Source: Lachnospiraceae bacterium
Lineage (GTDB): Bacteria > Bacillota > Clostridia > Lachnospirales > Lachnospiraceae
Direction of reading: 5' to 3'
Length of the DNA stretch: 64,000 nucleotides
Assembly: GCA_021201665.1 (NCBI GenBank)
Contig: JAJQEO010000115.1
Location: forward strand, 1-64,000
Positions 1 to 64,000 of this stretch are shown piece after piece (the stretch's first letter is position 1; the number at the start of each line of letters is the position of its first letter). The notes beneath the pieces are model-generated. The model saw only the letters and a program-made list of their open reading frames with translations, searched no databases and had not been told where the DNA came from. Made by a program: the position numbers and the translations under genes.

Positions 1-2
1 GC

Positions 3-1442
3 ACCAACACAGACCGCCCCGCTTTTCAGGCGATGATGAAAAAGCTCCGTACCGGCGAGCTGAACGTCCTGGTCACGAAAGATTTTTCCCGCGCAATGCG
101 TGATTATACTGAAATGGGCAACTATCTGGAGTGCGTCTTTCCATTCCTCGGTGTCCGATATATCTCCATCAATGACGGGTATGACAGTGACGACTACAAA
201 GGTATGACCAGCGGTATGGATGTGGTTCTGCGGAATATCGTCTACGCTTCCTACAGCAAAGACCTGTCCATCAAGACTACAACAGCAAAGTACCAGATGA
301 TGAAACAGGGCAAGTTTGTAGGTAGTACAACGCCGTATGGCTACACATTCCACCCGACAATCCGCAACAAGCTGGCAATAGACGAGGAATCTGCCGCTGT
401 AGTGCGCCGTATTTTCGATATGGCACTGGCTGGAAAGACGACTGGCGAAATTGCCAGAACGCTGAATGAGGATAAAGTTGTCACGCCGGGCGTGTATTAC
501 CGCCAGAAACACCCTGAGAGTCGTCGATTCCAGAAACGGAACGATGGAAATGGCTGGACAATCGCTGCTATCCACGGCATTCTTAATCAGTATGAGTATA
601 CTGGAGCAACTGTCGGCCATAAGCGTTCTAAAGTCAGCCTGACCAGCAAGAAGACCGTCCCCCACGACCGGGAGGATTGGTTTGTAGTGGAAGGGATGCA
701 CGATGCGATTGTATCTAAAGAGGAATTTGAACGAGTGCAGGGACTGCTCACGCATAGGCCGCACACGAAGAAGGGGAAAATCACCTATCCTCTACAGAAA
801 GTTGTTCGCTGTTCCGAATGCCGTAGGGCGATGTCCCGCCGCAAAGGTGCTAATGGGTATTACTATATTTGCAATAACTCTACGCATGACCCCAATGCTA
901 CCTGTGACGGGTCAAAGCATTTTGAGGAGCCGGATATAGAACGGATTGTATTGAACGCGATCCAGCATATCCTGACACTCTACCGCAAGCAGGCCGATAA
1001 AGAAAGTTCCTTGCGGCTCACCCGGAAGGAACGCATGGAGGACTGCACCGCAGAAATCTCCCGATTGCAGCAGACGCTGGAACGGTATCAGCGGGAACAG
1101 CTTCGGCTGTATGAGGACTACATATCCGATGCTATGACCAGAGAAAGCTACCTCAAGCGCAAAGGCAAGCTGGCAGACGAGATCAAAATGACCAAGGAAC
1201 AGGTCATCGAGCAGGAAAAGCTGCTTCTCAGTCTCGAAAGCCAGGCAAACGCGCAGGAAAATCCCATGAAGGCATTGGAGGCGGCATACACGGGCGTTGA
1301 TGCCCTGACCGCTGAAATGGTGCAGGCATTTGTGCAGGAATTGTACCTGTATCCCGACTCACAGGTGGAAATCGTATGGAAGTTCAAAGATTTGATTGAG
1401 CCGCTGCTGGCGGAATCCCAGGAGGATCAACACGATGGATAA
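3..1442 (+). CDS. Large serine recombinase, 5' end outside window
   Basis: The frame is open from base 3, so the start and catalytic serine lie upstream of the window. The visible part begins inside the resolvase domain (TNTDRPAFQAMMKKLR, then KDFSRAMRDYTEMGNYLE), followed by the recombinase domain and a zinc beta-ribbon whose first pair is CSEC near base 813, with later Cys at YYICNN and TCDG. A Glu/Leu/Gln-rich coiled coil spans roughly bases 1040-1230. This order is that of large serine integrases of conjugative transposons and prophages, which cut and join attachment sites through a 5'-phosphoserine. The stop codon overlaps the next start (ATGGATAA). It is probably the end of an integrated element whose body lies to the left. 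Confidence 0.9.
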   Translation, partial: TNTDRPAFQAMMKKLRTGELNVLVTKDFSRAMRDYTEMGNYLECVFPFLGVRYISINDGYDSDDYKGMTSGMDVVLRNIVYASYSKDLSIKTTTAKYQMMKQGKFVGSTTPYGYTFHPTIRNKLAIDEESAAVVRRIFDMALAGKTTGEIARTLNEDKVVTPGVYYRQKHPESRRFQKRNDGNGWTIAAIHGILNQYEYTGATVGHKRSKVSLTSKKTVPHDREDWFVVEGMHDAIVSKEEFERVQGLLTHRPHTKKGKITYPLQKVVRCSECRRAMSRRKGANGYYYICNNSTHDPNATCDGSKHFEEPDIERIVLNAIQHILTLYRKQADKESSLRLTRKERMEDCTAEISRLQQTLERYQREQLRLYEDYISDAMTRESYLKRKGKLADEIKMTKEQVIEQEKLLLSLESQANAQENPMKALEAAYTGVDALTAEMVQAFVQELYLYPDSQVEIVWKFKDLIEPLLAESQEDQHDG

Positions 1443-1956
1443 TAACGCTGCTGGGTGCGACCTTTATAGAGGCTGCATCTGTAAATTGAATACGGAATGC
1501 CAGGATAAATCCCTTCTGTCTGTCCAGGCTGATTATTTTATAATTATCCGGCCACTCGATAATACGCAGGTTTTAACTGTCCCCGTTGTCGCTGCACAGA
1601 AGAAAGACACAAAGAGCGTCCGTATCAACGGAAAGCGCTATTGGGCGCGCGTAATGGCATTTACCCCTGTTCCCATTAACTCGCTGGAGGTTGCCTGTGG
1701 GAAGTACCTTGATAATCCATATCAAGCTATCTCAGCAATCTATGACACGCATAACCGTATTCTCGCAGAGAAGAAACGGGTACAGCGTCAGGAGAAATAC
1801 GAGCAGCGTCAATGGAAACTGATGGTGCGCAGAGCGATAAAAGATCAGCATGAACAGGAACGGATGAACGCTCCCATGGAGGAACCCTACGTCCCTGATT
1901 ATATCGCCAATCATGCAAGGCATCCCTTTTCCGGCGGCGCGATGTGTCCACGGTAG
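1435..1956 (+). CDS. Hypothetical protein coupled to recombinase
   Basis: I chose ATG 1435 because AGGAGG lies 9 bases upstream and the start overlaps the recombinase stop by 8 bases; an upstream start at 1396 has no such site. The product is 173 aa and I do not recognise the family. It has a Cys-containing N-terminus (GCDLYRGCICKLNTEC), a beta-rich middle (YFIIIRPLDNTQVLTVPVV) and a highly charged Lys/Arg/Gln helix around residues 105-145. There is no signal peptide or membrane segment. Translational coupling suggests it belongs to the same mobile element and could be an accessory or directionality protein, but this is only positional inference. Confidence 0.6.
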   Translation: MDNNAAGCDLYRGCICKLNTECQDKSLLSVQADYFIIIRPLDNTQVLTVPVVAAQKKDTKSVRINGKRYWARVMAFTPVPINSLEVACGKYLDNPYQAISAIYDTHNRILAEKKRVQRQEKYEQRQWKLMVRRAIKDQHEQERMNAPMEEPYVPDYIANHARHPFSGGAMCPR

Positions 1957-1979
1957 TTTGATTGAGTCGCCGCTGGCGG
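1957..1979 (+). repeat. Duplicated recombinase-tail segment
   Basis: These 23 bases match 1391-1413, the last codons of the recombinase (LIEPLLA), with two mismatches. In both places the segment is followed within 30 bases by a ribosome binding site and a small gene. It looks like a relic of a second recombinase 3' end left by cassette exchange. Confidence 0.6.
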
Positions 1980-1995
1980 CAGAAATGGAGAAACA

Positions 1996-2322
1996 ATGAT
2001 AAACCTTCTTTTTGAAGATACAGAGTCAGCTGACTTACAGGATCGTGTTTGCAGCATCCTGCTGTCGCTGAGCATGATGGCTGATGTGAACCGCCGTGAG
2101 GGTATGGTCAATGGAGAGACTGCAAGGTTATACAGACAAGAGTATCAGTTCCATTATGAGACGGCTGTGAAAAACACGCTCCGATTGCTTGGTTGCTTGA
2201 TTGGAGATGTGGAATTGTCCAGCGAAAGCCGTATGGCAGGTATCATCCATAACGGGTACGAAGGTTTTGAAAGGGTCATGGCATATTGTGAAGATGCGCT
2301 TGAAACTGAGGCTTCAATCTGA
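1996..2322 (+). CDS. Small hypothetical protein
   Basis: 108 aa; start supported by GGAGAA 7 bases upstream. The sequence is soluble, largely helical and acidic, with no recognisable motif (begins MINLLFEDTESADLQDRV; middle YRQEYQFHYETAVKNTLRLL). It sits between the recombinase-linked gene and a strong terminator, so it probably closes the operon of the mobile element. Function unknown. Confidence 0.55.
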   Translation: MINLLFEDTESADLQDRVCSILLSLSMMADVNRREGMVNGETARLYRQEYQFHYETAVKNTLRLLGCLIGDVELSSESRMAGIIHNGYEGFERVMAYCEDALETEASI

Positions 2323-2364
2323 ATGATGTGCATAGACTGTAATATCAGAGTGCTTACTGATTGA

Positions 2365-2414
2365 GAAAATCCAGAGGGTTGTGTCCTCCTTCAGCTCTCT
2401 GGATTTTCTTTTTT
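2365..2414 (+). terminator. Rho-independent terminator
   Basis: A perfect 12-bp stem (GAAAATCCAGAG with CTCTGGATTTTC, loop 20 bases) is followed by six T residues at 2409-2414. It ends the transcript of the 108-aa gene and shows that the open frame reading through it from 2361 is not a natural gene start. Confidence 0.85.
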
Positions 2415-2441
2415 GTTGGTTTTTCCTTGACACAAGGAGAT

Positions 2442-3249
2442 CTTTCCCGTTTCGGCAGGAACCATCTGGAAATGGGGAATTACCTGGGAAAGATTTTCCC
2501 GTTTCTGGGTGTCCGCTTTATCGCGGTCTGCGACCATTACGACAACATGGACAGGGATCCGGAGACGCTGGCTGTTCAGCTGAAAAATCTTGTGAATGAA
2601 CTTTATGCAAAGGACATTTCCGTGAAAATCCGCTCTTCAAGGGAGAAACAGTGGGAGCGCGGCAGCTTCTGCGGGCGTGATCCCGCATATGGATACGGTG
2701 TGGTGAAAGAGGGGAACATCCGGAAACTGGTGATCGAGGAAGAGCCGGCGGCGGTTGTGCGTGAGATTTACCGGAGGTTTCTGGACGGAAGCGGATATCC
2801 GGAGATTATTGAATGGCTGTATGCGGAAAAAATACACAGGCCGGGGGATTACCGGAAATACAGGCACGTCCGGCAGCAGGAAGGCGAGGAACTGCATAAC
2901 TGGCATAAGGCGACCATCAACCAGATCCTGAACAACTGCGTTTACATCGGGTATCTGATCTGTGAACAGGTGGACGGAAAACGTGTGGGAGGCCGGAAGA
3001 GTTTTGATGTCATTAACGACAACTGGAAAGTGCGGAAGGACAATCATGAGCCGATTATCAGTAAGGAAGATTTTGAAGCGAGCGTGAGGAAGTTTGAAGG
3101 GCGGTCGCTGAAATATTCATCCGGAGCTTCTAAAAATCTTCCGCTGGATGAGGATATTTATAAGGGGCTTCTGGTCTGCGGGGAGTGCGGCGCGAGGTTT
3201 GGCAGAGCCGCCGGGCTGACCGGAGACGGAAAAACGAGGAATTACCAGT
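2442..3249 (+). pseudogene. Serine recombinase remnant, truncated at both ends
   Basis: Homology starts abruptly at DLSRFGRN (base 2442) just after a terminator and T-rich linker, so the catalytic N-terminus is missing. It keeps the end of the resolvase domain (EMGNYLGKIFPFLGVRF), the recombinase domain and the first zinc-ribbon pair (CGECGARFG), then stops at NYQYV. It is paralogous to the recombinase at the left edge. At about 3250 the sequence changes directly into the middle of a sigma-factor gene, so the second zinc pair and coiled coil are lost too. It cannot be an active recombinase. Confidence 0.85.
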
Positions 3250-4833
3250 ATGTGTGAGAGCATAGATACAAATCCAGAGATTTCCATGGAATATCAGGAT
3301 CGGAAACGCCTGATCAGTGAAATCCTGGATGAATTGCCGCCCGAACAGAGAGTCGTTCTCTCCATGTTTTTCATGCAGGAGATGAGCACAAAAGAAATCG
3401 CCGAGACGCTCGGTGTCAGTGAGAGTACCGTAAAAAGCCGGAAAGCTTACGGCAAGAAAAAAGTAGAAGCCAGCGTCAAAACTCTGGAGAAGAAGGGCGT
3501 CAATCTCTGGGGACTTACCGCGGTTGGGTTCTTTGCATGGCTGCTTAAAGGAATTGATGTGGACGCGGCAGAGCTGCCGGCGGAGACGGTGTTGTTGTTT
3601 ATTCGACGGGAAATTTTTAATACTTCGGCGAGCGGAGCATCAGCTGACACGATGGGTAGCCAGATGGCTAAAACAGCGGAGAAAACCACCGCTTCTCAAA
3701 CTGGAAAGACTGCTGCCAAAGAAATCGGGAAGACTGCAGTAAAAAAAGTCGGGAAGACAGTCGTCAAAGAAGTGGGAAAAGCTGCTGCAACGGTGATCGG
3801 AAAGACAACAACGACGAAGCTTTTGATCGGTGTGGTGACTGTGGCGGTGGCAGGAACCGGCGTGGGGGAGATTGCTCAGAATATAGGAAACAGTCGGACG
3901 GCGGTGGTGAGTGAATCGGCAGAAGTGACTGCGGAGATGGAAACCGAAGAAGCTGTAGAAAAACAAACCGCATACAAGGAGACAGAGCTGGTTGAGACGG
4001 AAATGGAATTGCAGTCAGAGTCTGAAATGGAAACCGAATCAGAAACGGAAACAGGATTAGAAATAGAGTCAGGAACTGAAACCGATGCTGTTGAAGGTAC
4101 ATCATCTGACAACAGTGGAGAACGGCCAGGATACACTGCATCAGACTATATGTCGGTAGGCAATTATATCGGGGTTACTGTTACGGATATTGAAGTAGAT
4201 GAGGTTAGTGACTATGATATTGTATCCTGGATAAATGCGCGGGCAGAGGATCAAGGGCTGGATTGGGAGATTTCCAATCTGTATGAGCTGACGTACGATA
4301 TGGTTTCTTCTGCAAGCGGAGGGAACAGCTATACGGTGGACACATATATTGAGCATATTGGCAGTTTTATACAAGAACGACGAGAATTGTATCGTATAAA
4401 GAATCTTTTTGTTGATATATGGCAGGCTGTGTCGGATACATATGTTTTTGAAGGATTCCCGGAGGATACATATAAATATGATACTGAGACAGTTGACATT
4501 GTTGCCGAATATGGAGCACGTTTTGGTTTATCTAAGGAAAAAATGGAAGAAGTTTTGGAGGATCATCCAGATACAATGGATTTGATCATTGAAAAAGTTG
4601 AAAATCACCTTCAGGAGGAGATGATCCTTCATTATATTGCGGATGAACAAAATATTTCCTACGACATGGTTTCTGATGAGGAAAAACGACAGATTGCTGT
4701 TATGTATGGATATGAAAGTTATGAGGAATTGCAGAAGCATTATGATCAGGATGATATAGATTATTATTCTCTTTATCTGCGGGTGGCTCAGTATGTCGTC
4801 AGCAAGGCTAATATCGTAGTGGCCAATGAATAA
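3250..4833 (+). CDS. N-truncated sigma-like protein with TM and trigger-factor-like ectodomain
   Basis: 527 aa. Residues 1-100 match the second half of the sigma protein at 9867-12143 almost residue for residue (NPEISMEYQDRKRLI, LPPEQRVVLSM, LGVSESTVKSRKAYGKKK = sigma region 4). The zinc ribbon and sigma region 2 are missing because the gene is cut at its junction with a recombinase remnant. A Lys/Thr/Gly repeat (roughly residues 140-185), one TM helix (about 195-215) and a Glu/Ser/Thr stalk follow. The last ~180 residues resemble the C-terminal arms of trigger-factor/FKBP-type chaperones (EYGARFGLSKEKMEEVL, MILHYIADEQ) without the FKBP core. Without region 2 it should not act as a complete sigma factor. 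Its start is only the first ATG after the junction, with no convincing ribosome site, so it may be untranslated. Confidence 0.65.
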   Translation: MCESIDTNPEISMEYQDRKRLISEILDELPPEQRVVLSMFFMQEMSTKEIAETLGVSESTVKSRKAYGKKKVEASVKTLEKKGVNLWGLTAVGFFAWLLKGIDVDAAELPAETVLLFIRREIFNTSASGASADTMGSQMAKTAEKTTASQTGKTAAKEIGKTAVKKVGKTVVKEVGKAAATVIGKTTTTKLLIGVVTVAVAGTGVGEIAQNIGNSRTAVVSESAEVTAEMETEEAVEKQTAYKETELVETEMELQSESEMETESETETGLEIESGTETDAVEGTSSDNSGERPGYTASDYMSVGNYIGVTVTDIEVDEVSDYDIVSWINARAEDQGLDWEISNLYELTYDMVSSASGGNSYTVDTYIEHIGSFIQERRELYRIKNLFVDIWQAVSDTYVFEGFPEDTYKYDTETVDIVAEYGARFGLSKEKMEEVLEDHPDTMDLIIEKVENHLQEEMILHYIADEQNISYDMVSDEEKRQIAVMYGYESYEELQKHYDQDDIDYYSLYLRVAQYVVSKANIVVANE

Positions 4834-4944
4834 TGGATTCGAAATGATGTTGCCGCACTCCCCGCATGACGTGTTTTTTGGGACGGTTCGCAGGTACGAT
4901 CATGGGTTACAAAAGAAAGTAGACTGTTTGCAGGAGAAAAGAGA

Positions 4945-5220
4945 ATGCATGAGGAACAATCCCTGCCTCCGGCGTGGCAGGACTGGACAATTACAGAACG
5001 AATCGGAAGAGGTTCTTTCGGGACGGTTTATAAGGCGGAGAGACCAGTATCGGCGGTTGGAGCTGATCAAATTGCCGCGGCCGGTATGACTGTTCCGAAA
5101 GGAATTGGATGGTTGCCAGAAAATATAAAGATTCCGGGGCTTCTCCAATGTCTGTCACCGAACGAAGACGAAACCTTCGAAAATCAGCGTCTCGCCATCG
5201 AAAACAAATTGTGGCAGTGA
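4945..5220 (+). pseudogene. Ser/Thr protein kinase N-lobe remnant
   Basis: Starts with a good ribosome site (AGGAGAAAAGAG) and reads WTITERIGRGSFGTVYKAER, the glycine-rich ATP loop of Hanks-type kinases. The sequence after AER no longer looks like a kinase: there is no VAIK lysine, HRD or DFG motif before the stop at 5220. A change of frame within 5109-5150 leads into a basic juxtamembrane stretch, a TM helix and an ectodomain, which is the normal continuation of a receptor kinase. The two halves are best read as one gene that lost its catalytic core. Confidence 0.7.
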
Positions 5221-5867
5221 TTATGGTTGTTGTTGTTGTTGTTTTGGCTGGTGCGGCCAGAGGAATCTGGTTTGAATATTTTCGCTTGCAACAACAGTCT
5301 GCTCCGGCATTAGTTAGTATCTATGAACAGCCAGATGTTAAAAGCACGGTGATTGGAAAGCTTTCTGAGGAGCCTACAGATCTTACAGGAAATTATACGG
5401 AAGACTATCTTTGGGGAGAAGTTTATATAGATAGTGAAAAAACTGAAACAGGTTGGATTCAGCTCTCTGCTATTATGACCGCAGCGTTGACAATGATAGC
5501 AACGGAAAATCTTGCTGATGAAGAAATAGAAATGCCAGAAACTCAGGAGGACACAGAGATACCAGAGACCGATCGTGCAGAGTTAAGCAATACGAGTGAT
5601 GAGAGTATTATGAGCCAGGCTGTAGATGACTTTGTGGAAAGCCTACTAAATACGTTTAATTTGTCTGTAGGAGAAGAGGATAAACCGTCAGCAGCAATCT
5701 GGATGTCAGGCTCAAATGCGAAGTGCTATTCCTCAGATACAGCAGTTGTGACGGTAAGCAGTCAAGGGAAAGTGACCGCAGTTGGAACCGGAACGGCATA
5801 TGTAGTGTTTATGGTGGTGAATGGGCCTTATAGCTTGACTCAGGCTTATAAATATGTTGTTACCTAA
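5109..5867 (+). CDS. Membrane protein with SH3-like and Ig-like ectodomain (kinase tail)
   Basis: 252 aa in a frame different from the kinase scrap it overlaps. It has a basic segment (RRRNLRKSASRHRKQ), a TM helix of Val/Ile (about residues 34-52), then an extracytoplasmic bacterial SH3-like repeat (IYEQPDVKSTVIGKL ... GWIQLSAI), an acidic linker and a BIG2-like strand set (SSDTAVVTVSSQGKVTAVG). I infer that it is the outer half of the broken receptor kinase. No strong ribosome site precedes the ATG at 5109 or at 5148, so independent expression is doubtful. Confidence 0.55.
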   Translation: MVARKYKDSGASPMSVTERRRNLRKSASRHRKQIVAVIMVVVVVVLAGAARGIWFEYFRLQQQSAPALVSIYEQPDVKSTVIGKLSEEPTDLTGNYTEDYLWGEVYIDSEKTETGWIQLSAIMTAALTMIATENLADEEIEMPETQEDTEIPETDRAELSNTSDESIMSQAVDDFVESLLNTFNLSVGEEDKPSAAIWMSGSNAKCYSSDTAVVTVSSQGKVTAVGTGTAYVVFMVVNGPYSLTQAYKYVVT

Positions 5868-6093
5868 TAATAGAAAAGGTTATTGAGGCGCTTGTGCGCA
5901 CGTACGATTTCGACTAGAGTTATGCGGAGCAATCCGCATATCTACTAAAGAAAAGATGAAATTGGTTCATAAGGTAGCTGTTAAATAGCTACTTTTGGCG
6001 TTCTAAACCCAATTTAGAACATGTAAAAAGAGCGGAATCTCAGAATGTTTTGAACCGCCGAGAACGCTCCATTTAACAATAGGAAGAGCAAAG

Positions 6094-6772
6094 ATGAGTA
6101 ATGTAAGATTTCGTGACCAGTGTGGCTGCGAGTTAAGTGAGGAATCAAAATTTTGTCCGAATTGTGGGCGAAATCAGCTGAAATTAATACAAATACATCG
6201 ACTTATGGAAATAGCTATAGCGATTCGGCGACAAAACAGGCAAAAAGAAAAAGCAGGATGCGGATTATTATTATCGTCGTGATTTTGCTGGGCGCTGCGG
6301 TGGGATTTGGAGCATGTTCAGAAATGAAGGGAGGACCTGGAAAGGCGTTGGAAGCAATGGTACACATGTTACCGGGCGCTCACGATTCGAAATCAACAGA
6401 TTCATCAGACAAAACGGATGATGAAGGGAATGGAATAGCAATTGAGATGGAGATACTTATGCCGGGAAATGGATAGATGGCGCATTGACAGGCTATGGTA
6501 TTTCGTTCTCGGCAGAAGGAAACGAATATGCCGGGGAATGGGTAGACAGCACTCGTGCAGGTTATGGTGTCTATTATTGGACAGATGGAGACATTTATGC
6601 CGGGAAATGGGCAGATGATCTTCAGGCAGGCTATGGCGTTATAAACTGGTCAAACGGTGTCATCTATGCCGGAGAGTGGGATGGCGGTGACCGGACTGGC
6701 TATGGCATCCAATACGATGAAGATGGCTCATCAATATCGGGCTTATGGAATGACGGTATTCCTCAAGAATAG
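6094..6772 (+). pseudogene. Frameshifted zinc-ribbon / TM / MORN-repeat protein
   Basis: Three frames carry one protein. Frame 1 from ATG 6094 (AGGAAGAG upstream) gives a zinc ribbon ending FCPNCG. One G missing from the GGG at 6166-6168 would restore CPNCGAKSAEINTNTS and lead into a TM helix (MRIIIIVVILLGAAVGF). A second shift just before 6448 leads into GDTYAGKWIDGALTGYG and then MORN units (EYAGEWVDSTRAGYGVY, IYAGKWADDLQAGYGV, IYAGEWDGGDRTGYGI). The first zinc ligand is also lost (RDQC where CDQC is expected). Two frameshifts plus a ligand mutation mark decay. Intact relatives would be membrane-anchored and expose MORN repeats outside the cell. Confidence 0.75.
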
Positions 6773-6995
6773 ACTGGCTGTTGTTTAGGCTCTGAAAGTC
6801 GTCGTATCAAAATTGATGATTGACAAATAAGTCCCGGACTGGTAAAGTGAAATTACTTTTATTTGTGTTTATGTGTGAATCTGTGTTTGAGAAAATCGGA
6901 TTTGAGAAAACCTTGTTTGACAAAATCTGACCTGGGGAAACGTACCTCCTGTGTATAACGGATAGTTATCCGATTTCAGAAGGAGGGACGACAAA

Positions 6996-7955
6996 ATGAA
7001 AAAGAAACTGGAGGAACTGAACCTTACAGACAACTTTCTGTTTGGTTCAATGGTAGAGCGAAAAGGGACCGGCGAGGAGTTTGTGCGAGCACTTCTCGAG
7101 GTGATTTTTGGGCGGAAATTTGGGGAAATACGGATTGTTCCGCAGAAGGTTTACAGCGGGGCTGATACGGATCTCCACGGCGTGCGGCTTGATGTCTATG
7201 TAGAGACGGAACCTGATGGTGACGAGGACGGCCCTCCGAAAGCTTCTGTTTATGATGTGGAGCCGGAGCAGAACGACAGTAAGGCAGCCGTGCAGGGGCT
7301 TCCGATGCGTACGCGGTTTTACCGCGCAAAAATTGATGCGGCAAGCCTGGGCAGCGGAGAGGATTATCGTTGCCTGAAACGGGTTACCGTGGTGATGATT
7401 GTGACATTCGATCCATTTGGAAGTGACCGAATGGTTTACACGATCCGGAATATGTGTCAAGAAGAGCCGGGACTCTCTTATGAGGACGGCGCGCGGACAC
7501 TGTTTCTCTATACAAAAGGGAAGCGCGGAAGAACGAGGAAAAATCTGCGTGAGCTTCTCCACTATATGGAAGATACGACAGAGGAGAACGCGGTGAATCC
7601 GACACTCAAAAGAATACATAAGACGGTGGAACAGGTCCGGCATGATAAGGAGGTATCACTGGGTTATATGAAAATTTTTGAGAGAGAAGAGATGCTGCGT
7701 GAGGAAGGCCGGGATGCGGAAAAGGTCAATACAGAGCGGGAACGTCTGCGTGCGGATGTAGCAGAGCAAAAAGCAGACGCTGCAGAGCAAAAAGCGGACG
7801 CTGCAGAGCAAAAAGCGGACGCTGCAGAGCGGAGAGCAAAAGAAGCGGAAGCAGAGAATGCTGCCCTTATGCAGAAGCTGAGTGATGCCATGGAGAAAAT
7901 GCAGGAGCTTTCTCAGGAGGTTGCGCAGCTGCGGCAGCAGGTGAAGCCGGCGTAA
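6996..7955 (+). CDS. Rpn-family PD-(D/E)XK nuclease / transposase-like protein
   Basis: 319 aa; GGAGG lies 8-9 bases before ATG. The N-terminal half has the Rpn/PDDEXK_2 hallmarks: MKKKLEELNLTDNFLFG, then the metal-binding pattern GVRLDVYVE ... SVYDVEPEQN and KRVTVVMIVTFDPF. These proteins cut DNA and promote recA-independent recombination. The C-terminal ~100 residues form a coiled coil built in part from a seven-residue tandem repeat (AEQKADA, three copies). An inverted repeat (CGGATA-GT-TATCCG, 6960-6973) precedes the ribosome site. A scrap of a second Rpn 3' end lies at 9656-9697, so the family has been duplicated here. Confidence 0.8.
   Translation: MKKKLEELNLTDNFLFGSMVERKGTGEEFVRALLEVIFGRKFGEIRIVPQKVYSGADTDLHGVRLDVYVETEPDGDEDGPPKASVYDVEPEQNDSKAAVQGLPMRTRFYRAKIDAASLGSGEDYRCLKRVTVVMIVTFDPFGSDRMVYTIRNMCQEEPGLSYEDGARTLFLYTKGKRGRTRKNLRELLHYMEDTTEENAVNPTLKRIHKTVEQVRHDKEVSLGYMKIFEREEMLREEGRDAEKVNTERERLRADVAEQKADAAEQKADAAEQKADAAERRAKEAEAENAALMQKLSDAMEKMQELSQEVAQLRQQVKPA
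7761..7823 (+). repeat. 21-bp tandem repeat x3 inside rpn gene
   Basis: Three contiguous 21-base units (consensus GCAGAGCAAAAAGCGGACGC plus T) encode the heptad AEQKADA. One mismatch among units indicates recent expansion of the coiled coil. Confidence 0.85.
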
Positions 7956-7992
7956 ATTAAGCCTGTGGTAGAAACAGGGTAAATTGGATTGA

Positions 7993-8041
7993 AATCAGGG
8001 GAGCTTTTTGCTGTGATGCCTGCAAAGAGCTCCTTGATTTA
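7993..8041 (+). terminator. Probable terminator after rpn
   Basis: Long stem with AAATCA/TGATTT base, GGGAGC/GCTCC and TTTTTGC/TGCAAAG pairing. The downstream sequence is T-rich but lacks an uninterrupted run. The rest of 7956-8406 holds a T-rich stretch that recurs near 9700 and another hairpin, and no gene. Confidence 0.55.
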
Positions 8042-8291
8042 TTTACTGAAACAAATAAATCTGAAAATTTTGAAGATGAGTATTCCCTCTATCCAGTTTT
8101 ATACCATTTTTGCGCTGATTCCACTCTGTTTTATCATACGAGCGAACATTTTTTCGCCCGTCTCGTGAAAATGTTGAACATTAAAATGGAGATTACAAAC
8201 CGGGCAAGCCCAGTTTCAAAATCGGGTGTAAACACATCCTCAAGGTCGGACATCACTGCGGCATTCGCAGCTGAAGTATCTAAAAGAAACA

Positions 8292-8328
8292 GAAAAGGTT
8301 TCCTTCTTCCTTGGAGGGGAACTTTTTC
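8292..8328 (+). terminator. Hairpin with T-tract, repeated module
   Basis: GAAAAGGTTTCCTTCTTCC pairs with GGAGGGGAACTTTTTC with small bulges, giving a U-rich 3' side. A closely related hairpin with the same downstream CTTTAC occurs at 9751-9783 and a worn copy near 15400. Confidence 0.5.
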
Positions 8329-8406
8329 TTTACGTGCAATCTTTGCCGTGTGATACAGTGTCATTACAGAAAGGCGATAACGGAAAAGAAAAAGGAGGAA
8401 ACACAG

Positions 8407-8901
8407 ATGAATGATCAGTTTGCATATTTGAAAAAGTATTCCGATGTTTATGATGCAGTGCTGGAAGTAAACAGGCGAATCAGCCAGCGGGACTGGACGG
8501 TATCAATACAGAAAATGCGCACCGCAGCAGAACGTATGCTGAAACATGTTTATCAATTGTATGGCGAGGTCAGCCGGGATTTGGATTTCTGCAATTCCAT
8601 TAATCAGCTTCATAAGGCAGGGATCATATCTCAGAAATCAGCCGGGAATTATCATCGGATCCGGATGATCGGAAACGAGGCTGTTCATTGCAACGTGAAT
8701 TACGCTGAGCAGGAAACCCGGGGAGTTTATGGGGTGCTTTTGGAAGAATCGGTTCTCTTTGCGGAGCGGTATATGGTACAGACGGATCCACATGGAAGAG
8801 AGCGTCTGAGAAGAGTGGCATTAGACGTGCCTGCTCCGGCGGCATATTCGGCACCGGCTCGGGAGAAAAGAAATAACGCATATAAATATAAGGTGAGGTG
8901 A
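8407..8901 (+). CDS. DUF4145-type protein
   Basis: 164 aa from ATG 8407, chosen because AAAGGAGG lies 8 bases upstream; the open frame further upstream runs through the hairpin module. Residues 20-120 resemble DUF4145 (RTAAERMLKHVYQLYG, INQLHKAGIISQKSAGNYH, IRMIGNEAVHCN), a helical domain common in restriction- and phage-defence-associated proteins and typically lacking a known activity. The C-terminus is Pro/Ala/Arg-rich. There is no membrane segment. A symmetric hairpin (8908-8942) follows the stop. Confidence 0.65.
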   Translation: MNDQFAYLKKYSDVYDAVLEVNRRISQRDWTVSIQKMRTAAERMLKHVYQLYGEVSRDLDFCNSINQLHKAGIISQKSAGNYHRIRMIGNEAVHCNVNYAEQETRGVYGVLLEESVLFAERYMVQTDPHGRERLRRVALDVPAPAAYSAPAREKRNNAYKYKVR

Positions 8902-8953
8902 TATTGAGATAAGTTCATGGTGCCTGGCATCATGAATTTATCTGGGATGAAAA

Positions 8954-9652
8954 TTAACCAGTGACCGGCGTTATCTGAATCCGGAGCTGAAGGAGATGTT
9001 TTTTGCACTGAATCTGATTGAATCCTATGGCTCCGGGATTCGGCGCGCGAAGGATGCGATGGCGGATAATGGGTCGCCGAGGCTGCAGTTCCTGCCTGAT
9101 AATGACTCGGATGATTACACAATGGCGGTTGTAAGAATCAATGAAGAATTCGCTGCTGTACGCAGGGAAGAGGAAGGGAAGGTTTCTCTGGCGGCAAGTG
9201 GCGATGGGAAGGAAAGTATTCAAAAAATACCGCAGGGAGAATCGATTACCCAGGAAGTTACCCGGGAAATACTGCAAGGAGCATCAATTACCCAGGACGC
9301 TACCCAGGAAACACCGCAAAGAGCATCAATTACTCAGGAAACATCGCAAGAAGCACCAATTACCCAAGAAATTACCCAAGAAATTACTCAAGAAATTACT
9401 CAAGAAACGCTACAGGACTCATTGATTACCCAAGAAATACGAAAAGATGATGAAATTGCTCAGGAAATCGAGATTACTGCAAAAATCAAACATATTATGT
9501 CAGATGATCCTGGGATAAGTTTAAAAGAAGTGGCGATCAGATTGAACGTTAAGTTTGATTCTGTGCGGTATCGGGTAAAGCAGATGAGGAAAAACGGTGA
9601 AATACGCCATGAGGGTTCTACTAAATCCGGCAGATGGCTTGTATTAAAATGA
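8954..9652 (+). pseudogene. C-terminal fragment of AlbA_2 / RecG-like ATP-binding regulator
   Basis: Homology starts before the first ATG: codons from 8954 read LTSDRRYLNPELKEMFFALN, continuing LIESYGSGIRRAKDAM. This is the end of the HATPase_c_4 domain of AlbA_2 (Schlafen-like) proteins. A stop at 8948 and the missing ~350 upstream residues show truncation. The rest is an ITQE tandem repeat linker (12-base units around 9356-9405) and a winged helix (DPGISLKEVAIRLNVKFDSV). Translation from ATG 8996 would give 218 aa with a possibly functional DNA-binding tail. Confidence 0.65.
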
Positions 9653-9655
9653 GGA

Positions 9656-9697
9656 GGAGGCTGCGCACCTTCGGCAGCAGGTGACGCCGGCGTAAAT
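9656..9697 (+). other. Relic of a second rpn 3' end
   Basis: GGCTGCGCACCTTCGGCAGC through GCCGGCGTAAAT matches the last 13 codons and stop of the Rpn gene (bases 7919-7957) with few changes. The T-rich stretch after it also resembles the one after 8080, so a whole rpn-tail/hairpin module has been copied. Confidence 0.6.
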
Positions 9698-9750
9698 GAT
9701 AACTTTTGTGCTTTGATTCCTCTCGGTTTTATTACATGGGAAAACATTTC

Positions 9751-9783
9751 AAAAAAGTTCCTTTCTCCGGAGAGGGACTTTTT
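9751..9783 (+). terminator. Terminator hairpin directly upstream of sigma gene promoter
   Basis: AAAAAGTTCCTTTCTCC pairs with GGAGAGGGACTTTTT. The T-run ends one base before the -35 box, so upstream transcripts are stopped just where the next promoter begins. Confidence 0.65.
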
Positions 9784-9784
9784 C

Positions 9785-9815
9785 TTTACAGCCTCAGAAA
9801 TGAAGTTGATATAAT
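9785..9815 (+). promoter_or_regulatory. Extended -10 promoter of the ectodomain sigma gene
   Basis: TTTACA/TTACAG at 9785-9791 and TGATATAAT (TATAAT 9810-9815) with a TGN extension. The following CGGCTTATCAAGAA is shared with the promoter at 15428-15457. Confidence 0.75.
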
Positions 9816-9866
9816 CGGCTTATCAAGAAACGGTATTATAACAAGTCGGACCGGAGGAGAAAAAGT

Positions 9867-12143
9867 ATGGGGGAAATAGCTTCAACAAATAGGAACTGTT
9901 ATAATTGCAGCGCAGTCATAGACCGAAATGCATGGATGTGCGGAAACTGCGGCGTGCCGCAGCCGGAATTGATTCATCAAATTGTGGAAAATAACCAGTC
10001 TGCTTTTGAGTCTCTGTATCGCTATAGCTATCAGCGTGTTTACTGGACGATTCATTCCATGGCAGCCCTGGACGAGGATACGATCTGTGATTTGATACAG
10101 AATACGTACATCAAAGTATACGCGTCTATTGCTCAGTTAAAGGATATTGCGGCATTGAATGCCTGGATCAGGCGGATCGCCCAGAATGTGACGCTTGACT
10201 ATCTGCGAAAAAAAGAAAAAAGCAGACTCATCTTTTTCTCAGAACTAGTTCCGGATGATTCAGAACTGGACGAACCGGATTTTGAGGACGAAAGTGTCGA
10301 TGCAAATCCTGAGATTTCCATGGAATATCAGGATCGGAAGCGCTTGATTGATGCAATCCTGGATGAGCTGCCGCCGGAGCAGAGAGTTGTTCTTTCCATG
10401 ATTTTCATGCAGGAGATGAGCGTAAAGGAAATTGCCTCGAAGCTTGGAGTCAGTGAAAGTACCGTAAAAAGCCGGAAAGCCTATGGCAAGAAGAAAGTAG
10501 AAGCAAGTGTCAGAGCTCTGGAAAAGAAAGGAGTCAGCCTCTGGGGACTTACCGCGGTTGGGTTCTTTGCATGGCTGCTCAAAGGGATCGATGCGGATGC
10601 GGCAGGGCTGCCGCCTGAACAGCTTTTTCAGAAAATTCTGGAGAAGGGAAGAAACAATGGCGCGGCAACGAATGCTTCAGCAATTTCAAACTCCTCCCAT
10701 TCGGGCGGATCGGGATCCGGCAGGCAGGAAGGTGCTGCCGAAGGGAAAGGTACAGGCCAAATGGCACCAGGGACACCTGCATCCCCAGATAGCAGGAAGG
10801 AAAATGAAAGCTATAGTGGTTCGCCGAATCAGAACAATCAAGGAAATGGGAAGCAGGCCGCTGCTGCATCAGATACAGCTAAAAAGGCTGCAATAGTCAA
10901 AAAAGTCATGATTGGGGCAGCAATTGTCGCAGCCCTTGGAATTGGAGGCGGCATGTTTTTGCTGAACCAGAACGGCAGATCGACTGACGTAGTGGAAGTT
11001 TTGACACAGGCAGAGCGGAATACCGAATCAATGAGTGAAGCACAAATGGAAACAGAATCTGATGAACAGACCGAACTTTTTTCGGAAGTGGCAGAGTACA
11101 TAGTGGAAACAGAGCGAAGCGAATTGAGAGAGGAGCTGTCAGAAACTGCGGCGGAGGCTGTATCTCAGATACAGACAGAACTGCAGTCAGAGCAGGAAAC
11201 AAAAGCGCAGACCGAGCAGCAGTCAGAGCAGACGACAAAAGCGCAGCCAGAGCAGGCGGCAGAACAGGCAACAGAAGCAGAGTCTGAGCAGATCATCGTG
11301 ATTGGAGAGGACACATCAGATGAGACGGGGCTGGATGAGAACGCTTCGGAAAACGAGAATGCTTCCGAAAATGAAAGTATTTCAGAAAATGAGAATACAA
11401 ATGAATCTGGTGGATCAGGCTCGATGTCCTCGGCGGAAACTATTTTGAGTACAATTCAAAGCCTGGGCTATGAGTATATTGGCGGGCAGCAATATGAGGT
11501 CTTATATCAGGGTGGACAGGCATACACAGAAAACGCTGGGATGGATCAGGCACCTCCGGTCGGTATTGCTGCTTACACAGTGGATGATCTGGATGGCGAC
11601 GGACAGGAGGAACTGCTTCTGCTGCTTCTTGAAGAAACAGAGCGTATTTACGACACGAGCGGCCTGAAAGACTCGCGGGTGGCTTTTATTGTATGCGAAA
11701 ATGTCGATGGAGCATGGAGTGAGTCGCAGCGGATATCAGAAGTGGAGAGTTATGGGAGCGGAAGTAGTACAAATATTATGTCTGTTGCTGACGTATTGCC
11801 ATGCATTTCTACGTATCTGGTTTCGACGGATACAGGAAAGCATATTGTGATAGACAATCCATTCAATGGAAGTTTTTCTGCGGATAATTTATATTATATG
11901 ATTGAAATTATATACACAGAGAACTCTTTGAGCGGAATGTGCTATGGTTACGATGAGAGCGGGTATGAGAAAGCTGGTGAGTTATCTGATCAGATACAAT
12001 CTGGTAATGCAAAACTGATCAGCCGGATCTATGTTTCTGATTTTTATGATGATCAGAACAATTTGCTTTCTGACATGTACACTCGAATAGCAAGAGGAGA
12101 GTCTATATCTACAACCTTAGTGCTGGATGTATTTGAGGAGTAG
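9867..12143 (+). CDS. Membrane-anchored zinc-ribbon sigma-70 protein with ectodomain
   Basis: 758 aa; GGAGGAGAAA precedes ATG. Order: zinc ribbon (CYNC ... CGNC, residues 11-28); sigma region 2 (FESLYRYSYQRVYWTIH to IRRIAQNVTLDYLRKKE, about 45-117); sigma region 4 (LPPEQRVVLSM to KSRKAYGKKK, about 168-210); a conserved hydrophobic patch LWGLTAVGFFAWLLKG (225-240); a Gly/Ser/Asn linker; a TM helix (about 347-367); a Glu/Ser/Gln stalk; and a ~240-residue extracytoplasmic domain with a Ca-binding-like loop DLDGDGQEELL. Ordinary ECF sigma factors are ~180 aa and soluble. I infer a one-piece receptor whose outer domain controls an attached sigma factor, either by tethering or after proteolytic release. 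The patch at 225-240 could also touch the membrane, which would change the topology. Confidence 0.8.
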   Translation: MGEIASTNRNCYNCSAVIDRNAWMCGNCGVPQPELIHQIVENNQSAFESLYRYSYQRVYWTIHSMAALDEDTICDLIQNTYIKVYASIAQLKDIAALNAWIRRIAQNVTLDYLRKKEKSRLIFFSELVPDDSELDEPDFEDESVDANPEISMEYQDRKRLIDAILDELPPEQRVVLSMIFMQEMSVKEIASKLGVSESTVKSRKAYGKKKVEASVRALEKKGVSLWGLTAVGFFAWLLKGIDADAAGLPPEQLFQKILEKGRNNGAATNASAISNSSHSGGSGSGRQEGAAEGKGTGQMAPGTPASPDSRKENESYSGSPNQNNQGNGKQAAAASDTAKKAAIVKKVMIGAAIVAALGIGGGMFLLNQNGRSTDVVEVLTQAERNTESMSEAQMETESDEQTELFSEVAEYIVETERSELREELSETAAEAVSQIQTELQSEQETKAQTEQQSEQTTKAQPEQAAEQATEAESEQIIVIGEDTSDETGLDENASENENASENESISENENTNESGGSGSMSSAETILSTIQSLGYEYIGGQQYEVLYQGGQAYTENAGMDQAPPVGIAAYTVDDLDGDGQEELLLLLLEETERIYDTSGLKDSRVAFIVCENVDGAWSESQRISEVESYGSGSSTNIMSVADVLPCISTYLVSTDTGKHIVIDNPFNGSFSADNLYYMIEIIYTENSLSGMCYGYDESGYEKAGELSDQIQSGNAKLISRIYVSDFYDDQNNLLSDMYTRIARGESISTTLVLDVFEE

Positions 12144-12298
12144 CTTCCCCTTTTACTGCAGCAAAAGAAAAAGGGAAAAGCGATGGAGAATAAATCTGGC
12201 ATTATTAGCTGGAAATGCTTGTGAAACAGCGGCTTTGTGAAACAATCTTGCAGAAACGCCCCTGTCCGCGCGGCCTTCAAGAGCATGCTGTTTTTGGG

Positions 12299-12326
12299 TT
12301 GAAAAAAATGCCGTACCCGGTATAAT
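12299..12326 (+). promoter_or_regulatory. Promoter of beta-CASP gene
   Basis: TTGAAA (12299-12304), 16-bp spacer, TATAAT (12321-12326). The 12144-12298 stretch before it holds no gene or obvious structure. Confidence 0.65.
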
Positions 12327-12469
12327 AGATACTGATTGAAACAGCCACGGCTGTAATTGTCTTATGAATGATGATATAGAATGTGAGCGGAGCAAAGGCT
12401 GCAGATGGAATAATATATATGAACAGAAAAATATGAGAAACGGAGCGATACATATACGTGGAGACAACA

Positions 12470-15190
12470 ATGATAAACAATAATAACAATGCTTACAGAC
12501 TCAGCCTGGATTTTCTGGGCGGCGCGATGGAGGTCGGGGCCAGCTCGATCCTGGTTGAAATGTGCGGCCGGAGGATTTTGCTGGACGCAGGGATCCGGCA
12601 GAAGGCCGGGGCGGACCCGCTGCCGGATTTTCATAGAATACAGGAAAGGGGCGGCGTGGATGCAATCGTGGTCAGCCACGCCCATATGGATCACACCGGC
12701 AGTCTCCCGGTGATCAGCAAGGCGTACCCGAATGCGCGGATTTACATGACATCCATGACGATCGACCTGACAAGGGTGCTGCTCTACGACAGTATCAAGC
12801 TGATGAACCGGCAGGAGGAAGGGATTCCGGCCTATGCCGAGAAGGATGTGGAGCAGCTGTTTGGCAGGATGATGGCGGTCCGCTATGAGCAGCCGCTCGA
12901 AATTTTGCCGGGGATTACACTGACGATGTACCAGGCGGGGCATATCGCCGGGGCAGCCTGTGTGTATCTGACGAGCAAAGAGGGTTCTCTTTTTTATTCG
13001 GGAGACTTCTCCACATTTGCGCAGAATACCATCGAGGGAATCCGGCTTCCGAAGCTTCGCCCGGATGTCGCGATCGTCGAGTCCACATACGGTGACCGCT
13101 TGCACTCGAACCGGCAGGTGGAGGAGCAGACGCTCATTGACACGGCGGCGGAATGCATTGCAAAGGGCGGGAAAATGCTGATCCCGACGTTTGCTCTGGG
13201 ACGCGCCCAGGAGGTGCTGCTGATTCTGAAGAGAGCGATGAACAAAGGGGAGCTCCCGAAAACAAAAGTATATGTAGATGGCATGGTGCGGGATATGAAT
13301 ACCGCTTACAGCCGCAATCCCTGGTTTTTGAAAAATGCGCTCGCGAAAAAGGCGGAGCGCGGCGGGGATCTGTTTTATTCGGATGAAATCGTTGCGGTGA
13401 GCCTGAAGGACAATCGGGAGGAGCTGCTTAAAACAGCCGGCCCCGCGATTTTTGTGGCCAGCTCAGGAATGCTGACCGGCGGACCGAGTGTGGAATACGC
13501 TAAGAAAATTGCGCCGATGGAAAATGGCTATATTGTCATCACCGGTTATCAGGACGAAGAGGCGCCGGGGCGGCAGATCGTGGAGCTTCTGGACGATGGA
13601 ATGAAGAAAGCTGCAGATACTCGCTTCCTCACTCTCGGCGGCACCAGAGTGCCGGTTCGCTGCACCCTGCGCCGGGCGGGACTTTCCGCGCATGCGGACA
13701 AGGCTGAGATTGAAAATCTTCTGGAGCGCCTTTCCGCGCGGAATGTCTTCCTTGTGCATGGTGATAAGGAAGTGATTCCGTCCCTGGCGAAGGATCTGCA
13801 GCTGGATTACCGCACCAGGGTGTTTGTGCCGAAGGACGGTGACTCGGAGGAAATTTTTCTGAAAAATCCCCGGCAGCAGCTGAAAAAGAGCTTCCCATGG
13901 AGCATGCAAAGGGATGGCAGCCCGGAGGGGAAAGAAAAAGAGTTTTATCAGTATTTAACGGAGCATTATCCGAATGGGAAATTCACCATCGCGGAGCTTG
14001 CCTATATCTGGAGCGGACGCCATAATCTGCCGGAAGAGGCTCTTGCCGGCCTGCAGGAGATCCTGACGGCGAGTCCTTATTTTGACAGAGACGGGAAACG
14101 GCTGTTCCTTTTCGTCTGCAGGAGCGAGGAGGATATACAGGAGGATGAGAAAAAGGCAAACACCATGACGCCGCAGCGGCTGCAGCAGGAGATAGAGCAG
14201 TGCTTTGCCGGGTTTCCTTATCGGAAAATCAGCTATTTTATGGAAAAAGAGGAGGTACAGCTGCTTTTTGATTTTCCGAAGGAGGTGGAAGATCGGTTTG
14301 AAGTGGCAGCCCGGCAGTTCCATGAGAGAACGGGCTGGACGGCGCAAAGAAGCCTGGAGCCAAACGAGCATGCCATGCAGACCTTTTTGCATGCAAGGCT
14401 TGGAAGTGCAGTGCAGAAAATTTCGATTCGGAAGATGGAATCCACCGTGGCTGTACGCCTTTTGCGGATGCCGGAGAGGGCAGTGATGCAAATAAAATCA
14501 GACCAAATATCGGAAGAACAAATCGAACCAGGCTGGATTTTGGAGAAGATAGCCTGCGAGTTTGAGCAAAAGACCGGGTACCGGCTGATCCTTGAAGGGG
14601 AAGGAATCCAGGCACATCCATCGACAACAAGGAAAGATGAAATTTCCGGAGGTATGGCTCCGGGAAGCGCTGAAGGTGGGAATCCGGCGGCCCTGGCCGC
14701 GAAACAAAGGTCACAGAACGGATTCTTCTGGCCGTCGGCGAAGGAGCATATACAGGAGGATACCCCAGGCAGTCAGAATGGCTGTCCGCGTCCTGTTGAG
14801 CAGAATTTGGCGATGTCCTGTATTGATTCAGAATTTGCCGACGAAAGATATCTTCCATATAAAAAGAGCATTCTGAGTGATGAGTTTGGAAAGTACATCC
14901 AGCTTTCTTTCTTGTCTCCGGCACTTGGATTCCGTGAGCAGGGCGTACTGCAGCGCATTGCGGCTCAGACCGGATGGCGTGTGAGAATTGCGCCGGGTGT
15001 GAACCAGAACGCAATACAGTCCCTTGCACAGCGGCTCTGCCAGGAAAACGGTGTGAGGCTGCGGAAGCTGCCTTCCTACCTGCCCGGGACACAGACTCTG
15101 GTACTAAAGCCTGCTGACGCATCCGCAGAGATGGAAAAAATCTGCCGGAGGCTGGAAGAAGAGACGGGGATCGCGTGCCAGGTGGAGTGA
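12470..15190 (+). CDS. Beta-CASP metallo-beta-lactamase-fold RNase-like protein with long C-terminal extension
   Basis: 906 aa from ATG 12470 (GGAG 6-7 bases upstream; a GTG at 12458 overlaps that site). Residues 1-460 are a CPSF73/YSH1-type exonuclease: GGAMEVGASSILVE, the zinc motif SHAHMDHTG, AGHIAGAACVYL, YSGDF, ESTYGD, the beta-CASP insert with PTFALGRAQEVL, and the late motifs GLSAHAD and FLVHGDKE. Such enzymes process or degrade RNA using two zinc ions. The remaining ~450 residues are unusual: repeated weakly related blocks (KISYFMEKEEVQLLFDF; KISIRKMESTVAVRLL; KYIQLSFLSPALGFREQG) suggest a duplicated alpha/beta nucleic-acid-binding module, separated by a Gly/Ser-rich linker. Stand-alone transcription unit. 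Confidence 0.85.
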   Translation: MINNNNNAYRLSLDFLGGAMEVGASSILVEMCGRRILLDAGIRQKAGADPLPDFHRIQERGGVDAIVVSHAHMDHTGSLPVISKAYPNARIYMTSMTIDLTRVLLYDSIKLMNRQEEGIPAYAEKDVEQLFGRMMAVRYEQPLEILPGITLTMYQAGHIAGAACVYLTSKEGSLFYSGDFSTFAQNTIEGIRLPKLRPDVAIVESTYGDRLHSNRQVEEQTLIDTAAECIAKGGKMLIPTFALGRAQEVLLILKRAMNKGELPKTKVYVDGMVRDMNTAYSRNPWFLKNALAKKAERGGDLFYSDEIVAVSLKDNREELLKTAGPAIFVASSGMLTGGPSVEYAKKIAPMENGYIVITGYQDEEAPGRQIVELLDDGMKKAADTRFLTLGGTRVPVRCTLRRAGLSAHADKAEIENLLERLSARNVFLVHGDKEVIPSLAKDLQLDYRTRVFVPKDGDSEEIFLKNPRQQLKKSFPWSMQRDGSPEGKEKEFYQYLTEHYPNGKFTIAELAYIWSGRHNLPEEALAGLQEILTASPYFDRDGKRLFLFVCRSEEDIQEDEKKANTMTPQRLQQEIEQCFAGFPYRKISYFMEKEEVQLLFDFPKEVEDRFEVAARQFHERTGWTAQRSLEPNEHAMQTFLHARLGSAVQKISIRKMESTVAVRLLRMPERAVMQIKSDQISEEQIEPGWILEKIACEFEQKTGYRLILEGEGIQAHPSTTRKDEISGGMAPGSAEGGNPAALAAKQRSQNGFFWPSAKEHIQEDTPGSQNGCPRPVEQNLAMSCIDSEFADERYLPYKKSILSDEFGKYIQLSFLSPALGFREQGVLQRIAAQTGWRVRIAPGVNQNAIQSLAQRLCQENGVRLRKLPSYLPGTQTLVLKPADASAEMEKICRRLEEETGIACQVE

Positions 15191-15211
15191 GAAATCGTAT
15201 ATACTTATGGA

Positions 15212-15396
15212 ATGACGGAACTTTCCTGTCGTGAGCGGGAAGATGCACGTAAGCGAAGGATGGCTGGCGAGGCTTTGCCCAGACCGATAGATGTGAGTGA
15301 CGCTCTCGCGGAGATTATTCTGAAGGCCTGCGCATTTGACCCGGCCAGGCGGATTCACAGCAATCTGAGCCAGACGGATCGGGGAAGGTATCTTTC
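15212..15396 (+). pseudogene. Ser/Thr kinase C-lobe remnant
   Basis: Codons read RMAGEALPRPIDVSDALAEI then ILKACAFDPARRIHSN, the end of the C-lobe of PknB-like kinases (the conserved final Arg-containing helix). Nothing of the N-lobe or catalytic loop precedes it, and the frame then runs into a worn hairpin. With the N-lobe scrap at 4945 this shows that at least one receptor kinase gene was dismantled here. Confidence 0.65.
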
Positions 15397-15427
15397 TTAT
15401 TCGTTTCCGGCAGAGGGAACTTTTGGA

Positions 15428-15457
15428 TTACGGCCTCCAAAACAGGGCTGATATAAT
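15428..15457 (+). promoter_or_regulatory. Extended -10 promoter of Ig-like gene, shared with 9785
   Basis: TTACGG (15428-15433), 18-bp spacer, TGATATAAT (TATAAT 15452-15457), followed by CAGCTTATCAAGAA. From GATATAAT through CAAGAA it differs from the promoter at 9785-9815 at one base in 22. Confidence 0.75.
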
Positions 15458-15523
15458 CAGCTTATCAAGAATACGAACACGTAAGTGAACAAACACGCAA
15501 GTACATGGGAAGGAGAAATTCGT

Positions 15524-16192
15524 ATGAAAAAGAGAACTGTTTTGGGAGTAATCGCACTGTTGATAATGCTGCTGGCAATCCCGGCATCTGCGTCCGCAGC
15601 CTCTGTAAAGCTTAACAAGACCAAAATGACGGTCTACGTAGGGCAGAAGAAGACACTGAAGGTGAGCGGTACGAGCAAAACGGTAACGTGGTCCTCTTCT
15701 AAAAAAAGTGTCGCCAAAGTAAGCAGTAAGGGAGTCGTCCGCGGCATAAAGGCCGGCACGGCGACAATTACAGCTAAGGTGGGATCGAAAACCTATAAGT
15801 GCAAGGTTACGGTAAAAGAAAACACCTGGGATGCAGGATACAATTTCGACAATGCAAATTTCTGGAAAAAAGTTTCGGCGCAGCGCTATACAGGCTCATA
15901 TACTGTAAAAGTATATCCGGCTTATATGAAATATGATGAATCAGGACAATTGTGTGTTATTTTAGCTGTAAGGAATGAGACTGCCGGAAAAACTTATACC
16001 CTGAAATCTGCGGTCGTTAAATTTGTGGATGAATCGAAGGAAGTAATTGCGAGCGGGTATTTTAAAAATCTCAACCGTAAAATTAAGCCAAATACTGTGG
16101 AATACATAGCCCTCCGATTTTCGAGCCAGTCAACAAAACAGTATGTAGCTTTGAAAAATGGAAACTTTATGTATTCGATTTCAGTCTTTTGA
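15524..16192 (+). CDS. Secreted Ig-like (BIG2) protein
   Basis: 222 aa from ATG 15524 (AAGGAGA upstream; an upstream ATG at 15485 lacks one). A Sec signal peptide is visible: MKKRTVLGVIALLIMLLAIP then ASASAA. Residues ~28-100 form a BIG2 domain (KLNKTKMTVYVGQKKTLKVS ... KGVVRGIKAGTATITAKV). The last 110 residues are a second beta-sandwich-like domain, with a FxxxN pattern similar to streptococcal/clostridial surface modules, not identified. There is no LPXTG motif or TM anchor. Its promoter matches that of the ectodomain sigma gene, and PP2C starts 17 bases after its stop, so the three may be co-regulated. Confidence 0.75.
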   Translation: MKKRTVLGVIALLIMLLAIPASASAASVKLNKTKMTVYVGQKKTLKVSGTSKTVTWSSSKKSVAKVSSKGVVRGIKAGTATITAKVGSKTYKCKVTVKENTWDAGYNFDNANFWKKVSAQRYTGSYTVKVYPAYMKYDESGQLCVILAVRNETAGKTYTLKSAVVKFVDESKEVIASGYFKNLNRKIKPNTVEYIALRFSSQSTKQYVALKNGNFMYSISVF

Positions 16193-16209
16193 TTAAGGAG
16201 AAGTTTTAT

Positions 16210-17082
16210 ATGAGCGTCCAGATAGAATACGCCGGCACCTGCTTTCAGGGGCTGGTGCGCAAGAATAATGAGGATAATTTCTGGTGTGATAATGAATATT
16301 TAAGCTGTGAGAACCATGGGCTGGATGAAGTATTTTCCGGCAGGCTGCAGTGCGCGGAATGTCCGGCCTTCGCTGTTTTTGACGGAATGGGCGGAGAGGA
16401 ATGCGGCGAGGTCGCCGCATTCCTGGCCGCAGATACCTTTCATTATATTTTTGGGAAAGGCTCGGGAAAAAAATCCGGAGAAAATTCAGAAGAAAATTCG
16501 GGAGAAATTTCCGGGATAAGCGCTGGAGAAAATCCGGGAGAAATTTCCGGGATGAGCGCCTGGAAAAGCTCAGAAAAAAAAGCTGAAAAAAGCGGCGATG
16601 GGGAGGATGTCCGCTTGTTGTGCCAGCAGATGAATGATGAAATCTGCCGGTATGCCGCGGAGCACAGGATTCGTTCTATGGGCTGCACGGCGGCGCTGCT
16701 GCTTTTTGATGATTCTGGTGTATACGCGGCGAATGTGGGGGACAGCAGTATTTTTTGCTTCCAAAATCACAGACTGAAAAAAGTGTCTGTGGATCATGTG
16801 TGCAGCAGTCCATTATATCGGAAACCTCCCCTGACACAATTTCTGGGGATTCCATCGGAAGAAATGCTGCTGAGCCCGCATATCGAGAGAATGGAAGCTG
16901 ACGGGGATATGCAGTTTCTGCTCTGCTCGGATGGCCTGACGGATATGTTAGAGGAGAGGGAAATTGAGGCTGCTCTGGATGAAGCGAAATCCTTGCGCCA
17001 GGCTGTGGAATACCTGAAAGCGGAAACTCTGCGCAGGGGCGCGCTGGACAATACGACGATCATTTTATGCGGATTGCAATGA
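16210..17082 (+). CDS. PP2C-family Ser/Thr protein phosphatase
   Basis: 290 aa from ATG 16210 with AAGGAG 9 bases upstream. Catalytic motifs of the PPM family are present: RKNNEDNF near the N-terminus, VFDGMGGEECGE, NVGDSS, LLCSDGLTDML and the final DNTTIILC, which place Asp residues on two Mn/Mg ions. Between the DGMGG region and the core is a ~50-residue Gly/Ser/Glu/Lys insertion with internal repetition (GEISGISAGENP / GEISGMSAWKSS). PP2C enzymes usually reverse Hanks-type kinases, and the only kinase pieces nearby are dead. Its partner must be encoded elsewhere or lost. Confidence 0.9.
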   Translation: MSVQIEYAGTCFQGLVRKNNEDNFWCDNEYLSCENHGLDEVFSGRLQCAECPAFAVFDGMGGEECGEVAAFLAADTFHYIFGKGSGKKSGENSEENSGEISGISAGENPGEISGMSAWKSSEKKAEKSGDGEDVRLLCQQMNDEICRYAAEHRIRSMGCTAALLLFDDSGVYAANVGDSSIFCFQNHRLKKVSVDHVCSSPLYRKPPLTQFLGIPSEEMLLSPHIERMEADGDMQFLLCSDGLTDMLEEREIEAALDEAKSLRQAVEYLKAETLRRGALDNTTIILCGLQ

Positions 17083-17101
17083 TTCTGGCGGTCCTGGATT
17101 G

Positions 17102-18307
17102 TTATGCTCCTGGAAAATACCGCCGGATCGCCTGCTCATCCAGCCTTTCCCCAATCACGATCAGTACCTCCTGCCCGGTGCTGATCGGCTGGAGGGAGAC
17201 ATTCAGGCGGGTGGCGTTGAACTGGATCCAGGCCTGCCTTGCTTTTGGTGGTTCCTTCTGTGTATGTACTTCGGGACTTCCGGATATTCCAGACTCGTCG
17301 GTCTCTCCAAATTTTCCGGCCTGCCCGGACGCTTCGAGGTCATCGGACACTTGCAGAAAGCCCTTGATGCGCCAGACATTGCCGCAGGCCGGATCCTTAA
17401 AAATCTGCTCCGCCGTCAGGCGAAGCTCATCCGCTGACATCTGCACATTCATATAATAAACTGATGAAAATTCTTCCTCTGATACGAGCCGTTTCTGAAA
17501 GTCTTCACTTACATATCCGCAGGATGCAATCTGCTTAAAATCCGTATCAGTCAGGGTTTCCCAGTCTTTGCAAAAAATGTCAGTTTTCCCAATATCAGTA
17601 GTCAAATTGTCAAAACTTGATGTGCATGCATTCAAAACGTCCGGATCTGAAGTGCCGGTACTTAGAATGCCCGGCTCTGGAGCCTTCGGATCAGAAATAT
17701 CAACCAAACGAGTTCCGGCATCCAGAACTCTGGCTCCCGAAATACCAGTCCCAAATCTCCGGTCGCACCGGACTGTCTCCATCGCATGGTTCAGATGGGA
17801 GACTGCCGCCGCGATTTCTGCCGGGGATGCTTCCTGCGTCCGGCTCATGACCACACAGCCGGCGTTTGCCGCCTCCGACGCCAGAAGGTATTCCGCATCT
17901 TCCGACAGCTCCGGCTCCATTTTTGCATCCACGACCGCAATCACGCTGCCGATTTCGTACCACTGATCGAGCGGTTCCTCGTGGAGGATGTCAAAAAATT
18001 CATCGATATCAAAGACTCCGGACGGTTCGATCAATACACGGTCGTAGCCGCACATGCCCATCGCGATCAGTTTTGACTTAAAACGGCGGCGGTGGCAGTC
18101 TGGGTGGCAGCCGCCGGCGACCATCTCGAGCTCACATTGGTCGCTCAGAAGATCCTGCAGTAGCATCATGTCCACGTTCACCGCACCGTAATCGTTTTCC
18201 AGAATTCCGATATGTAGTCCCTTCCTCAGCAGATAAGCAGCATACTTTTTAAGAAAGGTCGTCTTGCCCGCGCCTAAAAATCCGGTGATTAAATCTATTT
18301 TAGTCAT
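17102..18307 (-). CDS. CobW/P47K-family (COG0523) GTP-binding metallochaperone-like protein
   Basis: 401 aa from ATG 18307: the reading MTKIDLITGFLGAGKTTF puts the Walker A motif right at the N-terminus, and GGAG lies 6 bases upstream. Further motifs: ENDYGAVNVD (switch region), IEPSGVFD, VIAVVDAK and a C-terminal CobW_C-like part (RQAWIQFNATRLNVSLQ). The usual CXCC metal motif is replaced by GGCHPDCHRR, another Cys/His cluster. A ~40-residue Asp/Thr/Ser-rich insertion (LSTGTSDPDVLNACTSS) lies between G domain and C-terminal domain. Such proteins deliver or sense metals such as zinc. It is single-gene and convergent with the PP2C gene. Confidence 0.85.
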   Translation of the reverse strand: MTKIDLITGFLGAGKTTFLKKYAAYLLRKGLHIGILENDYGAVNVDMMLLQDLLSDQCELEMVAGGCHPDCHRRRFKSKLIAMGMCGYDRVLIEPSGVFDIDEFFDILHEEPLDQWYEIGSVIAVVDAKMEPELSEDAEYLLASEAANAGCVVMSRTQEASPAEIAAAVSHLNHAMETVRCDRRFGTGISGARVLDAGTRLVDISDPKAPEPGILSTGTSDPDVLNACTSSFDNLTTDIGKTDIFCKDWETLTDTDFKQIASCGYVSEDFQKRLVSEEEFSSVYYMNVQMSADELRLTAEQIFKDPACGNVWRIKGFLQVSDDLEASGQAGKFGETDESGISGSPEVHTQKEPPKARQAWIQFNATRLNVSLQPISTGQEVLIVIGERLDEQAIRRYFPGA

Positions 18308-18597
18308 AAAAATCTCCATTCCTCCGCCAGAGCGGCAGTACAAATTTCCCTCGTCAGAGCGGCAGAATAAATTTCCCTGGCCAGAGTGGCACTACAAATT
18401 TCCGCTGCCAGAATGCCAGTAAAATTTCCGCTGCCGGGCCGACTGGCACAAACAGAAAAGAAAGATCTGCCGTCAGAAAATTCTTATGTTGCTTTTATAA
18501 CACAAGACAGCGTGAGCTTCAAGGAAATAATGCGATAATAATGCTACGGAGATGATACACAGTGTCCGGCGCCATTAAATCCAGAGTACAACAGACA

Positions 18598-18633
18598 GGC
18601 AGGAGACAAAAAACTGTCTCCTGCCCGATTTTT
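18598..18633 (+). terminator. Strong hairpin with T-run
   Basis: Perfect 11-bp stem GGCAGGAGACA / TGTCTCCTGCC around AAAAAC, followed by GATTTTT on the + strand. Flanking genes are on the minus strand, so a + transcript is not obvious; the symmetric stem may still act on the hydrogenase transcript. Confidence 0.5.
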
Positions 18634-18641
18634 GATACACG

Positions 18642-18895
18642 GAGCCCGGCGAGGCATATCCCATGCGAAGCGTGGGATGCCACCCGGCGAGGGCATATCC
18701 CATGCGAAGCGTGGGATGCCCGCGTCCACAATCTCCGATTGTGGACATTACCCGGCGAGGGCTAAGCGGTCCTGCGTGCCGGTGGTACGCGTTTAGGACG
18801 GACCGGAGCGAAGCGTAGATGCCACTGGCACTCAGCGTTCTCCGACTTTGTCGGCAATCCTTATGACAAAGCACCCGGCTCGCGCAGGCATTCTC
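18642..18895. repeat. Palindromic repeat cluster
   Basis: Contains two copies of the stem ATCCCATGCGAAGCGTGGGA (18658 and 18698 regions), one CCACAATC/GATTGTGG stem, CCCGGCGAGGG spacers and a TGCCACTGGCA stem. The same modules recur at 19275, 37979, 44650 and 63503. It separates the CobW gene from the hydrogenase operon. Confidence 0.8.
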
Positions 18896-20941
18896 TTATT
18901 CTGCTTCCTGCGGCATCTGCCATGCATGATGGTCGGTGTGCAGCAGTTCGTGTGCCTTATGTGAGAGCGGCGCTCCGAGGTAATCCTGGTAGCACTGCTT
19001 TACGGCCGGGTTTTCATGCGAATAGCGCAGCTGGTTAATTTTGTCCAGACCGTAGAGTACGTCACACCGGTCGGCGGCCCGTTCTTCGCCGTCCCTGATC
19101 GGCTGTCCGCCGCCTCCGGCACATCCGCCCGGACAGGCCATGACTTCTACAAAGTGGTAGCTCACATCTCCTCTGCGGAGTGCCTCGATCAGCTTCCGGG
19201 TGTTCCCGAGACCGCTCACGACCGCGACCTTCAGCTGGGTTCCGGCGAGGTTGAATTCCGCTTCCTTCCAGCCGTCCATAGCGTCAGCCCAACGCGAAGC
19301 GTTTTCAGCATGGCCGATGCGATCTGCCCTCGCCGGGTTTTGCCCCCAATCTCCGATTGTGGGGCGTGGGCATCCTCGCCCTTTGGGCGGGATATCCGCC
19401 AAAGCGGAGCGAGGGGGCGCTTCCATAGCTCTTACTTTTTTAAACGAATCCGGATCCGGGTTTCTTCCGGTGACCAGATAGTAGGCGCTGCGCAGGGCAG
19501 CCTCCATCACGCCGCCGGTCGCGCCAAAGATTACGCCTGCGCCGGAGCCGACGCCGAGAGGCATGTCGAATTCCTCTTCGGAGAGCATTTCCGGGCGGAT
19601 CTGCTCCGCGCGGATCAGGCGGTCGACCTCGCGGGTGGTCAGCACCACGTCGACATCTGGAACGAGGGGGTACTCTTCTGAGTCATTCGCCTGCTCCATC
19701 AAGCTTACGCGTGCGCCGTCATTCATACCCGGGATTGCGCATTCATGCTTCTTTGCCACGCAGGGCATGATCGAGACGCAGCAGATCCTGGACGGATCTA
19801 CGCCGAGCAGCTGTGCGTAGTAGGATTTTGTGACCGCGCCGAACATCTGCTGCGGGGATTTTGCCGTGGAGAGCTGGTCGACCATGTCCGGATACTGCGA
19901 TTTCAGGAAACGCACCCATCCGGGGCAGCAGGAGGTGAAGAGCGGGAACTTCTCGGGATTGCCTGCCGGTTCACCGGCTTTGCCGGATGCTTCGGTTTCG
20001 CCAGATTTGCCGGTTACTTCGCTTTCGACGGAACTCTGCTTTGCAGAATCTGCGTGTGCGCATGCTTCTTGCGCGGCAGCTTTCTTGATTTTCTCAATCA
20101 GCTCGCTTCCTTCCTCCATGATGGTCAGGTCGGCGCTGAAATTGGTGTCGAAAATATAGTCGAAACCCATCTGCCGCAGGGCGGCTACCAGGCGTTTGGC
20201 GGTGGCAAATTCCGGAGAGAGACCGAAGGCTTCGCCCCAGGCTGCACGCACGGCGGGAGCGATCTGCACTACGGTGATTTTCTCCGGATCCGCGAGGGCG
20301 TCCATCACCCGGTCGGTGTCGTCCCACTCGCGGAGTGCGCCAACGGGGCAGTGGGTGATGCACTGGCCGCAGAGTACGCAGTCAGATTCTTTGATCTTGC
20401 GGTTCTGGGAGACATCCACGGTCGTCCGGGAGCCGGTGCCGGAGATATCCCAGATATGCATGCCCTGTATCTTGTCACAGATCTGTACGCAGCGCATGCA
20501 CTTGATGCATTTTCTGGCGTCGCGGACCAGCGGGAAGCGCATCGGCCATTCGAATTTCGGCACCTTTTTGCGGAAGGGAAGCTCGACAATGCCGAGGTCG
20601 TTCGCAATCGTCTGCAAAGTGCAGTTGCCGCTGCGGACGCAGGTCGCGCACTGGCCGTCATGTTGGGAAAGAATCAGCTCGACCGTGTTGCGGCGGCTTT
20701 CTCTTACCTTCGGACTGTTTGTATGTACAACCATTCCCTCCCAGACCTGATTGTTGCAGGCGGCAACCAGTTTTGCGCAGCCCTCGACCTCTACCACACA
20801 GACACGGCAGGCGCCGATGCTGTTGATATCCTTCAGATAGCAGAGGGTGGGAATGTGGATGCCGACGGACCTTGCCGCATCGAGGATGGTGGAGCCGTCC
20901 TGTACCTTGTATTGTTTTCCGTTGATTGTCACGTTTACCAT
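18896..20941 (-). CDS. hydA: NADH-dependent [FeFe] hydrogenase catalytic subunit (group A6-type)
   Basis: 681 aa. The N-terminal [2Fe-2S] ferredoxin has C-x11-C-x2-C spacing ending in CRVCVVEVEG. Next come the His-containing cluster domain (HDGQCATCVRSGNCTLQ), two [4Fe-4S] motifs (CIKCMRCVQIC, CVLCGQCITHCP), and the H-cluster domain with L1 FTSCCPGWV, L2 MPCVAKKHEC and L3 EVMACPGGCAGGGGQP, all intact. The ACPGGC end carries the bridging Cys. It makes H2 from reduced carriers in the cytoplasm, with the flavoprotein encoded immediately upstream (7-bp overlap). A 49-residue stretch after KKVRAME is not hydrogenase sequence but a palindromic repeat inserted in frame. Confidence 0.95.
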   Translation of the reverse strand: MVNVTINGKQYKVQDGSTILDAARSVGIHIPTLCYLKDINSIGACRVCVVEVEGCAKLVAACNNQVWEGMVVHTNSPKVRESRRNTVELILSQHDGQCATCVRSGNCTLQTIANDLGIVELPFRKKVPKFEWPMRFPLVRDARKCIKCMRCVQICDKIQGMHIWDISGTGSRTTVDVSQNRKIKESDCVLCGQCITHCPVGALREWDDTDRVMDALADPEKITVVQIAPAVRAAWGEAFGLSPEFATAKRLVAALRQMGFDYIFDTNFSADLTIMEEGSELIEKIKKAAAQEACAHADSAKQSSVESEVTGKSGETEASGKAGEPAGNPEKFPLFTSCCPGWVRFLKSQYPDMVDQLSTAKSPQQMFGAVTKSYYAQLLGVDPSRICCVSIMPCVAKKHECAIPGMNDGARVSLMEQANDSEEYPLVPDVDVVLTTREVDRLIRAEQIRPEMLSEEEFDMPLGVGSGAGVIFGATGGVMEAALRSAYYLVTGRNPDPDSFKKVRAMEAPPRSALADIPPKGRGCPRPTIGDWGQNPARADRIGHAENASRWADAMDGWKEAEFNLAGTQLKVAVVSGLGNTRKLIEALRRGDVSYHFVEVMACPGGCAGGGGQPIRDGEERAADRCDVLYGLDKINQLRYSHENPAVKQCYQDYLGAPLSHKAHELLHTDHHAWQMPQEAE
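19275..19429 (-). repeat. Palindromic element inserted in frame in hydA, with 8-bp direct repeats
   Basis: TCCATAGC occurs at 19275-19282 and 19422-19429, 147 bases apart (49 codons). Between them lie family modules: CCCCACAATCGGAGATTG with its mate, ACCCGGCGAGGG, and a GCTTTGGCGG/CCGCCCAAAG stem. On the coding strand the flanks read GCTATGGA, i.e. AME before and AMD after the insert, and the hydrogenase reading resumes at DGWKEAEFNL. Confidence 0.85.
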
Positions 20942-22773
20942 TGCTCGGTCCTCCCTCCTTTAAATGCTCCGTAGCCGAAGTGGTCGCACCGCAGGCACCG
21001 GCGCGCCTCCTGGTTGGCTTCCTCACAGGTCATGCCGCATTCGACGGGTTCGAAATCCTTTGCCCGGTCGGAGGCCTGACGCTCCTTGAGGTTGATGCGG
21101 GCGCAGTTTTTCCGGTCGTCCAGGCGCACCTGCGGGAGCTCCACATCCGCGGAGATCAGATGCTGATACCCGAGAAACTCGTCAATATTCGCCGCCGCGA
21201 CCTTGCCTGCCGCGATGGCACGGATCACAGTCGCAGGTCCCGTCACGCAGTCGCCTCCGGCGAATACGCCGGTGAGATCCTTTGCGTTCACACCGCTCCA
21301 GTTCAATGCCTCGATGACGCCGCGCTTCACAGGAATGCCCTGTTTTTCAAAGGCTCTGGAATCAATGCCCTGGCCGATGGCCACGAGCACGATATCGCAG
21401 GGCAGCCTTACCTCGTCATCAGAGGAATTGACCGGCGTCGGCCGTCCGTTTTTCATCGGTCCGATGATCTGCGGCTGTACCCAGAGAGCCGCGACATTTC
21501 CGTCCGCGTCCTTTTCAATACGAAGCGGCGCATGCAGATCGAGAAGCTCGCAGCCTTCCTCGATGGCACCCTCGACCTCCTCCGCCATGGCGGTCATGTC
21601 CACCGATCTTCTCCGGTAGGCGATGCGCACGCGGCTCGCGCCGAGACGAACGGCCGAGCGGGCCACATCCATTGCTACATTTCCTCCGCCGATCACGACA
21701 ATGCTCTTGCCGGTAAAATCAGGCATCTCGTCATCGCCGATCCCGCGCAGCAGCTCCACGGCGGAGATCACGCCCTTCGCGTCCTCGCCCTCGATGCCGA
21801 TTTTGCGGTCGGTGTGGGCGCCGATCGCGATGTAGACAGCGTCATATTCTTTTCTCAGATCCACAATGCTCGGATTTTCGCCGACGGTCACATTTGTTTT
21901 TACATCAATACCGAGACTTAAGAGCTGGTTAATTTCGCGGTCAAGCTCCTCGCGCGGCAGACGGTAATTCGGAATGCCGTAGCGCAGCATGCCGCCCAGC
22001 TGTTTTCTCTGTTCGAAAATCGTTACCTTATGGCCCATCAGCGTCAGATAATACGCTGCGCTGATGCCTCCGGGACCGCCGCCGATGACGGCGACCTTTT
22101 TGCCCGTCGCCGCCGCAGGAACCGGGAGCGGCACCTCGCCCGCATGGTCCACGGCAAACCGCTTCAGGCCGCGGATATTCACCGGGTCATCGATCAGCGT
22201 CCGGCGGCAGCGCACCTCGCAGGGATGCTCACAGATCCGCCCACAGACCGCGGGAAGCGGGTTGTCCTTGCGGATCAGCCGCACCGCGTCGCCATAGCGG
22301 CCTTCCGCCACCAGCGCGACGTAGCCGGGAATGTCCACCCCGGCCGGACACTGCGACACGCAGGGAACCGGCTGGTAGAGCTCACATTTGCACCGGTGGC
22401 GCAGCACATGCTCCTCAAAATCATCGCGAAAGCCGCGCAGGCCCTTGAGGACGATGTTTGCCGCCTCATAGCCGATCGCGCAGTCTGCGGAATAAAAGAT
22501 GTTTTGTGCTGTTTTTTCAATCAGATCGATGGTCTCCATCGTACCCTTGCCGTCCAGAACCATCTCCAGCAGATCCTGCAGCTGTCCCAGGCCGATGCGG
22601 CAGGGCACGCATTTCCCGCAGGACTGCGCGTGGCACATTTTCAGAAAGGACGCGGCCAGATCCACCGGGCACAGGCCTGGCGGGCTGGCGCTGATCCGCC
22701 GCTCCAGATCCTTGTAGAGCGATTCTACCGTCGTCTGGGCTTTGTTGTTTGTGATGATGCTTAATCTACTCAT
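20935..22773 (-). CDS. NuoF-like iron-sulfur / GltD-like FAD-NAD(P) oxidoreductase, hydrogenase partner
   Basis: 612 aa. The first ~130 residues match the C-terminal iron-sulfur part of NuoF/HydB (HAQSCGKCVPCRIGLGQLQD, FYSADCAIGYEAANIVLKG) without the FMN domain. A dihydroprymidine-dehydrogenase/GltD-type module follows: Cys-rich CVSQCPAGVDIPGY and CGRICEHPCEVRCRR, FAD site VAVIGGGPGGISAAYYL, NAD(P) site IVVIGGGNVAMDVARSA, and FAGGDCVTGPATVIRAI. The C-terminus has another Cys cluster (CEEANQEARRCLRCDHFGYG). It overlaps hydA by 7 bases, so both are one operon. I infer that it passes electrons between NAD(P)H, possibly ferredoxin, and the hydrogenase; the exact donor is not deducible. Confidence 0.9.
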   Translation of the reverse strand: MSRLSIITNNKAQTTVESLYKDLERRISASPPGLCPVDLAASFLKMCHAQSCGKCVPCRIGLGQLQDLLEMVLDGKGTMETIDLIEKTAQNIFYSADCAIGYEAANIVLKGLRGFRDDFEEHVLRHRCKCELYQPVPCVSQCPAGVDIPGYVALVAEGRYGDAVRLIRKDNPLPAVCGRICEHPCEVRCRRTLIDDPVNIRGLKRFAVDHAGEVPLPVPAAATGKKVAVIGGGPGGISAAYYLTLMGHKVTIFEQRKQLGGMLRYGIPNYRLPREELDREINQLLSLGIDVKTNVTVGENPSIVDLRKEYDAVYIAIGAHTDRKIGIEGEDAKGVISAVELLRGIGDDEMPDFTGKSIVVIGGGNVAMDVARSAVRLGASRVRIAYRRRSVDMTAMAEEVEGAIEEGCELLDLHAPLRIEKDADGNVAALWVQPQIIGPMKNGRPTPVNSSDDEVRLPCDIVLVAIGQGIDSRAFEKQGIPVKRGVIEALNWSGVNAKDLTGVFAGGDCVTGPATVIRAIAAGKVAAANIDEFLGYQHLISADVELPQVRLDDRKNCARINLKERQASDRAKDFEPVECGMTCEEANQEARRCLRCDHFGYGAFKGGRTEQW

Positions 22774-22779
22774 GCGATT

Positions 22780-23066
22780 TCGTTCACTCCTTTCGGTTCG
22801 TTTTGACTAATCAATAAAGAAGCCAGGGAAGGAATTCTCCCCTGGCCTGGTAAGGGCTTCTGTCCAATGTACGGACTTTGCCCTGGATTTGAATTACCTT
22901 GATGATACAGGGGATTGCGTGAGCGCAAAGCCCGGAGTAATCCCTGGTATCACTGCTTTTTGCCGACAGACCCCTGTCTGATGATAAAACGGATGGCTTG
23001 CCGGATCGTCTGATTTTGCATCTGCCAGTGCTAAGGAAGATGTCTGCTGACGCTAAAATTTATATC
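22780..23066 (-). promoter_or_regulatory. Long structured 5' leader of hydrogenase operon
   Basis: About 290 nt lie between the predicted start site near 23067 and the ATG at 22773. Read on the minus strand it holds CAGAC/GTCTG (near 22978), a long stem TGATACCAGGGATT with AATCCCCTGTATCA enclosing a TGCG/CGCA stem (22898-22952), a nested GGGC...GTCC/GGAC...GCCC element (22853-22882) and a final GCCAGGGGAG/CTTCCCTGGC hairpin (22821-22846) followed by TTCTTTATT. The order fits a cis-regulatory RNA with a terminal attenuator. I could not match it to a named riboswitch class. Confidence 0.5.
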
Positions 23067-23073
23067 CTTAAGT

Positions 23074-23102
23074 ACCTTATCATTCCTGAGATTTTTTGTC
23101 AA
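23074..23102 (-). promoter_or_regulatory. Promoter of hydrogenase operon
   Basis: On the minus strand TTGACA (23097-23102), 17-bp spacer, TAAGGT (23074-23079) with TGA just before the -10. A strong -35 compensates the weaker -10. Confidence 0.6.
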
Positions 23103-23311
23103 GAGTACCAAAGAAAATGGGGGAAATATAGATAAAACCTCGCAGTTTGCACATGTGCTGTAAAGCATATGAAGACATGGGCGGCGCGGCAGGTGATGAA
23201 GAAATCTGGTTAAATGCTGTACTGGCTTCATCTCGCGAAGCTATACTGACTTAATAAGGAAGATTTCTGACAAAATTTAAGGATAAAAATTAAAAAACCA
23301 CAGAATACCTA

Positions 23312-23340
23312 TTGACATAGTAGGAAAAGAATGCTATGAT
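23312..23340 (+). promoter_or_regulatory. Promoter of metY
   Basis: TTGACA (23312-23317), 17-bp spacer, TATGAT (23335-23340). The -10 box includes the upstream ATG at 23336, which rules that codon out as a start and supports ATG 23408. The leader has a small CGGCC/GGCCG hairpin and no S-box or T-box features that I can see. Confidence 0.8.
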
Positions 23341-23407
23341 GGTTCCAGTTCTAAAACACCGAACGGCCTTGGCCGCTATACCCAAAAAGAGAAAGGAACC
23401 AGGAAAA

Positions 23408-24694
23408 ATGAGCGAATACAGATTTGAAACCCTTCAGCTTCACGTAGGACAGGAGCAGGCAGACCCGGCGACCGACGCGAGGGCGGTGCCGATTTATCAG
23501 ACGACCTCTTATGTATTTCACAATTCCGAGCACGCAGCGGCGCGCTTTGGTCTGACGGACTCGGGGAACATTTACGGCCGCCTGACCAATTCCACGCAGG
23601 ACGTGCTGGAGAAAAGAATGGCGGCTTTGGAGGGTGGCGTTGCGGCACTGGTAGTAGCGTCCGGCGCGGCAGCCATCTCCTATACGATTCAGGCACTGGC
23701 ACAGGCCGGGGAGCATATTGTCGCGCAGAAGACCATCTACGGCGGCAGCTACAATCTGCTGGCGCACACGCTTCCGCAGTACGGGATTTCTACAACCTTC
23801 GTGGATGCGCACAATCTTGAAGAGGTCGAGTCCGCAATTCAGGAGAATACCAAAGCAGTTTATCTGGAAACCCTGGGCAATCCGAACAGCGATATCCCGG
23901 ATATCGACGCGATTGCCGCGATCGCACATAAGCATGGCCTGCCGCTGGTGATTGACAATACCTTTGGTACCCCGTATCTGATCCGGCCGATTGAGCACGG
24001 TGCTGATATCGTCGTCCACTCCGCGACCAAGTTCATCGGCGGCCACGGCACAACGCTCGGAGGCGTCATCGTCGATTCCGGAAAGTTTGACTGGAAAGCA
24101 TCCGGGAAATACGCGCCGATCGCGGCGGCAAATCCCAGCTATCATGGGATTTCCTTTGTAGACGCGGCTGGCCCGGCGGCCTTTGCGACCTATATCCGGG
24201 CGATCCTTCTGCGGGATACCGGGGCGACTATCTCTCCGTTCAATGCCTTTTTGCTCCTGCAGGGCGTGGAGACACTCTCTCTGAGACTGGACCGACACGC
24301 GGAAAACACCAAAAAGATCGTGGAATATCTGGCGGCTCATCCGCAGGTAGAAAAGGTCAACCATCCGTCGCTGCCTGACCATCCTGATCACGAGTTGTAC
24401 CAGAAATATTTCCCGAACGGCGGAGCCAGCATTTTCACCTTTGAGATCAAGGGCGGCCAGGAGGAAGCGTGGAAATTTATCGACAGCCTGGAAATCTTCT
24501 CCCTGCTGGCAAATGTGGCGGACGTCAAGAGCCTGGTGATCCACCCCGCGACCACGACCCACTCCCAGCTCTCAGAGGAAGAGCTTCTGGATCAGGGGAT
24601 CCGGCCGAACACGATCCGCCTGTCCATCGGCACAGAGCATGTGGACGACCTGATCGCGGATCTGGAGAAAGGGTTCGCGGCGGTGCGCGGATAA
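23408..24694 (+). CDS. metY: O-acetylhomoserine aminocarboxypropyltransferase / sulfhydrylase
   Basis: 428 aa from ATG 23408 (AGGAA upstream; begins MSEYRFETLQLHVGQEQ). Full-length Cys/Met-metabolism PLP enzyme: substrate/PLP residues SGAAAISYTIQALAQAG, YGGSYNLL, the aspartate in VIDNTFGTPYLIRP, and the PLP lysine K208 in HSATKFIGGHGTTLGG. The C-terminal domain has the typical NVADVKSLVIHPATTTHSQL. It makes homocysteine (or cysteine) from O-acetylhomoserine (or O-acetylserine) and sulfide. Single gene with its own promoter and terminator; the second sulfide-using enzyme in the window is cysK at 61599. Confidence 0.95.
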   Translation: MSEYRFETLQLHVGQEQADPATDARAVPIYQTTSYVFHNSEHAAARFGLTDSGNIYGRLTNSTQDVLEKRMAALEGGVAALVVASGAAAISYTIQALAQAGEHIVAQKTIYGGSYNLLAHTLPQYGISTTFVDAHNLEEVESAIQENTKAVYLETLGNPNSDIPDIDAIAAIAHKHGLPLVIDNTFGTPYLIRPIEHGADIVVHSATKFIGGHGTTLGGVIVDSGKFDWKASGKYAPIAAANPSYHGISFVDAAGPAAFATYIRAILLRDTGATISPFNAFLLLQGVETLSLRLDRHAENTKKIVEYLAAHPQVEKVNHPSLPDHPDHELYQKYFPNGGASIFTFEIKGGQEEAWKFIDSLEIFSLLANVADVKSLVIHPATTTHSQLSEEELLDQGIRPNTIRLSIGTEHVDDLIADLEKGFAAVRG

Positions 24695-24824
24695 GGCTGC
24701 TGTTCCAACCGATGGCAGGGACAGGATACCGAATGTTTTTCGGAGATAATATTGCGTTCTCTGCCAATGGCAGGGAACCATAGTACCAGATGATTTACAG
24801 ATCGTAAAAACAGACGTGATAATG

Positions 24825-24867
24825 AAAGCGGGAAAGTCAGATGTTCTGATTTTTCCGCTTTTTTTGG
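24825..24867 (+). terminator. Terminator after metY
   Basis: AAAGCGGGAAAGTCA pairs with TGATTTTTCCGCTTT, followed by a T-run through 24865. The following 24868-25134 stretch contains no gene I can support. Confidence 0.85.
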
Positions 24868-25134
24868 GACGCGCCTGACTCATGTCAACCGCAAACTGGC
24901 TCGCCAGGTTCTTTCTTGCGCACATAAAGCTTGCCTGAAAACCTTTAGCTTTTACATTGCTCTCTTCCAAATGCTTACGAGCTTCGATAGCTTTCTGTGT
25001 TGGCCAATGGAAGCTTTCCTCATTCAGATATTCTCCTGGCAGCTGATATGCCGGATTGCCAGGACAGAATTTACGAAACTACAAAAAACTTTACGAAAAT
25101 GATAAAATCCGGGAAGTGTCAGGAAATTAATTTA

Positions 25135-25163
25135 TTGACAATCACGCTCAAAGGCGGTATGCT
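25135..25163 (+). promoter_or_regulatory. Promoter of HTH/kinase module
   Basis: TTGACA (25135-25140), 17-bp spacer, TATGCT (25158-25163). It places transcription start near 25170, so the open frame from 24997 cannot be the real start of the downstream gene. Confidence 0.75.
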
Positions 25164-25200
25164 AAACCAATATAGAGACTATAAATTGCAGCATACCGCC
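25153..25200 (+). promoter_or_regulatory. Perfect 11-bp inverted repeat over the -10, candidate operator
   Basis: GGCGGTATGCT (25153-25163) is repeated inverted as AGCATACCGCC (25190-25200), 26 bases apart. The left arm covers the -10 box, the right arm lies in the early leader. It suits autorepression by the HTH protein encoded next, or a leader hairpin. Confidence 0.65.
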
Positions 25201-25254
25201 CGCATGGCAGGCGGTTCTGCGTATGGGAGGCATTTGCCTGTCGGGGATGTGAAT

Positions 25255-25920
25255 ATGCAAAGAGCGGATGATTTTGAGAACAACTTCGGGAATACGTTTG
25301 AAAAGCATGACAGTAATACCTTTGGAAATACCTCTGGAAATTTTTCCGGCAATCCCAGGGGTGCGGGGCGTAAGCGCCGCCTTTCGCCGGAGCAGCTTGC
25401 CCAAATTCGGCAGGCACACGTGGAAGGAAAAACGATTACTGAGCTGGCAAAGGAGTATGGAATATCCCGTCAGACACTTTCCGGTTATCTGAATAACCCC
25501 CGGGAAGAAGAGAATGTGATCAAATCAGCAGGCAAATGGAAAAAGTTGAACCGGGATTTTGCTTCTGAGGATCTGGAAAGGTATTCCATGCGCATGGATT
25601 TTATGTGCGAGGAAGAGCTTTGTACCGTGATTTTGATTGATTTTCGTGATCAGGAGGTTGTGATCCGAAATCATACGATGGATGTGCTGCACCGGGCGTT
25701 TGGAATTATAGAGAAACCGGATTGGGCGTATTTTGAGGAATTTCTGGAGGAGCGCTGCTTTCCGAAAACCCGGTTTCAGCTTTCGCTGATACTCTCGGAT
25801 CTTGGCCTGGACTTTTATGATCCTTTAGCGATTATTGAAAAAACGCAGGGGAGGATGGCAGAGGATCATCAGTGGATTCGGATCTGGTATTTTCGACCGG
25901 ACAGGGAACAAAACAGGTGA
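25255..25920 (+). CDS. HTH protein, putative antitoxin of kinase module
   Basis: 221 aa from ATG 25255, chosen because it is downstream of the promoter and has GGGG 8 bases upstream; ATG 25204 is possible. The first ~40 residues are Asn/Gly/Phe-rich with repeats (FGNTFEKHDSNTFGNTSGN). A resolvase-type helix-turn-helix follows (LSPEQLAQIRQAHVEGKTIT then ELAKEYGISRQTLSGYLN). The last ~110 residues (MCEEELCTVILIDFRDQEVV, RFQLSLILSDLGLDFYDPL) are a small alpha/beta domain of unknown fold. The next gene encodes a HipA/CtkA-like kinase. By analogy with HipBA I infer a DNA-binding, toxin-neutralising partner. Confidence 0.7.
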   Translation: MQRADDFENNFGNTFEKHDSNTFGNTSGNFSGNPRGAGRKRRLSPEQLAQIRQAHVEGKTITELAKEYGISRQTLSGYLNNPREEENVIKSAGKWKKLNRDFASEDLERYSMRMDFMCEEELCTVILIDFRDQEVVIRNHTMDVLHRAFGIIEKPDWAYFEEFLEERCFPKTRFQLSLILSDLGLDFYDPLAIIEKTQGRMAEDHQWIRIWYFRPDREQNR

Positions 25921-25988
25921 CGGTTTGGCAGGAGAGTATTTCGTGTTTGCGAAAATACTTTGACAGAATGACGGGGGAAGGGATTTAT

Positions 25989-26876
25989 ATGCATACGATA
26001 GAAATCCACACGGAGACGGTGCAAACCGGGGGTGGCCATTCTTCCAAAGGAAATCAGATGAAATGGCTTCAGGATGGCTGGTGGTACAAGGCTGATGCAT
26101 TTGGATATGAGAGCCTGGCAGAGACGGTTGTTTCGACTTTGCTGGAACGTTCGGGCATCCGGAATTTTGTGCAGTATGAGCCGGTTATGATTCAATACAG
26201 GGACAGGAAAAACCGGGGGTGCCGCAGCCGGAATTTCCTTAAGGAGACGGAGGAGCTGGTACCGTTGGAACGTATGTCGCGTATCTTTTCCGGCTTCGGA
26301 TTGGCGCAGGAATTGTCCAGAATCTCTGTGTGCAAGGAGCGGATTCTCTATACAGAAGAGCTGGTGCGCAATGTGACAGGCATCCGGGATTTTGGGGAAT
26401 ACCTTACGAAAATGTTGGAAATAGACGCATTTTTCCTGAATGAAGACCGTCATACGAATAATATTGCGCTTCTTCATGATATAAAAGAAAAAACCTGGCG
26501 GCTCTGTCCGATTTTTGATATGGGACTTTCTCTTTTTTCCGATACAAAGGAGGACTATCCGCTGAAAAACGAGTTTGCCAAATGCCGGGAGAAGATAAAG
26601 GCGAAGCCGTTTTCCGCTGATTTTGATGAACAGCTGGATGTGGCGGAGGAATTGTATGGGACATTTCTTCATTTTGACTTTCCGGGAAGTAACATAGAAA
26701 GGATTCTGACGGACGCCCTTTGGCAGAGTGCGGAAGATGACGGATGTTTGCCTGACAGGGGAAAAAATGCAAAGGAGTCTCTTGAGACTTTGTGCGGGGA
26801 GTATTCTGCAGAAGAGCTTCAGCGAGTGGTGGAAGTCCTGCGTTATCAAGCGGGAAAGTACCTGTATTTTTTCTGA
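25989..26876 (+). CDS. HipA/CtkA-like Ser/Thr kinase, putative toxin
   Basis: 295 aa from ATG 25989 (GGGGAAGGG upstream); an earlier ATG at 25872 would overlap the partner gene by 49 bases and lacks a ribosome site. A short N-lobe (SSKGNQMKWLQDGWWYKAD) is followed by the HipA-type catalytic loop FLNEDRHTNNIALL and metal motif PIFDMGLSLF. The N-terminal HipA-1 domain is absent, which resembles the compact CtkA kinase of Helicobacter more than E. coli HipA (440 aa). Probably phosphorylates a host protein when free of the upstream HTH protein; target unknown. Confidence 0.75.
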   Translation: MHTIEIHTETVQTGGGHSSKGNQMKWLQDGWWYKADAFGYESLAETVVSTLLERSGIRNFVQYEPVMIQYRDRKNRGCRSRNFLKETEELVPLERMSRIFSGFGLAQELSRISVCKERILYTEELVRNVTGIRDFGEYLTKMLEIDAFFLNEDRHTNNIALLHDIKEKTWRLCPIFDMGLSLFSDTKEDYPLKNEFAKCREKIKAKPFSADFDEQLDVAEELYGTFLHFDFPGSNIERILTDALWQSAEDDGCLPDRGKNAKESLETLCGEYSAEELQRVVEVLRYQAGKYLYFF

Positions 26877-26935
26877 TGGATCCGGATAATTTTCAAGAGG
26901 CAGTTTGTCCTGCAGTATCCGTTAAGCTTTTGAAC

Positions 26936-26960
26936 GGAACAGGCCCGTACGGCCTGTTCC
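26936..26960. terminator. Symmetric hairpin between convergent genes
   Basis: Perfect 10-bp stem GGAACAGGCC / GGCCTGTTCC, loop CGTAC, between the kinase stop (26876) and the propeller-protein stop (26977). There is no clear T-run on either side, so function as bidirectional terminator is inferred from position. Confidence 0.5.
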
Positions 26961-26976
26961 GGGATCTGTGCGGGAA

Positions 26977-29769
26977 TCATTCCATGGTGAGTACCTGTGT
27001 TTTTGCGAAGCCCTCGTCGATATCAAAGCTGATGACGAAGGAGCTTCCCGCCAGATAGAAGGTGTCGCCGATATAGAGTCCGCGCATACTGTCGCTGTCC
27101 GCCTCGCCGGAGAGCTGGTCGGCATAAAAGTCGTAGATCATCTCCTGTACGAAGCCTTCCTCCTCGTCGTAGGAGAAAAGGAAGTAGCGGTCTTCGCAGT
27201 AGAATCCGATGAGATTTTTCCCTGCGTCAGCGAGGATGGATTTATAGTTGCTTAAGGACGAACACCAGGTGACGCCGTCGATGACGTATTTTGCGACCTC
27301 CGTCACATTGGAGGGATCGGAGATGTCGAACATCGACAGCTTCAGACCGGTGGTGGTGCCGGTGTCCTCGTCCGCTTCGTAGCCGAGCCCGAGCAGCAGG
27401 CCGTCGCCGTAAAAATGCAGGTAGGAGGAGAAACCGCTGATTTTCAGCTCTCCGAGGATCTGCGGATTTTCCGGGTCGGACAGATCGACAGAGAAGAGCG
27501 GATCTGTCTGGCGGAAGGTGACAAAATAGCCGGTATCGCCCAGAAATCTGGCGGAGCGGACGGTCTCTCCTTCGGCAAGGTCAGAGATGACACTCAGTTG
27601 TTTCATGGATTCGCTCAGGATATAGAGCGCGTTGTGCTCCGTCCAGTCTGTCACCCCGGCCGTCGGTGAGAGATCATCGCCGTAGTAGGTGGTTACGACG
27701 CGGAGATTTCCATCGTATTCACTCATCGAGAAGGAATCGTTCAGGTAGCCGGTCACGGAGCCTGCCGCGACACCGGTGATCCTCCCATCCTCGTAGTGAA
27801 ATTTCGTGATTTCGGTGACGGTGTTGGAGTTCTCATAATTTTCATTCATGATATAAATATTCTCCTGGCTCACGTAGAAATCATCTCCGCCTGAGACGAG
27901 AATCTTATTATCCACGAAGGCGGAGGGTGCGGTGACATCCACGGAGCTGATGACCAGGCATTCCGTGCCTGTCAGCGTCTCCGGCAGATAATAGCTGCCG
28001 GCGTCGGTCTCCTTCCCATTCAGAAGGGGAGAAAGGGTGCTGTCGTCAAGCGTGTCTCCCACGGATGGATACCAGGTAGAAAACAGGTAAACGAAATTGC
28101 CGGCCTTGCGGGAATCGCTGTAATAGCCGCTCTGCGAAACTGTGCCGGAAAGCACCGGTTCTTCGCGGTCGCTGATGTCGTAGGTGTAGAGCACGGTCAG
28201 GTTGGAGGAGGTGGTATAGTAGGTGCCGTCCTCATTTTCCACCAGAGAGGTGACGTATTCTCTGGTAATGATGCTTAAAACATCGCCGCCTACATACATC
28301 TCTTTTACCGTCAGCTCGTTGTCACTTTCCAGAGAGGTGCGGCTTACGAGGGCGGCTTTCCCGGTCCCTTCGTTTCCATTGTTTCCCTCGTTTTCACCGT
28401 TTACGCTGACGATCAGAAATTCCCCATTCGTGCGCAGAATGTAAATGTATGAACCGTCCGTTTTTACCACATCGCCCTCGTCCACGCCGTATTCCTGGAC
28501 ATTTGTGGTGGAATAATCTGCGTCCTCGCCAGCCTCCGCCGCATCATCCGCGTCGGCCTCTTCCGCCAGAGCCGCCTCTGACTGGACGCTGTCCGTAGTG
28601 GCGGTAGAAGCGTCTGAGGAAAGATATGCCTCAGAAGAAGAACTGGAGGAATAGGCGCTGGCGGAGCTGGAAGAGGAGTCCTCCAATACGGCTCCGGTGT
28701 CATAATCGCTGGCCGCGCCGTCAGCGCCCTCTTCCTCTGCGTCCTCGATCACCATGTCGCCGTCAACCATCATGATGCCGCCAAGCGTCCGCGCCACGCT
28801 GTTTTGAGAGGAGATTTCATAGAGCGCGTCATAAATTTCTTTGTAGCTGGAGGCGTAGGTGAAGGGGTCGTCCGCGGCGCTCTCTGTTTCGGAGACTCCG
28901 GCATCCTCATTGGCACTCGCATCCTCGCTGGCATTCACATCTATGGCAGAATCTACTCCATCATCGGCATTATTGCTATCGGCAATTTCACCATCGATCG
29001 CAATTGCATCTGCACTGTCATCGCTGGCACTGGCATTTTCACCGACAACCGCATCTTCATTGGCACTGTTAGTATCGACGGCCTCGGCACTCTCATCTGT
29101 GACAGCTATCTCCGGACTGCCGCCATAAGCTTCCGTACTGTACTCGCCGTTTCCGACGCCCTCATCCAGCAGTACCGTGACAATCCCGCCCGTCTCTGTC
29201 TGTGCTGCGTCCCCGCTCTGAGAGGAACTGTTTCTCGAGATACGTCCGGCCAGTCCGACCACAACAATCGCGAGCGTAAAGACCGCCGCCAGGCTCCCAA
29301 GACGCAGGGTAAGGCGCGAGATTTTGCTGCGGCCTGTTCCTCGCGGAGCATATGCACGATCTGCTTTTACGCCGGTCGCTGCCTCAACTTTCGTGCCTGT
29401 TTTCGCACCCGAATTGGCCTCCGGTTTTTCGTCTGTTTTCGCTTTCGAACCGGCCTCTGATTTCATGCCTGTTATTATCCCCGGGACTACATCATCGCTT
29501 TTTACTTCTGCTTTCTCTTCCGTTTCAGCACCGGCTTCCACATCCGATATGGAATCAATTTCTGCACGGCCTTCCGGCTTTTTCCTTCCCGTGTGCAGCT
29601 GCGATCCCTTTAGCATCTGCTCCACTGCTTCCGGGGAGAGCGAATCAGGCGGCGTGATCTGCCGCGCATCTTCTTTTATTTTTTGCAGGAGACCTTCTTC
29701 GCTGCCCACAGCCGGATTTTTATCCTGCTTCGTTTCATTGTTCGTAGTCTGGTTTTTATCTTGATTCAT
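26977..29769 (-). CDS. Membrane-anchored beta-propeller protein, probable sigma partner
   Basis: 930 aa. Residues 1-150 are cytoplasmic, charged and Lys/Glu/Ala-rich, starting with a short conserved helix (LLQKIKEDARQITPPDSLSP). One TM helix (LAAVFTLAIVVVGLAG, about 158-175) follows. Residues ~190-430 are an acidic Asp/Ser/Ala low-complexity stalk. Residues ~430-930 form the C-terminal beta-propeller family (TTNVQEYGVDEGDVVKTDG; YTYDISDREEP; VDLSDPENPQILGELKISGF). The start overlaps the stop of the ECF sigma gene by 14 bases, so the pair is co-translated. I infer an anti-sigma-like or sensor role: short cytoplasmic tail for sigma binding, propeller outside. Confidence 0.8.
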   Translation of the reverse strand: MNQDKNQTTNNETKQDKNPAVGSEEGLLQKIKEDARQITPPDSLSPEAVEQMLKGSQLHTGRKKPEGRAEIDSISDVEAGAETEEKAEVKSDDVVPGIITGMKSEAGSKAKTDEKPEANSGAKTGTKVEAATGVKADRAYAPRGTGRSKISRLTLRLGSLAAVFTLAIVVVGLAGRISRNSSSQSGDAAQTETGGIVTVLLDEGVGNGEYSTEAYGGSPEIAVTDESAEAVDTNSANEDAVVGENASASDDSADAIAIDGEIADSNNADDGVDSAIDVNASEDASANEDAGVSETESAADDPFTYASSYKEIYDALYEISSQNSVARTLGGIMMVDGDMVIEDAEEEGADGAASDYDTGAVLEDSSSSSASAYSSSSSSEAYLSSDASTATTDSVQSEAALAEEADADDAAEAGEDADYSTTNVQEYGVDEGDVVKTDGSYIYILRTNGEFLIVSVNGENEGNNGNEGTGKAALVSRTSLESDNELTVKEMYVGGDVLSIITREYVTSLVENEDGTYYTTSSNLTVLYTYDISDREEPVLSGTVSQSGYYSDSRKAGNFVYLFSTWYPSVGDTLDDSTLSPLLNGKETDAGSYYLPETLTGTECLVISSVDVTAPSAFVDNKILVSGGDDFYVSQENIYIMNENYENSNTVTEITKFHYEDGRITGVAAGSVTGYLNDSFSMSEYDGNLRVVTTYYGDDLSPTAGVTDWTEHNALYILSESMKQLSVISDLAEGETVRSARFLGDTGYFVTFRQTDPLFSVDLSDPENPQILGELKISGFSSYLHFYGDGLLLGLGYEADEDTGTTTGLKLSMFDISDPSNVTEVAKYVIDGVTWCSSLSNYKSILADAGKNLIGFYCEDRYFLFSYDEEEGFVQEMIYDFYADQLSGEADSDSMRGLYIGDTFYLAGSSFVISFDIDEGFAKTQVLTME

Positions 29770-30277
29770 CGCATTGACCTCCCAGCATCTGCTGCATTTT
29801 CTTCAATGCCCGGCTCTGCCGCGAGCGGACGGTGTTCGGATTCATTCCCAACGTGTCAGAAATCTCCTGACTCGAATAGCCTGCAAAAAGATTCAGAGAC
29901 AGGATCAGCCGGTCCTGGGGCGGCAGGGACTCAAACGCCGACCGGGTATCCATCTGCTCCTCCAGATCCTTTTGGGGAGCAGGAATTGATTCGTCCAGCT
30001 CCTCCTGAAAATCACGGTAGCTGCGAATTCTGCGGGCGCATTTTTTGGATAAAATCCGAAACATCCATGCCGAAAATGCGCCTGCCTCCCGCAGCGAGCC
30101 GATCTGCGCGAACGCATCCGTCACGGCCTCACTGACCGCGTCCTCCGCATCCTGCTCGTGCCGGAGCGTGTAGAGCGCGAAGCGGTATAAATCCCTGTAA
30201 ATCTGTTCGTACAGCAGGGCAAAGGCGTGTACATCGCCGGACTGAGCCTGTCTGATAAGTTCTGTATTCTGAATCAT
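29756..30277 (-). CDS. ECF-type RNA polymerase sigma factor
   Basis: 173 aa from ATG 30277 with AGGAGG 7-8 bases upstream (a longer frame to 30322 has none). Region 2 reads FALLYEQIYRDLYRFALYTL with DAEDAVSEAVTDAF; region 4 reads LPPQDRLILSLNLFAGYSSQ then EISDTLGMNPNTVRSRQSRA. Normal length and soluble, unlike the fused sigma proteins near 3250 and 9867. Coupled to the membrane propeller protein, which is likely to regulate it. Confidence 0.9.
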   Translation of the reverse strand: MIQNTELIRQAQSGDVHAFALLYEQIYRDLYRFALYTLRHEQDAEDAVSEAVTDAFAQIGSLREAGAFSAWMFRILSKKCARRIRSYRDFQEELDESIPAPQKDLEEQMDTRSAFESLPPQDRLILSLNLFAGYSSQEISDTLGMNPNTVRSRQSRALKKMQQMLGGQCDESR

Positions 30278-30590
30278 ACGTTTTCCTCCTCCTGCCGTTT
30301 TGGCAGGGAGCTGACCAGTCATCCGGACATCTCCTCCCGGGCGGGATATGCGGACGCTGTAAAACCGGTTCTGTATATATAGTGAAGAAAAGCGGCTGCT
30401 TTGTTGCAGGCGTATTAAAAAATTCTTTTCTAAATGCAGGGCGAAACGATTTATGAGGCTTACTATAGCTTATGAAAGGCTGAAATACAAGTATATTTCG
30501 TAGAGGCCTGGCATACAAAAGAGCGCATTGTTACTGTTCACACCTGTAGAGGAAGAAATACCGTAAAATTGCTAATGATGTGATCTGTAA

Positions 30591-30603
30591 TGTGCAATGC
30601 ACA
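30591..30603. promoter_or_regulatory. Palindrome TGTGCAATGCACA upstream of TA promoter
   Basis: A 6-bp perfect inverted repeat with one central base lies 9 bases before the -35 box of the antitoxin gene. RelB/DinJ-type antitoxins bind such palindromes to autoregulate. Confidence 0.5.
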
Positions 30604-30612
30604 AACGATGTA

Positions 30613-30641
30613 TTGACGGATCAAGGCTTTAATGTTATACT
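30613..30641 (+). promoter_or_regulatory. Promoter of DinJ/YafQ-type operon
   Basis: TTGACG (30613-30618), 17-bp spacer, TATACT (30636-30641); start site would lie near 30648, 20 bases before the antitoxin ATG. Confidence 0.75.
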
Positions 30642-30668
30642 ATGAAACAAAGAAGAGGAGGGATTAAA

Positions 30669-30956
30669 ATGGCAACAACAAATGTGACTATGCGGATGGA
30701 TGTTTCTTTAAAGAACCAGCTTCAGGAATTGGTTTCTGACTTGGGACTTGATATGACAACTTTTTTTACAATGGCTGCCAAACAGGCTGTAAGGGAGCAG
30801 GCAATTCCGTTTAAAGCGGCGTTGAATACCCCGAATCAGGAAACCATTGAGGCGATGGCGGAAGTAGAATATATGCGCCAGCACCCCAATGCAGGGAAAA
30901 CATATAATAGCTTTTCGGAGCTGCTCGGCGACCTGGATGGCGAGGATGATGATTGA
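30669..30956 (+). CDS. RelB/DinJ-family antitoxin
   Basis: 95 aa from ATG 30669 (GAGGAGGG upstream; a start at 30642 would overlap the -10). The N-terminus is a ribbon-helix-helix (TNVTMRMDVSLKNQLQELVS then DLGLDMTTFFTMAAKQAV). The C-terminal part (TYNSFSELLGDLDGEDDD) is acidic and would wrap the toxin. It binds its own promoter and neutralises the downstream RNase; stop and toxin start overlap (TGATG). Confidence 0.88.
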   Translation: MATTNVTMRMDVSLKNQLQELVSDLGLDMTTFFTMAAKQAVREQAIPFKAALNTPNQETIEAMAEVEYMRQHPNAGKTYNSFSELLGDLDGEDDD

Positions 30957-31234
30957 TGAAATATCAGATAAAGAGAACAGGAAAATTTAAAAAGGATTTG
31001 AAGAAAGCGATTGCCCGTGGGTACAATATGGCTCTGATGGACACTGTTGTTACAGCTTTGTCAGAAGGGCGGGAGTTAGATGAAAAATACCATGATCATC
31101 TGTTAAACGGAGATTGGACAGGATATAGAGTGTGCCATATTTTGCCGGACTGGCTGTTGATATACAAATATGATAATGATGATCTGATTTTATATCTTAC
31201 CAGAACTGGAAGCCACAGCGATTTGTTTAAGTGA
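30956..31234 (+). CDS. YafQ-type mRNA interferase toxin
   Basis: 92 aa. RelE/YafQ fold: KRTGKFKKDLKKAIARGY, then HLLNGDWTGYRVCHILPDW and YLTRTGSHSDLF, with the conserved C-terminal His-Ser-(Asp/Glu)-LF. YafQ-like toxins cut mRNA on the ribosome. The ATG shares one base with the antitoxin stop, so translation is coupled. Confidence 0.88.
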   Translation: MKYQIKRTGKFKKDLKKAIARGYNMALMDTVVTALSEGRELDEKYHDHLLNGDWTGYRVCHILPDWLLIYKYDNDDLILYLTRTGSHSDLFK

Positions 31235-31276
31235 CATTTTTACAAAATAATTAAGAAAGCATGAAGGGGTTCGCTC

Positions 31277-31305
31277 TTGCGTACCTGCCACAAAATGGGT
31301 ATAAT
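31277..31305 (+). promoter_or_regulatory. Promoter upstream of asnS
   Basis: TTGCGT (31277-31282), 17-bp spacer, TATAAT (31300-31305). The leader to ATG 31525 is ~210 nt and includes the 27-bp repeats; I see no T-box consensus. Confidence 0.65.
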
Positions 31306-31381
31306 CGGAATTAATGGGGAAGCGGCCGCCGTTATCAGCTATCTTAGAATACAGAGCAGCAGCGGCAGACTGCTATGCTGC

Positions 31382-31462
31382 ATAAGCCGGAATGGGTACG
31401 CCAATATAATAAACCGGAGCGGATATACCAATAGAATAAGCCGGGAATAGTATGCCGCTATA
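31382..31462 (+). repeat. 27-bp tandem repeat x3 in asnS leader
   Basis: Units start ATAAGCCGG, ATAAACCGG, ATAAGCCGG and end CCAATATA, CCAATAGA, CCGCTATA, exactly 27 bases each. Every junction makes a TATAATAA-like -10 sequence, so the array may add weak promoters or shape the leader RNA. Confidence 0.8.
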
Positions 31463-31524
31463 ATAAATATGCCGAAACCGAGATGCAAAAAATATCAAAG
31501 ACAGACAAGAAAGGGACAGTTATT

Positions 31525-32919
31525 ATGGACTATCAGTTTACCACAGTGAAGGAATTGTACCGCGACCGGGACAGCTTTATCGGACGGGAGATTACGGTCG
31601 GCGGATGGGTGCGCAGCATCCGCGATTCAAAGACCTTTGGATTTATCGTGCTGCACGACGGCACGTTTTTTGAAACGCTTCAGATAGTATATTCTGACCA
31701 GCTGGCGAATTTTGCTGAGATTTCGAAGCTGAATGTCGGTTCGGCCGTGATTGTGAAGGGGACGCTGGTGGCGACGCCGAACGCGAAGCAGCCGTTTGAG
31801 ATCCAGGCCTCCTCCGTGGAGGTGGAGGGCGCGTCGACACCGGATTATCCGATGCAGAAAAAGCGCCATTCGATGGAGTATCTGCGCACGGTTCCGCACC
31901 TGCGCCCGAGGACGAACACCTTTCAGGCCGTGTTCCGCGTGCGCTCACTGGTTGCGTACGCGATCCACACCTTTTTCCAGGAACGCGGCTTTGTCTATGT
32001 GCATACGCCTCTGATCACGGCGAGTGATTGCGAGGGCGCCGGAGAGATGTTCCAGGTGACGACGCTCGACATGGAGAATCCGCCGCGCGACGACAAGGGA
32101 GCCGTTGATTTTTCAAAGGATTTCTTTGGCAAGCCGACCAACCTGACCGTAAGCGGACAGCTTGACGTGGAGGCATTTGCGCAGGCGTTTCGGAATGTTT
32201 ACACCTTCGGGCCGACCTTCCGCGCGGAGAATTCCAACACCGCACGCCACGCGGCGGAGTTCTGGATGATCGAGCCGGAGATTTCCTTCGCGGACCTGGA
32301 GGACGACATGATCCTTGCGGAGAGCATGATCAAATACATCATCCGCTACGTGCTGGAAAACGCGCCGGAGGAGATGAAGTTTTTTAATTCCTTTGTGGAC
32401 AAGGGGCTGCTCGAGAGGCTGAACCATGTGCTCAGCTCTGATTTTGGGCGGATCACTTACACCGAGGCGGTGGAGATTCTGAGCAAGCATAACGATAAAT
32501 TTGAGTACAAGGTTTCCTGGGGCAGCGATCTGCAGACGGAGCACGAGCGCTATCTGACCGAGCAGATTTATAAGCGCCCGCTGTTTGTCACCGATTATCC
32601 GAAGGAGATCAAGGCATTTTATATGAAGCTGAACGAGGACGGGAAGACAGTGCGCGCGATGGACTGCCTGGTGCCGGGCATCGGAGAGATCATTGGCGGC
32701 AGCCAGAGGGAGGATGACCTGGAGGTTCTTACCCGCCGGATCGCCGAGCTGGGGATGAAGCCGGAGGATTACGCGTATTACGTGGATTTGCGCAAATACG
32801 GCTCCACCCGCCACTCAGGGTTTGGCCTTGGCTTTGAGCGCTGCGTGATGTATCTGACCGGCATGTCCAACATCCGCGATGTATTGCCGTATCCGCGGAC
32901 AGTGGGGAATCTGCAGTAA
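31525..32919 (+). CDS. asnS: Asparaginyl-tRNA synthetase
   Basis: 464 aa from ATG 31525 (AAAGGGA upstream). OB-fold anticodon domain first ([19 protein letters not shown]), then the class IIb catalytic core: motif 2 [20 protein letters not shown] and motif 3 [20 protein letters not shown] ending DVLPYPRT. Its length and motif 2 ([11 protein letters not shown]) fit AsnRS, not AspRS. It charges tRNA-Asn in the cytoplasm. Followed 33 bases later by the response regulator gene, possibly co-transcribed. Confidence 0.95.
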
Positions 32920-32952
32920 GCTCAATGTTCTTTTAGGAGGCATTTACGTTTC

Positions 32953-33648
32953 ATGAGCAAAATACTGGTTTTGGACAACGAAAGGGAGATCGCGGAGGTC
33001 ATTGGACTTTATCTGCGAAACGAGGGCTACGAGGTGGAGCTGGCTTATTCCGGCCGCGAGGTGCTTGACCGGGTTGCGCAGTCGCCGCCTGATCTGGCGC
33101 TGCTGGATGTGATGCTTCCGGATATCGACGGCTTCCGGGTGCTGCGCAAAATCCGTGAGAGCTATACCTTCCCCGTGATTATGCTGACCGCAAAGACGGA
33201 GTACACGGACAAGATCAACGGACTCACACTCGGCGCGGATGATTACATACCAAAGCCGTTCAATCCGCTGGAGATGGTCGCCCGCGTCAAGGCACAGCTT
33301 CGCCGTTATACGAAATACAATGAGAGCGGCGGCAGCCTGCCGGACAATATTATTGACTTTGGCGGACTCTTGATGAACCGTGACACCCACGAGTGCGTGT
33401 TCAACGAGCGGGAGCTGCTGCTTACGCCGATTGAGTTTGATATTCTCTGGCTGCTGTGTGAAAACCGCGGAAAGGTGATCAGTTCCGAGCAGCTTTTCGA
33501 GCAGATCTGGAAGGAAAAGTATTTTAAAAACAGCAACAACACCGTGATGGTCCACATCCGCCATCTGCGCGAGAAGATGGGAGACGGGCATCGGAAAAGT
33601 GATTTTATCAAGACCGTCTGGGGCGTCGGGTATAAAATCGATAAATAG
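32953..33648 (+). CDS. OmpR/VanR-type response regulator
   Basis: 231 aa; TAGGAGG lies 11-12 bases before ATG. Receiver domain with acidic pocket (D8, E10), phospho-acceptor D52 in LLDVMLPDIDG, switch Thr in IMLTAKT and Lys in IPKPF. The C-terminal winged helix (LTPIEFDILWLLCENRGKVI, NNTVMVHIRHLREKMGD) binds DNA. The kinase gene lies 261 bases downstream, separated by a palindromic repeat, which is unusual for a normally overlapping pair. Confidence 0.93.
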   Translation: MSKILVLDNEREIAEVIGLYLRNEGYEVELAYSGREVLDRVAQSPPDLALLDVMLPDIDGFRVLRKIRESYTFPVIMLTAKTEYTDKINGLTLGADDYIPKPFNPLEMVARVKAQLRRYTKYNESGGSLPDNIIDFGGLLMNRDTHECVFNERELLLTPIEFDILWLLCENRGKVISSEQLFEQIWKEKYFKNSNNTVMVHIRHLREKMGDGHRKSDFIKTVWGVGYKIDK

Positions 33649-33761
33649 TCATTCGCAGTTTGGTTGATTGAACGGCAGCGGGGCGATATGTCAGCCTGGG
33701 ATTTTGATTCTGTGTTTAGAAATAAGCCGACGGCAATCTCATTGGCTTTATACAATGTAAG

Positions 33762-33858
33762 CCGCGCAATAAAAAATCGCTTCGCGATTGGCGCGGCCTT
33801 CGTCCATACTCGCTCAGCGAGTACGGACATTCAATGGCTGATTCGCAAGCGATTATTC
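33762..33858. repeat. Palindromic repeat between response regulator and kinase genes
   Basis: Two stem-loops: AAATCGCTTCGCGATT followed by GGCGCGG, and CATACTCGCTCAGCGAGTAC. The same pair of modules occurs at 60105-60238, and AAATCGCTTCGCGAT again at 63520. Confidence 0.75.
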
Positions 33859-33909
33859 GGAAATAATTGAGAAGCAGATATTCTGAAAAACAGGGGAATC
33901 GGGTGAAAA

Positions 33910-35100
33910 ATGAAAAACAGATATGGAAAAATCGGGCGGAATATGCTGCTCCGCTCTGCGCTGATCAGTATCCTGGCGGTAGCGGCCGGCTATGGTCTGC
34001 TGACCTTTCTTACAAGGGGAATTGGAGGGGAGACCTTTCAGAGTCTGATACTGAAGATCCTGCAAAAGCTTGGCATGTCGGAGGAGTATGCGGCCGCAGT
34101 ATACACCAGGCTGCTGATTAATGGGAAGATGCTGTTTGTGCTGGGCGGTTTTTTTCTGATGTTTTTCATCTTTTTTTTGCTCTCACTCAGACGGATGGTG
34201 CGTTACCTGAACAGCGTCAGCGGCGGACTGGACATCGTTCTTTCGGAATCTCCGGAATCCATCCTGCTCCCTGGCGAGCTGGAGCCGATGGCAGAGCAGC
34301 TGAACGAGCTTCGCCGCCGCCTTTCCTGGCGCGCTCAGCAGGCGGTGGAGAGTGAACAGCGCAAGAACGAGATGGTCGTCTGTCTGGCGCATGATCTGAA
34401 GACGCCGCTGACCTCTGTGACGGCGTATCTGACCATGTTGGACGAGCATCCGGAGATGTCGCAGGAGGAGCGTGTAAAATATACGCACATTACACTGGAA
34501 AAAGCGATTCGGCTGGAAGAACTGATGGACGAGTTCTTCGAGATTACCCGTTTCAACGCGCAGGACATTACACTGGAAAAGCGGGAAATCAACCTTTCCA
34601 TCATGCTGGAGCAGCTGGAGGATGAAAATTATGGGCTGCTGAACGCAAAGAACATGACCTGTGTGGTTGACGTTCAGGAGGGCCTGTTGATGCGGGGCGA
34701 CCCGGAGCAGCTGGCCCGCGTCTTTGACAACCTGCTGAAAAATGCGGCCGCGTATGGAAATGAGGGTTCTCAGATCCTGATCCAGGCACGCGGCGGAAAT
34801 GGAGGGATCACCATCGTCTTTACGAACGAGGGGCCGCAGATTCCGCAGAAAAAACTGGAAATGATTTTTGAAAAGTTCTACCGTGTCGACGACGGCAGAT
34901 CAAGTAAAACGGGGGGCGCCGGGCTGGGGCTCGCGATCGCGAAACGGATCGTGGAGATGCACGGCGGAGCAATATCGGCGGTGAGCGACAGGAAAAATAC
35001 GCGCTTTATCGTGAATGTACCGGTGGACGCGCCGGCCGCAAAGGGGGAAAGCGATGAAAAGGAACAAAAACAACGGTCACGACGGAAACTGGCAAAATGA
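33910..35100 (+). CDS. VanS-like sensor histidine kinase
   Basis: 396 aa. Two TM helices (about residues 12-35 and 72-93) enclose a short ~37-residue outer loop. An HAMP-like linker, the H-box VCLAHDLKTPLTSVTAYL (H161), N-box VFDNLLKNAAAYGNEG and G-boxes (FEKFYRVDDG, GGAGLGLAIAKRIVEMHGG) follow. It autophosphorylates and should signal to the regulator at 32953. The small outer loop suggests sensing at the membrane. The last 47 bases overlap the sortase gene, so kinase and sortase are co-expressed. Confidence 0.93.
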   Translation: MKNRYGKIGRNMLLRSALISILAVAAGYGLLTFLTRGIGGETFQSLILKILQKLGMSEEYAAAVYTRLLINGKMLFVLGGFFLMFFIFFLLSLRRMVRYLNSVSGGLDIVLSESPESILLPGELEPMAEQLNELRRRLSWRAQQAVESEQRKNEMVVCLAHDLKTPLTSVTAYLTMLDEHPEMSQEERVKYTHITLEKAIRLEELMDEFFEITRFNAQDITLEKREINLSIMLEQLEDENYGLLNAKNMTCVVDVQEGLLMRGDPEQLARVFDNLLKNAAAYGNEGSQILIQARGGNGGITIVFTNEGPQIPQKKLEMIFEKFYRVDDGRSSKTGGAGLGLAIAKRIVEMHGGAISAVSDRKNTRFIVNVPVDAPAAKGESDEKEQKQRSRRKLAK

Positions 35101-36340
35101 CAGTTATTCTGACGGGTATTCCGGTGGTTATGGCGGAAACGGATATGGCTACGACCAGGACGGCGGCTATGGCACAAGCAGTTATGGTGGGAGCAGCTAT
35201 GGAGCAGACAGTGGCTACGGAACAGCTGGCGGTTACGGTGGAAGTAGCTACGGCTCAAATGGTGCTTATAATGGAAGCAGCTATGGTCAGGATGGCGGTT
35301 ATGGCGGAAACGGATATGGCTACAGCCAGGACGGCGGCTATGGTGTGAGCAGCTACAGCTCGAATGGCGGTTATAGCGGAAACAGCTATGGCGGAGGCGG
35401 CTACGGCGGCCGCGGAAACGGGAACAACGGCAGTTATGGCGGAAATCCGGGCGGCGCGGGCAACGGCTCCGGTAAGAAGCCGCGCAAAAAAAGAAGCAGG
35501 GCCGGCGATGTGTTGAGCATTATTGTGATGGTCGTGGCCTTCGGCGTATTTGTCTTTGCCGGATATAAGCTCTACGGCTATTACAAAGAATATCAGAAGG
35601 CGGACGATGAGTATGCCAATCTGGCTACCTACACGACCGACGAGACGGAGACGGAGGACCTGGACGCACTGGAAGAGGCGTTTGAAAATGAGGGACCGCA
35701 GAGCGTCAGCGGCCGGGAGGTGAAGACGGTAGAGGTGGACGATGAGGAGGTCAATCTTCCGACTATGGTCAACCCGATTGATTTTGAGTCCCTGAAAGAA
35801 GTAAATTCTGATATTGTGGGCTGGCTGAAGATTCGCGCGCTCGACTTGAGCTATCCGGTCGTGCAGGGAGAAGACAATGACTATTACCTGCATCAGTCCT
35901 TCGAACAGGAATATCTCTTTGCCGGATGCCTCTTTGTGAACTTCGAAAATAACAGCGATTTCACGGATCAGAACACGATTATCTATGGGCATAATATGAA
36001 AAACGGTTCCATGTTCGGTTCTCTGAAGAAGTTCCGGGACGAGGAGGTCTATAATAAGAGCAAATACTTCTGGATTTTCACGGAAGACATCATCTTTCAG
36101 TACCGGATCTTTTCAGCGCGCGTTGTGAATAAGGTGGGGCAGACCTACCAGACTGTCTTTACAGATGACGAAGAGTTCCAGGAGTTCCTGGACACGGCGA
36201 TGGAGGACTCCGAGGTGGACAACAGTAACGTGACCATTTCCACAGACGACAAGGTCGTGACTCTTTCCACCTGTACCGGCGATTCGGCGACCCGCTTTGT
36301 CGTGCAGGGGAAGCTTGTGCAGATGTACGCGTCAAAGTAG
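35054..36340 (+). CDS. Class B sortase with Gly/Tyr/Ser-rich N-terminal region
   Basis: 428 aa from ATG 35054 (GGGGGAAAG upstream, inside the kinase gene). The C-terminal ~230 residues are a class B sortase: NPIDFESLKEVNSDIVGWLK, YPVVQGEDNDYYLHQSFE, catalytic His in IIYGHNMKNGSMFG, Cys in VVTLSTCTGD and Arg in ATRFVVQG. Before the TM helix (about 152-172) and a basic stop (KKPRKKRSR) is a ~120-residue region of repeated SYG/GYG units (e.g. GGYGGNGYGYDQDGGYG), predicted cytoplasmic. Sortases join surface proteins to peptidoglycan; this Tyr/Gly-rich head is not part of the normal family. No sorting-signal substrate is seen in the window. Confidence 0.88.
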   Translation: MKRNKNNGHDGNWQNDSYSDGYSGGYGGNGYGYDQDGGYGTSSYGGSSYGADSGYGTAGGYGGSSYGSNGAYNGSSYGQDGGYGGNGYGYSQDGGYGVSSYSSNGGYSGNSYGGGGYGGRGNGNNGSYGGNPGGAGNGSGKKPRKKRSRAGDVLSIIVMVVAFGVFVFAGYKLYGYYKEYQKADDEYANLATYTTDETETEDLDALEEAFENEGPQSVSGREVKTVEVDDEEVNLPTMVNPIDFESLKEVNSDIVGWLKIRALDLSYPVVQGEDNDYYLHQSFEQEYLFAGCLFVNFENNSDFTDQNTIIYGHNMKNGSMFGSLKKFRDEEVYNKSKYFWIFTEDIIFQYRIFSARVVNKVGQTYQTVFTDDEEFQEFLDTAMEDSEVDNSNVTISTDDKVVTLSTCTGDSATRFVVQGKLVQMYASK

Positions 36341-36518
36341 AAGGATACTGGTATCCGCAAGGAATATATAAATAAAAACAAACTGATTGCATGCAGGATG
36401 GAATAAAACAATATAGAGCAAAATAGAGCAGTGCCACAAGGTAGTGTCACTAAGCGTAGTACAGGTCAGTACAAAATTACACGGAGAACGGAAAAAGCAA
36501 AGAGGTTGAGAGAACTAC

Positions 36519-37271
36519 ATGGAAATGGGGGTAAGAATCTTGAACAACATCGAACAGCTGCAGCAGATCATCGACAATACTAACAACATCGTCTTTTTCG
36601 GCGGAGCCGGGGTTTCAACCGAGAGCGGTATCCCGGATTTCCGGAGCGTGGATGGACTTTACCATCAGAAATACGACTATCCGCCGGAGACCATATTGAG
36701 TCATACCTTTTTTAAGAGGCAGACGAAAGAATTCTATCGCTTCTACCGAGACAAAATGCTGGTGCTTGACGCGGAGCCGAACGCTGCGCATAAAAAGCTC
36801 GCCGAGTTGGAGGAGTGTGGCAAGCTGAAGGCAGTCGTGACGCAGAACATCGACGGTCTTCATCAGAAGGCCGGCAGCAAAAGGGTGCTGGAGCTGCACG
36901 GAAGCATTCACCGCAATTACTGCCAGCGCTGCCACGCGTGCTTTGACGGAAAGCAGATGCAGGAGCTTCTGCAAAGCGAAGATGGTCTGCCGCACTGCTT
37001 CTGCGGCGGAGTGATCAAGCCGGACGTCGTCCTTTACGAGGAGGGACTCGACCAGAAAACGATGCAGGACTCCATCCGTTATATTTCTCAGGCGGACGTA
37101 CTGATCATCGGCGGCACATCGCTTGCGGTCTACCCGGCGGCCGGACTCATCGATTACTTCCAGGGACGCCATCTGGTCGTGATCAACATGGCGCCGACCC
37201 CGCGCGACCGGCATGCTGATCTGCTCATACAGGAAAAAATCGGGACGGTGCTGGGAGCACTGCACGTTTAA
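36519..37271 (+). CDS. cobB: NAD-dependent protein deacylase (sirtuin)
   Basis: 250 aa. Sir2 motifs are complete: FFGGAGVSTESGIPDFRS, TQNIDGLHQKAG, catalytic His in ELHGSIHRNYC, zinc ligands CQRC and CFC, and GGTSLAVYPAAGLI. It removes acyl groups from lysines using NAD+. The start is uncertain: ATG 36519 has a poor ribosome site, while TTG 36540 (LNNIEQLQQIID) follows GGGGGTAAG at good spacing and fits family starts better. DUF951 follows within 40 bases. Confidence 0.93.
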   Translation: MEMGVRILNNIEQLQQIIDNTNNIVFFGGAGVSTESGIPDFRSVDGLYHQKYDYPPETILSHTFFKRQTKEFYRFYRDKMLVLDAEPNAAHKKLAELEECGKLKAVVTQNIDGLHQKAGSKRVLELHGSIHRNYCQRCHACFDGKQMQELLQSEDGLPHCFCGGVIKPDVVLYEEGLDQKTMQDSIRYISQADVLIIGGTSLAVYPAAGLIDYFQGRHLVVINMAPTPRDRHADLLIQEKIGTVLGALHV

Positions 37272-37309
37272 GAAATGTGTCATCCAGAAAAAGACCGGAG
37301 GTGTTTTGT

Positions 37310-37489
37310 TTGGATTTTGAAGTGGGCGACATCGTAAAACTAAAAAAGAAGCACCCCTGCGGCAGTCAGGAGTGGGAAATCCTCCGCGTCGGGGCAGATT
37401 TTCGCCTGAAATGTATGGGCTGCGCCCATCAGATCATGGTTCCGCGGAAGCTTGTTGAAAAAAATGCGCGGGGACTGAGGAAACAGTAA
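37310..37489 (+). CDS. DUF951 protein, TTG start
   Basis: 59 aa from TTG 37310, eight bases after GGAGG (37297-37301); a GTG at 37277 lacks a site. Reads LDFEVGDIVKLKKKHPCGSQ, WEILRVGADFRLKCMGCAHQ and IMVPRKLVEKNARG. DUF951 is a small Firmicute-specific SH3-like protein with a Cys pair (KCMGC), often next to DNA replication or chromosome genes; function unknown. Probably co-transcribed with the sirtuin. Confidence 0.85.
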   Translation: MDFEVGDIVKLKKKHPCGSQEWEILRVGADFRLKCMGCAHQIMVPRKLVEKNARGLRKQ

Positions 37490-37505
37490 AAACATTTCAG
37501 AAAAA

Positions 37506-37569
37506 GTAAAAAGCAGTAAAAAACTGTTTCGGAAACCGTAAAAAGCAGTAAAAGACTGTTTCGGAAACT
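37506..37569 (+). repeat. 32-bp tandem duplication
   Basis: GTAAAAAGCAGTAAAA[A/G]ACTG plus TTTCGGAAAC[C/T] occurs twice in tandem. The embedded CAGTAAAAAACTG is itself a palindrome. Confidence 0.75.
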
Positions 37570-37630
37570 GTAAAATACTGTATAAACTGTCAGCGTATAA
37601 ACTGCCATGGCATATATGCGGATTTTTTTC

Positions 37631-37659
37631 TTGACAATCGATTTTACTGCGAGTATCAT
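37631..37659 (+). promoter_or_regulatory. Promoter of peptide-transporter operon
   Basis: TTGACA (37631-37636), 17-bp spacer, TATCAT (37654-37659). The ~430-nt leader to ATG 38095 contains CTTCG/CGAAG and a palindromic repeat; it holds no supported gene. Confidence 0.65.
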
Positions 37660-37978
37660 AAACCACATGTATCGCAATTAATCAGGACAGATCTTCGGAC
37701 TCGCTGCGAAGACTGTATGAGTATGATGAAAGGCGCAAATCCATTCGCTCATTTGCTGAAGGAGAATATTGTAAGGATTTGTATTCGTACTGTGAAGGTA
37801 TTGAGCAGTTACCATATATCAAATTTGACAGACAACAGATTGAGAAGTGCGGCGCAGGTGCCCCACAATGGGTATCTGCGCTTTTCTATGCGCAGGGGTG
37901 CGTAATCTGTCGCTGAAGCGGCCGCGCCCTGTGCGCACGAGTAAGGGCTTAATCGCCTTGCCCGATTATATGCGCAGA

Positions 37979-38060
37979 GCCGGGCAAGGCTTATCCCATG
38001 CGAAGCGTGGGATGCCCGCATCCACAATCGGAGATTGTGGACATAACCCGGCGAGGGAGT
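37979..38060. repeat. Palindromic repeat in transporter-operon leader
   Basis: ATCCCATGCGAAGCGTGGGA, CCACAATCGGAGATTGTGG and ACCCGGCGAGGG in that order, ending 35 bases before the first transporter gene. Same family as 18642 and 63503. Confidence 0.8.
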
Positions 38061-38094
38061 TTTGCGGCTAAAGCCCACGCCATAAGGAGGAACC

Positions 38095-39090
38095 ATGGGA
38101 GAGCAGAACAGCGATGTGCTTTTGGAAGTAAAGGATCTGGCCATTTCTTTTTTTAATAAGACCGGTGAGATCCAGGCGGTGCGCGGCATCAGCTATACGC
38201 TTCGTCGGGGCGAGGTGCTGGGCATTGTCGGGGAGTCGGGCAGTGGAAAATCGGTTTCGAGCCACGCGATTCTGCGCCTGACGCCGGACACCGGGCTGGT
38301 GAAAAGCGGAGAGATCCTCTTTGAAGGCAGAGATATTTTGAAAATGGAGAAAGCAGAGCTTCAGGAGCTTCGGGGAAACCGGATTGCCATGATCTTTCAG
38401 GACCCCATGACGAGCCTTGACCCGCTTTTTACAGTGGAGTATCAGCTGAATGAATCCTTAAAAAAACATACCGATATGGATGCTGCCGCCCGCAGAGCGC
38501 GGATGCTGGAGCTTCTGGAGATGGTGGGAATCAATCAGCCTGAGAGACGCCTGAAGCAGTACCCCTATGAATTTTCCGGCGGTATGCGTCAGCGCGTGAT
38601 GATCGCCATGGCGCTGTCCTGCAATCCGGACCTGCTGATCGCGGATGAGCCGACTACGGCGCTCGACGTGACGATTCAGGCGCAGATCATCGATCTGATC
38701 AAAGAGCTGAAGGACAGGCTGGGGATGGCAGTTATTTTTATTACGCATGATCTTGGCGTGGTGTCGGATATCTGCGATAAAATCGTGGTCATGTATGCCG
38801 GAAAGATCATTGAGGAAGGGATGAGCCGCCAGATCTTTTACGACAACAGGCACCCTTATACAAAGGGGCTGCTGGAGTCGGTACCGGATATTGAGAGTGA
38901 TGTCAGTGAAAAACTGAAGCCAATCAAAGGAAATCCGCCGGACATGAGCGGTGTAAAGCCGGGCTGCGCGTTCGCGCCCCGGTGCGGCGACGCGATGCGG
39001 ATTTGTATTAAAGAAGACGCGCCTCTGTTTGAGATAGACGGGACACATTGTGCAGCCTGCTGGAAAATGGTGCGCGATGCAAAAATGTGA
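38095..39090 (+). CDS. Oligopeptide ABC transporter ATP-binding protein (OppD/DppD type)
   Basis: 331 aa; AAGGAGGAACC precedes ATG. ABC motifs: Walker A GIVGESGSGKSVSS, Q-loop MIFQDPMTSLDP, signature FSGGMRQRVMIAMAL, Walker B LLIADEPTTALD, H-loop FITHDLGVV. The OppD/F C-terminal extension has Cys ligands (CAFAPRCGDAMRIC ... HCAAC) of an iron-sulfur-like cluster. It drives peptide import with the ATPase at 39329. First gene of the five-gene transporter. Confidence 0.95.
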   Translation: MGEQNSDVLLEVKDLAISFFNKTGEIQAVRGISYTLRRGEVLGIVGESGSGKSVSSHAILRLTPDTGLVKSGEILFEGRDILKMEKAELQELRGNRIAMIFQDPMTSLDPLFTVEYQLNESLKKHTDMDAAARRARMLELLEMVGINQPERRLKQYPYEFSGGMRQRVMIAMALSCNPDLLIADEPTTALDVTIQAQIIDLIKELKDRLGMAVIFITHDLGVVSDICDKIVVMYAGKIIEEGMSRQIFYDNRHPYTKGLLESVPDIESDVSEKLKPIKGNPPDMSGVKPGCAFAPRCGDAMRICIKEDAPLFEIDGTHCAACWKMVRDAKM

Positions 39091-39328
39091 AGCGCTGGCG
39101 ACAGACATAAGAACGTATGAAGCGAGACGAAAAAGAGCCTTTGCCGGGCAGCATCCCACACTTCGTGCAGCGAACTGCGTTGAGGCTTTTTGAGTTTGCG
39201 ATTTGCGTATCAGGCGGGGCAAGATGGGCATATAATTCCGCGACAGATCTTAAGTCCCGGAGGGGACAGAAACGCGTTTGAAAAAGAACGGCCGTGTAAG
39301 GATTCGCGGCGGCAGAAAGGACAGTACA

Positions 39329-40321
39329 GTGGGAGAACTGAAGGAAAAACGGCCGGAGAGTAATGATATTTTGCTGGAGGTTCGGAATTTAAAAAAATAT
39401 TTTCCCGTGCGTACCGGTTTTGTGAAGAAGACGGATCTGAAGGCCGTGGATGACGTCAGCTTTTTCATCCGCAGGGGCGAGACGCTGGGGATCGTGGGTG
39501 AGAGCGGCTGCGGTAAAACGACGCTGGGCCGCGCGGTGCTGCGGCTTGAGGAACCGACCGCAGGGGACATTATTTACGATCATGAGTCCATCATAGGGAA
39601 GAATATGCGGGAATACCGCAGCCGGATGCAGATTGTTTTTCAGGATCCTTATGCTTCCCTGGATCCGCGCAAGACTGTGTCGGATATCATTGGCGAGGCG
39701 ATGGATATCCAGAAGCTGTACAGTACGAAGGAAGAACGGCGGGAGAAGATTCTGAGCCTGATGAGTCTGGTCGGTCTGAACAGTCAGTTTTACAACCGCT
39801 TTCCGCACGAGTTTTCCGGCGGACAGCGTCAGCGGATCGGGATTGCCCGTGCGCTGGCGGTAAATCCCGGGTTTATCGTCTGTGATGAGCCGGTGTCGGC
39901 GCTGGATGTCTCGATCCAGGCACAGATCGTGAACATGCTGGAGGAGCTTCAGGAGACGAGAGGGCTGACGTATCTGTTTATCGCGCACGACCTGGCGATC
40001 GTGAAGCATATCAGTCAGCGCATCGGCGTGATGTATCTGGGACATCTGGTGGAGCTGGCCGGGAGTGCCGAGCTGTACCGGAATCCGCTGCATCCTTACA
40101 CGCAGATGCTGCTTTCTGCGATCCCGATCGCGAATCCGGATATCAGCGCAAAGCGCAAACGGATCCGGATGCAGGGGGAGGTGCCCAGTCCTTTAAATCC
40201 GCCGTCCGGCTGTCCGTTCCGTACGCGCTGCCCCTATGCCGGGGATATCTGCGCGGAAGCGATGCCGGAGCTGACAAAGCAGAGCGAGGGACATTTAGTT
40301 GCGTGCCATAAATGCCAATGA
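39329..40321 (+). CDS. Oligopeptide ABC transporter ATP-binding protein (OppF/DppF type)
   Basis: 330 aa from GTG 39329, seven bases after AAAGGA; a TTG at 39278 with GGAGGGG 12 bases upstream is the alternative. Motifs: [13 protein letters not shown], Walker [16 protein letters not shown], signature [15 protein letters not shown], Walker [14 protein letters not shown]-loop FIAHDLAIV, and the C-terminal Cys pattern [14 protein letters not shown] ... CHKC. Forms the ATPase pair with the previous gene. Confidence 0.93.
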
Positions 40322-40531
40322 AGGTGCAATGCGGGAGAAGAAAACTGAAAGCATTAAACGGCTTAGCTGCGCACAGCGATACAGAACAGGCTTTCGCGTC
40401 CGCCGCAAAAAACGCATGAAAATATGGATTATATATCTGCTGCGAAAGCTGTAAGAAATATGGATGCCGCATCTGCGCCGCATCTGCCGCGAAAACCGTA
40501 TAAAAATGTTTAAGCATGAAAGGAAGGAATC

Positions 40532-41452
40532 ATGCAGACTGCCAGATATATCATAAAAAGAGTGCTGCTCGCAATCATCAGCCTTTTTGCGATCATTACG
40601 ATCACGTTTTTCCTGATGAACCTGATGCCGGGTGATCCGTTTATGTCGGAGAAAGCGTCAGAAGAGAGCCGGGCGATCCTGATCGCAAAATACGGACTGG
40701 ATCAGCCGGTATACATACAGTACATCCGTTATCTGAAAAACCTGTTTCACGGAGATATGGGAACCAGCTACGTCCTGCAGAAGGGGAGGGCTGTGACGAC
40801 GATTATCACGGAATCCTTTTCCGTATCGCTCTCCCTCGGCGCACGGGCGCTGCTGCTGGCAATTGTCTGCGGGATTACTCTGGGATGCATCTCGGGACTG
40901 TGCAAGGATAAGCTGCCGGATTCCATCATCCGAGTGATTTCTTCTCTGGGGATTTCCATGCCGGGCTATGTCGTAGCTTCTGCGCTGATGATTCTTCTGG
41001 CAGTGAATCTGGGTGTGCTGCCTGTGACCTACAGCAAGCCGGGCGGCTGGGTCATGCCGATGATCACACTGGCGATCTATCCGACCTCCTATCTGACCCG
41101 CCTGACAAGGGCGAGTATTCTGGAGGTAATGAATCAGGATTATCTGCTCACCGAGCGGGCAAAGGGAATGTCAGAATTTGTCGTCGTCTTCGTGCATGCG
41201 CTGAAAAATTCCCTGATTCCGGTCATTACGTATCTCGGACCGCTGACCGCCTCCATCCTGACCGGAGGCTTTGTAGCTGAGAGTGTATTTAATGTGCCAG
41301 GGCTGGGACGCTATTTTGTCAGCTCGATCAGCAGCCGCGACTATACAATGATCATGGGAGTGACGATTTTTTACTCCGCACTCATCGTTATCATGAATCT
41401 GGTGTGCGACATTCTGTACAAAATCGTGGATCCGAGGATCAAGCTGGACTGA
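40532..41452 (+). CDS. Oligopeptide ABC transporter permease (OppB/DppB type)
   Basis: 306 aa; AAGGAAGG before ATG. Six TM helices, the first being LAIISLFAIITITFFLMNLM followed by PGDPF, the OppB N-terminal signature. The EAA loop that contacts the ATPases reads YLLTERAKGMSEFVVVFVHA. It forms half of the membrane channel. Confidence 0.93.
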   Translation: MQTARYIIKRVLLAIISLFAIITITFFLMNLMPGDPFMSEKASEESRAILIAKYGLDQPVYIQYIRYLKNLFHGDMGTSYVLQKGRAVTTIITESFSVSLSLGARALLLAIVCGITLGCISGLCKDKLPDSIIRVISSLGISMPGYVVASALMILLAVNLGVLPVTYSKPGGWVMPMITLAIYPTSYLTRLTRASILEVMNQDYLLTERAKGMSEFVVVFVHALKNSLIPVITYLGPLTASILTGGFVAESVFNVPGLGRYFVSSISSRDYTMIMGVTIFYSALIVIMNLVCDILYKIVDPRIKLD

Positions 41453-41518
41453 TTCAAAAAAACGGAAACCCGCCGCATGCATGATCGGCTTGTGCGTGAT
41501 GCGGATGTGCTTTTGGCA

Positions 41519-41589
41519 ATTTTCCGTGAAAGCCGGAGCAACGCCTGCGCTTTTTACGATTTTCCGTGAAAGCCGGAGCAATGCCTGTG
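41519..41589 (+). repeat. 40-bp period direct repeat between permease genes
   Basis: TTTTCCGTGAAAGCCGGAGC plus AA[C/T]GCCTG[C/T]G occurs at 41519 and 41559. The 40-bp period equals that of the array before gdpP, though the sequence differs. Confidence 0.7.
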
Positions 41590-41645
41590 TCCTGGATTTG
41601 GATGGCGGATGACGAATGTATGACATATACGTAGAAGGAATGATT

Positions 41646-42647
41646 ATGAAGGTAAATGCGTTAAGCTTTCAGAATAAAATAGCTCCGGAGGACTTCACCC
41701 CTCTTGAAGAGGGATATTTTCAGGAGGAAGTGCTGGAGACGGAGGAGATCGGCTACTGGAAGGCGAGCTGGCAGCGGCTTCGCGCGAACCGCATCGCGAT
41801 GACTGCGCTGGTGATGATCGTGATCCTGATGCTGTTCGCATTTGTGGGTCCGATGCTTTCTCCGTACACCTACGATCAGCAGGTGCGCGGGGATGAAGCA
41901 CTCTGGCCCTGCCTGGCGCATCCGTTCGGCACGGACCGCTTAGGCCGCGATATCCTGGTGCGCTGCATGATCGGCTCCAGAATCTCCATCACGGTCGGTC
42001 TGGTATCTGCGGTGATCGTTATGGTGGTGGGCAGCATTTACGGAGCCATCTCCGGCCTGATCGGAGGCAGGGTGGACATTATCATGATGCGCCTTGTCGA
42101 TATTATCTATTCGATACCGGAGATTCTGTTGATCGTCGTCATTAAAATGGTGATCAGCGATCCGCTGGATACCCTGATAGAGACGGTGCCTTTCCTTGGC
42201 GGCCTGCAGAAGATCGGCTCCGGCCTGATCGCGATCTTTATCGTATACGGCTGCCTGTACTGGGTCGGAATGGCGCGAATTGTCCGCGGCCAGATCCTGC
42301 AGCTGAAGACCTTTGATTATGTGACGGCGTCAGAGGCGCTCGGCTGTACGAAGGGGAGACTGATCCGTGAGCACCTGCTTCCGAACTGCATCGGACAGCT
42401 CATCGCGACCGTGATGCTGCAGATTCCGTCCGCGATTTTCACGGAGGCGTTCTTAAGCTATCTGGGGATCGGCGTGTCGGCTCCGATGGCCAGCCTCGGT
42501 TCCCTGACCTCGGAGGCGCTGAACGGGATTACGTCTTATCCTTACCGGGTCATTTTCCCGGCGGCGCTGATCAGCCTGATTATCCTTTCCTTCAACCTGT
42601 TTGGCGACGGTCTGCGGGACGCACTTGATCCGAAGATGAAAAAATAA
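41646..42647 (+). CDS. Oligopeptide ABC transporter permease (OppC/DppC type)
   Basis: 333 aa from ATG 41646, six bases after AAGGA (earlier ATGs at 41616 and 41640 are poorly placed). OppC marks: N-terminal cytoplasmic segment, RLRANRIAMTALVMIVIL, GTDRLGRDILVRCMIGSRIS, and the EAA loop YVTASEALGCTKGRLIREHL. Pairs with the OppB-type permease. Confidence 0.93.
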   Translation: MKVNALSFQNKIAPEDFTPLEEGYFQEEVLETEEIGYWKASWQRLRANRIAMTALVMIVILMLFAFVGPMLSPYTYDQQVRGDEALWPCLAHPFGTDRLGRDILVRCMIGSRISITVGLVSAVIVMVVGSIYGAISGLIGGRVDIIMMRLVDIIYSIPEILLIVVIKMVISDPLDTLIETVPFLGGLQKIGSGLIAIFIVYGCLYWVGMARIVRGQILQLKTFDYVTASEALGCTKGRLIREHLLPNCIGQLIATVMLQIPSAIFTEAFLSYLGIGVSAPMASLGSLTSEALNGITSYPYRVIFPAALISLIILSFNLFGDGLRDALDPKMKK

Positions 42648-42858
42648 AGATGCGAAGGTACGGAACAGTTGCAAAATGAAGCTGTGAAGGTACAAAACAG
42701 TCGCAAAGCAGTTACAAAACAAATGTGATATAAACTTCCGTATGCATGGCGCAGGGAAGCTTATATGCGCGGAGCAGTGAATGAATTTTTCAGCTTATGC
42801 CGTGCTGCCCGCGCATCGGATAAGAGAGAACTCTTTATCTGATAGGAACAGTAGTATT

Positions 42859-42887
42859 GTTCAGAACAGGCTCGCTCCGTTCTGAAC
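42859..42887 (+). other. Intercistronic hairpin before binding-protein gene
   Basis: GTTCAGAAC and GTTCTGAAC form a perfect 9-bp stem 35 bases upstream of the substrate-binding protein ATG. Such stems commonly stabilise the mRNA segment for the abundant binding protein. The 42648-42858 stretch is otherwise degenerate AACAGTTGCAAA-type repeats. Confidence 0.55.
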
Positions 42888-42921
42888 GCGTACCCAATTC
42901 CATAAAAAGGAGGATTTTACT

Positions 42922-44487
42922 ATGAAAAAGTCGAAAAAAATGCTGGCGGCGGTTCTGGCGCTCGGTATGGCAGCGGCATCTCTGCCGATGAGTGCGATGG
43001 CGGAGGAATCGGAGAAGATCACGATTTCTGTCACGGGCGGCAGCGAGGATTCCATGCAGCTGAATACCGCGACGGGCAGCTACCTGAACGGCCTTTCTGC
43101 CTGCCGTCACCTGTTTGAGGGCCTTTACAAGCTGGACGCAAACGGTGATGTCGTGCTTGGACAGGCGGCTTCTGTTGAGACGAGTGAGGACGGTCTCACC
43201 TGGACCTTTACGCTGAGAGATGATATTACCTGGTCGGACGGGGAGCCGGTGACCGCGGATGATTTCATCTTTGGTTTTGAAAATCTGGAAGCACAGGGCG
43301 GCGACTATTCTTCCCTGCTTTCCGACGTTGCTGCTTCGTATGAGGCGCCGGATGAATCGACCGTAGTTATCACGCTGGACGCTCCGTGCAGCTTCCTTCC
43401 CTCTGTACTGGCATTTCCGTCTACGTATCCGGTAAGAGCGGACTATGTGGAGGAGTATGGCGATGCGTACGCGACGGATCCGGAGGCTGCGGTTTACAAT
43501 GGCCCGTATGCAATGGTCAGCTGGGATCATGAGGCACAGGTCGTGATGGAGCTTCGTGAGGATTATTATGACGCGGACAGCATTTCCGTAGGCACGATCA
43601 ACTGGCTGCTGATGTCTGAGGAAAGTACGGCTCTGGCTTCCTTTGAGAGCGGGGATATCATGTATTCCGATATGTGTCCGGATGAGGAAGCGGCGCGCAT
43701 GGAAGGCAACGGTCTTTTCTATACGGCAGGAAATAACAATTACTGTGTGATGTTCAACCTTGGCGAGAACGGCAATGACGTGCTCAAGGACGCGAATGTC
43801 CGCAAAGCTCTGTCTCTGGCAATCGACCGTGAGCGGATCATTTCCATCCGTGACCTGAACGATGAGCTCGGCTATACGCTTGCCTGCAGCGGCTACACAA
43901 ATGATGAGGGTGTGGACTTTACTGATTACGCGGATCCGTGGTATGATACAGAGGATTATGAAGCGAACTGCGAGCTGGCAAAAGAGCTTCTGGCAGAGGC
44001 CGGCTATGCGGACGGCGAGGGCTTCCCGGCTCTGACCTATATCGTAAACAACGACAGCCGTAAGGAGATCGCGGAATCGGTCGTCAACGACTGGAAGGAA
44101 GTGCTCGGAATCGATACAATTACTGTAGAAAAGACAGAGGACTTCTCCGCATCAAGAAGAGAAGGCAATTATGATCTGGCATACTTTGGGTGGTACATGG
44201 ATTACACCGATCTTTCCAATATGTACAGCTGCCTGATCGGCACAGAGAACGCCAACTCCTTCTATTCCAGCGAGGAATACACCGCGACCTACAACGCGGC
44301 GATCAGCACCGCGGATCAGGCCGAACAGTGGGAGTACTACAAAGAGCTGGAAGCAATCCTGGCGGAAGACCTTCCGGTAACGGTGATCCTTCACAGCATG
44401 AGCAGCTATCTGTTTGACGATACAAATTATGAAGGGCTTGTATATTCCTGCGGCAACTTCGTGTTTACGTATGTGACAGCACTGTAA
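42922..44487 (+). CDS. Oligopeptide ABC transporter substrate-binding protein
   Basis: 521 aa; AAAAGGAGGATTTT before ATG. Sec signal MKKSKKMLAAVLALGMAAAS with cleavage near SAMA-EES. There is no lipobox cysteine, which is unusual for a Gram-positive family-5 binding protein. SBP_bac_5 pattern: LFEGLYKLDANGDVVLGQA, WSDGEPVTADDFIFGFENL, VRKALSLAIDRERI. With no lipid anchor it may be released or held by another contact. Context (epimerase, NlpC/P60 and LD-carboxypeptidase downstream) points to cell-wall peptides as substrate. Confidence 0.93.
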   Translation: MKKSKKMLAAVLALGMAAASLPMSAMAEESEKITISVTGGSEDSMQLNTATGSYLNGLSACRHLFEGLYKLDANGDVVLGQAASVETSEDGLTWTFTLRDDITWSDGEPVTADDFIFGFENLEAQGGDYSSLLSDVAASYEAPDESTVVITLDAPCSFLPSVLAFPSTYPVRADYVEEYGDAYATDPEAAVYNGPYAMVSWDHEAQVVMELREDYYDADSISVGTINWLLMSEESTALASFESGDIMYSDMCPDEEAARMEGNGLFYTAGNNNYCVMFNLGENGNDVLKDANVRKALSLAIDRERIISIRDLNDELGYTLACSGYTNDEGVDFTDYADPWYDTEDYEANCELAKELLAEAGYADGEGFPALTYIVNNDSRKEIAESVVNDWKEVLGIDTITVEKTEDFSASRREGNYDLAYFGWYMDYTDLSNMYSCLIGTENANSFYSSEEYTATYNAAISTADQAEQWEYYKELEAILAEDLPVTVILHSMSSYLFDDTNYEGLVYSCGNFVFTYVTAL

Positions 44488-44547
44488 ATGGAATTGTAAA
44501 GGAACATGCGCGGCAGCTTCAGATACCGTAAGCTGCCCTTACCCGAT

Positions 44548-44582
44548 AAGCCCCCGCGCCGTGAGATGGTACGGGGGCTTTT
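44548..44582 (+). terminator. Terminator after transporter operon
   Basis: AAGCCCCCG / CGGGGGCTT stem with an internal GCC/GGT pair, followed by TTTT. Confidence 0.8.
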
Positions 44583-44649
44583 GATGCACAGAGCTGCGAG
44601 AGGAATTTTTCCGGCTTTTGCCGTACGTAGCCTACGCTTCGGTCGTTGA

Positions 44650-44710
44650 ATATCCCGCGCGAAGCGTGGGATGCCACCCGGCGAGGGCTTAATGTGTGCC
44701 ACTGGCACAC
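44650..44710. repeat. Palindromic repeat upstream of epimerase gene
   Basis: TATCCCGCGCGAAGCGTGGG, then CACCCGGCGAGGGCTTAA and GTGTGCCACTGGCACAC. The last stem also occurs in the 18642 cluster. Confidence 0.75.
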
Positions 44711-44744
44711 AGCAGCCGCGCAGGCTTTTTAGAGGAAGACAGGA

Positions 44745-46061
44745 ATGAAGATTGAGAAAATTGAGCTTGGCTATGTCCATATTCCGCTGATCACGCCGTT
44801 TCGCACGGCACTGCGGACGGTGGACGGGATCCACGATCTGATTGTCAGGATTACGGCGGAGGACGGCAGCTTCGGATTCGGGGAGGCGCCGCCTACGGCA
44901 GTGATTACCGGTGATACGAAGGAATCTATTGAAGCGGCGATCCGCGGGTACATTGCTCCGTCCATTATCGGGATGGATCTTTTGGATTTGGATGCTGTTA
45001 TGCGGAAAATGGAGAGATCCATTGCGAAAAATACGTCGGCGAAAGCTGCTGTGGACATCGCTTTGTATGATCTCTACGCGAAACAGATGGGGATGCCGCT
45101 CTATCGGGTATTGTCCGGCGTACAGGGCGGCGGGACGCCGCGGCCGGGCAAATCAGGAAGTGCGGCCACGAAAGCGGAATTGGGCGAACCGGACGGTGGC
45201 GCCGCCAGAGAGGAATCCGGCAGCCCGGGCAGTGCTGCTGCCAGAGCGGAGTCAGGAAATCCAGGCAGCGGGGCTGCCAAAGCGGAATCCGGCAACCGGA
45301 GCAGTGCGGCTGTTAAGGCAGAATCCGGCGGTTCGGAGATTGAGACGGACATTACGATCAGTGTGGATGAGACGGAGAAAATGGTACGTGACAGCCTGCG
45401 CGCGGCCGCGGACGGCTTCCGTATTCTGAAGGTGAAGGTCGGCAAAGGCGGGAAAAAGGATGTCGAGCGGGTACGTGAGATACGGCGGGCGGTCGGACCG
45501 GAAGCCATATTGCGCATTGACGCGAACCAGGGCTGGACAGCGGAGGAGGCCATTTCCACGATACGGGCAATGGAAGATGAAGGACTGAGGATCGAGCTGG
45601 TAGAACAGCCGGTTTCCTGTCATGATTTTCGCGGACTGCAGCGGGTGACAAAGGCGGTGGATACGCCGGTTCTGGCGGATGAGAGCGTGTTTTCTTACGA
45701 AGATGCGGAGCGCATTATTGAGGAGCACGCTGCAGATTATATCAATATCAAGCTGATGAAGACCGGCGGGATTTATCAGGCAATGCGTATCTGTGATCTG
45801 GCGGATCGATATCAGGTGAGCTGCATGATTGGATGTATGCTGGAGAGTAAGGTTTCCGTGAGTGCAGGCGCGCATCTGGCTGCTGCGAGAAGCTGCATTA
45901 CCATGGCTGATCTGGACGGCCCGTCTCTGTGTGCTGAGGATCCGTATGAAGGCGGCCCGGTCTACAGCGGCCCGAAAATTTACCTGAATGAGGATGCCGG
46001 GATTGGGATCAGAACAGTGCCTGCGGACTTCTGTGTCTGCGGTTCAAATCCGGACAGATGA
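44745..46061 (+). CDS. Dipeptide epimerase-like enolase-superfamily enzyme with repeat insertion
   Basis: 438 aa (family usually ~350-370); AGAGGAAG before ATG. Capping domain KIELGYVHIPLITPFRTALR; barrel with catalytic KxK in ILKVKVGKGG, metal ligands in LRIDANQGW, LVEQPV and LADESVF, and the second Lys in YINIKLMKTGG. This is the L-Ala-D/L-Glu epimerase (YkfB/AEE) pattern, which interconverts murein dipeptides. Between LSGVQGGG and ITISVDETEK sits a ~70-residue Ala/Gly/Ser/Glu insert of five 12-residue repeats, at the capping-domain/barrel linker. Key residues are intact, so activity is expected. Confidence 0.88.
   Translation: MKIEKIELGYVHIPLITPFRTALRTVDGIHDLIVRITAEDGSFGFGEAPPTAVITGDTKESIEAAIRGYIAPSIIGMDLLDLDAVMRKMERSIAKNTSAKAAVDIALYDLYAKQMGMPLYRVLSGVQGGGTPRPGKSGSAATKAELGEPDGGAAREESGSPGSAAARAESGNPGSGAAKAESGNRSSAAVKAESGGSEIETDITISVDETEKMVRDSLRAAADGFRILKVKVGKGGKKDVERVREIRRAVGPEAILRIDANQGWTAEEAISTIRAMEDEGLRIELVEQPVSCHDFRGLQRVTKAVDTPVLADESVFSYEDAERIIEEHAADYINIKLMKTGGIYQAMRICDLADRYQVSCMIGCMLESKVSVSAGAHLAAARSCITMADLDGPSLCAEDPYEGGPVYSGPKIYLNEDAGIGIRTVPADFCVCGSNPDR
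45162..45341 (+). repeat. 36-bp tandem repeat x5 inside epimerase gene
   Basis: Encodes AATKAELGEPDG, GAAREESGSPGS, AAARAESGNPGS, GAAKAESGNRSS, AAVKAESGGSEI. The exact 36-base period keeps the frame. Confidence 0.85.
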
Positions 46062-46155
46062 TGTAAGGAAAGCCGCGCATGATAATTACTGGTGCGTAAG
46101 GCATGATCTGAGACCATATCCGTTGTGCGGGTATGGACGACATGGGAGAATAGAT

Positions 46156-48327
46156 ATGCAGACCAGATATGGGATTGTGACAGCACAGAGCTGCTTTCTG
46201 CGTGGAAAACCGGGAGATGCAATGGGGCAGCAGCCTGTACAGAAAAAAGGGTTGGAAGAGAATGGGGTACCTGCTCAGAAAAAAGTGCCGGAAGGAAATG
46301 GGGTGCCTGTGCATCCGGGTTTGCCTGGCAGAAACTACAGCGGGATTGAAGATGAGATTTTTTCCGGCTGGGCGGTTCGGGTTTTTCCAGAGACAGAGGA
46401 AAATGGCTGGGTAAAAATTGAGACCCATTATGGATACGAAGGGTATGTGTACAAAGATCAGATTGTCCTGATCAGCCGGGAAACGCTTGTCTGCAGGCAG
46501 GATGGCACCCGTTTTTTCCGTATTGGTGTCCCTGCGGCGGATGTGCTGGATCAGCCGAAGGTGCAGGGACTGCTTCTGGAGCGCCTGCTGAAAAACTCGA
46601 TCGTGGAGCGGGTGACCGATATGGAGCAGGAACGCCCGGAAGTGACGGAGACTTTGGCAGGAAAAAGTCCGGAAGGGAAAGACCCGGCAGGGAAAAAAAC
46701 TGCAGGAAAAGATCTGGCAGGGAAAAATTCGGCAGAAGCGTCGGCCGATCAGGACGGCTGGTGTCTTGTACGCACGGCGGCCGGGGTTGTCGGCCACATG
46801 CGTGAAAATTATCTGCGGAAGCGTCTGGATGATGACGGGTATCTGCTGGAGATGAAGACCCGGACAGAACCGGAATTGCAGCAGATGGAGATACGGACAA
46901 AGCCGGAAACCATGCCAGCAAGAAATAAAAAAGGGAAAACAGAGGATTCATCGGAGAGCGAGACAGAGCATGGACGAACCGGATACTTCCGGAAACGATT
47001 TCTGGAAAACCCTCCGGAGGAGGAGCACTTTCGCAATGGCGTGGTGCGAAGCGCCCGTTCTTATCTTGGAGTACAGTACCGCTGGGGAGGAAAATCCTCT
47101 CTGGGGCTGGACTGTTCCGGCTTGGCATTTATGAGTTATCTGGAAAATGGCGTTCTCATTTATCGCGACGCGAATATAAAGCGTGGATACCCGATCTCAG
47201 AAATACCGCGTGAACAGCTGAAACCGGGGGACCTGATTTTTTTCCCCGGGCACGTGGCAATCTATCTGGGGGAAGGGCGCTATATTCATTCGACCGGTTA
47301 TAAAGAGACTCCGTATGTCACCGTCAACAGCCTGACCCCCGCGGATGAGGATTACCGGGCAGATCTGGCTGCTTCTGTCACAGCCTGCGGGAGTATCTTT
47401 GCATCATCAGCGATCTCGCCTTGCCCGGCGGCAGAACGGTTCGTTCCTGAAAGCTCGCGTGGAGAAGGCCGAACTTCCGGTCAGGGAGAATCCATTACAA
47501 ATGCCGGCAAGTCTGCGAACCTGTCGTTCGGAGTGTATGAACCAGATGAAAAATTTGAAGCCCTACGGCGGCGCCTGGACGCGATGCCTGGCAATATCAG
47601 CGTGGTATATAAAGATCTGACAACCGGGGAGTCGTTTTCTTATCGGGCGGAGGAACCGCATATTGCCGCGAGCGTGATCAAGCTGTTTTTGATGGCGGCA
47701 GTGTTTCAGGGATTTGCGGAGGACGCCTTTTCTCCGAAAGACCAGATTTTGATCCGCCGTGAAGACTGCGTGCCGTCCTGCGGAGTGCTGACGTATCTTC
47801 AGGGAGAGCGCACGGTCAGTGTCCGTGATCTGACGGAGCTGATGATCATCGTCAGCGATAATACCGCGGCGAATGCTTTGTTTGACCTGGTCGGGGAGGA
47901 ACGGCTTGCGGAGTTTCTGGCTGATAAGCTCGGCCTGAAAAAGACCGTGTTCCGCAGAAAAATGTTTGACGATAAACGGGCCGCACAGGGAATCGAGAAT
48001 TATGTGACAGCGGCGGATGCGGCATGGCTGCTGGAGAAGATTTATAAAGGAGAACTGATTTCCCGGGAGGCGTCAAAAGAAATGTATCAGATCCTGACAC
48101 ACCAGCGGCTGAACGGCAAGATCCCGTTTTACCTGCACACCCTTGCCAATGCGCCGGTGATCGCGCACAAAACCGGTGAGGATTGCGGCGTCACGCATGA
48201 CGTGGCCATAGTGGAAGGGGAAAGACCGTTTGTATTGTGCTTTCTCGGAAACAAAACGAATGTGGCGGACTATGAACGGCTGATGGCGGAGACGGCGCGG
48301 GATTTGTACCAGAAAAGTCACAAATAA
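46156..48327 (+). CDS. SH3 / NlpC/P60 peptidase fused to class A beta-lactamase-like hydrolase
   Basis: 723 aa from ATG 46156 (GGGAGA upstream). Residues ~1-120 and ~170-220 are SH3b-like (GWVKIETHYGYEGYVYKDQI; GWCLVRTAAGVVGHMRENYL), separated by Lys/Gly repeats (AGKSPEGKDPAGKKTAGK). An NlpC/P60 domain follows (~290-420) with catalytic Cys in LDCSGLAFMSYL and His in GHVAIYLG. Residues ~455-720 are a serine hydrolase with SxxK in AASVIKLFLM, SDN in VSDNTAANALF and KTG in IAHKTGED. The omega-loop Glu typical of true beta-lactamases is not obvious. There is no signal peptide, so it is probably cytoplasmic like YkfC, which cleaves gamma-D-Glu-diamino acid bonds in imported peptides; the C-terminal domain may be an amidase or peptidase. 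Confidence 0.85.
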   Translation: MQTRYGIVTAQSCFLRGKPGDAMGQQPVQKKGLEENGVPAQKKVPEGNGVPVHPGLPGRNYSGIEDEIFSGWAVRVFPETEENGWVKIETHYGYEGYVYKDQIVLISRETLVCRQDGTRFFRIGVPAADVLDQPKVQGLLLERLLKNSIVERVTDMEQERPEVTETLAGKSPEGKDPAGKKTAGKDLAGKNSAEASADQDGWCLVRTAAGVVGHMRENYLRKRLDDDGYLLEMKTRTEPELQQMEIRTKPETMPARNKKGKTEDSSESETEHGRTGYFRKRFLENPPEEEHFRNGVVRSARSYLGVQYRWGGKSSLGLDCSGLAFMSYLENGVLIYRDANIKRGYPISEIPREQLKPGDLIFFPGHVAIYLGEGRYIHSTGYKETPYVTVNSLTPADEDYRADLAASVTACGSIFASSAISPCPAAERFVPESSRGEGRTSGQGESITNAGKSANLSFGVYEPDEKFEALRRRLDAMPGNISVVYKDLTTGESFSYRAEEPHIAASVIKLFLMAAVFQGFAEDAFSPKDQILIRREDCVPSCGVLTYLQGERTVSVRDLTELMIIVSDNTAANALFDLVGEERLAEFLADKLGLKKTVFRRKMFDDKRAAQGIENYVTAADAAWLLEKIYKGELISREASKEMYQILTHQRLNGKIPFYLHTLANAPVIAHKTGEDCGVTHDVAIVEGERPFVLCFLGNKTNVADYERLMAETARDLYQKSHK

Positions 48328-48435
48328 AAATTTCAGTGGCGCCGCAGAGGCATTGATCCCGATCTGCTGCGAAAAAAGGGTAAAACGACTTACGTCGTTT
48401 ACTATATCTGTATCAGAGACTGGAATGCCAGTCAG

Positions 48436-48552
48436 AAATAATACGGGTAACAGTGAACGTACTGAAAGTTAAGAATAAGAGTAACCATGAAGGTACTGAA
48501 CAGCTAAGAATACGGGTAACTGCGAAAATACTGAACAGTTAAGAATACGGGG
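48436..48552 (+). repeat. 35-bp tandem repeat x3.3
   Basis: Units of 35 bases start at 48436, 48471, 48506 and (partial) 48541, of the form AAGAATACGGGTAAC...TACTGAACAGTT. Related ACTGTTCAGTACCTTCACAG sequence occurs inverted at 63478. The array ends in the ribosome-site region of the next gene. Confidence 0.8.
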
Positions 48553-48562
48553 GAAATTTCAG

Positions 48563-50047
48563 ATGAAAGAATTTTCTCATGAGGAATTGAATGCGCTCTC
48601 TTACGAGCTGCCGGATGAGGTGGAGAAATATAAACAGCAGGGAGATTTTGAAGCGGCGGAAGAGGCGATCGGGCGCTGGCTGCAGCGCCCTGTGGCAGAA
48701 GCACTGAAAGTACGGCTGCGCCTGGAAAAGCGCCTCCTGAAAGGATTGCGGGAGAATTTTCCTCATACAAAGGAGCAGGCGATTGCGCTTTTTCAGGATC
48801 AGATATCCGATTTTGGCGAGACTGATCTGGCGCGGCTGGATGAGGAGGGACTCGCAGAATGGATTTTCCTGGACGGGGAAAAGCATTACATTCATAATCT
48901 CGTTCGGAACGTCATGCGGATGGATGCAACGATCAGGAACAGAATGCATAAGGAGGATCCGGAAGCGGGGGAAAGAGAACTGCTCAGAGAGGAGATTCAC
49001 AGGATAAAAAGGGAAAAGCACACCAGCTGCAGGTTCCGGCTGCGCTCTTCCATTCGCCTTAAAGAAGAGCTTTTTTATCCGGGAATTCATCTGAAAGCGC
49101 ATCTTCCGCTTCCGGCCGAGCTGCACCAGATTTCGGATGTAAAGCTTCTTGCGCACTCCGACTGCAGGGTATCTATAGACCGGCCGGATTCTTTGTACCG
49201 GGCCATCTGCTTTGAGGATACGCTCCAACAGAACCAGGACTTTTTTGCGGAGTATGAATACACGGTGACTGCGGACTACCATGATTTTTCCAGAGAGGAT
49301 TATGAGGAGGCAGTGAAAAGAAAAAATATATGGCAGGCAGGACTTCGGGAATCCGGGCAATATGCCGCTTTGGAGGAATTGGCGCCTTACCTTGAAGAGC
49401 AGTACCCGCATATCCGGTTTTCTCCTTATCTGCGTGCGCTGGCGGAGGAGATTACAGCGAATATCGGCAATGCGGGAAAAACGGCCTGCGCCAGCGAAAC
49501 ACAGGGCACAGTGCGCCTTTTTGCGGCGGACGATGCGCTTGAAAAAGCTTTTGCCATTTATGATTATATAACGACGCACGTGAAGTATTCTTATATGAGG
49601 GAATACTTCCTGATACCGGACATTCCGCAGTATTGTGCGAGAAATCTGCGGGGGGACTGCGGGGTACAGGCACTGCTGTTTATCACACTCTGCAGGATCT
49701 GCGGCATACCGGCCAAATGGCAGTCTGGCCTGTACTTCGGCGGCCGGGAGAAAGTCGGTGCGCATGACTGGGCAATGTTTTACGCGGAGCCGTATGGATG
49801 GCTGTATGCGGATCCTTCCTTAGGCGGAAGCGCGTACAGCGATGGCGATGAGGAGCGGCGGCGCTTTTATTTCGGCAATCTGGATCCGTTCCGTATGGCG
49901 GCAAACAATGCGTTTGCGCAGCCCTTCGCGAATCCCAAACGCTTTTTTCCCGCGGATCCGTATGACAATCAGATGGGAGAACTGGAGTCCGATGTGCGCG
50001 GATACGGCAGCCGGGAGACGGTGACGGAAGTGAAGAGAGCAGAATGA
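48563..50047 (+). CDS. Transglutaminase-like superfamily protein
   Basis: 494 aa; GGGGGAAATTTC before ATG. The N-terminal ~150 residues are helical (ELNALSYELPDEVEKYKQQG). A middle beta domain follows, then the transglutaminase core: KAFAIYDYITTHVKYSYMR, catalytic Cys in RGDCGVQALLFITLCRICGI, His in GAHDWAMFY and Asp in WLYADPSLGG. Such bacterial proteins act as cysteine peptidases or amidases; no signal peptide is present. It lies between the NlpC/P60 fusion and the LD-carboxypeptidase, so a role in peptide breakdown is likely but unproven. Confidence 0.85.
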   Translation: MKEFSHEELNALSYELPDEVEKYKQQGDFEAAEEAIGRWLQRPVAEALKVRLRLEKRLLKGLRENFPHTKEQAIALFQDQISDFGETDLARLDEEGLAEWIFLDGEKHYIHNLVRNVMRMDATIRNRMHKEDPEAGERELLREEIHRIKREKHTSCRFRLRSSIRLKEELFYPGIHLKAHLPLPAELHQISDVKLLAHSDCRVSIDRPDSLYRAICFEDTLQQNQDFFAEYEYTVTADYHDFSREDYEEAVKRKNIWQAGLRESGQYAALEELAPYLEEQYPHIRFSPYLRALAEEITANIGNAGKTACASETQGTVRLFAADDALEKAFAIYDYITTHVKYSYMREYFLIPDIPQYCARNLRGDCGVQALLFITLCRICGIPAKWQSGLYFGGREKVGAHDWAMFYAEPYGWLYADPSLGGSAYSDGDEERRRFYFGNLDPFRMAANNAFAQPFANPKRFFPADPYDNQMGELESDVRGYGSRETVTEVKRAE

Positions 50048-50161
50048 GCCTGAAGCTTTTTTTAACCGATACCGAAACAGGCCGGCCTCAGTCTTATGGG
50101 CTTTCGATGATGGTAATATGCGGGATGATGGAACCAAAAGAGAACAAGAGGGCATTTGATC

Positions 50162-51115
50162 ATGCAGGAAACAGCACTTAGAATGCCGGAGCGGATCCGG
50201 CCGGGAGACACGATCGGCGTGGTCGCGCCGGGGTCTCCGATCAGTCTGGATGAGGGCGAAGCGCTGACGGCATATCTGGAAAAAGCGGGATACCGGATAC
50301 GGTTTGGAAAAACAATAAAAAACCAGATGAATTTTCACGGCTATCTCGCCGGAGACGCGCGTACCAGGGCTGAGGATATCAATTCCATGTTCGCGGATCC
50401 GGACGTGAAGGGGATTCTCTGTGCCAGAGGCGGATATGGAAGCAGCCATACCATGGAATATCTGGATCTGGAAATGATCCGGCGCCATCCGAAGGTATTC
50501 ATTGGCTACAGCGATAACACGAACTATCACTCCGTGTTTAATAAATACTGCGGTCTGATCACGTTTCACGGGCCGATGGCGGTCAGCAATATGCTGAAAG
50601 GCTTTGATGCGTACAGCCGCAGCAGTCTCTGGCAGGCACTGAACATGAGTATGACGGACTTTTATGAATTTAAGAATCCGCCGGGAGATCCCATGAAAGT
50701 GCTGCACCCGGGGAAGGCAAAAGGACTTGTCACCGGAGGAAACATCAGTCTTCTGGCACATTCCGTGGGAACGTTTTATCAGCCGGATACGGAAGGGAAG
50801 ATCCTGTTTGTTGAGGATGTGGGGGAAACCATCCCGAGACTGGACATGATGATCACGCAGATGGAGCAGGCGGGAATGACAAAAGGCATACGAGCCCTGC
50901 TGATCGGAAATTTTGAAGACTGTTCCAATGATCGTTACGACAGGAGCTATCGGATCGATGATTTCCTGTGCGACCGTTTTGCGGATTACAAAGTACCCGT
51001 AGTCACGAATCTCTGCAGCGGACACAAACACCCGATGGGAACCATACCGATGGGTGCCGTCTGCAGCGTCGACGCGTCTGATAGCGCTGTGAGGATCTGG
51101 TTCGGGCCAGGGTAA
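50162..51115 (+). CDS. Muramoyltetrapeptide LD-carboxypeptidase-like (S66)
   Basis: 317 aa from ATG 50162 (GAGGG 9 bases upstream; a TTG at 50156 is too close). S66 family: VVAPGSPISLDEG, nucleophile Ser in CARGGYGSSHTMEYLD, FIGYSDNTNYHSVFN, Glu in LFVEDVGETIPRLD, and final His in CSGHKHPMGTIPMGA. LdcA removes D-Ala from the tetrapeptide, giving the tripeptide used in recycling. It completes the peptide-recycling set (compare ykfA in Bacillus). Confidence 0.92.
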   Translation: MQETALRMPERIRPGDTIGVVAPGSPISLDEGEALTAYLEKAGYRIRFGKTIKNQMNFHGYLAGDARTRAEDINSMFADPDVKGILCARGGYGSSHTMEYLDLEMIRRHPKVFIGYSDNTNYHSVFNKYCGLITFHGPMAVSNMLKGFDAYSRSSLWQALNMSMTDFYEFKNPPGDPMKVLHPGKAKGLVTGGNISLLAHSVGTFYQPDTEGKILFVEDVGETIPRLDMMITQMEQAGMTKGIRALLIGNFEDCSNDRYDRSYRIDDFLCDRFADYKVPVVTNLCSGHKHPMGTIPMGAVCSVDASDSAVRIWFGPG

Positions 51116-51239
51116 TTTGCCGGCTGAAAGTCAGCGGTATCTGCCGCAGCATCCGGCATCCGCAGGCAGATGCTGAGACCCGGCAAAACGGCTGAGAAAA
51201 AACCACACGGCTGTAAAAACTGGCAGTAAAAAATCGCTG

Positions 51240-51330
51240 TAAAAAACTGTTGCAAAAAAACTGTCTGTAAAAGTACTGTCTGTAAAAAGCCTGTCTGTAA
51301 AAAAGCTCTAAAAAGCTGGAAACTGTAAAA
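51240..51330 (+). repeat. Degenerate CTGTCTGTAAAAA array
   Basis: Three 16-base units containing CTGTCTGTAAAA and several CTGTAAAAAA variants lie before the rpsF promoter. The 51116-51239 stretch has no other feature. Confidence 0.6.
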
Positions 51331-51336
51331 AAACGC

Positions 51337-51365
51337 TTGAATTCACCGGAATCCTGTGGTAGAAT
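51337..51365 (+). promoter_or_regulatory. Promoter of rpsF-ssb-rpsR operon
   Basis: TTGAAT (51337-51342), 17-bp spacer, TAGAAT (51360-51365). Confidence 0.75.
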
Positions 51366-51390
51366 CAGCAACTGTGATATATTTCCTTGT

Positions 51391-51442
51391 TCCCTGCGGG
51401 ACGCGGCGTGGGATTACCCGCTATGAGCCGCGCGGTCAGGGA
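51391..51442 (+). promoter_or_regulatory. Structured S6:S18-type leader
   Basis: Three nested perfect helices: TCCCTG/CAGGGA, CGCGGC/GCCGCG and GTGGG/CCCGC with loop ATTA and a TATGA bulge. Position directly before rpsF fits the ribosomal S6:S18 autoregulatory leader; the exact consensus needs a covariance search. Confidence 0.65.
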
Positions 51443-51473
51443 GCCAAAAGTCCATAAGGAGGTGCTACGAAGC

Positions 51474-51761
51474 ATGAACAAGTATGAATTGGCAGTCGTT
51501 GTCAGCGCAAAGCTTGAAGACGAAGACAGAGCCGCCACGATTGAAAAGGTGAAGGAGCTGGTGACCCGGTTCGGCGGTACTGTGACGGAAGTAGAAGAGT
51601 GGGGCAAGAGAAAGCTCGCTTACGAGATCAAGAAGATGCGTGAAGGTTATTACTACTTCGTTCGTTTTGATGCAGAGCCTACATGTCCGGCAGAGATCGA
51701 GAAACGGATCCGGATCATGGAGGATGTCATCAGATACTTATGCGTGAGACAGGATGCGTAA
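51474..51761 (+). CDS. rpsF: 30S ribosomal protein S6
   Basis: 95 aa from ATG 51474 (AAGGAGG upstream). Typical S6: MNKYELAVVVSAKLEDEDRA, TRFGGTVTEVEEWGKRKLAY, EIKKMREGYYYFVRFDAEP. Binds S18 and the central domain of 16S rRNA. First gene of a rpsF-ssb-rpsR operon, spaced 33 bases from ssb. Confidence 0.97.
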   Translation: MNKYELAVVVSAKLEDEDRAATIEKVKELVTRFGGTVTEVEEWGKRKLAYEIKKMREGYYYFVRFDAEPTCPAEIEKRIRIMEDVIRYLCVRQDA

Positions 51762-51794
51762 TTCAGTGCATAAGATCGAAAAGAGGTATATATT

Positions 51795-52262
51795 ATGAAT
51801 AAAGTCATCTTAATGGGACGTCTGACCAGAGACCCGGAGGTTCGTTACTCGGCGGGGGAGAATTCCTCGGCATATGCCAGATATACACTGGCGGTAGACC
51901 GCAGATTCCGCCGCGATGGAAATAATGACCAGCAGACTGCTGACTTCATTCCCTGCGTGGTATTTGGAAAGGGCGCGGAGTTTGCTGAGAGATACCTGCG
52001 GCAGGGGACTAAAATTGCGGTCACGGGCAGGATCCAGACAGGCAGCTATACAAACAGAGATGGCCAGAAGGTCTACACGACTGATGTGATCGTGGAGGAT
52101 CAGGAGTTCGCGGAGAGCAAGGCGGCGTCCCAGGGACAGGGCGGCGGATATTCCAGACCGGCCGCACAGCCGGCAGCGGCACCGTCTCCGTCAGAGGCAT
52201 CCGCAGGCGATGGATTTATGAATATCCCGGACGGGATCGACGAAGAGCTTCCGTTCAATTGA
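51795..52262 (+). CDS. ssb: Single-stranded DNA-binding protein
   Basis: 155 aa; AAAGAGG before ATG. OB fold MNKVILMGRLTRDPEVRYS to TDVIVEDQEF, Gly/Pro/Ala/Gln linker, and the acidic tip IDEELPFN that recruits repair and replication proteins. The conserved position between rpsF and rpsR identifies the replicative SSB. Confidence 0.96.
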   Translation: MNKVILMGRLTRDPEVRYSAGENSSAYARYTLAVDRRFRRDGNNDQQTADFIPCVVFGKGAEFAERYLRQGTKIAVTGRIQTGSYTNRDGQKVYTTDVIVEDQEFAESKAASQGQGGGYSRPAAQPAAAPSPSEASAGDGFMNIPDGIDEELPFN

Positions 52263-52286
52263 TGAGAAACAGGAGGATTTAAGGCA

Positions 52287-52553
52287 ATGGCATTTAATAA
52301 AGATAAGAGCGACGCGCCGATGAAGAGACGCAGCGGCGGCATCCGCAGAAGGAAAAAGGTCTGCGTATTCTGTGGAAAAGAGAACAACGAGATCGATTAC
52401 AAGGATGTAAACAAGCTGAAAAGATACGTATCAGAGAGAGGCAAGATTCTTCCGAGAAGGATCACAGGCAACTGCGCGAAGCATCAGCGCGCGCTGACTG
52501 TAGCGATCAAGCGTTCCCGTCATGTGGCGCTTATGCCGTACGTACAGGACTAA
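52287..52553 (+). CDS. rpsR: 30S ribosomal protein S18
   Basis: 88 aa; AGGAGG before [23 protein letters not shown] keeps two Cys of the zinc-binding S18 form, followed by [20 protein letters not shown]. Last gene of the S6 operon. Confidence 0.97.
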
Positions 52554-52607
52554 GATTTAGAATGGGGTGTTAAGGAGAGCCGGTCTCTCCTCCCCATACG
52601 TGGAACG

Positions 52608-52643
52608 GCCCGCATATCAGTGATGGTATGCGGGTCTTTTTTA
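52608..52643 (+). terminator. Terminator of rpsF operon
   Basis: CCCGCATATCA pairs with TGGTATGCGGG, followed by TCTTTTTT. Confidence 0.88.
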
Positions 52644-52781
52644 CGTGTAATGGGCTCACTGCCAATGGGTTCTCAGTAAATGGGGTTCTCGTGGCCGATT
52701 GTATGATTATAAGATTTTTTGCTTCCACTTATGCTGACTTTGTGGTAAACTGTCCGTGATGGTGCGCTGGAGCGACCGGAG

Positions 52782-52941
52782 AATGGCTGCCGCGTATGCC
52801 TTCACCGAAAATGGCTGCTGGAATGGCTGCCGCGTATGCCTTCGCCGAAAATGGCTGCTGGAATGGCTGCCGCGTATGCCTTCGCCGAAAATGGCTGCTG
52901 CAATGGCTGCTGCGTATGTCTCCGCCGGGAGCGGCTGACAT
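52782..52941 (+). repeat. 40-bp tandem repeat x4 upstream of gdpP
   Basis: Units start at 52782, 52822, 52862 and 52902, each AATGGCTGCCGCGTATGCCT plus TCGCCGAAAATGGCTGCTGG; the last has diverged. A 40-base period is not a codon multiple, so open frames across it are artefacts. It fills most of the space between the rpsF terminator and gdpP. Confidence 0.9.
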
Positions 52942-53095
52942 ATATGCCAGTCAGAAAAAAGCTGAAACGGCAGCGTATGCAGCTACATGGAGGCATACGG
53001 CGACCGGCGCATGGAATGTCTGGATCATAGAAATAGCTGCCTGCACACGACCGCGGGAGAAATCTGCCGCGGGAGTGGAGGAAGGAGTTTGTAGC

Positions 53096-55162
53096 ATGAA
53101 GGATGATAAGATGGGGAATAAAGCGCAGCTGAGATACAGCGGCAGACTTTTACGGCATTGGTACTGGTGCGTGCTGCTCTGCCTGCTGCTGCTTTTTCTG
53201 ACGGCGGGGACGCTGTACGTGGACACGCTCGCAGGATGTATTGTCGGCGGTTTTTCGCTGGTGCTTTATCTGACCATACTGATACTCGATTTTTACTACA
53301 GACCGAGGGTGCTGCTGGAGCTGATTGATTTTTCCCAGCGCTTTGGCGGCGTGGAAAAGGATCTCCTTAATGGGATGCTGATTCCCTTTGGACTGGCGCT
53401 GCCGGACGGGCGGTTTGCGTGGCTGAATGAGCTGTTATGCCAGATGACAGAGCGCGGCAGTGACTGCCATAAAAATATCTCATCCGTTTTTCCGGAGCTG
53501 ACAGCCGCCGCTTTTCCCCAAAATGAGGAGAAAACCAGCGAGGAGATTGATTACGGAGACCGGAAATACAAGGTAGTGATGAAACGGGTTCCGCTTAAGG
53601 AAATGCTCGCCGGAGTGGATATTGCCGAGCCGGAAGGAGAGACGTGCGATATTATCGTGCTTTATTTCCTGGATATCACGGAGCTGACCGTGCTGAAACA
53701 GGAAAATTTCGAGCAAAAGCCGGCGGTCGGGCTTTTGTATATAGACAATTATGATGAGGCAATGGACAGCGTTGAGGACGTAAGGCGTTCCATGCTGGGC
53801 GCGCTGGTAGAGCGGCGTATTACAAAGTATATCATTTCCGCGGGCGGCCTGATCAAAAATCTCGAAAAGGACAAGTATCTGCTGGTGATGAACCGCGTGA
53901 GCCTCGATTCGCTGATGGAAGACCGTTTTTCCCTCCTGGAGGATGTCAAGACGGTCAATCTGGGCAATTCCATGAGCATGACGATCAGCATTGGCATCGG
54001 TACGGACAATGGCAATTATACAGAGAATTATGACGCGGCTCATGTCGCGATCGAGATGGCGCTTGCCCGCGGAGGAGATCAGGCCGTGGTCAAGGATCAG
54101 GACAAAATCTCGTTTTACGGCGGCAAAACACAGCGCTCCGAGAGCAACGCCCGGGTGCGCGCCCGAGTCAAGGCGCAGGCTCTCCGCGAGCTGATCGGTA
54201 CGCGCGAGCGTGTGGTTGTCATGGGTCATAAGAATACGGACAACGATTCCCTGGGCGCCTGCGTCGGTGTCTGCAGCGCGGCCATGCGCTCCGGCAAGCC
54301 GGTGCATATCGTGCTGGGTGAAATCACGAGCAGCATCCGTCCCTGGATAAATACGCTGAAGGACAACCTCGAATATGCGGACGATGTCTTTATCAATCAT
54401 GAGCAGGCACTCCAGCTGACGAACGAGAACACAGTCGTGGTGGTGGTGGACACGAACCGTCCGTCCATGGTGGAGTGTGAAGAGCTTTTATATCTGACAA
54501 AAACGATTGTCGTGCTTGATCATCACCGCCAGAGCACGGACAAGATTGAGAATGCTTCGCTTTCCTACATTGACTCAGCTGTGTCCTCCGCGTGCGAGAT
54601 GATTACGGAGATTCTGCAGTATTACGAGGACGGCGTTCGCCTGAAACCCTATGAGGCAGACTGTATTTACGCCGGCATCATCATTGATACGAATAATTTC
54701 ATGGCAAAGACCGGCATGCGCACGTTTGAGGCTGCGGCTTACCTGCGCCGGAACGGAGCAGATGTGACCAGAGTCCGCAAGGTTTTCCGCAATGATATGG
54801 CGACCTACAAGGCGCGGGCGGAGGCGGTCCGGCACGCGGAATTGTATATGGACAGCTACGCCATCAGCGTCTGCCCTGCACAGGGGCTTGACAGCCCGAC
54901 CGTGGTCGGCGCACAGGCGGCGAACGAGCTGCTGAATATCATCGGCGTAAAGGCGTCCTTCGTGCTGACGGAGTATAACGACAAAATTTATGTCAGCGCC
55001 CGCGCGATCGATGAGGTGAATGTCCAGATTATCATGGAGCGCATGGGCGGAGGCGGCCACATCAACATCGCCGGCGCACAGCTTGCCGGGGTGGATACCG
55101 ACCAGGCCCGTGTGATGCTCAAAGAGGTGCTGACGCAGATGACGAAAGAGGGAGCAATTTAG
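53096..55162 (+). CDS. gdpP: c-di-AMP phosphodiesterase (DHH/DHHA1, GdpP-type)
   Basis: 688 aa from ATG 53096 (GGAAGGAG upstream). Two TM helices (about 20-60), a PAS-like domain, a degenerate GGDEF (IEMALARGGDQAVVK), then DHH motifs MGHKNTDNDSLGA, VVVDTNRPSM and VVLDHHRQS, and DHHA1 motif RMGGGGHINIAGAQL. It hydrolyses cyclic di-AMP, the essential osmolyte and cell-wall signal of Firmicutes. The gdpP-rplI-dnaB order is the classical one. Confidence 0.95.
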   Translation: MKDDKMGNKAQLRYSGRLLRHWYWCVLLCLLLLFLTAGTLYVDTLAGCIVGGFSLVLYLTILILDFYYRPRVLLELIDFSQRFGGVEKDLLNGMLIPFGLALPDGRFAWLNELLCQMTERGSDCHKNISSVFPELTAAAFPQNEEKTSEEIDYGDRKYKVVMKRVPLKEMLAGVDIAEPEGETCDIIVLYFLDITELTVLKQENFEQKPAVGLLYIDNYDEAMDSVEDVRRSMLGALVERRITKYIISAGGLIKNLEKDKYLLVMNRVSLDSLMEDRFSLLEDVKTVNLGNSMSMTISIGIGTDNGNYTENYDAAHVAIEMALARGGDQAVVKDQDKISFYGGKTQRSESNARVRARVKAQALRELIGTRERVVVMGHKNTDNDSLGACVGVCSAAMRSGKPVHIVLGEITSSIRPWINTLKDNLEYADDVFINHEQALQLTNENTVVVVVDTNRPSMVECEELLYLTKTIVVLDHHRQSTDKIENASLSYIDSAVSSACEMITEILQYYEDGVRLKPYEADCIYAGIIIDTNNFMAKTGMRTFEAAAYLRRNGADVTRVRKVFRNDMATYKARAEAVRHAELYMDSYAISVCPAQGLDSPTVVGAQAANELLNIIGVKASFVLTEYNDKIYVSARAIDEVNVQIIMERMGGGGHINIAGAQLAGVDTDQARVMLKEVLTQMTKEGAI

Positions 55163-55303
55163 CGATAATAGCAGCCGGAAAGCTGGATATGAAGTCCGCG
55201 GCGGTATAAGGATGAAGTGGGAGATGCGGAATTATACGGGGAACTGCAGCGATGACATTTGTATGAAATTTGCTGAGAAGGTTTTGGAAAGGAGCAATAT
55301 GCT

Positions 55304-55750
55304 ATGAAAGTAATACTACTACAGGATGTAAAATCCCTTGGCAAAAAGGGAGAAATTGTGGAGGCGAGCGAGAGCTACGCGCGGAACGTGCTTTTCCGGA
55401 AGGGACTCGCCAAAGAGGCGACCGGTAAAAACCTGAATGATCTGAAGCTGCAGAAGGCTAACGCTGAGAAGGTGGCGAAGGAGAACCTCGAGGAGGCAAA
55501 GAAGCTGGGCGAGGTGCTGAACGGAAAGGAAATCCGGGTGGCCGTCAAGGCGGGCGATAAGGGACGCGTGTTCGGCTCGGTTTCCTCGAAAGAGATCGCC
55601 GAAGAGGTTCAGAAACAGCTCGGCCATGAGATTGACAAGAAGAAAATCCTGCTGGATGCGCCGATCAAAACGCTGGGCGTGACGCAGGTGACGGTAAAGC
55701 TGCACCCGAAGGTGACGACGGAGATTCTGGTGCATGTTGTTGAGAAATAG
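55304..55750 (+). CDS. rplI: 50S ribosomal protein L9
   Basis: 148 aa; GGAAAGGAGC before [40 protein letters not shown], central helix with [16 protein letters not shown], and C-terminal [19 protein letters not shown]. It stabilises ribosome spacing on mRNA. The last residues (LVHVVEK) end at an amber codon followed in frame by two further copies of the same tail (see 55751-55888). Confidence 0.97.
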
Positions 55751-55888
55751 AGGTCAGTCGTTTATATCAACGTGCCTGACATAACCAGCGAGACTCTGGT
55801 GCATGTAGTAGAGAAAGAACCGATCGTTTACATCAACGCACCTGACGTAATCAACGAGACTCTGGTACATGTAGTGGAGAAACAGTAA
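55751..55888 (+). repeat. Two in-frame tandem copies of the L9 C-terminus after the stop
   Basis: Read in the rplI frame after TAG 55748-55750, 45 codons lead to TAA 55886. They hold PDITSETLVHVVEK and PDVINETLVHVVEK, matching [14 protein letters not shown] at the real end. Spacing is 69 then 66 bases, both codon multiples, and the Val codons differ synonymously. Confidence 0.8.
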
Positions 55889-55899
55889 TACAGGAATAT

Positions 55900-55944
55900 T
55901 AAGGAAATACGAATATAAGGAAATACGAATATAAGGAAATAACG
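55900..55944 (+). repeat. 16-bp tandem repeat before dnaB
   Basis: TAAGGAAATACGAATA occurs twice and partly a third time. Each unit contains AAGGAAA, so the last copy supplies the dnaB ribosome binding site. Confidence 0.75.
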
Positions 55945-55949
55945 ATACC

Positions 55950-57278
55950 ATGGAAGATAATCTTTTAAAACGTGTCATGCCGCATGATACGGAGGCGGAG
56001 CAGGCAGTGATCGGCGCGATGCTGATGGACCGGGATGCGGTGACGATCGCGTCGGAGATCCTGGTTCCGGACGACTTTTATCAGAAGCAGTTCGGCCTGC
56101 TTTTCGAAGCAATGGTTGAGTTGCACGGTGAGAATAAGCCGGTCGATCTGGTCACGGTGCAAAACCGCCTCCGGGAAAAGGATGTGCCGCCTGAGATCAG
56201 CAGTATGGAATATGTGCGTGATATCATGACCTCCATGTGGACTTCGTCGGGCATCCGGGCCCACGCGCAGATTGTCGCCGAGAAGGCGCAGCTGCGCCGC
56301 CTGATCCGAGTCTGCGAGGATATTGCCGCGGCCTGCTATGCCGGAAAGGATGGCACCGGGGCGATCATGGAGGATGCGGAAAAGAAGATTTTCCAGGTGC
56401 TTCAGCAGAAATCGGGCGAGGATTTCATGCCCATCAAGGAAATTGTGCTCAACGCGCTTGACCGGATCGAGGCGGCCAGCCGCTCCAAAGGCAGCGTGAC
56501 AGGACTTGCGACGGGCTTCATTGATCTCGATTATAAGACTTCAGGATTCCAGCCGTCGGATCTGCTGCTGATCGCCGCGCGTCCGTCTATGGGAAAGACG
56601 GCATTTGTGCTGAACATCGCCGAGTATATGGCCTTCAAAAGCAACCTGACTGTGGCAATATTCAGCCTCGAGATGTCCCGGGAGCAGCTGGTCAACCGTC
56701 TGTTTTCTATGGAATCCCGGGTGGATTCTCAGGCACTGCGTACCGGCAACCTCAGCGACAATGATTGGACAAGCCTCATAGAAGCCGCCGGAGTCATCGG
56801 AAAGTCAAACCTTATCATCGACGATACGCCTGGCATTTCCGTATCCGAGCTGCGCAGCAAATGCCGCAAATACAAGCTGGAGCACAAGCTGGACATTATC
56901 ATGATCGACTACCTGCAGCTGATGACCGCCAGCAGGCGCTCCGATTCCAGGCAGCAGGAAATTTCCGATATTTCGCGCTCCTTAAAGGAAATCGCCAGGG
57001 AGCTGCAGGTGCCGGTCGTGGCGCTCTCCCAGCTCTCCCGTGCAGTAGAGCAGCGCCCGGACCACCGCCCGATGCTTTCCGATCTGCGAGAGTCCGGAGC
57101 CATCGAGCAGGACGCCGACGTCGTGATGTTCATCTACCGCGACGATTATTACAACCACGACACCCAGAAAAAGGACGTGGCGGAGATCATCATCGCCAAG
57201 CAGAGAAACGGCCCCATCGGGACCGTCGAGCTCGCATGGCTGCCGAGGTTCACGAAGTTTGCGAATATGAAGAAGTAG
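55950..57278 (+). CDS. dnaB: Replicative DNA helicase
   Basis: 442 aa. N-terminal DnaB domain (LKRVMPHDTEAEQAVIGAML), linker helix, and RecA-like core with Walker A LLIAARPSMGKTAF, Walker B IIMIDYLQLM, and arginine finger region REQLVNRLFSMESRV. Full length and no intein. It unwinds DNA at the fork. Its last 29 bases overlap the 3' end of the convergent hipA gene. Confidence 0.96.
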   Translation: MEDNLLKRVMPHDTEAEQAVIGAMLMDRDAVTIASEILVPDDFYQKQFGLLFEAMVELHGENKPVDLVTVQNRLREKDVPPEISSMEYVRDIMTSMWTSSGIRAHAQIVAEKAQLRRLIRVCEDIAAACYAGKDGTGAIMEDAEKKIFQVLQQKSGEDFMPIKEIVLNALDRIEAASRSKGSVTGLATGFIDLDYKTSGFQPSDLLLIAARPSMGKTAFVLNIAEYMAFKSNLTVAIFSLEMSREQLVNRLFSMESRVDSQALRTGNLSDNDWTSLIEAAGVIGKSNLIIDDTPGISVSELRSKCRKYKLEHKLDIIMIDYLQLMTASRRSDSRQQEISDISRSLKEIARELQVPVVALSQLSRAVEQRPDHRPMLSDLRESGAIEQDADVVMFIYRDDYYNHDTQKKDVAEIIIAKQRNGPIGTVELAWLPRFTKFANMKK

Positions 57279-58608
57279 AGGGGGATAACCATTTATTCAA
57301 ATCTGTAGATACGATTTCACGGATCGCTTCGGCGGTCCGTCTGGCTTTTTTGAGGTCGAGCTTGGCGGCGCGGGCGACGGCGAGGAGATCCTGCAGTCCG
57401 GGATTGGCGCCGTTGCCGTCTATGGTTGTGGCATGCTCGCCGCCGATGGAGCTGCTCCAGGTCAGATCGTAGGCTGGTGCCAGACGCCAGCGGTTTTCTT
57501 CCTCATCGTAAAGATAGGAAAAGTTTTTGGAATGGTCGTCGCGGTTGTGCGCGAAGACGTTGAAGCACATCAGGCGGTAAAGCTGTTCCAGCTGGCTGTA
57601 GTCATTTGTCAGCAAAAGTGTCAGGCGCATCAGGATATGGTAATCGAGATTCGGAATCCGATGCGAGGTTTCCAGCAGGGCACTGGCGGAGATCATGTGA
57701 ATTCGTCCTGTGACGGCTTCTGCGTTGCCTGCTGTTATTTTACTGCCCACGCTTTTTGTATTGTCGGTACTTTTTGTATTGTCTGTTCTTTTTTTGCTGT
57801 CTTTACTTGTTGCACTACCTGCACTTTTGGTGTTGTCAGTGTTTTTTGCATTTTCGGATCCTTTTGCAGTGTCCGTGTTTTCCACATTGTCTGTGCCGGA
57901 TGCTCTGGATGTGCGGTCAAAGCGTCTGACGGCAAAGTAGCCGGAGCATTGTTTACTGGGCAGCAGGCGTGTCTCGGCCATCTGGATGCCGCATTTTTGG
58001 GCACAGAGGGAATATTCGTATTCCTGCAGCCCGATGTCCGGTTTATCGATGGAGGAGGCAAATTTTACAATCCACTCTGCCCCGTCGATCTGATAATAGA
58101 CCTTTGGCCGCGCGCCGCCGGAGGAGCCGCCCAACAGGAAAAGCTCATCGAGGTTTTCGCTTTCCTTTGACTGCAAGATCAGTGTGCATTCATGCGCGAG
58201 CTCGTCGAGGGAGCTGCCGGCAATTTCGCTTCCAAAGCTGTTTTCCGGCTGATAGGTCAGTGCGCCCATGCCGGATGAGCCGACGATCGCCAGACGGTTC
58301 AGAGCGTCGACCGAATCTGGATCCACCCCTTCCTTCCGCAGCATGCGGTCGGTAAGCAGTCGGCCCCAGCCGTCAGGAAGGCTGTCGGCGAACACTCCGA
58401 AGGTACCTTCAAACGGATCATATCCTTTGGGGATAAATACCTCCTTGCGAAGGGGCAGTGAGAGAGGACTGATGGAAAAACCGTTCTGAATCCACTCAGC
58501 GTCATATTCAAAAGCGGTGAGGTGGTTCGCTGTGGACGCGAGCGTCCCGACCTTTCGCTCTCCCAGAAAGACAGAAAGCACCCTTTTATCTGTATCATCT
58601 TGTTTCAT
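57250..58608 (-). CDS. hipA: HipA-type Ser/Thr kinase toxin with repeat insertion
   Basis: 452 aa. N-terminal HipA domain (VFLGERKVGTLAST, PLSLPLRKEVFIPKGYDPFE, GTFGVFADSLPDGWGRLL), G-loop GGSSGGARPK, Lys in EWIVKFASS, catalytic loop HNRDDHSKNFSYLYD and metal motif PAYDLTWSS. HipA phosphorylates glutamyl-tRNA synthetase in E. coli. Between RRFDRTSR and VTGRIHMI lies a ~60-residue Thr/Asn/Asp/Lys/Ser repeat insertion (TDNTKS units) absent from the family. Its start overlaps the stop of the hipB-like gene by 14 bases; its end overlaps dnaB. Confidence 0.92.
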   Translation of the reverse strand: MKQDDTDKRVLSVFLGERKVGTLASTANHLTAFEYDAEWIQNGFSISPLSLPLRKEVFIPKGYDPFEGTFGVFADSLPDGWGRLLTDRMLRKEGVDPDSVDALNRLAIVGSSGMGALTYQPENSFGSEIAGSSLDELAHECTLILQSKESENLDELFLLGGSSGGARPKVYYQIDGAEWIVKFASSIDKPDIGLQEYEYSLCAQKCGIQMAETRLLPSKQCSGYFAVRRFDRTSRASGTDNVENTDTAKGSENAKNTDNTKSAGSATSKDSKKRTDNTKSTDNTKSVGSKITAGNAEAVTGRIHMISASALLETSHRIPNLDYHILMRLTLLLTNDYSQLEQLYRLMCFNVFAHNRDDHSKNFSYLYDEEENRWRLAPAYDLTWSSSIGGEHATTIDGNGANPGLQDLLAVARAAKLDLKKARRTAEAIREIVSTDLNKWLSPSTSSYSQTS

Positions 58609-58876
58609 TGATGACCTCCTCTATGGACGCATATCCTTTTTTTGCAAACAGTGCGTCAAAATCATCCTGATATCCCAATGCAAACGCGATTTTGATCAGC
58701 GAGGAAAGTGATATTTCGCCGGTGCGCTCAAAACGCTTGATGGAGCCAAGACTTACATCTGAGTATTTTGCCAGCTGTACCTGTGTGATTTTCTTCTCCT
58801 TTCTCCTGCTGCTGACTCGCTTTGCGAGGGACATGCTTATATCCTGGGGGGACTTTAAAAAATCAAAATTATTCAT
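58595..58876 (-). CDS. hipB: HipB-type Xre antitoxin/repressor
   Basis: 93 aa. Xre helix-turn-helix ITQVQLAKYSDVSLGSIKRF. ATG 58876 would give a near-leaderless mRNA because the -10 box ends at 58884; ATG 58834 (MSLAKRVSSRRKEK, AGGA upstream) is the alternative. It should bind HipA and the inverted repeat at 58913-58938. Coupled to hipA by a 14-base overlap. Confidence 0.88.
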   Translation of the reverse strand: MNNFDFLKSPQDISMSLAKRVSSRRKEKKITQVQLAKYSDVSLGSIKRFERTGEISLSSLIKIAFALGYQDDFDALFAKKGYASIEEVINETR

Positions 58877-58883
58877 GGCTAAT

Positions 58884-58912
58884 ATTATAACCGAAATAGA
58901 TTGATCTTACAA
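58884..58912 (-). promoter_or_regulatory. Promoter of hipBA
   Basis: On the minus strand TTGTAA (58907-58912), 17-bp spacer, TATAAT (58884-58889). Confidence 0.7.
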
Positions 58913-58938
58913 GAAAAGATTCATATTTTAATCTTTTC
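58913..58938. promoter_or_regulatory. Candidate HipB operator
   Basis: GAAAAGATT and AATCTTTTC form a perfect 9-bp inverted repeat with an 8-base centre, directly adjacent to the hipBA -35 box. Confidence 0.6.
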
Positions 58939-59090
58939 GTATTTCCGGGTTTTACTGCTTTATTTACTCAGCAAAACAATAAATCGGTGAAGGGTTCTAT
59001 TTTTAATTCATCCCTCATATACTTGTTATAGCGAAATGAAATGGTATTCCGATTTTTGTTATGGGAATTTTTGACTGCGCAGGGGAACAA

Positions 59091-60089
59091 ATGGAAAAAA
59101 CTGGTTCAGACAGGAATAGCGGGGCGTATCTGATGATGAGGGAGAATATAAGGGATATAAGGGAAAATGAAAATGCAGAGCAGGAGTTTTTTACGGTGAC
59201 GGAGGCGGTGCAGAGAACCGGCGTAGCTTCTCATGTATTGCGGTATTGGGAGGATGAGCTGGGGATCTCGATCAGAAGAACTGCCCTGGGGCATCGCATT
59301 TACAGTGAGGAGGATCTGGCGCTGTTCCTTCGCGTGAAGGCATTGAAGGAGAAGGGAATTCAGCTGAAGGCGATCCGGCTGATGCTGGATGAATCAGCGG
59401 AGGGTGCGGATAGCTTTCGTCCGGAGCGGTTGTTTGGGAAAATGGAAGGAGCGCGTCCGGAGCGTTTGTATGGGAAAATGGAAGGAACGCAGCCGGAGAG
59501 AGTGTTTGAACAGGTAGAAGATACATGGTCAGATCGTTTGTCTGGACAGACGGAAGGCATTCAGCCGGAAATAACGGCTGGAACTTCGACTGAGTGCGTG
59601 GACGCAGGCATGAATGCGAATATGCTGAATATGCCAGGTGTCCAGAAAGCGAATATGTGGGGCAGCCAGGAGGCGAATATGCCAAGCGACCAGGACGCGA
59701 ATACGCCAGGCGGCCAAAACGCGAATACGCGAGGCGGTCGGGAAGAACGGGAAATGGAAGACACGCAGGAAACGGCGGCTGAATTTTCCTCCGGGAGCGA
59801 ATACGAAGTGATCCCCGCGGCAGAGGCAGATAATTATCTGCGGTTTGAGAGGATGCTGCGTGATCTGGTCAGCGAAGCAGTCGGAGAGCAGAATGAAAAG
59901 CTGAAGCAGGAGATTGCGGATATTTTCCGCGATGAGATGGAAAACCTGTACATACAGCTTCAGCAGGAAGAGGGGCGTTGGGAGGCGGCCGCCTCCCGGA
60001 TGAGCCGGACTGGCCGAACCGCTTCTGAAGGACGTGCCAGAATTGGACTGCTTGAGCGGATCAGGAGACGAATAAACGCTTTTCTGTAG
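59091..60089 (+). CDS. MerR-family transcriptional regulator with repeat-rich middle
   Basis: 332 aa from ATG 59091 (GGGGAA upstream; ATG 59061 has none). MerR DNA-binding domain at residues ~32-105: FTVTEAVQRTGVASHVLRYW, LGISIRRTALGHRIYSEEDL. The middle has two repeat sets: four 12-residue units (RPERLFGKMEGA, RPERLYGKMEGT, ...) and five 8-residue units (NMWGSQEA, NMPSDQDA, NTPGGQNA ...). The C-terminus is a coiled coil (QNEKLKQEIADIFRDEMENL). No effector domain or Cys metal site is visible. Related Firmicute proteins are larger MerR-like regulators of unknown signal. Confidence 0.82.
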   Translation: MEKTGSDRNSGAYLMMRENIRDIRENENAEQEFFTVTEAVQRTGVASHVLRYWEDELGISIRRTALGHRIYSEEDLALFLRVKALKEKGIQLKAIRLMLDESAEGADSFRPERLFGKMEGARPERLYGKMEGTQPERVFEQVEDTWSDRLSGQTEGIQPEITAGTSTECVDAGMNANMLNMPGVQKANMWGSQEANMPSDQDANTPGGQNANTRGGREEREMEDTQETAAEFSSGSEYEVIPAAEADNYLRFERMLRDLVSEAVGEQNEKLKQEIADIFRDEMENLYIQLQQEEGRWEAAASRMSRTGRTASEGRARIGLLERIRRRINAFL

Positions 60090-60104
60090 GGGAAACCAGC
60101 TTGT

Positions 60105-60238
60105 TGCGCGGCTTTCATTGTATGTTCGTACTCGCGCAGCGAGTATGGACGCAGGCAATGTTCCGATTTTCGAAGAAAATCGAGAACGGCACCGCGCCAA
60201 TCGCGAAGCGATTTTCAGATGCGCGGCTTTCATTGTAT
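60105..60238. repeat. Palindromic element flanked by 19-bp direct repeats
   Basis: TGCGCGGCTTTCATTGTAT occurs exactly at 60105-60123 and 60220-60238. Between them are TACTCGCGCAGCGAGTA, CGATTTTCGAAGAAAATCG and CGCGCCAATCGCGAAGCGAT, the modules seen at 33762. The right copy touches the stop codon of the DUF134 gene. Confidence 0.8.
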
Positions 60239-60978
60239 TATAGTTTTGCAATGCGGCTGCACCGCGCGTCCGGGACATAAGCAAGCGTTCCTGCGAGCAG
60301 AGCCTCCACCGCGCTATCTGCGTCGCCGGTCACGCCGCCATACAGCCGGATACCGGATGAGGCGAGCGCGGTCTGTGCGCCGCATCCGATCCCGCCGCAG
60401 ATCAGGATGTCTGTCTGCAGAGCATTCAGGACTTCTACCAGTGCGCCGTGTCCCTGGCCGTTGGTGCTGACGACTTCGGAGGCTGCGATTTTTCCACCCT
60501 CTGTGTCATAGATTTTAAACTGTGCGGCACGGCCGAAGTGCTGGAAAATCTGTCCGTTTTCGCAGGGGACGGCAATTCTCGTGATGGCGCTGTCCTTCGG
60601 CCTTTGAAAGGCCTGGTAAAGCTCCTGTTTGAAGCATTCACTGATACCGCAATAACGGTTCTGCCCATTGCAGATCAGGTATTCGCCGCCCTCAATTTTG
60701 ATAGGGCGGCCGTCTACCAGCGCGGTTGCCAGCTTTTTACGGGCGGAATCGTAGATTTTCTGCACCGTGGTCCGTGCGACCTGCATTCGCTTGCAGCATT
60801 GCTCCTGTGTGAGATCCTCCTTGTCGATCAGGCGAATCGTTTCATACTCATCTACAGTCAGGACAATGGTCTCTTTTACCTCTTTTTTATCCTTGCTATG
60901 ATCTTCGCTCCCTGCCGGAATAAATTCCAGCGTCTGGGGAAGGCGGCAGACGGTTCTGCATTTGATTGGTCTTGACAT
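60238..60978 (-). CDS. DUF134 HTH protein fused to NifX/NifB-like cofactor-binding domain
   Basis: 246 aa; AGAGGG before ATG. Residues 1-95 are DUF134 (MSRPIKCRTVCRLPQTLEF; DEYETIRLIDKEDLTQEQCC; RMQVARTTVQKIYDSARKKL), a sigma-region-4-like helix-turn-helix. Residues ~135-240 are the dinitrogenase iron-molybdenum cofactor-binding domain (IAVPCENGQIFQHFGRAAQF; LICGGIGCGAQTALASSGI). No nitrogenase genes are present; in anaerobes such proteins are linked to iron-sulfur or molybdenum cofactor handling. A Cys-rich centre (LICNGQNRYCGISECFKQEL) joins the domains. Single gene. Confidence 0.88.
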   Translation of the reverse strand: MSRPIKCRTVCRLPQTLEFIPAGSEDHSKDKKEVKETIVLTVDEYETIRLIDKEDLTQEQCCKRMQVARTTVQKIYDSARKKLATALVDGRPIKIEGGEYLICNGQNRYCGISECFKQELYQAFQRPKDSAITRIAVPCENGQIFQHFGRAAQFKIYDTEGGKIAASEVVSTNGQGHGALVEVLNALQTDILICGGIGCGAQTALASSGIRLYGGVTGDADSAVEALLAGTLAYVPDARCSRIAKL

Positions 60979-61030
60979 TTTGTACCCTCTCTTTTCGTAT
61001 CAGAGCATTTGCATGAAAAGCGCCTGCGGC

Positions 61031-61174
61031 GACGCCGGACGCCGGTGAAACCGGACACCAGTGACACCGGATGTCACCGGCACCGGATGCCAGTGATACT
61101 AGATGCCGACGGCACCGGATGTCAGCGACACCGGATGCCAGCGGCGCCGGACGCCAGTGACACTAGATGCCGAC
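61031..61174 (+). repeat. 16-bp tandem repeat x9
   Basis: Nine contiguous 16-base units, consensus GGCACCGGATGCCAGT with variants such as GATACTAGATGCCGAC. It starts 53 bases from the DUF134 start codon on its upstream side. There are no spacers, so it is not CRISPR. Confidence 0.88.
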
Positions 61175-61477
61175 GGCACCGATTTGGTACTGTTCGAAGT
61201 AAAGCGCAAAGTGCATGTGTGAGCATCTGGGGGCAGGTGTGCGCATCTGGCCTGAGATTTTGAAAGAATGTGGCCGCAATCCCATCAGCTTTAGCCAATA
61301 GGCAGTTCACCACCACGAGCTTCAAATTTGGGAGTATCATACTACCGGCGCAGGAAGATGTCAAGAACAGTTACTGGCATATGCCATCAAAACCGTAGAT
61401 TTTTTGACCAGGCTTCGGGAGAACGTTACTATTCACAGCAGTTTTTTCCTCAATGCAAGATTGATGCCTGGGAGATT

Positions 61478-61554
61478 TCAAAAACCCATAAAAAGCCCAT
61501 AATCTCAAAAACCCATAAAAAGCGGTTGACAAAATGCCATTCTTGATGTAATCT
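61478..61554 (+). promoter_or_regulatory. cysK promoter with paired direct repeats
   Basis: TTGACA (61526-61531), 17-bp spacer, TAATCT (61549-61554). Two copies of CAAAAACCCATAAAAAGC lie just upstream of the -35 with a 27- to 28-base period, a likely regulator-binding pair. Confidence 0.7.
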
Positions 61555-61598
61555 CATCATATACCAAGAAAACCTATATATTAAGTGGGGATTAGAAA

Positions 61599-62534
61599 AT
61601 GAGCAGAATATATGAAAACATTACAGATTTAATTGGTGGGACACCGCTTTTGAAACTGGCGCGCTTCGCGCAGAAAAATGATCTGGAGGCGACTCTGCTT
61701 GCGAAGCTGGAGTATCTGAATCCTGCCGGAAGCGTGAAGGACCGGATTGCCAGATCCATGATTGAGGATGCCGAGGAAAAAGGGCTGCTCCGGGAGGGAA
61801 GCACGATTATTGAGCCGACGTCAGGAAATACCGGGATCGGGCTGGCTGCGATTGCGGCGGCGAAGGGATACCGGGTGATTCTTACCATGCCCGAGACGAT
61901 GAGTGTTGAGCGCAGAAATATTCTGAAGGCATACGGAGCAGAGGTCGTGCTGACAGACGGCCTGCAGGGGATGAAGGGCGCGATCGCCAAAGCGGAGCAG
62001 CTTGCGCAGGAGATCGAAGGCAGTTTCGTTCCCGCCCAGTTTGACAATCCGGCTAATCCTGAGGAACACCGCAGGTCGACAGGCCCGGAGATCTGGAATG
62101 ACACAGACGGACAGATTGATTTCTTCATCGCCGGCGTCGGTACCGGAGGTACGATTACCGGGGCGGGTGAATATTTAAAAGCACAGAAACCGGACATACA
62201 GCTTATCGCTGTGGAGCCGGCGTCCTCGCCGGTACTCTCAGAGGGCAGGGCGGGCGCACACAAGATTCAGGGAATCGGCGCCGGATTTGTGCCGAAAACG
62301 TTGAATACAGAGATTTACGATGAAGTGATTCCGGTCGAAAATAATGACGCATTTGAAACATCAAAGCTGCTGGGAAAAACAGAGGGCATTTTGACTGGAA
62401 TTTCTTCCGGGGCAGCCCTGTATGCGGCAATTCAGGTCGCGAAGCGCCCTGAAAATAAGGGAAAGACGATCGTCGTGCTCCTTCCGGACAGCGGCGACCG
62501 CTATTATTCGACGCCCTTATATACAGGGAAGTAG
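61599..62534 (+). CDS. cysK: Cysteine synthase A
   Basis: 311 aa; TGGGGATTAG before ATG. PLP lysine K47 in [17 protein letters not shown]-phosphate loop [27 protein letters not shown], and [15 protein letters not shown]. It makes cysteine from O-acetylserine and sulfide. Single gene under a strong promoter; works in parallel with metY at 23408. Confidence 0.95.
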
Positions 62535-62603
62535 ATTTACGCGAGCGACAAAGCAGAAAGATAAGCAATAAAAGCAGATAGTTTCCATGGAAGGCGGGTC
62601 GGT

Positions 62604-63374
62604 ATGTGCGAGTTGTTTGGGAGTTGTTCTGAAAGCCAACTGGTGCTGAATGAATATTTAAAAAAATTCTACAGCCACAGCGACTGTCATCCAAATGGCT
62701 GGGGGCTGGCTCTGCTGGACGGTAATGAGGCTCTTATTGAGAAGGAACCGCTGCGGGCTGATAAAAGCCACTACCTTCGGGAACGTCTGTCCGTACCGGT
62801 GCAGGGACGGATCGCGCTGGCGCATATCCGCTATGCGACGATTGGAAATGTTGAGTATCGTAATTGCCATCCGTTTACAGGGAAGGACTATTCGGGCAGG
62901 CGCTGGACGCTGATTCACAATGGCACAATTTTTGAATATGAACCGCTGAATGGAATGGCGGCCAGGCAGTCTGGGGACACGGACAGTGAGCGGATACTTT
63001 TGCATTTTCTGGAGCAGATGGACCGGGAGATATGCAGCAGAGGGGAGCCGGGTGCGGCCACACGCTTCCGGCTGCTGGACGATATTGTCTGCCAAATGGC
63101 CTCCGGTAATAAGCTGAACCTGATTTTTTCAGATGGCGAGTATGAGTATGTTCATACAAATTATGCGAATTCGCTGTATCAGCTGTCTGGGGAAGGGCAG
63201 GTACTTTTTTCCACGCAGCCGCTCGGACCAGGCGGATGGGAACCGGTTCCCATGACAACACTTCTGGCCTATAAGGATGGGCGTCTTGCTTTCAAGGGAA
63301 CGAACCATGGAGAAACCTACCTGGATAATGAAGAGAATATGAAGTATATTTATCAGATTTTCGCGGAGTTGTGA
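62604..63374 (+). CDS. Class II glutamine amidotransferase-like (YafJ type)
   Basis: 256 aa. The N-terminal nucleophile is Cys2 (MCELFGSCSESQ), with HPNGWGLALL, IALAHIRYAT, HPFTGKDYSG and IHNGTIFEY as in GATase_4 proteins. Only the glutaminase half is present, with no synthase domain, so the acceptor is unknown. Located between cysK and tcdA; 69 bases after cysK, possibly co-transcribed. Confidence 0.88.
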   Translation: MCELFGSCSESQLVLNEYLKKFYSHSDCHPNGWGLALLDGNEALIEKEPLRADKSHYLRERLSVPVQGRIALAHIRYATIGNVEYRNCHPFTGKDYSGRRWTLIHNGTIFEYEPLNGMAARQSGDTDSERILLHFLEQMDREICSRGEPGAATRFRLLDDIVCQMASGNKLNLIFSDGEYEYVHTNYANSLYQLSGEGQVLFSTQPLGPGGWEPVPMTTLLAYKDGRLAFKGTNHGETYLDNEENMKYIYQIFAEL

Positions 63375-63477
63375 TCTGGGATGTAGCCTGGTAAAGATGG
63401 GAAGTGTAATTATTCGGAACAGCAGGCCACAGCTCCACGCTTTTCTTTTCAATGCTGTTCTGAATGATTACTCGTAA

Positions 63478-63661
63478 CTGTTCAGTACCTTCACAGTTAC
63501 GAAGGGAAAAGCCCATTTAAAATCGCTTCGCGATGGGGATTATCCCGCACGAAGTGTGGGATGCCCTCGCCCCACAATCGAAAATTGGGGGCATAACCCG
63601 GCGAGGGCTTTTCCCTGTTAAATATACGTTTTCTTACGTACCTCGCAGCGAGTGCGAGGTA
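63478..63661. repeat. Palindromic element with 12-bp terminal inverted repeats
   Basis: AGGGAAAAGCCC (63503-63514) and GGGCTTTTCCCT (63605-63616) bound a 114-bp element holding AAATCGCTTCGCGAT, ATCCCGCACGAAGTGTGGGA, CCCCACAATCGAAAATTGGG and ACCCGGCGAGGG. On the left lies ACTGTTCAGTACCTTCACAG (compare 48436), on the right GTACCTCGCAGCGAGTGCGA. Confidence 0.8.
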
Positions 63662-63699
63662 CTGTTCTGAATAGTTAGTGCGATTACTCAAATGAAGGC

Positions 63700-64000
63700 A
63701 TGGACTTTGGTGGCGAAAAAATGTTGAATCAGTTTTCGAGGACAGAACTTCTTTTAGGAAAGGAATGCATGGAAAAGCTTTTCCATGCGAGAGTGGCGGT
63801 ATTTGGAATCGGCGGGGTGGGCGGCTATACCGTGGAAGCGTTGGCGCGAAGCGGAATCGGGACACTCGATTTGATTGACGATGATAAAATCTGTCTGACA
63901 AATTTAAACCGGCAGATATTCGCGCTCCGTAACACCGTCGGTAAATATAAGGTGGATGTGGCGGAAGAACGGATTCGTCTGATCAATCCAAATGCACAGA
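63700..64000 (+). CDS. tcdA: tRNA threonylcarbamoyladenosine dehydratase, 3' end outside window
   Basis: E1/ThiF-like: QFSRTELLLGKECMEKLFHA, nucleotide loop VAVFGIGGVGGYTVEALARS, Asp-rich LDLIDDDKICLTNLNRQIFA and GKYKVDVAEERI. TcdA closes the cyclic form of t6A37 on tRNA using ATP. ATG 63700 (MDFGGEKMLN) and ATG 63721 (MLNQFSRTE) are both in frame; family members usually begin near the second. Truncated by the window edge after ~100 codons. Confidence 0.9.
   Translation, partial: MDFGGEKMLNQFSRTELLLGKECMEKLFHARVAVFGIGGVGGYTVEALARSGIGTLDLIDDDKICLTNLNRQIFALRNTVGKYKVDVAEERIRLINPNAQ

Follow-up and report, generated by a model that had tools for sequence, protein, structure and literature searches.

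One-piece ECF-type sigma factors of Lachnospiraceae with a conserved patch, a predicted membrane anchor and variable C-terminal domains

Canonical ECF signalling is based on a sigma factor, an anti-sigma factor and proteases. The iron-starvation sigma factor IutY (ECF243) of Pseudomonas putida unites the sigma factor and a membrane-anchored regulatory part in one chain and is released by Prc and RseP proteolysis (PMC8999054). According to the same paper, the actinobacterial groups ECF48, ECF52 (SCO4117) and ECF53 possess an ECF head followed by one or two C-terminal TM helices, with an outer domain in SCO4117 (PMC8999054). For SigI/RsgI of Clostridium thermocellum, paralogous membrane regulators for different substrates and a cut by RseP within the TM helix are described (PMC12203970).

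The window analyzed here is a stretch of 64,000 nucleotides from a Lachnospiraceae bacterium (GenBank assembly GCA_021201665.1, contig JAJQEO010000115.1, positions 1 to 64,000 of the forward strand). It contains two genes for one-piece sigma proteins, one of which is intact. The intact gene and its parts are:

9867..12143, plus strand: intact one-piece sigma protein, 758 aa (open frame, sigma domain matches, family search)
9897..9950, plus strand: N-terminal zinc-ribbon-like CxxC...CxxC motif, residues 11-28 (sequence pattern)
10014..10217, plus strand: sigma region 2, residues 50-117 (Sigma70_r2, E=3.3e-7)
10341..10496, plus strand: sigma region 4, residues 159-210 (Sigma70_r4_2, E=2.5e-15)
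10521..10586, plus strand: hydrophobic patch behind sigma4, residues 219-240, conserved in the family (alignment columns of 61 proteins)
10905..10961, plus strand: predicted TM helix, residues 347-365, with KK just before it (hydropathy)
10962..11429, plus strand: acidic stalk rich in S/T/E/Q (sequence and family composition)
11430..12140, plus strand: putative ectodomain (sequence comparison in the genus)

The product matches sigma70-ECF with E=5.1e-28, contains sigma regions 2 and 4 as expected for an ECF-type sigma-70 protein and has ECF sigma factors as its closest solved structures. Its gene is preceded by a ribosome-binding site and the frame is intact. A previous sequence-only reading of this DNA had described a protein composed of zinc ribbon, sigma2, sigma4, TM helix and ectodomain, and this architecture was recovered, with a single TM helix; the four N-terminal cysteines matched Pfam DZR only at E=0.03, below the cut-off. 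The protein is most likely an ECF-type sigma factor, for which binding to core RNA polymerase and transcription are predicted.

To describe the family, a model of 42 rows was built from members of the one-piece sigma family. It matched 48 of 397 genomes of the Lachnospiraceae, about one in eight of those sampled, and sigma heads were found in 45 of 334 genera. The earlier reading had proposed to search genomes for the patch together with a downstream TM helix; in 46 of the 397 genomes the match extended through the patch, and long frames with the patch occurred in at least six other families of the class among the matches listed. The 64 matches of this search all lay in frames of between 369 and 1003 aa; 61 extended to the patch and three ended before it; 18 came from genomes new to the search, two of these being rows of the model. 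Of a set of 83 head matches, 52 were in long frames (342-1069 aa) and 31 in short ones (156-243 aa), with no frame size between these two classes. Among the matches listed, those in short frames without a stop ended ahead of the patch core, no later than model position 193 and mostly around 180. In a tree of heads, 67 of 68 one-piece heads formed one clade (support 0.92) that included none of the 38 conventional ECFs, and dN/dS between three heads was 0.08-0.10 at a dS near 1. Long sigma fusions of other designs exist. A wider distribution in the phylum was not supported at E<=1e-46, a threshold that would miss weaker members such as those of G515 (about 1e-44): four of 398 genomes matched, two of them from the window's family, and of the four matches one ended before the patch and one read through a stop. 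No plasmid record covered 80% of the whole 9867-12143 protein. Among the papers listed in literature searches, judged by title and start of abstract, none dealt with this one-piece patch sigma family; it may be listed in the published ECF classification or in work on ECF extensions.

Of the conserved control element that the earlier reading saw in the patch after sigma4, the control role is putative and the conservation holds for the family: the patch is a shared feature by column conservation in 61 proteins, although its presence in these 61 is partly due to selection, since eight of 69 long matches were left out because they had no patch or TM or were irregular. The zinc-ribbon-like motif, by pattern, was present in only 15 of the 61. 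Each of the 61 aligned members possesses a 19-residue segment after the patch with a mean hydropathy of at least 1.69. The linker between patch end and TM comprises 17-147 residues (median 61) and is net basic (KR 8.7%, DE 5.8%), while the first 57 residues after the TM are strongly acidic (KR 6.9%, DE 25.2%); in L140, only 38 residues follow the TM. More K/R before than after the TM were counted in 35 of 61 members, equal numbers in 11 and the reverse in 15, a modest positive-inside signal. The ectodomains resemble in composition 24 lipoprotein-like proteins of the same loci, unlike 225 TM-less ones. Hydropathy and composition thus suggest a C-terminal TM and an outer part on the sigma chain, as in one-piece membrane ECFs; the topology was derived from a hydropathy scan, composition and charge rather than from a trained predictor. 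Relatives lacking sigma region 2 activity, or a cytoplasmic C-terminal part, had been named as findings that would contradict the initial reading. The region 2 sequence, with its presumed activity, is kept. The C-terminal part has a composition of the secreted type, which is evidence, though not proof, that it is not cytoplasmic. The patch itself was considered as a full second TM, but its 19-residue mean reaches 1.6 in just four of 61 members, which makes a short or re-entrant element more plausible. In a comparison with the N-termini of 23 proteins encoded downstream of conventional ECFs, only the TM aligned and no similarity to the patch was detected; homology of the patch to the local anti-sigma domain thus gained no support, and an inhibitory role would be a guess.

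The canonical layout, in which a separate membrane anti-sigma gene adjoins the sigma gene, was not found. A close downstream gene with a single TM was present at 22 of 24 conventional ECF loci versus five of 58 one-piece loci (Fisher p=4e-13), and by eye none of these five was evidently an anti-sigma gene. Anti-sigma families were absent from the 25 commonest of 123 Pfam families in 106 neighbours. Within 9867-12143, no Pfam match at E<=1 indicated an anti-sigma domain between sigma4 and TM, and the RsgI N-terminal domain was matched neither there nor among the 25 of 30 families listed for the second sigma gene. Apart from sigma heads, the neighbour families that recurred at four or more of the 58 loci comprised, named by eye, zinc-ribbon/TM proteins (five loci), ABC-type ATPases, lipoproteins, Hanks kinases, a sensor kinase, a transporter, a dehydrogenase and a secreted protein; an evident anti-sigma or a protease family was not among them. 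A Peptidase_M50 gene exists in the window genome, but its presence says little since all 14 control genomes have one. Adjacent genes on the same strand were secreted-like in 36 of 72 cases versus 55 of 335 distant genes, as judged by a crude classifier. Comparison of 30 upstream regions by eye did not reveal a promoter motif shared across the family.

The second sigma gene of the window is truncated and borders on a recombinase fragment:

2361..3257, plus strand: serine recombinase fragment whose 3' end enters the sigma gene at base 3255/3256 (DNA comparison)
3250..4833, plus strand: truncated paralogue without sigma region 2, comprising sigma4, patch, linker, predicted TM, stalk and trigger-factor-like ectodomain (Pfam and sequence comparison)
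3487..3552, plus strand: patch of the truncated paralogue (sequence alignment)
4120..4830, plus strand: ectodomain lacking an FKBP part, akin to secreted FKBP/Trigger_C proteins (sequence comparison in the genus)

DNA up to base 3256 matches a serine recombinase (97% to G011), and from base 3255 onward it is 92.6% identical to the sigma head of a relative. This joined form was detected in one of 47 genomes of the genus, namely that of the window; a second recombinase gene lies at 33-1442. As the sequence-only reading had stated, the paralogue shares its sigma4 (E=1.3e-15) with the intact copy, both being 88% identical over 108 residues of the sigma4-patch part; region 2 is absent and the frame is still open. 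Its description of the outer domain as trigger-factor-like was borne out indirectly. A direct trigger-factor match was obtained neither in Pfam nor in NCBIfam at E<=10, but matches to the ectodomain came from 39 of the 47 genomes in the genus, with 20-28% identity (window copy excepted) over residues about 50-235, and both related proteins that were examined contain FKBP_C and Trigger_C. By sequence, the outer domain of the truncated copy is related to secreted trigger-factor-like proteins. The ectodomain of the intact protein occurs within the genus only in the window genome, G014 and G016 (three of 47).

Variety of ectodomains in other genomes, as anticipated, was seen: 60 ectodomains fell into 38 BLAST clusters. 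In the Lachnospiraceae genome NC2004, two copies have heads that are 99% identical and ectodomains that are 32% identical; among four copies compared there, the ectodomains of three of six pairs still match at 25-32%. For one NC2004 pair with a head dS of 0.21, block identity is 98-100% up to residue about 328 and only 20-50% beyond it. In this genome, the head is the kept part and the ectodomain the changed one. Together with the truncated copy and an Ig-like domain shared by different heads (see below), these data support the proposal that heads and ectodomains are separable modules that recombine.

Several of the remaining genes of the region had been interpreted as further members of a signalling cluster:

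4945..5091, plus strand: kinase relic corresponding to residues 1-46 of an intact relative (alignment to relative)
5109..5867, plus strand: kinase relic with predicted TM and Ig-like ectodomain, residues 360-598 of the intact relative (alignment to relative, Pfam)
6094..6772, plus strand: frameshifted zinc-ribbon/TM/MORN relic (Pfam, frames read)
6996..7955, plus strand: Rpn-type gene common to the window and the G016 cluster (TIGR01784, 45.4 bits, below the 52.1 cut-off)
8407..8901, plus strand: DUF4145 gene, cut short (Pfam, comparison with G016)
15221..15361, plus strand: kinase C-lobe scrap (alignment to intact kinase)
15524..16192, plus strand: Big_2 protein with signal-like N-terminus (Pfam; ribosome-binding site and ATG seen)
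about 16210..17082, plus strand: PP2C-type phosphatase (domain match)

The kinase scrap and the phosphatase were both found as reported; the latter probably starts at the ATG at 16210, which has a ribosome-binding site, rather than at the listed TTG at 16189, which has none. The broken kinase with TM is real and its Ig-like part scores just below the cut-off (Big_2, 21.1 versus 22.8 bits), but an SH3 domain was not called by Pfam. In relatives at locus L039, Big_2 matches are sub-cut-off as well and SH3_3 is above cut-off in one; the outer ends of these proteins are similar to one another and to the relic in the window, with E values of 4e-10 to 3e-67. The zinc-ribbon/TM/MORN relic was likewise verified (MORN E=9.7e-13), with head, TM and repeats in different frames; positions 6070-6426 share 81.6% identity with a G016 gene of the zinc-ribbon/TM type, which bears an Ig-like ectodomain instead of MORN. 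Relative to G016, the window lacks the remainder of the DUF4145 gene and almost the whole of a J-domain/TM/SH3/Ig-like gene. Relatives with an intact cluster carry one Ig-like outer domain on kinase, J-domain and zinc-ribbon heads, which show no BLAST similarity among each other. The kinase and zinc-ribbon genes of the window are, from these alignments, relics of a cluster that is intact in relatives, and most of the cluster in the window is decayed. The notion that kinases belong to the one-piece sigma system did not hold: a Hanks-type kinase was within the fetched stretch at only five of 58 loci, one being the window relic and two sharing contig and kinase, so kinase pairing is no property of the sigma family. 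A kinase partnership as a general rule was rejected; the linkage is lineage-specific. When upstream regions were compared, a repeat common to two window genes was noticed.

From its sequence, the intact protein is rather likely to be an ECF-type sigma factor that is tethered to the membrane, has its own sensor and is probably released by membrane proteolysis. The sigma2-sigma4 head would face the cytoplasm, followed by the patch, an A/G/S/T-rich linker and one TM helix, and the acidic stalk would carry the variable ectodomain on the outside. An outer signal would most likely lead to cleavage in or beside the TM helix by a protease of the site-2 type, and the freed head may then direct the transcription of genes for surface proteins. 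Most likely, the patch keeps the head inactive or close to the membrane, and a separate anti-sigma gene would not be needed. In evolution, near-constant heads have been joined to new ectodomains related to secreted proteins, so that one cell can have several receptors with nearly the same head, which probably feed the same promoters. Since sensor and sigma factor are in one gene, a new sensor could join an existing regulon in one recombination step. A bolder version, according to which these are Clostridia-specific sigma receptors whose patch of about 20 residues replaces the anti-sigma factor in cis and whose paralogues with near-identical heads and unrelated sensors report to one regulon, is put forward only tentatively and is doubtful.

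Other explanations have to be weighed against release by proteolysis. The gene set of the window might be a decaying, mobile-element-linked cluster without present function and the recombinase junction an artefact of assembly or decay. The two recombinase genes, the junction in a single genome, the broken kinase, zinc-ribbon and DUF4145 genes and a draft genome with 6.15% contamination agree with this, and it fits the gene neighbours. It does not fit the gene family, as the frame 9867-12143 is unbroken, is preceded by a ribosome-binding site and has relatives in many genera that are intact too. As an account of the whole set it is unlikely. Somewhat less probable is a tethered sigma factor that acts without cleavage, with an outer ligand shifting the conformation of patch and head and RNA polymerase being recruited at the membrane. 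The long linkers might let the head reach DNA, and no protease family is among those found at four or more loci. On the other hand, transcription by a membrane-bound sigma factor is not known. IutY, the one-piece membrane ECF whose mechanism has been characterised by experiment, is released by proteolysis (PMC8999054).

It is also improbable that the proteins are mainly surface proteins whose sigma head is a leftover feeding back on its own operon only. The ectodomains resemble secreted proteins, neighbours are often secreted-like and the truncated copy keeps an open frame without region 2, but a leftover would hardly be retained in 45 genera under the low dN/dS of the three heads, or be the kept part in NC2004 while the ectodomain changes. 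That the ectodomains were not exchanged but evolve very fast is the most remote of these alternatives. The residual similarity in half of the NC2004 pairs could be read in this way; yet the fall in identity at residue about 328, set against the head dS of that pair, was judged too much for one history, the outer domain of the truncated copy belongs to another known kind, and one Ig-like domain sits on dissimilar heads.

If the bolder version were true, many inputs would be wired to one transcription output by swapping the outer half of one gene. From the near-identical NC2004 heads it can clearly be predicted, in a form open to testing, that signals converge, and the patch offers a short, well-delimited candidate element for cis control of a sigma factor. 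Among known systems, the Hanks-type kinases PknB/Stk1 resemble the neighbours at L038 and L039 in having kinase head, TM and outer part. By contrast, the outer parts of the L038/L039 kinases are Ig-like or SH3-like, not PASTA, they score far below the NCBIfam PknB_PASTA cut-off, and their outer domain is also present on J-domain and zinc-ribbon heads. TcaA-like proteins and the L039 relative of the 6094 relic both have a zinc ribbon followed by a TM, a very weak match (20.8 bits, E=1.4e-4, cut-off 550), and the outer domain of this kin is Ig-like in L039 and MORN in the window. SigI/RsgI consists of two proteins with the sensor on the anti-sigma factor, whereas in the window family the sensor would be on the sigma chain; the outer domains of RsgI are varied. 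The C-terminal part of IutY is described as a fused anti-sigma factor answering aerobactin, while the window family has no detected anti-sigma domain and widely varied ectodomains. ECF48, ECF52 and ECF53 are described as having a zinc-finger (likely anti-sigma) domain in the extension, in place of which the window family has a short patch after sigma4, its zinc-ribbon-like motif being N-terminal when present. The distinction from the anti-sigma domains of these groups and of IutY is based on their descriptions; the profile comparison covered the 23 local downstream proteins. Activation by proteolysis is predicted for the window family by analogy to one-piece membrane ECFs. Judged by sequence, this one-piece sigma family of gut bacteria would belong to the membrane one-piece ECFs and differ from those described above in its patch and its exchangeable ectodomains.

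The source genome of the window is a draft of 4.71 Mb in 121 contigs (completeness 97.7%, contamination 6.15%). The one-piece sigma receptor genes that the sequence-only reading had described in the window stand. An ECF-type sigma head, a TM helix and an outer domain (ectodomain) in one chain were present in two of eight matches in this genome, the first two of the following features.

9867-12143: intact one-piece sigma frame, its start preceded by a ribosome-binding site
3250-4833: truncated sigma copy with sigma4, patch, linker, TM and a different outer domain, nothing else being left
15221-15361: kinase scrap (residues 263-309 of the intact relative)
L039 130-18751: related cluster of genome G016 with kinase, J-domain, zinc-ribbon, DUF4145, Rpn-type and sigma genes

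The intact protein possesses N-terminal cysteines (CxxC...CxxC) and sigma regions 2 and 4 (E=3.3e-7 and E=2.5e-15, respectively), and its sigma70-ECF superfamily match reached 97.8 bits. Past sigma4 it continues with a short conserved hydrophobic segment (the patch), a linker, one TM helix (residues 347-365), an acidic stalk and an outer domain of 237 residues, for which no Pfam match was obtained. A 23-base sequence with TATAAT inside a TGATA...TATCA inverted repeat occurs at 9807-9829, upstream of the sigma gene, and at 15449-15471, upstream of a Big_2 gene; one extra copy was detected in 47 genomes of the genus, on the G016 contig with the related cluster. It is possibly a shared promoter or operator. 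Between the sigma and Big_2 genes, a beta-CASP nuclease of 910 aa is encoded (12458-15190), which is nearest to archaeal aCPSF1 (337.9 bits, under the 580.2-bit cut-off).

A six-row head alignment was searched against 299 Lachnospiraceae genomes at E≤1e-20. It matched 67 of them at 83 places. The frames at these places were either long (342-1069 aa; 52 places) or short (156-243 aa; 31 places), none being of intermediate length. The 49 stretches taken held 50 of the 52 long frames (the other two are the window's) and, together with named loci, yielded 69 long proteins after removal of two duplicates. Eight proteins without patch or TM, or irregular (L085, L136, L139, four in L137, L138), were left out. 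The remaining 61 members demonstrate that sigma2-sigma4 proteins with patch and downstream TM, for which the sequence-only reading had proposed a search, exist in other genomes. Their patch consensus, drawn from members selected partly for the patch, is about E-K-K-G-x-K-L-Y-S-x-A-P-x-P-F-L-L-L-L-F-R; its most constant leucine occurs in 57 of 61, and the TM begins 17-147 residues further on. As to the excluded loci, in the long sigma fusions of L137 and L138, four of them in one locus, sigma4 is followed directly by the TM, with no patch. Those of L136 and L139 (about 1060 aa) end in a different C-terminal part, and hydropathy showed no TM in them.

A 42-row model including the patch (E≤1e-46; 397 family genomes, 334 genera) matched 48 genomes of 45 genera. 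The 64 places matched lie without exception in frames of 369-1003 aa. The patch was reached at 61 places in 46 genomes; one place in G1187 and two in G257 stopped short of it. Eighteen of the 64 places were in previously unsearched genomes, two of these being rows of the model. Class-wide, 208 of 391 genomes were matched at E≤1e-30, mostly by ordinary ECFs. Among the matches listed, short frames without stops ended at model position 193 or before, two or three short-frame matches extending further read through stops, and long frames reaching the patch occurred in at least seven families, the window's included. A TM was present in examined members from three of the six other families. In the phylum sample, the patch was found outside the window's family in none of 398 genomes at E≤1e-46.

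The outer parts of these proteins are highly diverse. Sixty ectodomains fell into 38 BLAST clusters (E≤1e-4), 29 of them single, and five Pfam families were detected (E≤0.001), each in one or two members. Strain NC2004, presumably an isolate, harbors five one-piece copies. In four that were compared, the heads are 89-99% identical, while three of the six ectodomain pairs matched at 25-32% and the remaining three gave no match. In 40-residue blocks, the closest pair is 98-100% identical in the head to about residue 200 and 20-50% identical from residue 328 on, with a head dS of 0.21. From these values, we read the ectodomain as replaced rather than drifted. The proposed variety of ectodomains is seen in other genomes, and heads and ectodomains as modules are well supported at the sequence level, also outside the window.

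The truncated copy offers a local example. Its DNA at 3255-3619 is 92.6% identical to the sigma head of the G016 relative (L039) and its TM stretch (3793-3863) 79%; past the TM stretch, no blastn match was obtained at E≤1e-5. Left of base 3256 lies a serine recombinase, with 97% identity to a G011 recombinase. The two sequences, whose junction may be genuine or a chimera of the assembly, were joined in one of 47 genomes, namely the window's own. The outer domain was matched in 39 of 47 genus genomes, outside the window copy at 20-28% identity over residues of about 50-235; in several cases, residues 1-47 also matched ahead of this stretch, as a separate piece with better conservation. The two relatives examined (L252 850-2226 and L258 640-2271) contain FKBP_C and Trigger_C; both start with a signal-like segment, one has a lipobox, and they look secreted. 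The truncated copy thus has an outer domain akin to secreted trigger-factor-like proteins but lacking their FKBP section; the sequence-only reading had called it trigger-factor-like. This domain may have been captured from such a gene.

An exchange of outer domains is also suggested by the neighboring relics. The window kinase relic retains residues 1-46 and 360-598 of its intact relative; other kinase-domain matches in the source genome are 29-37% identical. Over 6070-6426, the zinc-ribbon/TM relic is 81.6% identical to a G016 gene; it then continues with MORN repeats in place of the Ig-like domain of that gene. Around 8879, the rest of the DUF4145 gene and nearly all of a J-domain/TM/SH3/Ig-like gene, both present in G016, are missing from the window. 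In G016, the sigma gene is surrounded by four kinase genes and by J-domain, zinc-ribbon and other genes, in G014 by three kinase genes. Comparison of the last 130 residues linked the J-domain and zinc-ribbon proteins, three kinases and the window relic to each other (E 4e-10 to 3e-67), whereas the first 110 matched among kinases only. Hence, one Ig-like outer domain is found on three kinds of head. A fourth kinase tested (L039 14994) is without this C-terminal end. The kinase/PP2C part of the signalling system proposed earlier is local history.

A head tree (FastTree, one run) built from the sigma2-sigma4 columns alone placed 67 of 68 one-piece heads in one clade (support 0.92), which included none of 38 conventional ECFs and four of six other long sigma fusions. 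As a control, 27 conventional ECF loci were taken, of which three were lost since the ORF filter dropped the sigma frame. Of the 24 remaining loci, 22 have a gene close downstream with a single TM and the layout of an anti-sigma, compared to five of 58 one-piece loci; by eye, these five encode a kinase, a lipoprotein-like protein, a ligase-like protein and two zinc-ribbon proteins. Secreted-looking products were encoded by 36 of 72 same-strand genes adjoining one-piece sigmas, compared to 55 of 335 distant genes (p=9e-9, crude test). At 26977-30322 on the minus strand, the window also contains an ordinary ECF gene and, behind it, the gene of a 930-aa protein in which a TM-like segment is visible by eye; this protein may be the anti-sigma partner of the ECF.

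Linkers of the one-piece family are net basic and the stretch past the TM is strongly acidic. The K/R, T/S/N/Y and Leu content of the outer parts resembles that of lipoprotein-like proteins encoded in the same loci. Counts of K/R on the two sides of the TM favoured N-in in 35 of 61 members, with 11 ties and 15 opposed, and dN/dS was 0.08-0.10 in three heads compared. Taken together, these properties make it likely that the sigma head is cytoplasmic and the sensor outside. Profile comparison revealed no relation of the patch to the N-termini of local anti-sigma proteins. By analogy with IutY and RsgI, the sigma head would be released by proteolysis; PMC8999054 describes such a release for IutY, and PMC12203970 a proteolytic cleavage for RsgI. 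One-piece membrane ECFs are already known from Actinobacteria and Pseudomonas (PMC8999054). By contrast with these, the one-piece sigmas of Clostridia are a separate design, with a conserved patch of their own and ectodomains that vary to an unusual degree.
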